Below are positions 1 to 38,686 of a stretch of 38,686 nt of DNA, piece by piece. The notes beneath the pieces are model-generated. The model saw only the letters and a list, made by a program, of their open reading frames with translations. It was not told where the DNA came from and did not search any database. The stretch covers positions 1-38,686 of the forward strand of contig JAAYVZ010000120.1 in the NCBI GenBank assembly GCA_012516935.1, given 5' to 3'. Positions within the stretch are counted from its first letter, which is position 1. Each line of letters starts with the position of its first letter. The position numbers and the translations under genes are program-made. The DNA comes from Holophagae bacterium. Lineage in GTDB: Bacteria > Acidobacteriota > Thermoanaerobaculia > Thermoanaerobaculales > Thermoanaerobaculaceae.

Positions 1-54
1 CCCACAGATTCCACAGCCCCGACGACTCCTACACAACGATCTCCTCGCTCACTT

Positions 55-114
55 CGCGTAGATTTTTCATGAGGCAACGATTACTCTCTCGCGTAGATTC
101 TTACGTGAGGCAAC
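55..114. repeat. Two imperfect direct repeats, about 24 nt
   Basis: Two copies of a unit that begins CGCGTAGATT and ends TGAGGCAAC lie at 55-78 and 90-114, about 35 nt apart. They differ by a few bases and one indel near the centre. They are less GC-rich than the surrounding sequence. The second copy can fold into a very small hairpin (CGTA/TACG). The rest of 1-265 is non-coding by inspection: I see no convincing gene, only GC-rich sequence before the tRNA promoter. The function is unknown; protein-binding iterons or remnants of a duplicated element are possible. Confidence 0.5.
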
Positions 115-269
115 AGGGTCGAGCCCCTCGTGCGGGGAGCGGCGCCGGGTCGTAGTAGCCGCCACCGGGTGATGCATTGCAGGCGGCCGCGAGGCTGACG
201 GGGTCGGTCGCGGCCGGAGGAGCTGGGCAGAGCACCCTGAGCGAGCCCTGGGCGCCGACGCAGGATCCC

Positions 270-298
270 TTGACAGCCAGGCCGGTGCCACCTACGCT
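270..298 (+). promoter_or_regulatory. Promoter of tRNA-Gly
   Basis: A perfect -35 TTGACA (270-275) is followed by a 17-nt spacer and a weak -10, TACGCT (293-298). The predicted transcription start is near 305, about 15 nt before the tRNA. The -35 and spacing are seen in the sequence; the sigma-70-type assignment is inference. Confidence 0.55.
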
Positions 299-320
299 CT
301 AGCTGGCCAGCGATGCGCGA

Positions 321-396
321 GCGGGCATAACTCAGCTGGTAGAGTGGCAGCTTCCCAAGCTGCAAGTCGTGGGTTCGAATCCCATTGCCCGCTCCA
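321..396 (+). tRNA. tRNA-Gly (anticodon CCC)
   Basis: A complete cloverleaf is visible. The acceptor GCGGGCA pairs with TGCCCGC, the D stem is ACTC/GAGT, and the anticodon stem GCAGC/GCTGC holds loop TTCCCAA with CCC at 354-356. The T arm is GTGGG-TTCGAAT-CCCAT. The discriminator is T, and the CCA end is encoded. It decodes GGG glycine codons. A bactofilin gene starts 17 nt downstream and may share its transcript. Confidence 0.95.
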
Positions 397-412
397 ACTC
401 TCGGAGTCGACC

Positions 413-811
413 GTGGGCTTCAGCAAGGACACCAGTCACGACCCGGGCGATCTCAAGCCGCGAGCTGCGTCGACGGTGGTGGCGCGCGACACGGTCCTCA
501 CGGGAGAGCTCGGTGGCTCGAAGCCGGTGCGCATCGAAGGCACGGTCAAAGGAACCATCGAGATCACGGCCCCGATCGAAGTCGTGGAAGGTGCGGCCGT
601 CGAGGGCGAGATCATCGGCACGACGGTCCGGCTCGCCGGCACGGTCGACGGCAACGTGACCGCGACGGAGCTCGCCGAGCTGCTGGCCACGGCGGTCGTG
701 CGCGGCGATGTGCGTGCGGCGGCGCTCCACGTCGTCGAGGGCGCGAAGCTTGAGGGCCGGGTACAGATGACCGGTGAGTCGGCCTCCGCTGCTCCCGCCA
801 AAAGCCGCTAA
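413..811 (+). CDS. Bactofilin (polymer-forming cytoskeletal protein)
   Basis: The product is a bactofilin of about 132 residues, a small protein of the DUF583 family that polymerises without nucleotide into filaments that position cell-wall or envelope machinery. The central ~100 residues show the regular short beta-strand periodicity of the bactofilin beta-helix, with repeated G-x-V/I-x-G steps such as RIEGTVKGTIEI and RLAGTVDGNVTA. Short unstructured tails flank it (SKDTSHDPGD at the start, an Ala/Ser/Lys-rich end). I chose GTG at 413 because GGAG lies at 403-406 with 6-nt spacing; the frame is open further upstream, but only through the tRNA. zapA follows after 63 nt, so a cell-shape or division context is plausible. 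Confidence 0.85.
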   Translation: MGFSKDTSHDPGDLKPRAASTVVARDTVLTGELGGSKPVRIEGTVKGTIEITAPIEVVEGAAVEGEIIGTTVRLAGTVDGNVTATELAELLATAVVRGDVRAAALHVVEGAKLEGRVQMTGESASAAPAKSR

Positions 812-831
812 TCACAACGAAAACCTTGCAT

Positions 832-861
832 TTGACGGGCGGTGTATACTCGCTCATAGAG
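832..861 (+). promoter_or_regulatory. Possible zapA promoter
   Basis: TTGACG at 832-837 matches a -35 box. The best -10-like hexamer, TATACT at 845-850, is only 7 nt away. At the proper 17-nt distance there is only a poor match (CATAGA, 855-860 region). Either TATACT works with an unrecognised -35, or the TTGACG/CATAGA pair is used. The AGAGGAGA sequence at 858-865 is the zapA ribosome binding site. Confidence 0.3.
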
Positions 862-874
862 GAGACTTGTAGGC

Positions 875-1180
875 GTGGACAGCCGGACCACGGTGGAGAT
901 CTTCGGGCGGCGATATGAGCTGCGGACGACGGGTGCCAGCGAGCGGCTGAACGAGCTCGCCAAGTTCGTCGACCAGCGCATGCGCCAGCTTTCCGAGGTG
1001 TCGCCAAAAGTGGATACGGCCAAGCTCGCCGTCTTGACGGCGTTGAACATCGCGGATGAGCTCTTCACGGAGCTCGAGACGGAACCTGGTTTGCGGACCG
1101 AGCGTGTTCGCCAGCGAGTGAGTGGTCTGGTGGCTAAGCTGGACGAGGTGCTGACCACCTCGTGCACTGGAGCGAGCTGA
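875..1180 (+). CDS. zapA: Cell division protein ZapA
   Basis: A 101-residue ZapA-family protein. ZapA binds FtsZ protofilaments at midcell and promotes their bundling into the Z-ring. The N-terminal globular part has the family pattern, V-E-I-F-G-R-R-Y-E-L followed by an amphipathic helix (LNELAKFVDQRMRQL). The family phrase TAKLAVLTALNIADELF follows, and then a coiled-coil tail. The start is GTG at 875, with GGAG at 861-864 as ribosome binding site. The gene sits directly upstream of the 6S-RNA-like element and rny. A zapA-ssrS link is known in many proteobacteria, which supports both calls. Confidence 0.88.
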   Translation: MDSRTTVEIFGRRYELRTTGASERLNELAKFVDQRMRQLSEVSPKVDTAKLAVLTALNIADELFTELETEPGLRTERVRQRVSGLVAKLDEVLTTSCTGAS

Positions 1181-1183
1181 AAA

Positions 1184-1368
1184 GGGAGGCCCCTGCGCGG
1201 TTAGTGATGAGCGAAACTATTCTTGAACCAACACCTATTTGATGGGTGCCGCGGTCCCACCCCGCTGATCGAGCCCCACGGCGAGTGATGCGGGGCGGGC
1301 AGGTACCCAACCTGTGGTCAGCAGGTTCAAATGGGGTTGCTCACACGGCCGAGTGCGGGGGCCTCAAC
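1184..1368 (+). ncRNA. ssrS: Candidate 6S RNA
   Basis: The 247-nt gap between zapA and rny has no credible ORF but has strong pairing. GGCCCC-t-GCGC-GG (1188-1200) pairs with CC-ga-GTGC-GGGGGCC (1349-1363). Inside that, GTG and TGAGC (1208-1212 region) pair with GCTCA and CAC (near 1340-1347). After an internal bubble (about 10 nt against 8 nt), TTGAACC (about 1222-1228) pairs with GGTTCAA (1324-1330). The apical part holds further hairpins, such as CAGGT-ACCCA-ACCTG. A long rod with a central bubble is the shape of 6S RNA, which mimics an open promoter and sequesters housekeeping RNA polymerase. The 5' phrase CCTGCGCGGTTAGTG resembles known 6S 5' ends as I recall them. Ends are approximate. 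An unrelated structured leader of rny is the alternative. Confidence 0.5.
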
Positions 1369-1400
1369 TCCCTTCGCTGCATCGGCATTCTCGGACCGTA

Positions 1401-1423
1401 CCCCTTGTTCCTTGAGAGGGGGA
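1401..1423 (+). promoter_or_regulatory. Hairpin overlapping the rny ribosome binding site
   Basis: CCCCT at 1401-1405 can pair with AGGGG at 1417-1421. The second arm is the purine-rich ribosome binding site in front of the rny ATG at 1428. The stem is only 5 bp with an 11-nt loop, so translational masking is possible but weakly supported. Confidence 0.3.
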
Positions 1424-1427
1424 CGAA

Positions 1428-3011
1428 ATGAACGGCACGGTGATACTCATCGCTGGCGCTGTGATTGTGCTCCTCGCCGCCGGGGGAGTCGCGATCCTCG
1501 GTCGTCAGCGGCTTCGCCGCGCGGCGACGGAGGCAGATGCTCTCCGGGCAGCGGCGGAGCGGGAGCACCGACGGGTCATCGCGGTCGCGCAGCAGGAAGC
1601 TGAGCAACTGGTCAGAGATGCGACGATCGAGGCGCGCGAGAAGCTGCTGCAGGCGCGCAGCGAGTTCGAGCGTGAGACGCGGGAGTACCGCCAGGAGCTG
1701 CTGGGCCAGGAGCAGCGGCTCGAGCAGCACGCTCTGGCCGTGGACGCGCGCGCCCTGGCCGTGGACGAGAGAGCGCACGAGCTCGACGCCCGCACGCAGG
1801 CCCTCGACGATCGCGAGGTTGCGGTGGCTCTCGAGGAGGATGCGGTAGCCGCCAGGGTAGCCGAGCAGCGGGCGACGCTCGAGCGGATCGCCGGTCTGAC
1901 GTCGGAGCAAGCGAAGGGCGAGCTCATGCGGACAATGGAGACCGAGGCGCGCATGGACGCTGCACGGATCGTCCGGCGCCTCGAGGAGGAGGCGGTCCAG
2001 GAGGCCAACCACCGGGCGAAGCGCATCATTTCGCTCGCCATCCAGCGGGTCGCGGCGGACCACGTGGTCGAGAGCACGGTCTCGGTCGTGGACCTCCCCA
2101 GTGACGAGATGAAGGGCCGGATCATCGGTCGCGAAGGGCGCAACATCCGCGCCCTCGAGACCGCTACGGGCGTCGACCTGATCGTCGACGACACCCCGGG
2201 CGCGGTGCTGTTGTCGTGCTTCGATCCGGTGCGGCGCGAGGTCGCCCGGCTTGCGCTCCAGCGTCTGATGAGCGATGGCCGGATCCACCCCGGGCGGATC
2301 GAGGAGGTCGTCAGCAAGGTCCAGACCGAGCTCGACGAGAAGATCTTCCGCGACGGCGAGGCGGCGGCCCTCGAGCTGGGCTTCCCGGATGTCCACCCGG
2401 AGCTGCTCAAGCTGCTCGGCCGGCTCCAGTACCGCACCTCGTACGGGCAGAACGTGCTCGCTCACGCCAAGGAGGTCGCCTGGCTGGCCGGCTACATGGC
2501 CACCGAGCTGCGGGTCAACGTCCGGGTCGCCAAGCGTGCCGGACTCCTGCACGACATCGGCAAGGCGATCGACCGGGAGATGGAAGGCACCCACCTCTCC
2601 CTGGGACGCGACCTGCTGCGCAAGTACGGCGAGTCGGAAGAGGTCATCCACGCCATGGAGTGCCACCACGGGGACGTCGACCCGCACTCCGTGGAGGCGG
2701 TGCTGATCACCGCCGCCGACGCGCTGTCTGCGGCTCGACCGGGGGCCCGACGGGAGATCCTCGAGAGCTACCTCAAGCGCCTCGAAAAGCTGGAGGCGAT
2801 CGCCAACGACTTCAAGGGCGTGCAGAAGGCGTTCGCGATCCAAGCCGGACGCGAGCTGCGCATCATCGTCGAGTCCGAGAAGCTCTCGGACGAGGACGCG
2901 ATCTGGCTGTCGCGCGACCTCGCCCGCCGTATCGAGGGTGAGCTGACGTACCCGGGTCAGATCAAGGTGACGGTGATTCGCGAGACCCGCGCGGTGGAGT
3001 ACGCCAGGTAG
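1428..3011 (+). CDS. rny: Ribonuclease Y
   Basis: RNase Y is a membrane-anchored endoribonuclease that starts bulk mRNA decay. The 527-residue protein has the full family architecture. An N-terminal hydrophobic helix (about 3-25) is followed by a long charged coiled coil (about 30-190, rich in E, R, A and Q). A KH RNA-binding domain contains [15 protein letters not shown] (about 225-240). An HD phosphohydrolase domain has its metal-binding H-D at about 375-376 in [10 protein letters not shown], with HH further on in ECHHGD. The length equals the usual ~520. ATG 1428 follows a GGGGGA ribosome binding site. Nothing essential is missing. Confidence 0.97.
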
Positions 3012-3050
3012 CCGAGCTGAGGCGGGAGGGGCGTGGCTTTCCTCTTGTCC

Positions 3051-4451
3051 TCAGACGAGCCGAACCGTCTCCTCGAGCGCGGGGATATGGCACGGCCACG
3101 CGAAACGCTTGGTGATGCGCGCGGCCAGGGCGGCGCTGGCAGCCGGCTCTCCGTGGGTGACGAACACCGTTTTCGGTGCCGTCTCGGCGCGCGCGAGCCA
3201 GATCTCGAGCTCGTCGGCGTCGGCGTGGGCGGAGAGCGAGGAGATCGAGCGGACCTGTGCTCGCACCGGCACCATCTCACCGAAGATCTTGACCGCTTTG
3301 GCTCCCTCCAGGATCGCCCGACCGCGGGTTCCCTCGGCCTGGTAGCCGACGAACAGCACCGTGGTTTCCGGGCGCGGCAGCCGGTGCCGGAGGTGGTGCA
3401 GGATCCGGCCCCCGGTGGCCATCCCCGAGGCCGAGATGATGATCGCCGGCCCCCGGAGCGTGTTGAGGCGTTTGGACTCATCCGTTCGCCCCACCATCGT
3501 GAGGTTGGGGGGAGCGAGAGGATCGACTCCCTCACCACGCAGGTGGCGGGTCTCCGGGTCGTGCTCGCGGACCGTGTCGCGGTAGGCGGCGGTGGCTTCC
3601 CGCGCCATCGGTGAGTCGACGAAAATGGGTACCGCTGGTACTGCCTCGTCCTCGATCAGCTCGCGCAAGTAGTACAGCACCTCCTGGGTGCGGTCGACGG
3701 CGAACGCGGGGATGAGGACGATACCTCCCCGGTCGACGGCCTCCTTGATGACCTCGGCGAGATCGTCACGGGGGTCGGTGGCCGCGTGCAGCCGGTTGCC
3801 GTACGTGGACTCGATCACCAGGTAGGTCGAGCCCGGGTACGACTCCGGCGGTGGCAGGATCGGCGCGTCGTAGCGACCGACGTCGCCCGAGAAGTAGATC
3901 GTCACGTGCTCGCCCGCCGCCTTGATGCGCAGCTCCACCGCCCCGGCGCCGAGGATGTGCCCTTGACGGTGGTAGCGGACCTGCATCCCAGCATGCAGGA
4001 CGTGCCAGTCACCGAACGGCACGGGGCGGATGGTACGCAGCGCCTGTTTGACATCCTCCTGGCTGAACAGCGGCTGGGCGGGGCGGTGCTTCGTGGACCC
4101 GACCTTGTTGGCGTAGCGGGCTTCTTCCTCTTGGAGGTGCGCGGCGTCGGGCAGCAGCACCCGGAGGAGCCGCAGCGTCGACGGCGTGGCGATGGTCGGC
4201 CCCTCGAACCCCTGTCGCACCAGCAGCGGGAGGATGCCCGTGTGGTCGATGTGGGCGTGGGTCAGGATCACGTGGTCGAGGGTCGATGGCTCGACCGGAA
4301 ACGGCGCCCAGTTGCGTAAACGCAGCTCCTTCGGCCCCTGGAACATCCCGGCGTCGACCATCACCTTGGTGCCATGTGCCTCGACCAGGTACCGCGAGCC
4401 GGTGACGGTGCCGGTGGCGCCCAAAAAGGTGAGGTTGACCATGGCATGCAT
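3051..4451 (-). CDS. Beta-CASP metallo-beta-lactamase RNase (CPSF/YSH1-like)
   Basis: This is a zinc-dependent nuclease of the metallo-beta-lactamase/beta-CASP group, related to bacterial and archaeal CPSF-like RNases. The metal-binding motif is THAHIDH (about residues 64-70). A later histidine lies in RQGHILGAG, an aspartate in FSGDVGRYD, and the beta-CASP segment contains PAFAVDRTQEVLYYL. The C-terminal RMMBL part has SSLSAHAD and VFVTHGE. I placed the start at ATG 4449-4451; a second in-frame ATG at 4440-4442 is equally possible, because no strong ribosome binding site separates them. The longer frame to 4508 is less likely. It is convergent with rny; the 39-nt gap holds no clear terminator. 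It probably acts in RNA processing. Confidence 0.9.
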   Translation of the reverse strand: MHAMVNLTFLGATGTVTGSRYLVEAHGTKVMVDAGMFQGPKELRLRNWAPFPVEPSTLDHVILTHAHIDHTGILPLLVRQGFEGPTIATPSTLRLLRVLLPDAAHLQEEEARYANKVGSTKHRPAQPLFSQEDVKQALRTIRPVPFGDWHVLHAGMQVRYHRQGHILGAGAVELRIKAAGEHVTIYFSGDVGRYDAPILPPPESYPGSTYLVIESTYGNRLHAATDPRDDLAEVIKEAVDRGGIVLIPAFAVDRTQEVLYYLRELIEDEAVPAVPIFVDSPMAREATAAYRDTVREHDPETRHLRGEGVDPLAPPNLTMVGRTDESKRLNTLRGPAIIISASGMATGGRILHHLRHRLPRPETTVLFVGYQAEGTRGRAILEGAKAVKIFGEMVPVRAQVRSISSLSAHADADELEIWLARAETAPKTVFVTHGEPAASAALAARITKRFAWPCHIPALEETVRLV

Positions 4452-4555
4452 GGTACCCCACACAGCGCTGTGCCAGGTGCGCAGCGTCGGGCGCGGAGCC
4501 AAGGTCACGGGCCCGGGGCTCGAGTCGTCCCTCGCGGTCGAGTGGGGCTGGCTGC

Positions 4556-4583
4556 AGCCGCAGCCTGTATCTCGGCTGCGGCT
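4556..4583. repeat. 10-bp perfect inverted repeat in a 353-bp gap
   Basis: AGCCGCAGCC (4556-4565) and GGCTGCGGCT (4574-4583) are separated by an 8-nt loop. No T-tract follows on either strand, so it is not a classical terminator. It lies in the 4452-4804 gap between the metallo-beta-lactamase gene and the helicase, at the left edge of the defence island. I see no other gene in the gap. Confidence 0.5.
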
Positions 4584-4804
4584 TGCGTGGTGCGGGAGTC
4601 GACTCTATCCTCGCAGAAGCAGCACGAGCCTCGACGGGTCTTCGTCGACCTCCGAGCTACTCGAGCCAGGGCCGGGCGCATGAGGGACGCAGGCGAATCG
4701 CTGGGTCCGACGGGCTGCGTCCCAGGGCGCGCAGGATCTGACCGCACCACGGCCGCACTTGGTCGATACCGGGACAGGACCCTCCCAGGGTTGGAGCGTG
4801 CAAC

Positions 4805-7800
4805 GTGAGCACTCTCGATGATCTCCGCCCCGACGCAGCCGTGCGCGGCATCCTGCCAGACCAGCTCGTAACCGTCGTCAACGTCCAGTGGTACGGATCC
4901 GAGGCGCTCGAGCTGACATACAAGACCGTCACGGGCAAGGTCGACCACGAGATCCTCTACCGCTCCGACGAAGCGAGGATCGAGGTCGTCCAGGAGGGCC
5001 GGCCGTGGAGCTTCGACGGCGACGGCCACCTGTTCCGCCTCGTCTCCGAAGCCCACCGCATCCGTCTCGCGCACCTGTTCGACCCGGTGCTGGCCGTCCA
5101 CACCTCGGACGTCGTCCCGCTTCCACACCAGATCACCGCCGTCTACGAGGTCATGCTCCCGCGCCAGCCCTTGCGGTTCCTCCTGGCCGACGACCCGGGG
5201 GCCGGCAAGACGATCATGGCCGGCCTGCTCATGAAGGAGCTGATCGCGCGGGGCGACCTCCAGCGCTGCCTCGTCGTCTGCCCCGGCAGCCTCGCCGAGC
5301 AGTGGCAGGACGAGCTCTACCGGCGCTTCGGCCTGCCGTTCGAGATCCTCACCAACGACAAGCTCGAGGCCGCCCGCACCGGCAACTGGTTTGGCGAGAC
5401 CAACCTCGTCATCGCCCGGCTCGACAAGCTGTCCCGCAACGAGGACGTGCAGGCCAAGCTGCGGGCGCCCGACTGCCGGTGGGACCTCGTCGTCTGCGAC
5501 GAGGCGCACAAGATGTCGGCCACCGTCTTCAGCCGCGAGATCAAGTACACCAAGCGCCATCGCCTCGGGCAGCTCCTCTCGACGCTCACCCGCCACTTCC
5601 TGCTCCTCACCGCGACCCCGCACAACGGCAAGGAAGAGGACTTCCAGCTCTTCATGGCGCTGCTCGACGGCGACCGTTTCGAGGGCCGGTTTCGAGACGG
5701 CATCCACTCGGCCGACGTCTCGGATCTCATGCGCCGCATGGTCAAGGAAAACCTGCTCACCTTCGACGGCACGCCGCTGTTCCCGGAGCGCATCGCGTAC
5801 ACCGTCCCGTTCAAGCTGTCGGACCCCGAGGCCCACCTCTACAAGGGCGTCACCGACTACGTCCGCGAGGAGTTCAACCGGGCCGAAGCGCTGCAGGACG
5901 ACAAGCGGGCCGGGACCGTCGGCTTCGCCCTGACGATCCTCCAGCGCCGCCTCGCCTCGTCGCCGGAGGCGATCTACCAGTCGCTCCGGCGGCGCCGCGA
6001 GCGGCTCGCCACGCGTCTCCGCGAGCTGGAGCTGCTTCAACGCGGGGCGCAGGTCGCCGCCGTGATGCCTGCGGAGCTGGCGCTGGGCACCGACGACGTC
6101 GAGGACCTCGAGGATGCGCCCGAGCAGGAGATCGCGGTCGTCGAGGAGGAGATCCTCGACCAGGCAACCGCCGCGCGGACGATCGAGGAGCTGAAAGCTG
6201 AGCTGACGACGCTCCACGCCCTCGAGTCGCTCGCCCTCGCGGTGCGCCGCAGCGGGAGCGACCGCAAGTGGCGAGAGCTGGCGGCGCTGCTGGGTGAGAT
6301 CTTCACCCCGCCGCTCGTCGACGGCGTGAGCGACGGCCCCGCTCCCTACGGAAGCGGCGACCTCCCCAAGCCGATCGCCTCGCCGCGCCAGAAGCTCGTC
6401 GTCTTCACCGAGCACCGCGACACCTTGGCCTACCTCGCGGAGCGGATCTCGACCGTCCTCGGCCGGCGCGACGCCGTCGTCTGCATCCACGGCGGGCTCG
6501 GGCGCGAGGAACGCATGAAGGTGCAGGAGGCGTTCAAGCACGACCCCGAGGTGCAGGTCCTCGTCGCCACCGACGCGGCAGGGGAAGGGATCAACCTCCA
6601 ACGCGCCCACCTGATGGTCAACTACGACCTGCCGTGGAACCCCAACCGCATCGAGCAACGGTTCGGGCGTATCCACCGCATCGGCCAGACCGAGGTCTGC
6701 CACCTGTGGAACCTGGTCGCCGAGGAGACGCGGGAAGGCGACGTCTACCGGACCTTGCTCGACAAGCTCGAGGAGGCGCGCCGGGCGCTCGGCGGCCAGG
6801 TCTTCGACGTCCTCGGCAAGCTGCAGTTCGCAGGGCGGCCGCTGCGCGAGCTGCTCGTCGAGGCCATCCGCTACGGCGAGCAGCCCGAGGTCCGCGCGCG
6901 TCTCACCCAGGTCGTCGCTGCCGCCCTCGACCGTGAGCAGCTTCGAGACCTCCTCGAGGAGCGGGCGCTCGCCCACGACGCCATGGACTCAAGCCGCGTC
7001 TTCCGCGTCCGCGAGGAGATGGAGCGGGCCGAGGCGCGCCGCCTGCAGCCGCACTACATCGAGTCGTTCTTCCTGGAGGCGTTCAAGCGCCTGGGTGGTA
7101 CCGCCAAACAGCGCGAGACCGGTCGCTGGGAGGTGACGCACGTCCCGGCGCCAGTGCGCAGCCGCGACCGCCTCATCGGCGTTGGCGAGCCGGTGCTGCC
7201 GCGGTACGAGCGGATCGCCTTCGAGAAGCACCTCGTCGCCCCGCAGGGGCAGCCCCTGGCCGCCTTCGTCTGCCCCGGCCACCCCCTGCTCGACGCCACC
7301 ATCGACCTCACGCTCGAGCGCCACCGTGACCTGCTGCGGCGGGGTGCCGTGCTCGTCGACGAGCGCGACGGGGGAGTGGAGCCGCGCGTTTTGGTCTACC
7401 TCGAGCACGCGATCCAAGACGCCGCAACCACCCGCTCCGGCGAGCGCCGCGTGGTGTCCAGGCGCATGCTCTACGTCGAGCTCGACGCGTCCGGCACCGC
7501 CAGGCACCTCCACTACGCCCCGTACCTCGACTACCGCCCACTGGCGCCGGGCGAGCCCGGCATCGACGTGCTGCTGGCACGGCCGGAGTGCGGGTGGATC
7601 ACCAGGGACCTCGAACGCACGGCGATGGCGCACGCGATCGCGGCCATCGTTCCCGAGCACCTGGAGGAGGTGCGCGCCCGCAAGCTCGAGCTCGTCACCA
7701 AGACCGAGGCCGCCGTCAAGGACCGCCTGACCAAGGAGATCACGTACTGGGACCACCGCTCGGAGGAGCTGAAGCTCCAGGAGCAGGCCGGCCGGCCCAA

Positions 7801-8377
7801 CGCCCGCCTCAACTCGGACGAGGCCCGCAAGCGGGCCGACGCCCTCCACGCGCGGTTGCAGAAGCGGCTCGAGGAGCTGAAGCTCGAGCGCCAGATCTCG
7901 CCGCTGCCGCCCGTCGTGCTCGGGGGCTTGCTCGTGGTGCCCATGGGGCTGCTCGTCGCCATCAGGGGTGATCGCCCGAGCACCGTCGTCACCGCCGACA
8001 CCCAGGCCGCCGCCGCCCGCGCCAGGGCGATCGTGATGGCGGTCGAGCGGGACCTCGGCTTTGAGCCCGTCGACCGGGAGACCGAAAAGCTCGGCTACGA
8101 CATCGAAAGCCGCGTCCCGGGCAGCGGCCGGCTCCGCTTCATCGAGGTCAAGGGCCGCGTGAGCGGTGCCGAAACCATCACCGTGACCCGCAACGAGGTG
8201 CTGTGCTCCCTCAATAAGCCCGACGACTACATCTTGGCGATCGTGGAGTTCATGGCGGATGGGTCGCACCGGGTCCACTACCTCCGTCGACCGTTCCGGC
8301 GCGAGCCCGACTTTGCAGTGGTCAGCCAGGACTACTCCTTTGCTGAGCTGCTGCTCCGGGCAGGGGTACCGGCGTGA
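4805..8377 (+). CDS. SNF2-family helicase with C-terminal DUF3883-like domain (defence)
   Basis: A 1190-residue SNF2/superfamily 2 ATPase. Motif I is DDPGAGKT (129-136), the DEAH box is CDEAHK (231-236), and motif III is LLTATPH (268-273). The second RecA lobe has TDAAGEGINLQRA and QRFGRIHRIGQTE (about 590-635). The middle is helical and charged. A late segment has coiled-coil character (about 970-1040). The last ~110 residues resemble DUF3883, with GYDIES and FIEVKGR spaced like a PD-(D/E)xK nuclease core. GTG 4805 follows GGAG at 4793-4796. Homologues of this architecture sit with DUF1156 methylases and DUF499 ATPases in phage-defence loci. Here those partners lie 3.2 and 8.2 kb downstream. 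DNA translocation and remodelling are the likely activity; nuclease activity is inference. Confidence 0.9.
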   Translation: MSTLDDLRPDAAVRGILPDQLVTVVNVQWYGSEALELTYKTVTGKVDHEILYRSDEARIEVVQEGRPWSFDGDGHLFRLVSEAHRIRLAHLFDPVLAVHTSDVVPLPHQITAVYEVMLPRQPLRFLLADDPGAGKTIMAGLLMKELIARGDLQRCLVVCPGSLAEQWQDELYRRFGLPFEILTNDKLEAARTGNWFGETNLVIARLDKLSRNEDVQAKLRAPDCRWDLVVCDEAHKMSATVFSREIKYTKRHRLGQLLSTLTRHFLLLTATPHNGKEEDFQLFMALLDGDRFEGRFRDGIHSADVSDLMRRMVKENLLTFDGTPLFPERIAYTVPFKLSDPEAHLYKGVTDYVREEFNRAEALQDDKRAGTVGFALTILQRRLASSPEAIYQSLRRRRERLATRLRELELLQRGAQVAAVMPAELALGTDDVEDLEDAPEQEIAVVEEEILDQATAARTIEELKAELTTLHALESLALAVRRSGSDRKWRELAALLGEIFTPPLVDGVSDGPAPYGSGDLPKPIASPRQKLVVFTEHRDTLAYLAERISTVLGRRDAVVCIHGGLGREERMKVQEAFKHDPEVQVLVATDAAGEGINLQRAHLMVNYDLPWNPNRIEQRFGRIHRIGQTEVCHLWNLVAEETREGDVYRTLLDKLEEARRALGGQVFDVLGKLQFAGRPLRELLVEAIRYGEQPEVRARLTQVVAAALDREQLRDLLEERALAHDAMDSSRVFRVREEMERAEARRLQPHYIESFFLEAFKRLGGTAKQRETGRWEVTHVPAPVRSRDRLIGVGEPVLPRYERIAFEKHLVAPQGQPLAAFVCPGHPLLDATIDLTLERHRDLLRRGAVLVDERDGGVEPRVLVYLEHAIQDAATTRSGERRVVSRRMLYVELDASGTARHLHYAPYLDYRPLAPGEPGIDVLLARPECGWITRDLERTAMAHAIAAIVPEHLEEVRARKLELVTKTEAAVKDRLTKEITYWDHRSEELKLQEQAGRPNARLNSDEARKRADALHARLQKRLEELKLERQISPLPPVVLGGLLVVPMGLLVAIRGDRPSTVVTADTQAAAARARAIVMAVERDLGFEPVDRETEKLGYDIESRVPGSGRLRFIEVKGRVSGAETITVTRNEVLCSLNKPDDYILAIVEFMADGSHRVHYLRRPFRREPDFAVVSQDYSFAELLLRAGVPA

Positions 8378-8454
8378 CCCGCGAGAGGGACCTCGGCATC
8401 GCTGTGCTGGGCCGCTTGGCCGCCTTCGGATGCACTTTCCCGGCGCCCTCGGGA

Positions 8455-8482
8455 TTGACAATCTTAACCTTGAGGTTAAGAT
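8455..8482 (+). promoter_or_regulatory. TAC promoter with palindromic operator
   Basis: A perfect inverted repeat, ATCTTAACCT (8461-8470), TG, AGGTTAAGAT (8473-8482), abuts a perfect -35 TTGACA (8455-8460). TAAGAT at 8477-8482 is a 4/6 match to a -10 box at 16-nt spacing. A dimeric antitoxin bound here would block RNA polymerase, the usual autoregulation of toxin-antitoxin operons. If this promoter is used, transcription would begin at about 8489, after the ATG at 8481. Then either a downstream start codon is used, or another upstream promoter serves the gene. Confidence 0.65.
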
Positions 8483-8897
8483 GAGGGTGCTGAGGATTGC
8501 CCGGGCGGCATGGGATGTGTTGCTCCTCGCGAATGATCATGATCGATGTGGCGTGCTCGAGGCTCTTCTCGATCTTGCGGATCAAGGTGGTCGAGGCATG
8601 CTGGCGTTGCTCAAGGAGATCGTTGCCTGGACCGGGCCACCGTGGGACAACCCAAGCCTGTGCAAGAAGGTGCGTGGGGAGATCTGGGAGCTCAGAAAGG
8701 GCTCTGTGAGGCTGTTCTGGTTCGCTGACGAAGGGAAGGTCGTCGTGGGTACCGTCGCGTACAAGAAGCAGGGGCGAAAGGCCCCAGGCCGGCACATCGA
8801 CACCGCCGAGGCCGCACGCCGGGAGTACCTTGCCGCGAAGCGCGCAGGAACGCTGGGCCTCACCGACCTGACGACGAAGGAGGGAGCGACGCCGTGA
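8481..8897 (+). CDS. higB: HigB/RelE-like toxin (Gp49-type)
   Basis: A protein of about 138 residues with the phage-derived Gp49/HigB pattern: a helical N-terminal part (GVLEALLDLADQGGRGMLALLKE), then KVRGEIWELRKGSVRLFWFADEGKVVVGTVAYKKQGRKAP, read here in pieces. The family phrases are IWELR, RLFWF and the Lys-rich K-K-Q-G-R-K-A-P strand. HigB toxins cleave mRNA in ribosome context. ATG 8481 has GAGG at 8472-8475, but both lie in the operator palindrome; the frame is open upstream to 8430. The stop overlaps the antitoxin start by 4 nt (GTGA). Toxin-first order is typical for higBA. Toxicity is inference from family. Confidence 0.8.
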   Translation: MRVLRIARAAWDVLLLANDHDRCGVLEALLDLADQGGRGMLALLKEIVAWTGPPWDNPSLCKKVRGEIWELRKGSVRLFWFADEGKVVVGTVAYKKQGRKAPGRHIDTAEAARREYLAAKRAGTLGLTDLTTKEGATP

Positions 8898-9304
8898 AAA
8901 CGCTCGACCAGTACCGAATAGCCCTGGAGCGCATGGAGACCGCTGTCGAGTACAGGGTGGAGGTTGCGGCGCTTCGCTTCGTGGGAGAGGTCGTCGCCGC
9001 CATGCGTTTCGGGGGGATCAAGCAGGCCAGCCTCGCAGCGCGGCTCGGGACCTCGGAGCCATATGTCAGCAAGGTCCTCCGCGGCGATACCAACTTCACT
9101 CTTGGCACGATGGTGCGGATCGCAGATGCCCTGGGCAAGGAGCTCCATCTGCACCTTGCTGAGCCGGGAGCTTTTGTCCGTTGGCTCGACGTCCTGAAAG
9201 GGACGGGAAGCAACCTGACAGACGTGTCACCGGCGGCGCAGGTGACATTCAGCCACATGCAACAAGCAGGAGGGGCTGATGTTGCAGACCCCATTGCAGC
9301 TTGA
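8894..9304 (+). CDS. higA: HigA-like antitoxin, XRE helix-turn-helix
   Basis: A 136-residue XRE-family DNA-binding antitoxin. The helix-turn-helix lies at about 43-63 (QASLAARLGTSEPYVSKVLRG), preceded by a helical segment and followed by a recognition-type helix (TMVRIADALGKELHLHL). After about residue 92 there is an extra ~45-residue tail (GAFVRWLDVLKG... to the end). In TAC systems a tail like this is the chaperone-addiction segment that makes the antitoxin unstable without its SecB-like partner. GTG 8894 overlaps the toxin stop, with a GGAGGGAG ribosome binding site upstream. It probably binds the palindrome at 8461-8482. The chaperone gene starts 26 nt before this gene ends. Confidence 0.85.
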   Translation: MKTLDQYRIALERMETAVEYRVEVAALRFVGEVVAAMRFGGIKQASLAARLGTSEPYVSKVLRGDTNFTLGTMVRIADALGKELHLHLAEPGAFVRWLDVLKGTGSNLTDVSPAAQVTFSHMQQAGGADVADPIAA

Positions 9305-9809
9305 GCGGTCCTTTATCCCAATCGTCGAGGTGTTGGCAGACCCTGAGCACAAGCGAGGTGAGGCTCAGGTCAACCTGAAGGTCGAGCAGGGCATGTCGGC
9401 CCTGGATCAGGAGGCCTCACGGTGGCAGGTGGATCTTGACATCTCGGTGGGAGCTGAACCCGGGTCGGGGGCACCGCCCTACCGCGTCCACCTTCACGTG
9501 GTTGGGGTTTTCTCGTTCGCCGCACCTGAAATCGCAGAGCAAGAGCGGGCCAGGATCGTCGGCGTAACAGGCGCCTCGATCCTCTACTCCCAGGCCCGCG
9601 AGCTGCTGCTCATGCTGACCTCGCGCGGGCCGTGGGGAGCGTTTCAGCTCCCGACCGTGAGCTTCGTTGACAGCAGCCTCGCGGCTCACCGAACCGAGGC
9701 TGCCCTGGCGGTCCGGGATCCAGGGCCAGAATCCGGCGCCGAACGCCCCCCAGCAAAGCCACGCAAACGGGCGGCGAAGCGCGCTCCCCGTCGATCTGCA
9801 GGACGATAG
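9279..9809 (+). CDS. SecB-like chaperone of the TAC module
   Basis: A 176-residue protein with the SecB fold pattern. The diagnostic stretch is GASILYSQARELLLMLTSRG followed by PWGAFQLPTVSFVD, which matches the SecB core (NILFPYARE... SRG... L-x-P-V-x-F). The upstream part has alternating beta strands (VDLDISVGAE, YRVHLHVVGVFSF). In TAC systems a dedicated SecB-like chaperone protects the antitoxin tail; in studied examples phage structural proteins titrate the chaperone and free the toxin. The start ATG 9279 has an AGGAGGGG site (9268-9275) and overlaps higA. The last ~20 residues are unusual: they are Lys/Arg/Ala-rich (KPRKRAAKRAPRR), unlike the acidic tail of housekeeping SecB. It could contact nucleic acid. 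The SecB relation is strong; the sensing role is inference. Confidence 0.85.
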   Translation: MLQTPLQLERSFIPIVEVLADPEHKRGEAQVNLKVEQGMSALDQEASRWQVDLDISVGAEPGSGAPPYRVHLHVVGVFSFAAPEIAEQERARIVGVTGASILYSQARELLLMLTSRGPWGAFQLPTVSFVDSSLAAHRTEAALAVRDPGPESGAERPPAKPRKRAAKRAPRRSAGR

Positions 9810-9819
9810 GAGTGGCACG

Positions 9820-10980
9820 ATGAGATCCTCCAGCCAGCCTCTCCGCTTCACCCACGTGCACCTGCGTAACTGGCGCAACTTCCTCGAGGTTGACACCGAT
9901 CTCCAGCGGCGGGTGTTTTTGGTCGGCGCCAACGCGTCCGGGAAGTCGAACTTCCTCAACGTGTTTCGGTTCCTCCACGACATCGTGAAGGTCGGCGGGG
10001 GGCTGCAACAGGCGGTCGAGGACCGCGGCGGTGTGTCTTCGATCCGTGCGCTGACCGCGCGACGCAGGTCGGACATCGAGGTCGACGTTTCTGTGGGCAC
10101 CGCCGCAGTCCCGAAACTGTGGAGATACCGCCTCAGCTTCACGGCGGAGAGGGGAAAGCTGCCCACAATCAAGCGAGAAACGGTTGAACGTGAGGGCGTT
10201 GTAGTCAGGGAACGCCCGGACACCGACGATCTCGAAGATCCCGCACTGCTGACCCAGACGCATCTCGAGCAAACCAACGCCAACAAGGACTTTCGGCCGT
10301 TGGTGGGGTTTTTCAACGGCCTGCGCTACCTGCATGTCGTGCCCCAGCTGATTCGCGAGGCGGATAGCTGGAGGTCCATCGACAACGATCCGTACGGGGG
10401 AGACCTCCTGGTGCAAGTGGCGAAGGCTCCGCAGAAAACCCGCGAGGCGCGCCTGCGCAAGATCCAGAAGGCGTTGACCATCGCGGTGCCGCAGCTCGCG
10501 AAGCTCGAGCTGTGGCGAGACCCGATCCGCAACACGTGGCACTTGCGGGGCAAGTACGAGCACTGGCGACCCCAGGGCGCCTGGCAGACCGAGGAGCGCT
10601 TTTCGGATGGGACGCTGCGCTTGCTCGGGCTTCTGTGGGCGGTGCTCGATGGTTCCGGCCCGCTGCTGCTGGAGGAGCCAGAGCTGTCGCTGCACCCCGA
10701 GGTCATCAAGGAGATCCCCGGGATGCTGGCGAGGCTGCAACGGAGCTCCGGGCGCCAGGTCATGGTCAGCACCCATTCGAGCCACCTGCTCGCCGACGAA
10801 GGGATCGGCCTCGACGAGGTGCTGGTGCTGGTGCCGACCGGTGAAGGGACGACGGTCCAGCCGGTCGGAAAGCTGCGAGACGTCCAGCGGCTGCTCGAGG
10901 GCGGGGTCCAGCTTCCGGAGATCGTGATGCCCCACACCCGCCCCGAGCATGCCGAGCAGCTCTCCCTGTTCGCGGACTAA
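9820..10980 (+). CDS. AAA ATPase (AAA_21/RecF-SMC-like), defence-associated
   Basis: A 386-residue ABC-type ATPase. Walker A is GANASGKS (36-43). The signature-like FSDGTLRLLGLLWA precedes Walker B, PLLLEEPELSLHPE (about 280-293), and the H-loop is VSTHSSHLL (about 311-319). The N-terminal FTHVHLRNWRNF is typical of RecF/AAA_15/AAA_21 proteins. ATG 9820 has AGGAG at 9808-9812. The next gene, a DUF4276 protein, starts 4 nt after the stop, so the two are translationally linked. The layout parallels two-gene ATPase/TOPRIM defence systems such as PARIS, though the partner is a different family. Activity as an invader sensor is inference. Confidence 0.88.
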   Translation: MRSSSQPLRFTHVHLRNWRNFLEVDTDLQRRVFLVGANASGKSNFLNVFRFLHDIVKVGGGLQQAVEDRGGVSSIRALTARRRSDIEVDVSVGTAAVPKLWRYRLSFTAERGKLPTIKRETVEREGVVVRERPDTDDLEDPALLTQTHLEQTNANKDFRPLVGFFNGLRYLHVVPQLIREADSWRSIDNDPYGGDLLVQVAKAPQKTREARLRKIQKALTIAVPQLAKLELWRDPIRNTWHLRGKYEHWRPQGAWQTEERFSDGTLRLLGLLWAVLDGSGPLLLEEPELSLHPEVIKEIPGMLARLQRSSGRQVMVSTHSSHLLADEGIGLDEVLVLVPTGEGTTVQPVGKLRDVQRLLEGGVQLPEIVMPHTRPEHAEQLSLFAD

Positions 10981-10984
10981 GGTC

Positions 10985-11590
10985 ATGGGTGTTTCTCTTT
11001 ACGTTTCGGGCGCGGTGGAGGGATCGACCGACCGTGCCGCGCTGGCCCGCATCCTTCGCCACGTCGGCCTCACGCCAGGAGACCTGTACGTCACCGATGG
11101 GAAGCAGAAGCTGCTCCGGTCGCTCGCTGGCTACAACAACGCGGCTCGCTTTTCGCCCTGGGTTGTCCTGGTCGACCTCGACGGAGATGCACCATGCGCT
11201 CCCCGGTTCGTCGCTGAGGTGCTCCCTCACCCTGCCGAAAAAATGGCCTTCCGCGTCGCGGTGCGGGCCGTAGAGTCCTGGCTGTTGGCGGACATCAACG
11301 GGGTATCCAGCTTTCTTCACCTTCCCGCTGCCAGGGTGCCGGCAGAGCCGGACCAGCTCCCCGACCCCAAGCGCGCCCTCGTGGATCTCGCGGCCAGATC
11401 GAGAAAGGCCGCGATCCGAGAGGATATCGTTCCGCGCCCAGGGAGTGGTCGCGCGGTCGGGCCGGCCTATGCGTCCAGGCTCACTGAGTACATTCAAGAC
11501 CACTGGGAAATCGATGCCGCAGCCGCCCGAAGCCCGAGTCTCGCCCGCTGCGTCAACCGTCTCCGGGTCATCCAGAAGGGGGGAGCATGA
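10985..11590 (+). CDS. DUF4276-family TOPRIM-like protein
   Basis: A 201-residue protein with the DUF4276 layout. An early acidic strand is [15 protein letters not shown], a second acidic strand is [13 protein letters not shown], and the family's ESWLLAD motif follows. The E (in VEG) and the D-x-D (in VDLDGD) are arranged as in TOPRIM metal sites of OLD nucleases and topoisomerases, so nuclease activity is plausible. I chose ATG 10985, which sits 4 nt after the ATPase stop. The stop overlaps the methylase start (ATGA at 11587-11590), tying this pair to the DUF1156 gene. I am fairly sure of the family and less sure of the activity. Confidence 0.75.
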
Positions 11591-14487
11591 AGACCCGCAA
11601 GAAGCTCATCGAGGTGGCGCTGCCGCTGGAGGCGATCAACGAGGCCTCGGCGCGGGAGAAGTCGATCCGGCACGGGCACCCGTCGACGCTCCACCTGTGG
11701 TGGGCGCGGCGGCCGCTGGCGGCGGCGCGGGCGGTGATCTTCGCGCAGATGGTCGACGACCCGGGGAGCTGGCCGGAGCTGTTCCCCACCGCCAATGCGC
11801 AGGAGAAGGAGCGCCAGCGGCTGTTCCGCCTCATCGAGGAGCTGGTGCAGTGGGAGAACACCACCAACGAGAGCGTGCTCCGTGCAGCCCGCGACGAGAT
11901 CTGGGCGAGCTGGCGCCGCACCTGTGCCGAGAACGCTGACCATCCGCGGGCAAAAGGACTCTTCGACCGCTACAAGCTCCCTGCCTTCCACGATCCCTTC
12001 GCCGGCGGAGGCGCCCTCCCTCTGGAGGCCCAACGGCTGGGATTGCAAGCCTACGCAAGCGACCTCAACCCGGTGGCGGTGCTCATCAACAAGGCGATGA
12101 TCGAGATCCCGCCGCGCTTCGCGGGCCGGGAGCCGGTCAACCCGGAGTGGCAGCGGAAGAGCCCCGAGGAGAAGGCGCTGCGGACATGGAAGGGCGCCGA
12201 AGGCCTGGCCGAGGACGTGCGCTATTACGGGCAGTGGATGCGTGACGAGGCCGAGAAACGCATAGGGCATCTCTATCCCCAGATCGAGGTCACGGCCGCC
12301 ATGGTCGCCGAGCGTCCCGACCTCGAGCCCTACCTGGGCCGCAAGCTCACCGTGATCGCCTGGCTGTGGGCCCGCACGGTGAGAAGCCCCAACCCCGCTT
12401 TCGCCGACGTGGAGGTGCCGCTCGCCTCCACCTTCATGCTCTCCACCAAGCCGGGCAAGGAGGCCTACGTCGAGCCCGTCATCGCAAACGGCGGCTACCG
12501 CTTCACCGTGAAGGTGGGCAAGCCGGGGGATGTGGAGAGAGCGAAGAGCGGTACCAAGCTGGCCCGTGGGGCCAACTTCCGCTGCCTGATGTCGGGGACA
12601 CCGATTAGCGGCGACTACATCAAAGCCGAGGGCCGGGCCGGGCGCATGGGAGCGCGCCTCATGGCCATCGTGGCCGAAGGCGACCGGGGACGCGTGTACC
12701 TGGCGCCGACCCCGGAGCACGAGGCGGTGGCGCGGGAGGCGAAGCCGGAGTGGAGGCCGGAAGGCGACGTGCCGCCCAGACTCACGGGCGGTACTTGCGT
12801 CCCATATGGCCTGTCAACGTGGGGCGACCTGTTCACCCCCCGCCAGCTGGTGGCGCTCACCACCTTCTCGGACCTGGTGGGCGAGGCCATGGAGCGGGTC
12901 CGGAGCGACGCCGCAGCCGCAGGGCTGGCGGACGACGGGGTGCCGCTCCGCGAAGGCGGGACCGGGGCGACGGCGTACGCGGAGGCGGTGGGGGTGTATT
13001 TGGCTTTCACACTGGACAAGCAGGCTGATTTGGGGAACAGTCTGTGTCGTTGGGAGCCCATCGCGCAGTGCCCTCGACAATTGTTCGGACGCCAAGCCAT
13101 CCCCATGGTCTGGGACTTCGGCGAGGGGAACCCACTCGGTTCCAGCTCCGGGGCTTGGACTGTGTTCGTCGAGGGGATTGCGAAGGCTTTCGCTAAAGCC
13201 TCAGAGTCAGTCAAGGCGGAGTGGACCGGAACGGCTGAGCAAGCAGATGCCGGCGCACAAGAGATCTCGCGAGACAAGATCGTCTCCACCGACCCTCCGT
13301 ACTACGACAACATCGGTTATGCGGATCTCTCCGACTTCTTCTACGTATGGCTTCGTCGGTCTCTCCATCAGGTCTTTCCTGACCTGTTCGCTACACTCGC
13401 CGTCCCCAAAGCTGAAGAGTTGGTCGCTACGCCTTATCGGCATGGTGATAAGGGAAGTGCGGAGGATTTCTTCCTGAGTGGGATGACGCGCGCGATGAGA
13501 AACTTGGCGGGGTACGGGCACCCCGGCTTCCCGGTGACCATCTACTATGCATTCAAGCAGTCGGATACTCGCGCCGATGCGGGTACGATAAGTACGGGCT
13601 GGGAGACATTCCTGGACGCGGTTATTCGCGCCGGCCTGGGTGTTTCCGGAACTTGGCCCATGAGAACGGAAAACGAGAGCAGGATGATTGGCCAGGGCAC
13701 TAACGCTCTCGCCTCCAGCATCGTCCTGGTCTGCCGTCCCCGCGACCCCGAAGCCAAGCCTGCCACCCGCCGCGAGTTTGTCGCCGCTCTCAAGGCGGAG
13801 CTCCCTCAGGCCCTGACCCACCTCCAGCGAGGCAACATTGCTCCGGTCGACCTCGCGCAAGCGGCCATCGGCCCGGGGATGGCCGTGTTCACCCGCTACG
13901 AGAAGGTGCTCGACGCCGAAGGCCGGCCACTCACCGTGCGGGATGCGCTGGCGCTCATCAACCAGACCCTCGACGAGGCGCTGGCCGAGCAGGAGGGCGA
14001 GTTCGACGCCGACACCCGCTGGGCTCTCGCCTGGTTCGAGCAGCACGGGTTCGCCGAAGGGGATTTCGGCGTCGCCGAGATCCTGAGCACGGCCAAGAAC
14101 ACCAGCGTGGCCGGCATGGTCGAGGCAGGCATCCTGCTCTCACGGGCGGGCAAGGTGCGGCTCCTGCGTCCCGAGGAGCTGCCCAAGGACTGGGATCCAG
14201 CCACCGATACCCGTCTCACCAACTGGGAAATGGTGCATCACCTCATCCGGGTGCTGGGTGAAGGCGGGGAGACAGCCGCTGCTGAGCTGGTGGCCAAGCT
14301 GGGCTCCCAAGCCGAGACGGCACGCGAGCTCTGCTATGGCCTTTACACCGTGTGCGAGCGCAAGAAGCGAGCCGCCGAGGCGCTCGCCTACAACGCCCTC
14401 GTCCAGTCCTGGCCCGAGATCACCCGCCTCGCCCGCGAGGGTGCCGCCCACCTGCCCGAGCAGCAGACCCTTGGGTTCGAGCCATGA
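11587..14487 (+). CDS. DUF1156 DNA methyltransferase (defence)
   Basis: A 966-residue protein. The first ~75 residues are DUF1156 ([20 protein letters not shown] is the recognisable signature). The methylase SAM motif is [13 protein letters not shown] (136-148). The catalytic DPPY motif is in [21 protein letters not shown] (near 568-588), typical for N6-adenine or N4-cytosine methylation. The family occurs with the helicase and DUF499 ATPase in defence loci, probably marking host DNA. ATG 11587 overlaps the upstream DUF4276 stop. Base composition is uneven: about 13000-13720 is clearly less GC-rich than the flanks, which suggests mosaic origin. No restriction partner is adjacent, so the role in self-marking is inference. 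Confidence 0.92.
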
Positions 14488-14542
14488 AAAGTGCATATTC
14501 GGTGTTGAGCGTCCTCGTGGCGGCTAGGAGGAGGGTCCGACG

Positions 14543-15895
14543 ATGATCACCTCTTTGCGGGTCCAGAGCTTCAAGAGCTGGAGTGATACCAGGAAGCTGC
14601 GGCTCGGCAAGCTGACCGGCTTTTTCGGCGCCAACAGCTCCGGCAAGACCGGGATCCTCCAGCTCCTCCTACTACTCAAGCAGACAGCGGAGTCGCCCGA
14701 TCGTTCGCTTGCGCTCGACCTTGGGCAAAGCTGGGTCGCGGTGGACGTCGGTGGGTGGAGTGACATCGTTCATCGTCACGAGGTGGACAAGGAGCTGATG
14801 GTGAGCCTTTCGTGGGATCTGCCTAGAAGCCTGGAAATCCAGGACCCGGAGGACCCACACAAGAACCTCCTGTCAAGTGGCGCACTGGCGTTTTCGACGA
14901 CCATTGGTTCGACGAACGGCGGCAAGCTGCACGTGAAGGAGCTGTCCTATTTCTTTGCGGACCACACCTTCGTCTTCGCACGCACCGACCGGGGTGGGTA
15001 CGAGCTGCGTGCAGAGGGGCCTCGGGGGTTCGAGTTCAGGAAGGCAGTTGGAAGGCCGCGGGAGGCCCTGCCACCGCCGGTCAAGTGCTACGGCTTTCCC
15101 GACCAGGTGCGAGCGAGTTATCAGAACGCTGGGTTTTTGTTCGACTTCGCCCTGGCGTTCGAGAAGCTGCTTGGCGGCGTCTACTACCTCGGCCCGCTGC
15201 GTGCGTACCCGGAACGTCGGTACGCGTGGCGCAAAGACATGCCGTGGGACGTCGGACCTCAGGGCAAGCTGGCCGTTGCCGCCCTGCTCGCGTCTCGCGA
15301 GCAGGGTAAAAAGGCCTGCTGGGGGCGCAAAACACTGGAAGGCCATATTGCGTCTTGGCTACGGAAGTTGAGTCTTGTGGAGAGCTTCGACATTCGCGAG
15401 GTGCGCGAGGGGAGCTCGCTCTACGAAGTGGTCGTCCAGGTAGCCAAGGGTGGGCCGAAGGTGGCGCTGACCGACGTTGGTTTCGGTGTGTCACAAATCC
15501 TGCCGGTTCTCGTGCTCTGCTTCTATGCCCCTGAGGGCTCTACGATCATCTTGGAGCAGCCCGAGATCCACCTGCACCCATCGGTCCAGATGGGGCTCGC
15601 CGATGTGCTCATCGAGGCGGTCGAAAAACGCAAGGTGCAGATCATCGTGGAGAGCCACAGTGAGTACCTTCTCCGAAGGTTGCAGCGGCGTATCGCCGAG
15701 GACAAGATCAAGGCAGAGGAAAGCAGGCTCTACTTCTGCCGGAGCGAGGGGGGGCAGTCGATCGCTGAGCCCTTGAACCTCGACCTGTACGGCTACATCA
15801 CCAACTGGCCAGAAGGATTCTTCGGCGACGAAATGACCGAGGTCGTCGAGATGACCAAAGCGGCGCAGCAGCGCCGAGCTAGGGGTCAGGAGTGA
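14543..15895 (+). CDS. AAA ATPase with C-terminal DUF3696
   Basis: A 450-residue ABC-type ATPase. Walker A is GANSSGKT (29-36), the signature-like DVGFGVSQILPVLV precedes Walker B, STIILEQPEIHLHP (near 330-344), and an H-loop-like VESHSEYLLRRL follows. The C-terminus (YGYITNWPEGFFGDEM) is the DUF3696 hallmark. ATG 14543 follows GGAGGAGGG. The stop overlaps the next start (GTGA, 15892-15895), pairing it with a PIN-like protein. This cassette sits between the methylase and the DUF499 ATPase. An ATPase sensor driving the partner nuclease is the likely scheme, by analogy. Confidence 0.88.
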   Translation: MITSLRVQSFKSWSDTRKLRLGKLTGFFGANSSGKTGILQLLLLLKQTAESPDRSLALDLGQSWVAVDVGGWSDIVHRHEVDKELMVSLSWDLPRSLEIQDPEDPHKNLLSSGALAFSTTIGSTNGGKLHVKELSYFFADHTFVFARTDRGGYELRAEGPRGFEFRKAVGRPREALPPPVKCYGFPDQVRASYQNAGFLFDFALAFEKLLGGVYYLGPLRAYPERRYAWRKDMPWDVGPQGKLAVAALLASREQGKKACWGRKTLEGHIASWLRKLSLVESFDIREVREGSSLYEVVVQVAKGGPKVALTDVGFGVSQILPVLVLCFYAPEGSTIILEQPEIHLHPSVQMGLADVLIEAVEKRKVQIIVESHSEYLLRRLQRRIAEDKIKAEESRLYFCRSEGGQSIAEPLNLDLYGYITNWPEGFFGDEMTEVVEMTKAAQQRRARGQE

Positions 15896-16416
15896 GGCAC
15901 GTCGTGGTTGATACCAACGTGGCCGTGGTCGCAAATGCGCGCAGCCCCCAGGCTTCGCCAGAGTGCATTGTGTCGTGCTGTGACCGGCTCCTTGCTGTGG
16001 AAAGGGGGAGTCTGCGCCTCGTCCTGGACGCTCGTGGCACCATCTTTGACGAGTATCTGAGCCAGCTGTCGCTCGCCGGGCAGCCAGGCGCGGGTGATCT
16101 CTTCATGCGCTGGGTTCATACGAATCGCTATAACCCGGCCCGCTGTGAGCTTGTCGAAGTAACCGAGACCGCAGGTAGTGGATGGCGGGTGTTCGAGGAG
16201 GTGCCCGACGATCCCGACCTGGAGGGGTTTGACCGCGACGACCAGGTCTTCGTGGCAGTGTCGCGGGGATGCAAGGCCCGCCCGCCGGTCCTCAATGCCG
16301 TGGACTCCGACTGGTGGGACTACGAACGGGTGTTGGCGCGAAACGGCGTCACGGTGAGGTTTGTGTGTGAGGACAAGGTCTCTGAGTGGAAGGCAGCACG
16401 CACACAAAAGGCATAG
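15892..16416 (+). CDS. PIN-like nuclease partner of the DUF3696 ATPase
   Basis: A 174-residue protein with the PIN-domain acid pattern: D7 in VVVDTNV, E54 in FDEYL, D116/D117 in FDRDDQVFVAVS, and D138/D140 in NAVDSDWWDY. The D-T-N start and the order of acids fit a metal-dependent RNase of the PIN group, about the right length. Start GTG 15892 overlaps the ATPase stop, and AGGAG lies just upstream. Coupling to an AAA/DUF3696 ATPase rather than to a VapB antitoxin argues against an ordinary VapBC module. I do not recognise a named family. Confidence 0.7.
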   Translation: MRHVVVDTNVAVVANARSPQASPECIVSCCDRLLAVERGSLRLVLDARGTIFDEYLSQLSLAGQPGAGDLFMRWVHTNRYNPARCELVEVTETAGSGWRVFEEVPDDPDLEGFDRDDQVFVAVSRGCKARPPVLNAVDSDWWDYERVLARNGVTVRFVCEDKVSEWKAARTQKA

Positions 16417-16466
16417 CCGATGCGAATCTTCTCCACGGCGCGATTCCGCCTGCAAACAAAAGAAAA

Positions 16467-16532
16467 CCAATGGCCGACTGGCCTCCGTGGTCCACAAGTG
16501 GCTGATTGGCAGCTCTTTCCATTTGGTAGCTG
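16467..16532. other. Structured intergenic region before DUF499 gene
   Basis: The 16417-16619 gap is clearly less GC-rich than the genes around it. CCAAT (16467-16471) can pair with ATTGG (16505-16509), enclosing GGCC-gact-GGCC (16472-16483) and GTGG/CCAC (16487-16495). CAGCT/AGCTG (16510-16514, 16528-16532) forms a neighbouring stem. Arms are short. No good promoter hexamers were found; the DUF499 ribosome binding site (AAAGGAG) lies at the far end. It may be a regulatory leader or degraded sequence. Confidence 0.3.
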
Positions 16533-16619
16533 AAGTGTTTGCGCACGCAGTAACAAAGAGCAAGTTGACCCGAATACCCTGACGGCAAGGACTGGCAACC
16601 CGAGACAAAGGAGCCTGCG

Positions 16620-19600
16620 ATGGCGATCACCAACCACGAGCGCGTCGGCAAGGCGCTGGAGCTGCTCAACGCCGGGCTCGGCCCGTTCGTCGAGCGGGAG
16701 CTTACGAGCGCGTATGGCGATCAGGTGGCCGCCCAGGTGCTGCGGCTGTTGGGCGAGGATCGCATGCTGGCCGGACGGCCGGCCGCCCAGTGGGACAGCG
16801 CGGCGCTGCTGCGGGTGATGTGGGACGGCTGGAATGACGTCTTCCGCAACACCCTCGGCAGGGCCGAGCGCACGCTCGTCTCGGAGCTGCGCGAGGTGCG
16901 CAACCGGTGGGCGCACCAGCAGCCGTTCTCCGGTGACGACGCGTACCGCGCCCTGGACTCGGTGGCGCGGCTGCTGAGCGCGGTCTCGGCGCCGCAGACC
17001 GACGAGCTGGAGCGGATGAAGACCGAGCTGCTGCGGGTGCGCTTCGAGGAGCAGCTCCGCGGCGAGCGCCGCAAGACCACCGGTGCGGCGATCGAGAGCC
17101 AGGCCACCGGCGGCCTCAAGCCGTGGCGGGAGGTGGTGACGCCCCACCCGGACGTGGCGAGCGGGCGCTACCAGCAGGCCGAGTTCGCCGCCGACCTCTG
17201 GCAGGTGCGGCTCGGCGAGGGCGCCCCGGAGTATCGCAACCCGGCCGAGTTCTTCCGTCGCACGTACCTGACCGAGAGCCTGCGCCAGCTCCTGGCGGGC
17301 GCCGTCCGGCGTCTGGGCGGGGACGGCGGCGATCCGGTGGTGCAACTCCAGACCAACTTCGGCGGCGGCAAGACCCACTCGATGCTGGCGCTCTACCACC
17401 TGTTCTCGGGCACGCCGTACAGCGAGCTGCTGGGCATCGACGACATCGTGCGGGAGGTGGGTGTCGGCCTGCCGTCGGCGGTCAGGCGGGTCGTGCTGGT
17501 CGGCAACCGGATCTCGCCGGGCAACCCGGTCACCAAGCCGGACGGCACGGTGGTGCGCACCCTGTGGGGCGAGCTGGCGTGGCAGCTCGGTGGCCGTCCG
17601 GCGTTCGACCGGGTGCGCGCCGACGACGAGCACGCGACGTGCCCCGGCGACGTGCTGCGCGAGCTGCTCGTCGAGGCCGGCCCGTGCCTGATCCTCATCG
17701 ACGAGTGGGTGGCGTACGCCCGCCAGCTCCACGAGGCGAGCGACCTGCCGGGCGGGAGCTTCGAGACCCACTTCACCTTTGCCCAAGCGCTGACCGAGTC
17801 CGCCAAGCTCGCGAAGCATTGCCTGGTGGTGATCAGCCTGCCGGCCTCGGACACCGCGGCCTCGCCGCACGTCCAGGCCGACGACGTCGAGATCGGAGGC
17901 GTGCGCGGGCGCGCCGCGCTCGAGCGGCTGCACAACGCGGTGGGGCGGGTCGAAGCATCGTGGCGGCCGGCGAGCGCCGAGGAGGGGTTCGAGATCGTGC
18001 GGCGGCGGCTGTTCGAACCGTTGGTGGAGAAAGGCCAGTTCGTGGCTCGCGACGGCGTGGCGCGGGCGTTTTACGACCTGTACCGCACGCAGCAGCAGGA
18101 GTTTCCGCCGGAGTGCCGCGACGCCCAGTACGAGCAGCGCCTCAAGGCCGCGTACCCGATCCACCCCGAGGTGTTCGACCGCCTGTACGGCGACTGGTCG
18201 ACGCTGGTGAAGTTCCAGCGCACGCGCGGCGTCCTGCGCCTGATGGCGGCGGTGATCCACAGCCTGTGGGAGAAGGGCGACCGCAACCCCCTGATTCAGC
18301 CGGCCAACCTGCCGATCGACGACCCGCTGGTGCAGTTCGAGCTTACACGCTACTTGTCGGAGAACTGGGTGCCGGTGATCGAGCGCGACGTGGACGGCCC
18401 CAAGGCCTTGCCGCTGCGCCTCGACGGCGAGGTCCCCAACCTCGGCAAATTCGCGGCGTGCCGGCGCGTGGCGCGGGCGATCTACCTCGGCTCGGCGCCG
18501 ATCGCCACCGCCGCCAACCGCGGCCTCGAGGACCGGCGCATCAAGCTCGGCTGCATGATGCCGGGGGAGTCGCCGGCGATCTTCGGGGATGCGCTGCGGC
18601 GGCTGGCGACGGCGGCGACCTACCTCTATCAGGACGGGACGCGGTACTGGTACTCGACGCAGCCCACCGTGACCAAGCTGGCGGAGGATCGGGCCGAGCA
18701 GCTCAAGCACGATCCCGACGCCGTGGTCAAGGAGCTGGACCGGCGACTGCGCGCCGACCTGGCGAAGACCGGCGACTTCAGGCGGGTCCACCCGCTGCCG
18801 TCCTCCCCGGCCGATGTTCCGGACGACTTCGACGCACGGCTCGTCGTGCTGGGGGTCGATCACCCGTACAGCAAGGAGCCCGGCAACGCCGCCGAGCAGC
18901 GAGCGAAGGCGATCCTCGAGTCGCGCGGCAGCGCGCCGCGCTTGTTCAGGAATACGCTGGTGTTCCTAGCGGCCGACAAGACCCGCCTGCAGGACCTCGA
19001 CGAGGCGGTCAGACGGTACCTGGCCTGGAGGTCGATCATCGCCGACAAGGAGGTGCTCGACCTCACGCCGCACCAGGTCAAGCAGGCCGACTCACAGATG
19101 GGCGGCGCCGACTCGACGGTGAGCGTACGCTTGCCGGAAACCTACCAGTGGCTCCTGGTGCCGGTGCAGTCCTCGCCCCAAGCGGGCGTCGAGTGGCAGG
19201 TCATCCGCCTTGCGGGCCAGGATCCGCTCGCGGTGCGGGCCAGCCGGCGGCTGCGGAGCGACGAGCTGCTGCTGACCGGGATGGCCGGCACGCGGCTGCG
19301 CCTGGAGCTGGAGCGCGTCCCGCTCTGGCGCGGGGATCACGTTAGCCTCAAGCAGCTCGTCGAGGACTTCGCCCGCTACCCCTACCTGCCGCGTCTGCGC
19401 GACCCGGGTGTGCTGGTCGGCGCGGTGCGCGACGGTCTCACGCTGCTGCTCTGGCAGGACGAGACGTTCGCCTGGGCCGACAGCTACGACGAGGCTGCCT
19501 CCCGCTACCGTGGGCTGCGATGCGGCCGAGATCCGGGGGTGTCCGAGGACACCCTTGCCGGGCTGTTGGTCCGCCCGGATGTGGCACTGCGCCAGCAGGC

Positions 19601-19964
19601 GGCTGAGACGCCTCCGGCAGGGCCGGGGCCGACGCCTCCCGGTCCCGGCGGCTCAGGAGCGGAAGGTGGCACGGGCGCCGGGGGCTCAGCAGCTCCAGGA
19701 GAGGAATCTGACGCCGAGCGGCCGGTGCAGCCCAAGCGCTTCCATGGCAGCGTGGCCCTCGACGCCACCCGCGTGGGGCGCGACGCCGGCCGCGTCGCCG
19801 ACGAGGTGATCGCCCACCTCAACGGCCTGGTCGGCGCCCGCGTGACCGTGACCCTGGAGATCGAGGCCGAGGTCCCGTCCGGAACCCCCGAGCACGTCGT
19901 CCGCACCGTCACCGAGAACAGCCGAACCCTGAGGTTCACCTCCCACGGTTTCGAGAAGGAGTGA
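16620..19964 (+). CDS. DUF499 ATPase with N-terminal Swt1-like HEPN domain (defence)
   Basis: An 1114-residue protein. The N-terminus (about 1-125) looks like a Swt1-type HEPN domain: VGKALELLNAGLGPFVERELT at the start, and an R-x4-H motif, RNRWAH (R94-H99), as in HEPN ribonucleases. DUF499 follows, with Walker A TNFGGGKTHSM (245-255) and a Walker B-like CLILIDEWVAYARQL near 360. A Pro/Gly-rich linker (about 998-1030) leads to a C-terminal domain with VTLEIEAEVPSG. ATG 16620 has AAAGGAG upstream. DUF499 ATPases pair with DUF1156 methylases and helicases in defence loci, completing the trio here. RNase activity of the HEPN part is inference. Confidence 0.9.
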   Translation: MAITNHERVGKALELLNAGLGPFVERELTSAYGDQVAAQVLRLLGEDRMLAGRPAAQWDSAALLRVMWDGWNDVFRNTLGRAERTLVSELREVRNRWAHQQPFSGDDAYRALDSVARLLSAVSAPQTDELERMKTELLRVRFEEQLRGERRKTTGAAIESQATGGLKPWREVVTPHPDVASGRYQQAEFAADLWQVRLGEGAPEYRNPAEFFRRTYLTESLRQLLAGAVRRLGGDGGDPVVQLQTNFGGGKTHSMLALYHLFSGTPYSELLGIDDIVREVGVGLPSAVRRVVLVGNRISPGNPVTKPDGTVVRTLWGELAWQLGGRPAFDRVRADDEHATCPGDVLRELLVEAGPCLILIDEWVAYARQLHEASDLPGGSFETHFTFAQALTESAKLAKHCLVVISLPASDTAASPHVQADDVEIGGVRGRAALERLHNAVGRVEASWRPASAEEGFEIVRRRLFEPLVEKGQFVARDGVARAFYDLYRTQQQEFPPECRDAQYEQRLKAAYPIHPEVFDRLYGDWSTLVKFQRTRGVLRLMAAVIHSLWEKGDRNPLIQPANLPIDDPLVQFELTRYLSENWVPVIERDVDGPKALPLRLDGEVPNLGKFAACRRVARAIYLGSAPIATAANRGLEDRRIKLGCMMPGESPAIFGDALRRLATAATYLYQDGTRYWYSTQPTVTKLAEDRAEQLKHDPDAVVKELDRRLRADLAKTGDFRRVHPLPSSPADVPDDFDARLVVLGVDHPYSKEPGNAAEQRAKAILESRGSAPRLFRNTLVFLAADKTRLQDLDEAVRRYLAWRSIIADKEVLDLTPHQVKQADSQMGGADSTVSVRLPETYQWLLVPVQSSPQAGVEWQVIRLAGQDPLAVRASRRLRSDELLLTGMAGTRLRLELERVPLWRGDHVSLKQLVEDFARYPYLPRLRDPGVLVGAVRDGLTLLLWQDETFAWADSYDEAASRYRGLRCGRDPGVSEDTLAGLLVRPDVALRQQAAETPPAGPGPTPPGPGGSGAEGGTGAGGSAAPGEESDAERPVQPKRFHGSVALDATRVGRDAGRVADEVIAHLNGLVGARVTVTLEIEAEVPSGTPEHVVRTVTENSRTLRFTSHGFEKE

Positions 19965-19970
19965 GGGCGA

Positions 19971-19989
19971 GCCAAGGTTGACTCTTGGC
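19971..19989 (+). terminator. Weak hairpin after the DUF499 gene
   Basis: GCCAAG (19971-19976) and CTTGGC (19984-19989) pair around a 7-nt loop, 6 nt past the stop. No T-tract follows, so it may be a Rho-assisted or processing hairpin only. Confidence 0.3.
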
Positions 19990-20031
19990 GAGCCTGGGGG
20001 TTCGGGGGGCTTTCGGGCGCGGGGGGCTGGG

Positions 20032-20053
20032 TGGGGGGCGGCCCGGCCCCCCG
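20032..20053 (-). terminator. GC hairpin after the tRNA operon
   Basis: A 7-bp stem, GGGGGGC/GCCCCCC, with a 6-nt GC loop lies about 10 nt beyond the 3' end of tRNA-Arg(CCG) on the - strand. It has no T-run. It probably ends or processes the four-tRNA transcript. Ends are approximate within the G/C runs. Confidence 0.4.
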
Positions 20054-20061
20054 AAATAAGA

Positions 20062-20139
20062 TGGTGTGCCCGGCGCGATTCGAACGCGCGGCCTTCAGAT
20101 CCGGAGTCTGACGCTCTATCCGGGCTGAGCTACGGGCAC
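20062..20139 (-). tRNA. tRNA-Arg (anticodon CCG)
   Basis: On the - strand, acceptor GTGCCCG pairs with CGGGCAC. The anticodon stem TCAGA/TCTGA holds loop CTCCGGA with CCG. The T arm is GCGCG-TTCGAAT-CGCGC. The discriminator is A and CCA is encoded. It is the last gene of the four-tRNA operon, and its 3' end faces the defence island, the side where integrating elements commonly insert. Confidence 0.95.
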
Positions 20140-20157
20140 ACACGGAAAGGGCAAACA

Positions 20158-20235
20158 TGGGGTGGACGAGGGGATTTGAACCCCCGACCATCGGAGCCAC
20201 AGTCCGATGCTCTACCTAGCTGAGCTACGCCCACC
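20158..20235 (-). tRNA. tRNA-His (anticodon GTG)
   Basis: On the - strand, acceptor GTGGGCG pairs with CGTCCAC. The histidine-specific extra G at -1 faces C73. The anticodon loop CTGTGGC has GTG in stem TCGGA/TCCGA. CCA is encoded. Confidence 0.95.
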
Positions 20236-20246
20236 ACAGTCGTGTT

Positions 20247-20323
20247 TGGCCTGCCTGAGAGGATTCGAACCTCCGACCCGCGGATTAGAAGTCCGCCGCT
20301 CTATCCAGCTGAGCTACAGGCAG
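20247..20323 (-). tRNA. tRNA-Arg (anticodon TCT)
   Basis: On the - strand, acceptor CTGCCTG pairs with CAGGCAG. The anticodon loop CTTCTAA gives TCT in stem GCGGA/TCCGC. The T loop is TTCGAAT, the discriminator is G, and CCA is encoded. It reads AGA/AGG codons. Confidence 0.95.
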
Positions 20324-20366
20324 ATCGGTGGAAACGAGAAGCGCCGCCGGAGGCCCTCCCGGGCAC

Positions 20367-20443
<77 letters not shown>

Positions 20444-20503
20444 TCTCCTGCAGCTTGAACCCTCTGGGCTCACAAAGAGCAACCCCCCACATGGGGAACC
20501 ACA

Positions 20504-20532
20504 ACGGTAGCAACCGCGGCGGTACCCGTCAA
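20504..20532 (-). promoter_or_regulatory. Promoter of the Pro-Arg-His-Arg tRNA operon
   Basis: On the - strand, TTGACG (20532-20527), a 17-nt spacer and TACCGT (20509-20504) form a -35/-10 pair upstream of tRNA-Pro. It is divergent from the tRNA-Ser promoter in the same 227-nt gap. Confidence 0.6.
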
Positions 20533-20628
20533 GCCGGTCGAGCGCCGCTCGGGGTGCTCCGAGGCGTGGCTGGGGCGGCAGGCATCGGCATCCGTTCGCT
20601 GGCCACCGACCCATCGGAGCGCCGCCTC

Positions 20629-20657
20629 TCGACCCGGCGAATACCGGGTGGTAGACT
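20629..20657 (+). promoter_or_regulatory. Promoter of tRNA-Ser
   Basis: TCGACC (20629-20634), a 17-nt spacer and TAGACT (20652-20657) match -35 and -10 boxes at 4/6 each. The expected start is about 6 nt before the tRNA. Confidence 0.55.
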
Positions 20658-20670
20658 GCGGCCCCAGCGC

Positions 20671-20764
<94 letters not shown>

Positions 20765-20799
20765 CCCCTGATCCCACTCCCCAGGCCAGGAGGCGTTGT

Positions 20800-22272
20800 A
20801 TGACGGTTCGCGTGCGCTTCGCGCCCTCACCCACCGGTTACCTGCACATGGGCGGCGCCCGGACGGCGCTGTTCTGCTGGCTGTTCGCCCGCCAGCACCG
20901 AGGTACGTTCATCCTCCGCATCGAGGATACCGACGCCGAGCGCTCGACCTGGGAGATGACCCAGGGGATCCTGGACGGCCTCGCCTGGCTCGGGCTCGAC
21001 TGGGATGAGGGGCCGTACCTGCAGTCGGAAGGGATCCCGCTGCACCGCGAGGCGGCGCTGTCGCTGCTCGAGAAGGGCCTGGCGTATCGCTGCTTCGCCA
21101 CGCCCGAGCAGCTCGAGATCCAGCGCCACCAGGAGCAGGCGAAAGGCGGGCAGTGGCGGTTCGATCCGTTCTCGCGCCACCTCTCGCGCGCCGAGAGCGA
21201 CCGGCTGGCGGCTGAGGGGCGGCCGTTCGTGGTTCGGTTCCGGGTGCCGGACGACGCACGGGTGCGCTTTGTCGACCACGTCTACGGCGAGCAGGAGCGG
21301 ACGGCGAAGGACATCGAGGATATCGCCCTGCTGCGGCCGGACGGCACGCCGCTGTACAACCTCTCGGTGGTGGTGGACGACATCCGCATGCGGATCACGC
21401 ACATCATCCGCGGGCAGGACCATCTCATCAACACCTTCAAGCAGGTGCTGCTCTACCAGGGGCTGGGCGCGCCGTTGCCGGAGTTCGCCCACCTGCCGCT
21501 CATCCTGGCGCCGGGGAAAGCCAAGCTCTCCAAGCGGGCGCACGGTGAGGTGGTGGCGGTGACCACCTACAAGCAGCGAGGTTTCCTTCCGGGGGCGTTT
21601 CGCAACTTCCTGGCGCTGCTCGGCTGGGCACCGGGCGACGATCGAGAGATTCTCAGCACCGAGGAGATGATCCAGCTCTTCGACCTCGACGCCATCAACC
21701 GCGCAAACGCGGTGTTCAACTTCACCGAGGGCGACCCGGAGAACTGGACCGATTCCAAGGCGCTGTGGATGAACGGTGTCTACCTGACGCGCACGCCGAT
21801 CGACGAGCTGCTACCGCATGTCGAGCGGACCTTGAAAGACGCCGGGCTGTGGGACGAGGCGTGGGCGGGACCGGAGCGGGAGCGTTTTGCAGCCACGGTC
21901 GACCTGATCCGCCAGCGCTACCACTCGCTGCTCGACTTCGCGGGCCGAGGGCGGCCGTACTTCAGCGAGGACTACGCCTTCGAGCCGGAGGCGGTGGAGA
22001 AAAACCTCGCGGAGCCTCGCCTGCGCGCGTGGCTGCCGATGCTCGCCGAGCGCCTTGTCGCCGTCGACCCCTGGGTCCACGAGGGCGTCGAGCAGGCGAT
22101 TCGCGGTCTCGCCGAGGAGCTGGGGGTCAAGGCCGGTGTGCTCATCAACGCCGCGCGCACGGCCTGCACCGGTCAGAAGGTCGGCCCGGGGCTGTTCGAG
22201 CTGCTCGTCGTTCTGGGCCGCGACCGCGTCGCCTCCCGCCTGCGCCGGGCCGTGTCCCGGCTCCCGCTCTGA
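20800..22272 (+). CDS. gltX: Glutamyl-tRNA synthetase
   Basis: A class Ic aminoacyl-tRNA synthetase of 490 residues that charges tRNA-Glu. The HIGH signature appears as PSPTGYLHMGGAR (9-21), and the KMSKS signature as AKLSKRAHG (about 241-248). The catalytic-core phrases RIEDTDAERS, YNLSVVVDDIRMRITHIIRG and the tail helices are typical. ATG 20800 follows AGGAGG. A separate GlnRS is present in this window, so Gln-tRNA is probably charged directly. The gene is convergent with tyrA; 40 nt lie between the stops. Confidence 0.97.
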   Translation: MTVRVRFAPSPTGYLHMGGARTALFCWLFARQHRGTFILRIEDTDAERSTWEMTQGILDGLAWLGLDWDEGPYLQSEGIPLHREAALSLLEKGLAYRCFATPEQLEIQRHQEQAKGGQWRFDPFSRHLSRAESDRLAAEGRPFVVRFRVPDDARVRFVDHVYGEQERTAKDIEDIALLRPDGTPLYNLSVVVDDIRMRITHIIRGQDHLINTFKQVLLYQGLGAPLPEFAHLPLILAPGKAKLSKRAHGEVVAVTTYKQRGFLPGAFRNFLALLGWAPGDDREILSTEEMIQLFDLDAINRANAVFNFTEGDPENWTDSKALWMNGVYLTRTPIDELLPHVERTLKDAGLWDEAWAGPERERFAATVDLIRQRYHSLLDFAGRGRPYFSEDYAFEPEAVEKNLAEPRLRAWLPMLAERLVAVDPWVHEGVEQAIRGLAEELGVKAGVLINAARTACTGQKVGPGLFELLVVLGRDRVASRLRRAVSRLPL

Positions 22273-22312
22273 ATCCCGCCGCCGGCCGCTTGGCGTGCAC
22301 TCCGGCGTGAGG

Positions 22313-23443
22313 TCATGAACAGGCCTGAGTCATGCGGCTGTGGCCGAGGATGGTCGTGAGCAGAGGCTCCCAAAGCTCGGGGGGAACCCCTTCTTCGCTG
22401 GCCCAGGACCGCCAGAGCTCCGTCAGTCGTGCCTCACGGGAAGCATCGAGGACCTGGGCTCCAGCCTCCCGCTTGAGGGCGCCGATCCCGCGCACGGCGT
22501 GGAGGCGGCGGCCGAGGGTCGCGAGCAGCGTCGTGTCACATCGATCCACAACCGCCCGCAGGGCGTGTTGACGACCGGTGGGGCGTGGCTGCTGGTCCAG
22601 CGCTCGCCGGGCGGCCGAGAGCTCTCGCCACAGCGGTTCCAGGGTGTCCGCCGCCAGCGCCTGGCGCAGCTCCCCGATCGCGGCCTGAAGTCGGTCGAGC
22701 GCGTCGAGCACGGGTGCCCGGTTGGTGGCGAGGATGCCCGACCACACCTCCCACGCGGAGCCGGCAACGCGTGTCATCTCGCGAAAGGCAGGGCCAGCGA
22801 CGGTGGGCAGCACGCCGTGGGTGGCGTCGGCATCCCGGGCGAGCGTCATCAGCGCCAGGGCGACGAGCTGGGGAACGTGACTGGTGGCGGCGAGCACCTG
22901 GTCGTGCTCGCAGGGATCGAGAGCCAGCGGGGTCGCACCCAGGTCGCGCACGAGGTCGAGCACGGTGAGCCAGTGCTCTTCGTGCACGTCGGTCGGGGGG
23001 CACAGGACGTAGGGTCGACCGCGAAACAGGCGCGGGTCGATCGCACCTACACCGCAGCGCTCGCTGCCGGCAAGGGGGTGGCCGCCCACGAACGCCGCTT
23101 TGGCAGGCAGCACCTCGCTCGCCCTCGCGCAGATCAGAGCCTTGGTGCTGCCGACGTCGGTGACCAGGGTTCCTGGCGCGAGCCGTGGTGCGACCGCCGG
23201 CAGCAGGTCGAGGATGGCGTCGACCGGCGCGGCCAGGATCACCAGCCTCGTTTCGGCGAGGTGAGGGTCCGCCTCGCCGAAAGTCACGGCCTCGTCGACC
23301 GCTCCGGTCCGGGTGAGGGCCGCGAGGCGGTCGGGGAGGTCGACACCCACGACGCGCTCATGGGGCCGTGCGCGCCGCAGCGCTGCCGCGAGCGAGCCGC
23401 CGATCACGCCGCAGCCGACAATGACCGTCGTGGCACTACACAT
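22313..23443 (-). CDS. tyrA: TyrA: prephenate dehydrogenase with C-terminal chorismate mutase
   Basis: A 376-residue bifunctional enzyme of tyrosine synthesis. The N-terminal part is an NAD(P)-binding prephenate dehydrogenase: Rossmann motif [13 protein letters not shown] (about 7-19), LVTDVGSTK, and [12 protein letters not shown]. The last ~90 residues look like an AroQ chorismate mutase: [34 protein letters not shown] and LGHSRMTQ. The R, R, K, D, RE and Q residues fit the mutase active site. E. coli TyrA has the two domains in the opposite order. The start overlaps the upstream DAHP synthase end by 8 nt, so the pair is an operon. Dehydrogenase certain; mutase likely. Confidence 0.92.
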
Positions 23444-24464
23444 GGCAGCCTCCCAAGGGGCGCCCGAGCGCTGCGGCGATCATCCGGCAGCGGTTGGCGG
23501 TGGCGGCGAACTCCTCGGCGGTGAGGGACTGCGGGCCGTCGGAGAGCGCGTGGTCGGGGTCCGGGTGGATCTCGACGAGCAAGCCGTCCGCGCCCACTGC
23601 GACCGCGGCACGCGCCAGCGACGGCACGAGTTTCCGGTGCCCGGCGGCGTGGCTCGGGTCGACCACCACAGGCAGGTGCGAAAGCCCCTTGACCACCGGT
23701 ACGGCCGAGAGATCGAGCGTGTTGCGCGTGGCGGTCTCGAAGGTCCGGATCCCCCGTTCACAGAGGATGACGTGGGGGTTCCCGGCGGCGAGAACGTAGT
23801 CGGCGGCAGCGAGCCACTCGGCGATGGTTGCCGACAGCCCCCGCTTGAGCAGGACCGGCCGGCTGGCGTGCCCGAGCGCGTCGAGGAGGGGGAAGTTCTG
23901 CATGTTGCGGGCACCGACCTGGAGCAGATCGGCGTACGCGCTCACGGCCGCGATCTGCTCGACGCCAAGGACCTCGGTGCACACGGCGAGGCCGTGGCGA
24001 TCGGCAGCGCCGCGAAGCATGCGTAGCCCCGGCTCGCCCAGCCCGCGGAACTCGTGCGGCGAGGTGCGCGGCTTGAACACGCCACCGCGCAGGATCCTCC
24101 CCCCGGCCGCCGCGACCGCCGTGGCTGCGGCCTCGATCTGCTCCTCGCTCTCGACCGCGCAGGGGCCGGCGATGAGCACGACCTCGGGACCACCCACGGT
24201 CACATCCCCCACAGCGACGAGGCTGGGCTCGGGGTGGAACGCCCGGCACGCCAGCCGGTACGGGGTCGACAGCCGGAGCACCTCCCGGACTCCAGGTAGC
24301 CCGGCGAAACGCTGGGGCGAGAGACTGTGGCAGTCGCCCACGAGGCCGAGGATCGAGTGCTCGGTGCCATCGGAGCGGTGCACCTCGAGCCCGTGAGCGC
24401 GTGCCACGGCGAAAACCCCATCGATCTCGTCCTCGCTGGCCTGATGGTCAAGAACGATCAGCAT
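23436..24464 (-). CDS. aroF: 3-deoxy-7-phosphoheptulonate (DAHP) synthase, type I-beta
   Basis: A 342-residue DAHP synthase, which condenses PEP and erythrose 4-phosphate in the first step of the shikimate pathway. The first ~70 residues form the ferredoxin-like regulatory domain of the Thermotoga-type I-beta enzymes. The barrel has [59 protein letters not shown] and [15 protein letters not shown] 24464 follows GGAGGAGG. A Tyr-rich leader and nested hairpins lie upstream, and tyrA is the next gene, so tyrosine-responsive expression is likely. Confidence 0.95.
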
Positions 24465-24490
24465 CTCTGGCCTCCTCCAGAACGCAAGCA

Positions 24491-24570
24491 GCCCACCCGA
24501 TCTGGGTGGGCCGCGTGATCTGTGTCGTGTGCTCTGCTCGACGCTCGTCCGCCTTGCCCACCCTATGGGG
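24491..24570 (-). promoter_or_regulatory. Candidate tyrosine attenuator
   Basis: Reading the - strand, the leader end has ACCCT, which pairs with AGGGT (segments 1 and 2). Segment 2 is GGGTGGGC (24563-24556), just after the leader stop codon. Segment 3 is GCCCACCC (24511-24504) and segment 4 is GGGTGGGC (24498-24491). Segments 2 and 4 are identical 8-mers and compete for 3. The 3:4 stem has an AGATC loop and is followed by a T-containing but not pure T stretch (TGCTTGCGTTCT). A ribosome stalled at Tyr codons would favour 2:3 and expression; one at the stop would cover 2 and favour 3:4. The pairings are seen; the switch is inference. Confidence 0.7.
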
Positions 24571-24613
24571 AGGGTCCGTAATACCGGGCGGCGTAGCGGC
24601 GCGAGCAGCTCAT
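24563..24613 (-). CDS. Tyr-rich leader peptide upstream of aroF-tyrA
   Basis: A 16-residue reading frame, MSCSRRYAARYYGPSP, with Tyr at 7, 11 and 12. It ends with TAG at the beginning of the regulatory hairpin array, about 98 nt before aroF. Three Tyr codons in 16, with two adjacent, are what an attenuator of a tyrosine operon would use as a sensor. A candidate extended -10, TGG-TATTCT, sits only 9 nt before the ATG, so the mRNA may be nearly leaderless. No strong ribosome binding site is seen. Confidence 0.65.
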   Translation of the reverse strand: MSCSRRYAARYYGPSP

Positions 24614-24622
24614 CTCAGCCCG

Positions 24623-24631
24623 AGAATACCA
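24623..24631 (-). promoter_or_regulatory. Possible extended -10 promoter of the leader-aroF-tyrA operon
   Basis: On the - strand, TGG followed by TATTCT forms an extended -10 element ending 9 nt before the leader ATG. A -35 was not recognised. The transcript would begin at or just before the ATG. Confidence 0.4.
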
Positions 24632-24703
24632 CACGAAATCCTCGTCGGGGTGCGAGGCTGGCGGTCCCGCGCCGTACGGCAAAACCAACGACGGCGGCGT
24701 ACC

Positions 24704-26392
<1,689 letters not shown>

Positions 26393-26524
26393 GTGGATGC
26401 TCCCGGCCGATGACCTCGGCCCGGCGGTTCGGCTCGCCTGGTGCGGGACCGCGCACGGTCCCTCGGGAAGCAGCTTGCCGACGCGCTGGAACCGGATGGT
26501 AGCACAGCAGAAGCGCGGCCTGGC

Positions 26525-26555
26525 TTGACAAGCGCCACCCGCGGCCGGCTAGAAT
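26525..26555 (+). promoter_or_regulatory. Promoter of tRNA-Gln
   Basis: A perfect -35 TTGACA (26525-26530), a 19-nt spacer and TAGAAT (26550-26555, 5/6) lie 15 nt before the tRNA. The spacer is slightly long. Confidence 0.6.
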
Positions 26556-26570
26556 GCTGGTTGCCGTTGC

Positions 26571-26644
26571 TGGGGAGTCGTTCAACGGCAGGACACGTGG
26601 CTCTGGACCACGGTATCGGGGTTCGAATCCCTGCTCCCCAGCCA
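26571..26644 (+). tRNA. tRNA-Gln (anticodon CTG)
   Basis: Acceptor TGGGGAG pairs with CTCCCCA. The anticodon loop CTCTGGA gives CTG in stem GTGG/CCAC. The T loop is TTCGAAT, the discriminator is G, and CCA is encoded. The weak U1-A72 type acceptor end is typical of tRNA-Gln. Confidence 0.95.
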
Positions 26645-26739
26645 ACCCACCCGCTCCCACCCGGTCGAAGGTCAAGAGTCAAACCCAAGGAGTGCTTCTG
26701 TGCCGTCGAGGCAGGATACGCACCTTGCATGAGCGCGCA

Positions 26740-26757
26740 CGCCCGCGACAGCGGGCG
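26740..26757. terminator. GC hairpin between tRNA-Gln and the acyltransferase gene
   Basis: CGCCCGC-gaca-GCGGGCG is a 7-bp stem with a tetraloop. It lies between the + strand tRNA and the 3' end of a - strand gene, so it could act for both. No clear T-tract. Confidence 0.45.
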
Positions 26758-26765
26758 CTCGACCT

Positions 26766-27719
26766 TCAGCGTTCAACGCTCGACGTACGGGCGGCCGGCG
26801 CTGGCCAGAACGGGTAGAAGCAGTACCACTGCTCCGGATGGGCGCGAATTCGCACCTCGAGACGGGCGAGCCAGGTGGTCATGGCGGACAGGGCACGGGC
26901 CTCGGGCGCACCCGCGCCGCGGGTTTCGATCGGCTCCTCGTAGATGGCGCGGTAGCCCCGGTCAGGACGGACGAGGAAGTACGTCGGAACGATCAGCGCA
27001 TCCCCGCGCACCGCGAGCAGGAACGGCCCCGGCGGGAAGGTCGTGACCGCGCCGAAGAACTCGCACGGCCAGCCCTGGTCGTTGAAGTCGCGGTCGCCGT
27101 GGGCGGCGAGGATGCCGTTTTCCTGGAGGACGCGGAGGGCGGGGATCACGGACAGTGGCGAGGCGTCGACCGCGATACCGTGCACGTTGCCGCGGAGGCG
27201 CATGCGGGTGCGGAACTCCTCAGCGGTGGCGAAGCGGTCGCGCCAGTACAGGACGTGGATTGGCTCGACGTGCCGTCCGAGGCCGGTGGCACCGACCTCC
27301 GGGTTGCCCATGTGGGCGGTGATCAGCAAGGTGCCGCGGCCACTCGCACGGGCGGCTCGGAAGTGCTCCTCGCCTTCGATCTCCACCTGCTCGAGCAGGT
27401 GCTCGATGGGGAGCTGCGACCAGCGAAAGAAGTCGATCCAGTGATAGGCGTGCTCGTATCCCATGTGCCAGGCGGCACGCCGCACCCGGCGGTCGGTCGC
27501 TGGCAGCCCGAGGATCCGTGCGTAGTTGCCCTTGACGGCTTTCAAGTACTTGCCCCGTAGCAGGTTGAATGGAAGCATGACGAGGTTGCGGGCCATCCAG
27601 TACATGAGGGCTCGCGGCCACCTGGTGGCCGCCCACACCAAGGTTGGAACCCAGAACCTGAAGTAGAGTCGGTAAAGCGCATGAGCCAGGCGGGAGGACC
27701 CCGCCATCTTCGCCTGCAC
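26766..27719 (-). CDS. LpxL/HtrB-like lysophospholipid acyltransferase
   Basis: A 317-residue membrane-associated acyltransferase of the LpxL/LpxM group, which adds acyl chains to lipid A precursors or similar glycolipids. The catalytic H-x4-E motif is ITAHMGNPEVG. The family signatures HGDRDFND and FPPGPFLLAVRGDALIVPTYF follow. Hydrophobic residues near the N-terminus (FWVPTLVWAATRW) could anchor it. It ends an apparent operon of five - strand genes; the TPK gene ends 9 nt before it. The exact acceptor lipid is unknown. Confidence 0.88.
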   Translation of the reverse strand: MQAKMAGSSRLAHALYRLYFRFWVPTLVWAATRWPRALMYWMARNLVMLPFNLLRGKYLKAVKGNYARILGLPATDRRVRRAAWHMGYEHAYHWIDFFRWSQLPIEHLLEQVEIEGEEHFRAARASGRGTLLITAHMGNPEVGATGLGRHVEPIHVLYWRDRFATAEEFRTRMRLRGNVHGIAVDASPLSVIPALRVLQENGILAAHGDRDFNDQGWPCEFFGAVTTFPPGPFLLAVRGDALIVPTYFLVRPDRGYRAIYEEPIETRGAGAPEARALSAMTTWLARLEVRIRAHPEQWYCFYPFWPAPAARTSSVER

Positions 27720-27728
27720 CGGCGGATT

Positions 27729-28361
27729 TTAGCAGCCTGCCCGGGCGCCCGCCAGGAACACGAGCAGCGCTCCGGCAGCCACCCGGACCTCGACCGCCGT
27801 CCCGGTGGCGCGGTTGGAGACACTGATCCGAGTCCCCGGATCGAGTGTCTGGCCGTCGAGCTCCCAGCGCAGGCCGCGCGTCCATACCTGTATCCGGCCG
27901 AGCGGTAGCAACGACACGAGCTGGTTCGGTTCGGTAGCCAGCTCGACGCGGTCGAGCACCGGCACGAGCACGCCGTCCTCGGTCACCACCGAGATCGCCG
28001 CCTGGCGCCGCCAGCGGGCGGCCAGCCCGAGGTTCTCGAACGCGTGATCGAGCCTCCCGGCGGTGGCGGCGAGCACCGTGACCGTTGTCGCGCCCCGCTC
28101 CTCGATGGCGACCGCGAGCGCCTTGTCGAGGTCGGTACGCTCCTGGTCGGGCCGCGCCAGCATCGCCTCCTCGCCCAGCCATGCGCGGACGCTGGGGTGC
28201 ACCGAGTCGAGGTCACCCACCACCGCCGCCGGCCGCAGACCGACGGCGGCGAGGAGGTTGGCGCCACCGTCGGCCGCCAGCAACAGCTCCGCGCCCCGGG
28301 CGAGCGCCACCAGATCCGGGCGCCACCGCCAGGGCGCGTTGGCGACGATCACAGCGTGCAT
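27729..28361 (-). CDS. thiN: Thiamine pyrophosphokinase
   Basis: A 210-residue enzyme that converts thiamine to thiamine diphosphate using ATP. Signatures are LLAADGGANLL, AAVVGDLDSVHPSV, and DQERTDLDKALAVA, which carry the Asp residues for metal and ATP. The C-terminal beta domain (NQLVSLLPLG, GTRISVSNRATG) is the thiamine-binding half. The frame is open far upstream, but homology starts at MHAVIVANAP; I chose ATG 28361, with AGGA 8 nt before, and ATG 28370 is the alternative. The product is the cofactor of the aceE enzyme encoded nearby. Confidence 0.93.
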   Translation of the reverse strand: MHAVIVANAPWRWRPDLVALARGAELLLAADGGANLLAAVGLRPAAVVGDLDSVHPSVRAWLGEEAMLARPDQERTDLDKALAVAIEERGATTVTVLAATAGRLDHAFENLGLAARWRRQAAISVVTEDGVLVPVLDRVELATEPNQLVSLLPLGRIQVWTRGLRWELDGQTLDPGTRISVSNRATGTAVEVRVAAGALLVFLAGARAGC

Positions 28362-28396
28362 CGCGTCCATCCTACATCGGGCTGCCTGTCCCTGGC

Positions 28397-29350
28397 TCAA
28401 ATGCCGGCGCCGCCGTCGTAACCTTCGTCGCGAGCCTGGGCTTGAGAGATCCGGCTGCCGGGTGGCAGCGAGCGCGTCACCCAGACGTTGCCCCCGACCA
28501 CCGACCCGCGCCCGATCGTGACGCGCCCCAGGATCGTCGCGCCGGCGTAGATCACGACGTCGTCTTCGACGATCGGGTGGCGGGCGATCCCCTTGATGAG
28601 GTTGCCCTGCTCGTCTTTGGGGAAGCTTTTGGCACCGAGCGTGACGCCCTGGTAGAGGCGGACGTTGGCGCCGATGATCGACGTCTCGCCGATGACCACA
28701 CCGGTGCCGTGGTCGATGAAGAAGCGTTCGCCGATCGCCGCCCCCGGGTGAATGTCGATGCCGGTCACCGAGTGGGCGGCCTCCGAGATGATGCGGGCGA
28801 TGAGCGGTACGCCCAGCCGGTACAGCTCGTGGGCCAATCGGTGGTTGGTAGTGGCCAGCACCCCCGGGTAGCAGAAGATCGCCTCGTCGGGGCTGGTGGC
28901 CGCCGGGTCCCCCTCGTAGGCGGCGAGCACGTCGGTGGCGAGCAGACGCCGAACCTCGGGCAGGCGAGCCAGGAAACGCTCCGAAAGCGTCAGCGCCCGG
29001 TCCTCGCACTCGGGGCACTGGTTGGGATGGTGGTTGCACGCGAAGCACAGGCCACGCTTGATCTGCTCCTGCAGCACCCGCCGCACCCGTTCGAGGGTGT
29101 GCCCGACGGCGAAGCGCATGGTCTCGTCGGTGAGGTCGGATGGCCCGAAGTAGCCGGGGAAGAGCACCGTGCGGAGGTCCTCGACCATCGCTACGATGGC
29201 GTCGCGCGAGGGCAGTAGCTGCCGGCACCAGCCCTCATGGTGGCGTCGCGCCAGGCCGTTCGAGGAGGCGCAGAGCGCCTCGACGACCGGACCTAGCGGC
29301 GCTTGGTCGGGCACGGCGTGCACGCCGGAGGCAGGGCGCTCGTCGGCCAT
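28397..29350 (-). CDS. cysE: Serine O-acetyltransferase with Cys4 motif
   Basis: A 317-residue serine acetyltransferase that makes O-acetylserine for cysteine synthesis. The C-terminal half has hexapeptide repeats and the active-site segment GIDIHPGAAIGERFFIDHGTG, then GETSIIGANVRLYQGVTLG. The N-terminal helical domain carries an unusual C-x2-C-x6-C-x2-C cluster (C102, C105, C112, C115), which looks like a zinc site and is absent from E. coli CysE. ATG 29350 is preceded by GGAGGAAAG and shares one base with the cysK stop (TGATG), so the two are coupled. The last residues end in a Gly-rich tail with terminal Ile, as needed to bind CysK. Confidence 0.95.
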   Translation of the reverse strand: MADERPASGVHAVPDQAPLGPVVEALCASSNGLARRHHEGWCRQLLPSRDAIVAMVEDLRTVLFPGYFGPSDLTDETMRFAVGHTLERVRRVLQEQIKRGLCFACNHHPNQCPECEDRALTLSERFLARLPEVRRLLATDVLAAYEGDPAATSPDEAIFCYPGVLATTNHRLAHELYRLGVPLIARIISEAAHSVTGIDIHPGAAIGERFFIDHGTGVVIGETSIIGANVRLYQGVTLGAKSFPKDEQGNLIKGIARHPIVEDDVVIYAGATILGRVTIGRGSVVGGNVWVTRSLPPGSRISQAQARDEGYDGGAGI

Positions 29351-30285
29351 CAGCTTTCCTCCGGCTCGTTCCACAGCCACGTCGACAAGTACCGCTCGCC
29401 GGTATCGCACAGTACGGTGACGATGAGCTTCCCGGCGCTGTCGGGGCGCGCCGCCACCTGCAGAGCGGCGAAGACGTTGGCGCCGCTGGAGATCCCGGTG
29501 AGGATCCCCTCCTCACGGGCAAGCCGGCGGGCGGTGGCGCCGGCGTCCTGATGCGACACCTGCAGGATCTCGTCGACGAGGTCGGTGCGCAGGACGGCCG
29601 GCATGAACCCGGGGCCGATCCCCTGGATCTTGTGTGCGCCTGGCTTGCCGCCGGACAGCACCGGCGAGTCCACCGGCTCGACGGCGATCGCTCGCAACGC
29701 GGGCTTGCGCTGCTTGAGGGCGCTGGCCACCCCGGTAATGGTGCCGCCGGTACCGACCCCCGCGACCAGCACGTCGAGCTGACCGTCGGTATCGCGCCAA
29801 ATCTCCTCGGCGGTGGTGCGCCGGTGGACGTCGGGGTTGGCGGGGTTTTCGAACTGCCCGAGCATGAGGTAGTGGGGATCGGAGGCGACGAGCTCCTCGG
29901 CCCGGCGGATCGCCCCCGGCATGCCCTCGCTGCCGGGCGTGAGCACCAGCTTGGCGCCGAATGCGTGCAGCAGCTTGCGGCGCTCGAGGCTCATGGTCTC
30001 GGGCATCAGCAGCACCAGCGGGTAGCCGCGTTGGGCGCAGACGAAGGCGAGGGCGATGCCGGTGTTGCCGGAGGTCGGCTCGACGAGGATCGTCTCGGGG
30101 GTGATTCGGCCCGCCGCTTCCGCGGCCTCGATCATCGCCAGGCCGATGCGGTCCTTCACCGACGAGCAGGGGTTTGCGAGCTCGGCCTTGGCGGCCACCC
30201 GTCCGGGCAGGCCGGCGCCGAGCTTTCCGAGCCAGACGAGCGGGGTGTTGCCCACCAGCTCGGTAACGTTGGCGGCGATGTGCAT
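29350..30285 (-). CDS. cysK: Cysteine synthase (O-acetylserine sulfhydrylase)
   Basis: A 311-residue PLP enzyme that makes cysteine from O-acetylserine and sulfide. The PLP lysine is K44 in [11 protein letters not shown]. The substrate loop is [12 protein letters not shown], the phosphate-binding loop is [11 protein letters not shown], and ISSGAN and VLCDTGERY lie near the end. The length is normal. It is coupled to cysE and starts 10 nt after the protease stop. Confidence 0.97.
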
Positions 30286-30295
30286 GCGGTTCTCC

Positions 30296-33200
30296 TCAGG
30301 GGATCAGCACCGGGACCGTGGTGGGGTCGTGGGTGTCGTTGTCGACCACCGAGCCGTACGCCCACACCCGACCCCGGGCACCGTCGCGGTGCGGCTCGGT
30401 GTGCAGGTCGGAGAGGCTATGGGGACCTGTGCGCGCGCGCCAGGTAGGTGGCTGGAGGTGGCGCCGGACCCGCCGCGGCTGGCTGGTGAGGACCTGTGCA
30501 CGCGCGCCAGATAGGTTGTGGTGATGGAGGAGCAATATGCCACGCGAGGCGTTGGCGGCGAAGGCGGCCCGATCGTAGGTGGCCGGGATCGACTGACCCG
30601 CGAGGTCGGTGTACATCGGCTGTGCCACCGGCGCCCCGAGGAAGCTGGTCCCGCCAAAAGAAAGCCCTGGGTGCGCCGGGTCGAAGCTGAGGGTGGGCGT
30701 GGAGTCGACGTCCGTCCGCACGCGATAGCTGAAGCGGCTGTCGCCGGGGGTCAGATCGAGCTGACCGGCCGGTACCGGCAGCACCATGACGTTGGAGTTG
30801 AGCAACGCCGTGTCGCGCGTCCCGGCGTCGACGCCGTTGAGGTAGGTGGCGCTGCATTCGCCCGCAGGCAGCTTGCAGAGCACCGCAGCGAACACGTCGT
30901 TGGGGCTGCCGCCGCCGGTGGAGGTGTTGTACAGCACCCAGTCGTCGGTGCCGTCGCGGTTGGTGTCGATGAGCACCTGGACCGAGACCTGGTTGGGCGA
31001 GCCCCAGTCCGCCCACGTGGCCACGCCGACAAACACCGAGGTCTCGGCCAATCCCTTGCCATCGGCGAGCTGGCGTGCGTAATCGCTGGTCACGCCGACG
31101 TAGCGCAGATCCGACGCGTTCTCGGTACCTTGCGAGGAGGTCTCGTCCGGGCTTTCGGCCGCCAGCTCGAAGGCGCTGACGAGCGACACCCAGTCACTGG
31201 GGAAGCTGGTGCCGGTCGCCACGCCCTGACCGGCAAGGTGGAGCGTGAAGCTGCCGCTCTCGCCGGCGAGCGGGAGGCTGGTCTCCTGCGTACCCATGGT
31301 GGCCGCAGGACGGGGTGCCGCATAGACAGCCAGGCGCTGTGTGGGCTGGCCCGGGGCGGTGATCAGGAGGTAGGCCGCCTCCTCGGGCAGCCAGTGCCGG
31401 GGGTTGCCGCCCTGGGTCGAGGCCACCGAGGCGTCGCGCGTGCGCTTCATCTGCGGTCCCTCGGCCGTCGCCTGGATCATCACCATCGCCGAGGCGTTGC
31501 CGGGCACGTTGACCTGGGCGCCGCCCGGCAGCGAGAAGCTGACGCCCGGCATGTCGACAACCGTCTGGAGACCGAGCGTCGCGGTGATGGTTCCCGCTCC
31601 CTTGTTGACGAGCGTGACGCTGCGGGTCGCCGACCAGCTGCCGATGACCTCCGGCCGCCCGAACGACACCGAAACGGCCCCCGGGGGATCGGTGCCGAAC
31701 GCCAGCAACGTTGCGTCCGGCGTGAGCTGGAGGTCGCTGCGCCCGCTCCCGATGCGCCCGGGTCCGTAGGCCGGAGGGCCGGAGCTCGGTTTGGTGAACA
31801 GGTTGTGGGTCGAGGTGCCCATGACGAGGGCCTTGAGCTCCTCGACCGTCCACTGCGGGTGGAGCTGACGAAGCAACGCCATCGCCCCGGTGATGTGCGG
31901 GCATGCCATCGAGGTCCCCGACAGGCTGCGGCCGCCGCTGCCGCTGCGGCTGGCGAGCGACCAGATGGTGGTGCCGGGGGCGGTGAGGTCGGGCTTGAGC
32001 GCCGAGGTTGCCGGCACCGGGCCGCGAGAGCTCGAGCTCGCCAGGGTGTCGACCATGGGCGGCTCGACCGCCCGCACAGCTCCCCGATACGCCGCGGTGA
32101 GGGTGACGTTCACGGTGCCGGAGGACAGCGCGGCTTTGAGGGCCGAGCCGGTGGCGAGGTCGGTGAGCATCGAAGGGATGGTGATGGTGGCGTCAGAGCC
32201 GGTGAGGGTGAACGGCCACCCTTCGGTGTGGTTGGCAACGAGCACACCCCTGGCGCCGGCGGTCTGGCAGTTTTTGACCTGCACCGGGTAGGGGCAGGCG
32301 CCACGGTCGACGAGCGCGATTCTGCCGTTCATCGTCGCGGTGTTGACGATGGCTTCGCAGGCGTCGGCGCGGTTGCCCGATCCGTCGTCGGCCAGCACCA
32401 GCTCGCCGGTGATCGGGCCCGTAGTCGACAGTTTGGGGCCGAACTGCGCCTCGGCGGCCGGCTTGACGCCGGCGAGACCGGCCGGAGTGTTGACTACGAA
32501 CCCGGCGGTCAGCTCGGTGCTGTCGACCGAGTTGGCGACCGAGATCGCCCGCTCGGCGACTCCCGGGCTGCCGGTGATGTAGTAGACGTCGCCCGAGTTC
32601 CCCGCCGAGGCGACGACGATGACCCCAACCTTGGCGGCGTTGTTGGCGGCCAGCGTCGAGGCAGCATCGAGCCGGCCGTACGACGATCCGAGGGAGAGGT
32701 TGACGATGTCGAGGTGATCGGAGAAGTTGCCGTCGCCGTTGGGGTCGGTGGACCAGTCGAGGGCCTGGGCGGTGAGGACCGAGCTACCGCCGCAGCCGAA
32801 GGTGCGCAGCGCGTATATCTTCGCCCCCGGCGCCACGCCTGGCCCGATCTGCAGCGTCCCGAACGGGGTCGCCAAGGAGTACGGTCCGGGATACGTCGTT
32901 CCCTCGGTGGTCACGCCGTAGCCGGCGGCGATCCCCGCCACGTGGCTGCCGTGGCCGTTGCAGTCCATCGGGTCCGGATCGGGCATCGGCGTGCGGGAGC
33001 AGCGGCCGGCGTTTTGGTCGGCGTCCGAGCAGCCGGCGTCGTAGAGGTCACCCGCGAAATCGTACCCGCCCACGACCTTCGCGTTCCATGGCACGGTGGC
33101 ATCGGTGTAGCTCTGCCCGGCGTATGACCCCGAGCCGCCCAGACCGACGTGCAGGTAGTCGACCCCGGTGTCGATGATCCCGATCCGCACTCCCTGGCCG

Positions 33201-33667
33201 GTCACCCCGGGCGCGGTCCACACCTGCGGGGCCTCGACGAGCGGCACCGAGGAGAAAAGGTCGAGTGTTTCGGGAACCAGTCGAGTGATCCGGTGCACTC
33301 CGGCCAGCGTCGCCACGGCGTCGAGGCGGTCGCTCTCGACCTCGACGGCGATCCCGTTGAGCACCCGTTGGAGGCGGTACAGTACGGTGGCGTTCACCGT
33401 CGGGGAGGCAAGCGCCGTCAGGAGGCGCTGCTGTGCGCTCTCGAGGCGCGCGAGGTGGGCGATCACGGCCGCAGTGGCGCTCGCCTGGGCATCGGTGGCG
33501 GCGGCGGAGCTGGCCAGCCGCTGTGTCCACACCGAGGTGGCGGGAGGGTCGGTGAGCTCGATCATCACGGCGACGCGCTCGGCGGCCACCGACGCTGCGG
33601 CGGCGACCAACCAGAACCCGACCGCCAGCCCGGTCGATGTCCGCAAAGTGCTTGTTCGTAGGCTCAT
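30296..33667 (-). CDS. Secreted subtilisin-like (S8) protease with PA domain
   Basis: A 1123-residue secreted protease. The N-terminus has a signal peptide (hydrophobic [17 protein letters not shown]), then an inhibitor-like pro-region. The catalytic triad is D166 (GIIDTGVDY), H239 ([10 protein letters not shown]) and Ser near 583 ([10 protein letters not shown]). A PA-type insert ([21 protein letters not shown]) sits between His and Ser. Beta-rich extensions follow, including one with a probable sugar or protein-binding role ([17 protein letters not shown]). ATG 33667 has GGGAGG upstream; the frame is open 13 codons further. Two short near-identical DNA repeats occur close to the 3' end. It is the first gene of the - strand operon. 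Confidence 0.93.
30420..30525. repeat. Short duplicated segment near the protease 3' end
   Basis: On the - strand, a ~25-nt unit (CCTATCTGGCGCGCGTGCAC... and CCTACCTGGCGCGCGCGCAC...) occurs twice about 80 nt apart and is read in different frames. It alters the protein stretch between [13 protein letters not shown] and [11 protein letters not shown]. Coordinates are approximate. Confidence 0.5.
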
Positions 33668-33828
33668 CGACACGACCTCCCAGGGGGCGCCCCGGCACCT
33701 TTGCACGGCGAATTGGAAAAATCAACTGCGCACCCTACCGATGCAGGCAGGCGGTGGAAGCCACCTGCCCACGATCGGGTTGTATGGTCGGGGACCGCAT
33801 CGCGGTCGCCGCCATGAGGAGAGCCGAT

Positions 33829-36501
33829 ATGGAGCGCGTGGTGCTGCAAGAGCAACTGTTCGATGCCGATCCCCAGGAGACTCGCGAGTGGGTCGAGTCG
33901 CTCGCTGAGGTTCTGGCCAGTGACGGACCCGAAAGGGCCCGCTTTCTGTTGCGCAAGGTCCTCGAGCGGGCCCGCCTGGACGATCTCGGCATCGAGGCGA
34001 TCCAGACCCCGTACATCAACACCATCGCCCCCGACCAGGAGCCGCCCTATCCCGGTGACGAGACGATGGAGAAGCGCATCCGGCGCATCGTGCGCTGGAA
34101 CGCGATGGCCATGGTCACGCGCGCTAACCACCGCTACCCCGGTCTCGGCGGCCACCTGGCGACCTACGCCTCGGCTGCCTCGCTGTACGAGGTGGGGTTC
34201 AACCACTTTTTCCGTGGCAAGCGAGACGACGCTGGAGACCAGGTTTACTTCCAGGGGCACGCTGCGCCAGGGATCTACTCGCGGGCGTTCCTCGAGGGAC
34301 GGCTCGGGGAAGCCGAGCTCGACGCCTTTCGGCGCGAGACGACCGGGGTGGGGCTTTCCTCGTACCCGCACCCGCGCCGGATGCCCGGCTTCTGGGAGTT
34401 CCCCACCGTGTCGATGGGGCTCGGGCCGCTCGCCGCGATCTACCAGGCGCGTTTCAACCGCTACCTCGAGCACCGCGGTCTGGTCGACACCTCGGGCTCG
34501 CGAGTGTGGGCGTTTTTGGGTGACGGCGAAACCGATGAGCCGGAGTCTCGAGGGGCGCTGCACATCGCCGCCAACGAGGATCTCGACAACTTGACGTTCG
34601 TCGTCAACTGCAACTTGCAGCGCCTCGACGGGCCGGTGCGTGGCAACGGCAAGATCATTCAGGAGCTGGAGGCGGTGTTCCGCGGATCGGGATGGAACGT
34701 CATCAAGGTGATCCTGGGCCGGGAGTGGGACGAGCTGTTGCGGCGCGACGAGCACGGGGTGCTGCTGGCGCGTCTGAACACCGTCGTCGACGGCTGGTGG
34801 CAGCGCTACCACGTCGAGGGCGGAGCGTTCATGCGTCACCATTTCTTCGGCGCCGATCCGCGGCTTGCGGCGCTGGTGGCCCACCTCTCCGACCAGCAGC
34901 TCTGGAACCTCAAGCTCGGCGGTCACGACCACCACAAGCTGTACGCCGCCTTCAAGCTCGCCACCGAAACGACCGGCCGCCCGACGGCGATCCTCGTCAA
35001 GACGGTGAAGGGCTGGTCGCTCGGCCGGGACTTCGCTGGGCGCTATACGACCCACCAACAAAAGAAGCTCAACGTCCTGCAACTCAAGGCGTTCCGCGAC
35101 ATACTCCAGCTCCCGATCGCGGACCGGGAGCTGGAGGACGAGGAGCCGCCGTACTACCACCCCGGGGCGGAGAGCCCGGAGGTCGCCTACCTGCGCGAGC
35201 GTCGACAGGCTTTGGGTGGCACCCTGCCGTTGCGGCGGGTGCAGGTGAGCGTGCCCCCACTGCCCGCTGCCGATGCGTACGTCGAGCTTTCCGGTGGTAG
35301 CCAGCGCGAGGTCTCGACCACGATGGCGTTGGTGCAGCTTCTGCGGCGGCTCCTGCGCGAGCCCGGGCTCGGCCCTCGTATCGTCCCGATCATCCCTGAC
35401 GAGGCCCGCACGTTCGGCCTCGAGTCGCTGTTCAAGGAGCACGGCATCTACGCCTCGAAGGGGCAGCTTTACGAGCCGGTGGACCACAACTTCATCCTCC
35501 GCTACCGGGAGGCGCGGGACGGCCAGATCCTCGAGGAAGGGATCACCGAAGCGGGAGCGATGGCCTCGTTCACCGCCGCCGGCACCGCTTACTCGACCCA
35601 CGGCCTGGCCCTGATCCCGTTCTACCTCTTTTACTCGATGTTTGGGTTCCAGCGTGTCGGCGACCTCGTGTGGGGGTTCGGCGACCAGCGCGGCCGAGGG
35701 TTCCTGCTGGGTGCCACGGCCGGGCGCACGACCCTCCAGGGCGAGGGGTTGCAGCACAACGACGGCCACTCGCCGCTGCTGTTCTCGGTCGTGCCCAACG
35801 TGCGCGTCTACGACCCGGCGTACGCCTACGAAGTCGCGGTGATCGTCCGCGATGGCCTGCGGCGTATGGTCGGCGAGGACGAAGATATCTTCTACTACCT
35901 CACGCTCTACAACGAGAACTACGTCATGCCGCCGCAGCCGGAGGGCGCCGAGGAGGGGATCCTCCGCGGCCTGTATCGGGTGCGCCCCGCGGGCGAGCTG
36001 GCGGGAGCGCGGGTGCAGCTTCTGGGCTCGGGCCCATTGCTGCGCGAGGCCTGGCGCGCCGCCGAGATGCTCGAGGCCCGCTTCGGGGTGGGCGCCGCCG
36101 TGTGGTCCGCCACCTCCTACCAGCAGCTCCGCGCCGACGCTCTCGCGTGCGAGCGGTGGAATCGGCTGCACCCCCTCGAGGCACCACGGGTGCCGTACGT
36201 CGCCGAGATGTTGGGTGGGCAGCCCGGTCCGGTCGTCGCCGTCTCGGACTTCGCCAAAGCGGTACCCGACCAGATCGGGCGTTGGGTACCGGAGGGCCTG
36301 GTGCCGCTGGGAACTGACGGGTACGGCCTGTCCGACACCCGGCTGGCGCTGCGCCGCCACTTCGAGATCGACGCCGAGCACGTGGCCGTGGCGGCGTTGG
36401 CCGAGCTCGCCCGGCGCGGTGAGCACCCGCCGGAGGCGGTGGCGTCGGCGATCGCCGAGCTCGGGCTCGACACCGACGCGGGTGACCCGGTCGGCCGGTA
36501 G
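33829..36501 (+). CDS. aceE: Pyruvate dehydrogenase E1 component, homodimeric type
   Basis: An 890-residue E1 enzyme that decarboxylates pyruvate with thiamine diphosphate and reductively acetylates the E2 lipoyl group. The thiamine diphosphate motif is GDGETDEPE ... NCNLQRLDGP (GDG...NCN). Other signatures are HAAPGIYSRAFLEGRL, IPDEARTFGLESLF, LQGEGLQHNDGHS and YLTLYNENYVMP. The length equals the E. coli AceE (~887). I chose ATG 33829, since AGGAG at 33817-33821 is well placed; ATG 33814 and 33784 are upstream alternatives. It is divergent from the protease across a 161-nt gap, where I saw a hairpin (about 33746-33769) but no clear promoter. E2 and E3 are not in the window. Confidence 0.97.
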   Translation: MERVVLQEQLFDADPQETREWVESLAEVLASDGPERARFLLRKVLERARLDDLGIEAIQTPYINTIAPDQEPPYPGDETMEKRIRRIVRWNAMAMVTRANHRYPGLGGHLATYASAASLYEVGFNHFFRGKRDDAGDQVYFQGHAAPGIYSRAFLEGRLGEAELDAFRRETTGVGLSSYPHPRRMPGFWEFPTVSMGLGPLAAIYQARFNRYLEHRGLVDTSGSRVWAFLGDGETDEPESRGALHIAANEDLDNLTFVVNCNLQRLDGPVRGNGKIIQELEAVFRGSGWNVIKVILGREWDELLRRDEHGVLLARLNTVVDGWWQRYHVEGGAFMRHHFFGADPRLAALVAHLSDQQLWNLKLGGHDHHKLYAAFKLATETTGRPTAILVKTVKGWSLGRDFAGRYTTHQQKKLNVLQLKAFRDILQLPIADRELEDEEPPYYHPGAESPEVAYLRERRQALGGTLPLRRVQVSVPPLPAADAYVELSGGSQREVSTTMALVQLLRRLLREPGLGPRIVPIIPDEARTFGLESLFKEHGIYASKGQLYEPVDHNFILRYREARDGQILEEGITEAGAMASFTAAGTAYSTHGLALIPFYLFYSMFGFQRVGDLVWGFGDQRGRGFLLGATAGRTTLQGEGLQHNDGHSPLLFSVVPNVRVYDPAYAYEVAVIVRDGLRRMVGEDEDIFYYLTLYNENYVMPPQPEGAEEGILRGLYRVRPAGELAGARVQLLGSGPLLREAWRAAEMLEARFGVGAAVWSATSYQQLRADALACERWNRLHPLEAPRVPYVAEMLGGQPGPVVAVSDFAKAVPDQIGRWVPEGLVPLGTDGYGLSDTRLALRRHFEIDAEHVAVAALAELARRGEHPPEAVASAIAELGLDTDAGDPVGR

Positions 36502-36608
36502 AGGCCTCGGCCTGCCACCGCGCAGCCCGCCGCGGCATCATTGACGCCCGCCGGTGGCTGGCGTAGTCTGAAGCTCAAGCTGCGAGACGGGCTCGAGCGC
36601 GGAACGCG

Positions 36609-37166
36609 ATGGAAAATACAGCCGATCTTCTGGCGCGGGTTCGGGACGGAGAGCACGCCGCCCGCGAGCAGCTCGTCGCCCGCTACCTGCCGCTGCTGCG
36701 GCGGTGGGCGCACGGGCGCCTGCCGCAATACGCCCGGGAGCTCGCCGAGACCGACGACCTCGTGCAGGTCTCGCTGCTGCGGGCGCTCGACCATCTCGCC
36801 GACTTCGAGCCCCGCCACGAGGGCGCCTTCTTCGCCTATCTCCGGCGCATCCTCCTCAACGCCGTGCGCGACGAGATCCGCCGCGCGTCTCGGCTGCCCG
36901 GCAGGGCCGAGATTCCCGCGTCGCAGGCCTCGGAAGCGCCGTCCGCCGTCGAGCAGGCGATTGGCCGCGAAGCGATGGAAGCCTACGAGGCCGCGCTGTC
37001 ATCGCTGCCCGAGACGCAGCAGCAAGCGGTGATCCTGCGCGTCGAGTTCGGTTTCTCGTACCCCGAGATCGCCGCCGCCCTGGGGTGGTCCTCCTCCAAC
37101 GCCGTGCGCATGATGGTGTCGCGATCGTTAGTACGGCTGGCGGAGGTGATGCATGCACGGCGATAG
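36609..37166 (+). CDS. ECF-type RNA polymerase sigma factor
   Basis: A 185-residue sigma-70 family ECF protein. Region 2 has LVARYLPLLRRWAHGRL, then ETDDLVQVSLLRALDHLADF and FFAYLRRILLNAVRDEIRR, which bind the -10 box. Region 4 has LPETQQQAVILRVEFGFSYPEIAAALGWSSSNAVRMMVSRSLVRL, quoted here by its ends, which binds the -35 box. ATG 36609 is preceded by a weak site (GCGCGG...CGCG), so the start is less certain. The stop lies 14 nt inside the next gene, a kinase, so the pair is co-translated; kinase control of the sigma factor is inference. Confidence 0.93.
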   Translation: MENTADLLARVRDGEHAAREQLVARYLPLLRRWAHGRLPQYARELAETDDLVQVSLLRALDHLADFEPRHEGAFFAYLRRILLNAVRDEIRRASRLPGRAEIPASQASEAPSAVEQAIGREAMEAYEAALSSLPETQQQAVILRVEFGFSYPEIAAALGWSSSNAVRMMVSRSLVRLAEVMHARR

Positions 37167-38686
37167 CGACGACCGCCTCCTGGAGCTGGCCGGACGCGTG
37201 GCCGACGGCACGCCCGTCGACTGGAAAAGCCCGACCGCGACTCCCGAACTCGACGACACGGTCCGCAACCTGCAGGCACTGGAGGCCGTGGCGGCGGCGT
37301 TTCGAGCCTGCCGCGACGAGGGGGACGCCACCCCGGCCGCAGGCGAGCGGAGCGCGCTCGCAGGCGAGGGGCGCGAGCCGCTGTTCGTCTGGGGGCACCT
37401 CGAGGTGCTCGAGAAGCTCGGCGAAGGCAGCTTCGGCGAGGTGTACCGAGCGCGCGACCCGGTGCTCGACCGGGACGTGGCGCTCAAGCTCCGGCGGGCG
37501 GCCTCCGGCGAGGGCTTGGCGGCGCAGGCCGCCTTTCTCGACGAGGCGCGCCGGCTGGCGCGCGTGCGCCATCCCAACGTCCTCACCGTGTACGGCGCCG
37601 ACGTGCACGACGGACGCGCCGGTCTGTGGGCCGATCTCATCACGGGCCAGACGCTGGAGGAGCGGCTCGCGCAGGAGGGTCCGCTGGGGGCCCACGAGAC
37701 GGCGCTGGCGGGGATCGAGCTCTGTGACGCGTTGGCAGCCGTGCACGCCCAGGGGCTCGTCCACGGCGACCTCAAGGCTGCCAACGTCATGCGCGAGCGC
37801 GGTGGCCGCCTGGTGCTGATGGACTTCGGGTCGGTCACCGAGGCCCCCCGCTGCGGGGGCGCCGGGGCGACGCTCGGCACCCCGCTCGTCACGGCCCCGG
37901 AGGTGCTGCGCGGCGACACGCCCGCGGCGACCGCCGACCTCTACTCCCTGGGCGTGCTCCTCTATCGCCTCGTGAGCGGCCGCTACCCCGTGGAAGCGGA
38001 CTCGCTCATGGAGCTGTGCGACAAACACGCGCGAGCCGAGTCGGTCCCCCTTGCGGACCGGCGCTCCGACCTGCCGACGGCGTTCCTCGAGGTGGTCGAG
38101 CGCGCGCTCGCGCCCTCCCGGCACGACCGGTACCAGAGCGCCGGCGCGATGCGGCGGGTCCTCGGGGCGAGCCTGGGGCAGGCGCCGGAAAGCGAGGTCG
38201 AGCGAGCTGACACAACCTCGGGGGCTCCGGGCACGAGCCGCCGTCGCCGCCTGCTCCTGCTGGCGCTGGCGGCCGGTCTCGGGCTGGCGGTCCCGCTCGC
38301 GGCCATCCTCTGGCAGCGGGCCGCGCACCGGCCGGCCGACGGAGCTTTCTCGGGTGGTCTGCGGGTCGAGGCTACCCTCTACCGCGAGGCCTCGGGGCGG
38401 GCCCAGCTCGTCGTCCCGGGTGGCAGCGTGGCACCTGGTGACCGGCTGTTCCTCGAGGTCGAGTCCGGCGAGCCGGTCCACGTGTACGTGCTCAACGAGG
38501 ACGACCGGGGCGACCGCTTCCTGCTCTTCCCGCTCGCCGGCCTCGAGAGCGCGAACCCGCTGCCGGCCGGTGTCCGACACCGCCTGCCGGGCCGTCGCTC
38601 CGGCGTGCCGCAGGCGTGGGAGGTGTCGAGCGCCGGCGGGCGCGAGGCGTTCCTGGTCGTCGCGGCCCGCGAGCCCCTGCCCGAGA
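37153..38686 (+). CDS. Ser/Thr protein kinase, membrane-anchored, with DUF4384-like domain (partial)
   Basis: The gene runs off the window end; 511 codons are visible. The kinase domain (about 84-340) has the glycine loop LGEGSFGEVY (89-98), VALK with K112, the catalytic loop HGDLKAAN (204-211), DFG at 224-226 and APE at 248-250. The Arg before the catalytic Asp is Gly (HGD), a non-RD type. A single transmembrane segment lies at about 367-387. The external part resembles DUF4384 (GDRLFLEVESGEPVHVYVLNEDDRGDRFLLFPL is the core, given in part). ATG 37153 overlaps the sigma gene by 14 nt. It probably couples an outside signal to the sigma factor. Confidence 0.9.
   Translation, partial: MHGDSDDRLLELAGRVADGTPVDWKSPTATPELDDTVRNLQALEAVAAAFRACRDEGDATPAAGERSALAGEGREPLFVWGHLEVLEKLGEGSFGEVYRARDPVLDRDVALKLRRAASGEGLAAQAAFLDEARRLARVRHPNVLTVYGADVHDGRAGLWADLITGQTLEERLAQEGPLGAHETALAGIELCDALAAVHAQGLVHGDLKAANVMRERGGRLVLMDFGSVTEAPRCGGAGATLGTPLVTAPEVLRGDTPAATADLYSLGVLLYRLVSGRYPVEADSLMELCDKHARAESVPLADRRSDLPTAFLEVVERALAPSRHDRYQSAGAMRRVLGASLGQAPESEVERADTTSGAPGTSRRRRLLLLALAAGLGLAVPLAAILWQRAAHRPADGAFSGGLRVEATLYREASGRAQLVVPGGSVAPGDRLFLEVESGEPVHVYVLNEDDRGDRFLLFPLAGLESANPLPAGVRHRLPGRRSGVPQAWEVSSAGGREAFLVVAAREPLPE

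Follow-up and report, generated by a model that had tools for sequence, protein, structure and literature searches.

The DNA analysed here, a stretch of 38,686 nucleotides from an acidobacterium to which all positions refer and which we call the window, carries an Hma operon with three small overlapping genes lying downstream of its helicase gene. A sequence-only reading had taken these genes for a toxin-antitoxin-chaperone (TAC) module serving as an abortive backup inside a defence island, which raises two questions: are they such a module, and what would one be doing within an operon of this kind? We find that they form a real TAC of a known kind, the HigBAC type, and that the most likely reading of their role is a second, abortive layer within the Hma operon.

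Identity of the three-gene module

Window 8481-9809 encodes, on the + strand, a Gp49/HigB toxin, a HigA-like helix-turn-helix (HTH) antitoxin and a chaperone of SecB fold (Table 1), with higB and higA overlapping by 4 nt (GTGA) and higA and secB by 26 nt. All three genes proposed from the sequence are therefore present, with Pfam matches to Gp49, HTH_3 and SecB, and the toxin starts at the ATG at 8481, the start agreeing with the homologues; position 8455, where the module had been said to begin, is not a start codon and belongs to the TTGACA of a promoter-like site.

Table 1 Features of the module and of the surrounding Hma operon (window positions)
Feature	Position	Strand	Evidence or detail
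hmaA helicase, host operon	4805..8377	+	PADLOC HmaA, 1688.5 bits
Promoter-like site: TTGACA (8455-8460), 16 nt, TAAGAT (8477-8482)	8455..8482	+	10/12 consensus match
Probable operator palindrome ATCTTAACCTTGAGGTTAAGAT, overlapping the -10-like element	8461..8482	.	10-bp arms, 2-bp spacer
higB-like toxin, Gp49/RelE superfamily, 138 aa	8481..8897	+	Pfam Gp49 PF05973, E 3.3e-11
higA-like antitoxin, XRE HTH, 136 aa	8894..9304	+	HTH_3, E 2e-9; PDB HigA3 and HigA matches
HigA C-terminal tail, residues 89-136, putative chaperone-addiction domain (ChAD)	9158..9301	+	48 residues, predicted disorder
RWLDVLKG tail motif, residues 96-103, putative chaperone-binding site	9179..9202	+	Early Trp enriched in TAC antitoxins
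SecB-like chaperone, 176 aa, K/R-rich C-terminal tail	9279..9809	+	Pfam SecB PF02556
C-terminal Ile-Ala-Ala (IAA), ssrA/LAA-like putative ClpXP degron	9293..9301	+	Ending enriched among TAC antitoxins
HEC-01A ATPase, co-embedded cargo	9820..10980	+	PADLOC HEC-01A, E 2.4e-149
HEC-01B (DUF4276-like), co-embedded cargo	10949..11590	+	PADLOC HEC-01B, E 2.3e-63
hmaB DUF1156 N6-methyltransferase, host operon	11587..14487	+	PADLOC HmaB, 1574.7 bits
HEC-03B, ATPase	14543-15895		PADLOC
hmaC DUF499 ATPase, host operon	16620..19964	+	PADLOC HmaC, 1125.9 bits

For the toxin, the only Gp49 match in its genome, the family profile matched a HigB structure in the PDB (6af3, E 1.7e-10), the Gp49 domain was recovered in 18 of 19 aligned toxins, and residues R77 and K96 were invariant across 19 homologue sequences. 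The NCBIfam models offered no toxin family for HigB and matched SecB and HigA only below their cut-offs. The chaperone scored just over the Pfam SecB cut-off (27.4 bits against 26; E 3.5e-6), and the sequence search found no close homologue with a solved structure, matching SecB structures only distantly. Its AlphaFold2 model (mean pLDDT 84.8) was matched by Foldseek to the SecB proteins of E. coli and H. influenzae and to 5mtw, the structure of Rv1957 with a ChAD peptide, at E 1.5e-8 to 1.6e-6. The protein ends in a K/R-rich tail (window 9740-9806), and basic tails also end many of its TAC homologues.

Searching species genomes with an alignment of four SecB sequences, a single pattern biased towards proteins close to the query, returned 22 loci in Acidobacteriota, Desulfobacterota and other groups. 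The order HigB-HigA-SecB was kept in most of them, and elsewhere SecB followed a different type of TA antitoxin. A SecB match in L021 was dropped because it lay inside an unrelated 450-aa GTPase-like protein. The closest relative (L023) has a SecB 44% identical to that of the window; in that locus an ORF with a TIR domain (L023:10541-11518) opens 7 nt after secB, and close by, on the opposite strand, is a type III restriction-like helicase-endonuclease. Across 18 loci the pairwise identities of the three TAC proteins were correlated (Spearman 0.44-0.64, with 0 of 2000 permutations as high, a figure that includes any effect of common ancestry among the organisms). The recurrence of the gene order with significant similarity in unrelated genomes, the confident SecB fold and this correlated divergence argue that the module is not a chance assembly.

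Among viral contigs, a search with a single SecB protein confirmed no close SecB relative, and the four-sequence alignment found two TAC-type SecB genes (L045 and L046). The SecB and antitoxin translations of L045 are identical to those of a Nitratidesulfovibrio locus (L035). No SecB relative turned up in phage records, and the plasmid search gave two SecB matches, both weak.

The window thus has a SecB-like chaperone gene within a toxin-antitoxin operon, as judged by the Pfam match, the fold and the overlap with higA, and beside it a cognate HTH antitoxin with a C-terminal extension that is absent from most two-component homologues. Together with the operator and the degron-like end described below, the family, fold, gene order and tail bear out the TAC identity proposed from the sequence. 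Taking identity and mechanism as one claim, we consider it highly probable that window 8481-9809 is a TAC module under chaperone control.

Antitoxin tail and operator

Measured on the alignment, the antitoxin extends 48 residues beyond its HTH domain, close to the earlier estimate of about 45. AlphaFold2 modelled the HTH domain with confidence and predicted residues 101-136 to be disordered (pLDDT about 40-45). The median number of residues beyond the HTH domain was 48 in SecB-linked antitoxins and 28 in homologues without SecB (Mann-Whitney p 4e-5), where 'without SecB' means none within about 1.5 kb on each side, or less at contig ends. The top-scoring homologue without SecB (L099) has a tail of only 7 residues, and another member of this group (L118) has a long tail with a VAA end.

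Two features of the tail set the groups apart, both defined post hoc after the tails had been viewed: a Trp within the first 16 tail residues was found in 11 of 19 TAC antitoxins and in none of 18 non-TAC homologues (Fisher p 9e-5), and 11 of the 19 ended in hydrophobic-Ala-Ala against 2 of the 18 (p 0.004). As the rows are not independent these p-values are descriptive, and relatedness adds to the contrasts, since many TAC members are closer to the window antitoxin than the non-TAC set is. In this set the tails of L035 and L038 were cut by hand, that of L038 down to five residues; the near-duplicates L025, L020 and L041 were excluded, and L028 and L029 were both retained. The Trp motif or the Ala-Ala end is missing from some SecB-linked antitoxins (for example L026, L034 and L039).

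In M. tuberculosis HigA1 the key segment of the ChAD for chaperone binding is WHRLSSYRG (PMC5105189), and the antitoxin CmdA ends in LAA, a ClpXP signal (PMC11618068). The Trp motif and the predicted disorder of the window tail are consistent with a chaperone-binding domain. ClpP was found in the window's genome. Owing to the overlap of higA and secB, the conserved PLQL start of the chaperone is encoded by the same bases as the end of the HigA tail.

In front of higB lies the palindrome; when the 106-base stretch tested was shuffled 2000 times, arms of at least 8 bp with spacers no longer than 4 came up in 10 cases. Its core, TTAACCT-NN-AGGTTAA, recurs before higB in most homologous TACs, directly upstream of the gene in L014, L024, L025 and L030 and as variants judged by eye in L023, L026, L028, L029, L031, L040 and L042. 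The palindrome is probably the site of HigA autoregulation. Allowing up to 2 mismatches, a search of the whole 3.72 Mb genome found no second operator of the kind that would mark a HigA regulon elsewhere. The -10-like TAAGAT overlaps the higB ATG (window 8477-8483), as it does in L023, so the simplest reading fails for one of the two, the promoter or the start codon. The gap between hmaA and higB has no unusual structure (z -0.49), and no terminator was found in it on the + strand.

A variable cargo slot in the Hma operon

PADLOC places the module in an Hma operon, which makes the proposed 'defence island' more precise: the TAC lies with HEC-01A and HEC-01B between hmaA and hmaB. Hma systems, renamed DUF499-centred BREX-related in a 2026 paper (PMC12839542), are host operons of the order hmaA-hmaB-hmaC that carry cargo between their core genes, the Hma-embedded candidates (HEC; PMC12988326) HEC-01 and HEC-03 among them. 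The window conforms to this plan, and its TAC sits, as embedded cargo does, between two core genes and on the strand that they occupy. A 174-aa ORF without a Pfam match (window 15892-16416), between HEC-03B and hmaC, is a possible partner of the HEC-03B ATPase.

Among plasmids the best match to the window hmaA came from the Meiothermus plasmid pMtWR-220, and the 73.6% protein identity suggests horizontal transfer between phyla. In pMtWR-220 the slot is empty, with hmaB directly after hmaA, and in Gloeocapsa and Fremyella plasmids other genes fill it. Around the hmaB genes of other Acidobacteriota, 20 stretches were examined, although truncation or rearrangement in some of them (L084 and L096, for example) means that the slot is tested in only part of the set; there is either no gap or one occupied by different ORFs, among them a HEC-01A-like gene in L078. 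The gap between hmaA and hmaB is therefore a variable cargo slot. No TAC was detected in these 20 stretches, so embedding of a TAC in Hma was not seen to recur, and for this reason a functional tie of the TAC to Hma specifically is not established. At third codon positions the GC content (GC3) of the TAC genes is 0.71-0.75 against 0.93 for hmaA and hmaC, in keeping with cargo of separate origin.

A related TAC occupies an operon of another kind. In L026, a locus of a Holophagales MAG that also appears in a second collection as L022, the same three genes, with an operator-like site at the promoter and a SecB about 38-41% identical to the window's, lie between hsdM (ending at 8991) and hsdS (starting at 10488) of a type I restriction-modification (R-M) system whose hsdR follows further on. 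The two modules share a setting in a DNA-modification defence operon and differ in the host operon itself and in the antitoxin, the L026 HigA having neither the Trp motif nor the Ala-Ala end. DUF559-type domains are also present on the hsdM and hsdR of that locus (L026:6634-20393).

PMC12839542 makes no mention of TACs as embedded cargo (the words SecB and chaperone occur 0 times in it), and we found no description of a TAC inside an Hma operon; this is a provisional statement, the original Hma-embedding study and bioRxiv having been outside the search.

Proposed role and alternative explanations

By analogy with the studied TACs, the SecB-like chaperone would bind the HigA tail, keep HigA folded and shield its IAA end from ClpXP, and HigA would in turn neutralise the HigB ribonuclease and repress the promoter at 8455-8482. 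An abundant unfolded structural protein of an infecting phage could then capture the chaperone, leaving HigA to be degraded, and the freed HigB would cleave translated mRNA and halt the infected cell. Such a chain of phage-protein titration, antitoxin degradation and mRNA cleavage would make the TAC a second, abortive layer acting if Hma restriction fails.

Three known systems stand behind this proposal. According to PMC11980606, HigBAC of E. coli C496 (Mets et al. 2024) combines the same HigB-type toxin, HigA-type antitoxin and SecB-like chaperone, and is activated by the lambda major tail protein; of these two modules HigBAC alone has an established phage trigger, and the window's alone lies in an Hma operon. 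The TAC HigB of E. coli O112ab:H26 is listed in PMC11980606 under its Gp49 family. In CmdTAC of E. coli ECOR22, which is anti-phage, a SecB-like chaperone protects an antitoxin with an LAA-type end until a phage capsid protein displaces it (PMC11618068); its toxin CmdT is an mRNA ADP-ribosyltransferase, whereas that of the window is of the RelE type. The HigB1-HigA1-Rv1957 system of M. tuberculosis likewise has three genes, a SecB-like fold (5mtw, Foldseek E 1.3e-7) and an antitoxin tail with a key Trp, but the chaperones are 17% identical in structural alignment, the genomic setting is another one and the tails are too short for their homology to be judged. From CmdTAC and HigBAC we infer an anti-phage role for the module with moderate confidence.

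The chaperone could instead be the general export chaperone of the organism, placed beside higBA by accident. The genome has no other SecB, and Bordes et al. (PMC5105189) report complementation of an E. coli secB mutant by TAC chaperones. However, the remaining 36 genomes of the same order gave no SecB match, and within the class a SecB was found in just 4 of 149, the window's included, a rarity which argues that the gene arrived with the toxin-antitoxin pair and not as export machinery; homologues whose surroundings were read mostly lie directly downstream of a TA antitoxin gene. We regard an export function as very improbable. A more serious rival is that the TAC is genuine but selfish or stabilising, having entered the Hma operon and made the locus costly to lose, with no sensing of phage. 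The occurrence of its relatives in many contexts, some near no recognisable defence gene (L029 and L030, for example), would fit such addiction, as would the module's lower GC3 and the lack of a TAC in the Acidobacteriota Hma loci examined besides this one. Against it, the slot that the module shares with HEC-01 otherwise holds genes that are defence candidates, a type I R-M operon carries a related TAC, and two studied TACs do sense phage proteins. We think addiction without sensing unlikely, though still worth serious consideration, and addiction and defence are mutually compatible.

It has also to be asked whether HigA controls more than its own module. If the downstream genes were driven from the HigA-repressed promoter, capture of the chaperone would, through loss of the antitoxin at the operator at 8461-8482, free the toxin and at the same time induce HEC-01, hmaB, HEC-03 and hmaC, so that protein-level sensing of phage would be coupled to DNA-modification defence. 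The promoter-like site under the operator is the sole sigma-70-like match within 3000-20300, the operator is unique in the genome, and secB ends 10 nt before HEC-01A, with HEC-01A, HEC-01B and hmaB overlapping. Yet shuffled sequence gives a mean of 0.9 such matches, so that one match is not above chance, and scanning for a promoter consensus has little power in GC-rich DNA; read-through from hmaA is possible, no terminator having been found in the gap on this strand, and hmaB is expressed without a TAC in relatives that have none. A sensor-switch of this sort seems to us improbable.

The most likely reading remains a second, abortive layer inside the Hma operon, and a role as abortive backup is plausible, strengthened by the finding of TACs embedded in two unrelated DNA-modification defence operons, Hma here and type I R-M in L026. 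The conserved operator, the tail motif and the degron-like end provide concrete sites at which the proposal can be tested. Taken with L026, the locus places in two different modification-based defence operons a toxin under chaperone control, whose kind is known to sense the structural proteins of phages; if the module works like the studied TACs, the operon would unite a first layer directed at DNA with a second, abortive one that senses protein.

Follow-up and report, generated by a model that had tools for sequence, protein, structure and literature searches.

A short open reading frame with three Tyr codons, followed by a set of mutually exclusive hairpins, precedes an aroF-tyrA operon in the 38,686-nt stretch of Acidobacteriota DNA analyzed here (the window), and we estimate a probability of roughly 0.87 that it belongs to a tyrosine-specific, ribosome-mediated transcription attenuator that would control this operon via Tyr-tRNA. 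This model was assembled from sequence, comparison and folding (the leader reading frame, the enrichment and conservation of its Tyr codons, the geometry of the pairing segments, their alternative folds and the content of the operon), and from these we infer that the leader has a promoter, starts leaderless and is translated, that the last hairpin (3:4) terminates transcription, and that the operon responds to Tyr-tRNA. Attenuation by tyrosine had been proposed in an earlier, sequence-only reading of this DNA; the conservation of the leader in a family of distant relatives (f43) and predicted folds that flip in 10 of 10 leaders now support that proposal.

The operon and its leader

The feature lies on the minus strand, in the 239-nt gap between glnS (24704-26392) and aroF (23436-24464). 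The first gene of the operon, aroF (minus strand), encodes a DAHP synthase of 342 residues (PF00793, NF006421 and TIGR01361), and tyrA (22313-23443, minus strand), which overlaps aroF by 8 nt, encodes a prephenate dehydrogenase of 376 residues with a C-terminal chorismate mutase (PF02153, PF20463 and PF01817). These Pfam and NCBIfam domains bear out the sequence-only reading, which had placed DAHP synthase and TyrA downstream of the leader, and add to it the type II chorismate mutase at the C-terminus of TyrA; the operon (aroF-tyrA::CM) therefore covers entry into the shikimate pathway, its first step, and, beyond chorismate, the branch to Tyr, and so makes the amino acid that the leader is predicted to sense. 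Elsewhere in the window, a cluster of five tRNA genes (20065-20443, minus strand, and 20671-20760, plus strand; Rfam) lies directly upstream of gltX.

The leader (MSCSRRYAARYYGPSP; 24563-24613, minus strand) has 16 codons and a stop (ATG AGC TGC TCG CGC CGC TAC GCC GCC CGG TAT TAC GGA CCC TCC CCA TAG), with its ATG at 24613-24611 and its TAG at 24565-24563. Tyr occupies codons 7 (24595-24593), 11 (TAT, 24583-24581) and 12 (TAC, 24580-24578), or three of 16 residues with two of them adjacent, exactly as the earlier reading had described. An extended -10 element, TGG-TATTCT (24623-24631, minus strand), can be read upstream as the sole promoter-like feature, and would place the transcript start at about 24616, with a 5' untranslated region of about 3 nt and a nearly leaderless leader mRNA; no consensus -35 element was found for the leader, either by reading or by a promoter scan. 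An alternative in-frame start, a GTG 21 nt upstream that is preceded by GAGGA, would leave the Tyr codons and the stop unaffected.

Predicted alternative folds of the leader RNA

Four minus-strand segments make up the hairpin array. Segment 1 (CCCTCCC, 24568-24574) can pair with segment 2 (GGGTGGGC, 24556-24563) in a 1:2 hairpin of -8.7 kcal/mol that contains a T-T mismatch; segment 3 (GCCCACCC, 24504-24511) and segment 4 (24491-24498), both identified from the sequence and from alignment with orthologs, form a terminator-like 3:4 hairpin that with its tail spans 24479-24514 (minus strand; the complete stem, 24514-24488, has 11 bp and a predicted energy of -23.6 kcal/mol). Segment 2 overlaps the leader stop codon, its first G being the last base of TAG, and is identical to segment 4, so that the two compete for segment 3; coordinates and folds thus agree with the earlier reading on both points.

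We computed the folding states of the window leader with the ribosome footprint taken as 16 nt from the first P-site base. With Tyr11 or Tyr12 (the control codons, 24578-24583, minus strand) in the A-site, segment 1 is covered and segment 2 is free, and the probability of 2:3 pairing is 0.997 once segment 3 has been made. A ribosome that has reached the stop codon covers segment 2 and leaves 3:4 to form (P = 0.9998); with no ribosome on the leader, 1:2 forms (P = 0.78) and 2:3 has a probability of 0.0001. The computed 2:3 and 3:4 folds are therefore mutually exclusive, and, given this footprint, the placement of the Tyr codons and of the stop frees segment 2 on stalling and masks it on termination of translation. 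Once segment 4 exists, 3:4 beats 2:3 at equilibrium even with a stalled ribosome, and the switch must therefore be kinetic; classical attenuators likewise decide kinetically.

In the mechanism that we propose, RNA polymerase would start just before the leader ATG. When charged Tyr-tRNA is available, the leader ribosome would reach the stop codon and mask segment 2, 3:4 would form, and transcription would end before aroF. A shortage of Tyr-tRNA would instead stall the ribosome at Tyr11 or Tyr12, over segment 1; segment 2, left free, would then pair with segment 3 ahead of the synthesis of segment 4, and the operon would be read through.

Conservation of the leader and operon

A search for TyrA across 396 genomes of the phylum returned ten full-length orthologs of the fusion (38-44%), all in family f43, which belongs to another class of Acidobacteriota. 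In all ten, aroF lies directly upstream of tyrA, and the nine operons in which the upstream region is kept all have leaders (MNNRFYSYYYYGSYQTDP, MSRCYCRYYYRGSRDRSP, MSRRFYYCFSSYATDP, MNRCKCHYYRIPQESGP, MAVRYYRFYYRGYFKTDP, MRAGFNYYCYSYKTDP, MNSRFYFYYFGAFTTGP, MTVRYFYCRAYFKTDP and MSLLQGVYYYYSSYRPGP). An RNA model recovered two further f43 leaders, one of them the copy severed by a contig end, for a total of 11. Every one of the 11 is Tyr-rich, with Tyr runs kept, ends in Asp, Gly or Ser followed by Pro, and retains the antiterminator and terminator as well as the position of the stop codon and the imperfect T-tail. The alignment has as constants CCC-stop-GGG, CGGCCC in segment 3, GGGCC in segment 4 and a tail like GTTCGCGTTTC, to which the window tail TGCTTGCGTTCT is close. 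At one locus (L238, G372:C127) the leader is intact and aroF continues into tyrA, large parts of the two genes being absent through deletion or assembly error.

The folds behave alike across the family: in 10 of 10 leaders (window and f43), segment 3 is paired with segment 2 at probabilities of 0.81-1.00 when the ribosome is stalled at a Tyr codon, and 2:3 pairing is 0.00-0.17 when it is at the stop codon. A strong 1:2 hairpin is peculiar to the window; in most f43 leaders 1:2 amounts to a few pairs around the stop codon, and their naked RNA is therefore predicted to read through.

The earlier reading had proposed checking relatives for conserved Tyr codons and hairpins and for covariation. 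The Tyr codons and hairpins are kept in the 11 f43 leaders, each before an orthologous aroF-tyrA::CM, which is the conservation that an attenuator predicts, whereas covariation is weak: there is one compensatory pair in 3:4, and the C-G/U-A/U-G variation in 2:3 is not significant alone (permutation value 0.10). Covariation is slight because the stems are nearly invariant. A covariance model built from nine f43 leaders, excluding the window, found the window locus as its sole match, at full length and weakly (12.1 bits, E 0.46); the E-value given to the window by a model that includes it is not independent.

Searches by other routes define the distribution further. The query that located the orthologs was the TyrA fusion, not AroF; searches with AroF, over the nearest 60 genomes and the other contigs of this genome, gave paralogous or unfused operons, none with this leader. 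The leader DNA gave chance matches only in the 396 genomes, no copy of the operon was found in the same genus, the same family or the other sampled members of the class, Thermoanaerobaculia, and the RNA model gave weak matches only in its search for further copies in the class. The model also gave weak matches in Terriglobales. Among about 16 unfused acidobacterial aroF-tyrA operons none has an aromatic leader, and a chorismate mutase gene sits before aroF instead. Window AroF is 59-65% identical to the f43 AroF proteins that have Tyr leaders and at most 57.6% identical to anything else fetched, and AroF and TyrA::CM homology point to one and the same clade; on these identities, leader and operon were probably inherited as a single unit.

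Tyrosine as the best-supported signal

Across ten leaders with 160 non-initial residues there are 38 Tyr, 12 Phe and no Trp, against a Tyr frequency of 2.3% in the genes of the window, which we take as the expected value. Phe is absent from four of the ten leaders, the window's among them, and present in the other six. This last count, together with the precedent of Corynebacterium aroR, is what favors a general aromatic attenuator in which codons for either Phe or Tyr stall the ribosome and Phe is the main signal. We consider such dual sensing unlikely, although it fares better than any other alternative, because Phe codons are absent from the window leader and from those of three relatives, the operon is that of the Tyr branch, and in two genomes pheA has a separate, Phe-containing leader. 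In one f43 genome (G442; L252, G442:C436), a pheA-aroF fusion is preceded by a leader, MLIAGVFSTFAFGFFKARGRLPGE, and a T-run terminator, with Phe as the leader's only aromatic residue, and the tyrA leader of that genome (MNRCKCHYYRIPQESGP) has Tyr as its only aromatic residue. The residue counts, the Phe-free leaders and this pair make Tyr the best-supported signal to be sensed by the leader.

The genome of the window provides the second case. At L155:5343-5481 (G000:C119, minus strand), a leader ending in SSGFYFYFTPETGRCGPPA (FYFYF) and followed by a clean intrinsic terminator with a T-run (GGCCCCGCACCCGACGGTGCGGGGCC-TTTTCTTTTT) precedes a separate DAHP synthase-pheA operon, whose downstream frame, read by eye, is a chorismate mutase-prephenate dehydratase (pheA by sequence). 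Its design is that of the window leader, with segment 2 identical to segment 4: 2:3 pairing reaches 0.985-0.997 when the ribosome is stalled at any codon from F30 to F34, and a ribosome at the stop codon gives 3:4 at 0.998. A promoter-like TTGACG-17-TAAGGT puts the start at the ATG, which suggests that this leader too is leaderless. A third DAHP synthase gene in the same genome follows trpA; no Trp leader was found at trpE in the stretch read, where trpE lies within a longer cluster.

Other aromatic leaders were seen in passing. An Acidobacteriota metagenome-assembled genome (L085, about 3829-3900, plus strand) has a leader of mixed aromatic content, MFQTHASSFTYFSYRYWSFSPIR, with a terminator before aroF and a promoter near the ATG, and Oscillibacter and relatives (L077, L082 and L093) have Phe/Tyr-rich leaders of the AAEYRYFSFTYYFGKAYFGLA type with strong terminators before aroF.

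Termination, other modes of control and chance

As a putative intrinsic terminator, the 3:4 hairpin combines a strong stem with the tail TTGCGTTCT, which, as the sequence-only reading had noted, lacks a pure T-run. The strength of termination is uncertain because this tail is imperfect; the tails of the relatives are similar or better, and their likeness to that of the window makes an impure T-run common to the leader family. The imperfect tail could instead point to translational control, in which the leader ribosome alters access to the aroF ribosome-binding site, and the aroF Shine-Dalgarno sequence (GGAGGAGG, 24471-24478, minus strand) does lie 9 nt past the 3:4 stem, in the loop of a weak hairpin. 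It is part of neither segment 3 nor segment 4, however, T-tails are stronger in relatives (GTTCGTTTTTT at L185), and at L192 the hairpin is more than 60 nt upstream of aroF; we rate control of this kind a shade less probable than dual sensing of Phe and Tyr.

TyrR repression and the T-box are the usual tyrosine controls, and the leader could be incidental to one of these, or a further repressor could act in addition. No Rfam family matched the leader at gathering thresholds or at E 10 (the T-box, RF00230, included), and allowing up to three mismatches gave no TyrR box (TGTAAA-N6-TTTACA) anywhere in the window, which makes such control very improbable and agrees with the earlier view that this leader is unusual compared with TyrR or T-box control. 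The T-box and other Rfam RNAs were accordingly dropped as identities for the leader.

Single elements of the array can arise at random: when the 239-nt intergenic region was dinucleotide-shuffled 20,000 times, an upstream reading frame with adjacent Tyr codons occurred in 1.1%, and one with at least three Tyr in 0.3%. Of the 20,000, one had an upstream reading frame whose stop adjoins a 2/3/4 array with 8-nt segments, and none had such a frame with adjacent Tyr codons together with a 7-nt array; the folding z-score of the leader stretch is -4.0, with 0 of 200 shuffles as good. The joint occurrence and the conservation with the operon in another class both contradict a random short frame beside an ordinary inverted repeat, a reading to which we give next to no credence. 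A scan of 2.06 Mb of fetched sequence (both strands counted) for the same combination matched three aroF leaders, namely that of the window, the second one of this genome and one from Clostridium; we take the remaining matches, about a dozen and mostly A+T-rich, as chance.

Comparison with known systems

Attenuation by a ribosome stalled on a leader peptide is classic for tryptophan and phenylalanine operons. Escherichia coli trpL and pheL have adjacent control codons, a 1:2/2:3/3:4 array, a stop at segment 2 and a biosynthetic operon downstream, and the window leader is like them in all of these and in its short reading frame; it differs in that its control codons are Tyr, its start is probably leaderless, its T-tail is imperfect and it matches no Rfam leader family. 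It shares a pathway with TyrR repression and the Tyr T-box, neither of whose elements was found in the window. The literature that we covered, which takes in little from subscription journals, yielded no Tyr-specific attenuator, and we found no report of a leader peptide for Acidobacteriota. The mechanism is already known; for the Tyr-specific leader family we found neither a match in Rfam nor a published description.

A Tyr attenuator would fill the tyrosine slot among the amino acids that are sensed through ribosome stalling on a leader, and would extend leader-peptide attenuation to Acidobacteriota. The Tyr leader and the FYFYF leader, in one genome, would also form a paired natural test of the way in which leader codons determine specificity between two branches of the pathway.

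The aroR leader of Corynebacterium glutamicum also precedes a DAHP synthase operon (aroF); unlike the window leader, it encodes Phe-Tyr-Phe, is reported to respond to Phe but not Tyr, and is not before a tyrA::CM (PMC11802643, PMC4046766). A C. glutamicum ilvB leader without a ribosome-binding site has been described, to judge from a title cited in PMC4046766. The uORFC-13-1 motif of Acholeplasma is a candidate attenuator before aroF that was published as Phe-coding (PMC8632094). It is unrelated to the window leader in sequence and comes from a different phylum; compared by eye, however, the Acholeplasma loci, upstream of position 4001, have Tyr-run leaders before aroF (YYYFY in L060, YYYFY in L069, YYYYY in L100 and YTYYYF in L104) with tyrA after aroF, which suggests that uORFC-13-1 may sense Tyr, not Phe. 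We would give even odds to the fuller account, in which an undescribed Tyr leader family of Acidobacteriota arose with the chorismate mutase-TyrA fusion, is nearly leaderless and without a Shine-Dalgarno sequence in the window, and has in uORFC-13-1 an independent counterpart in Acholeplasma.
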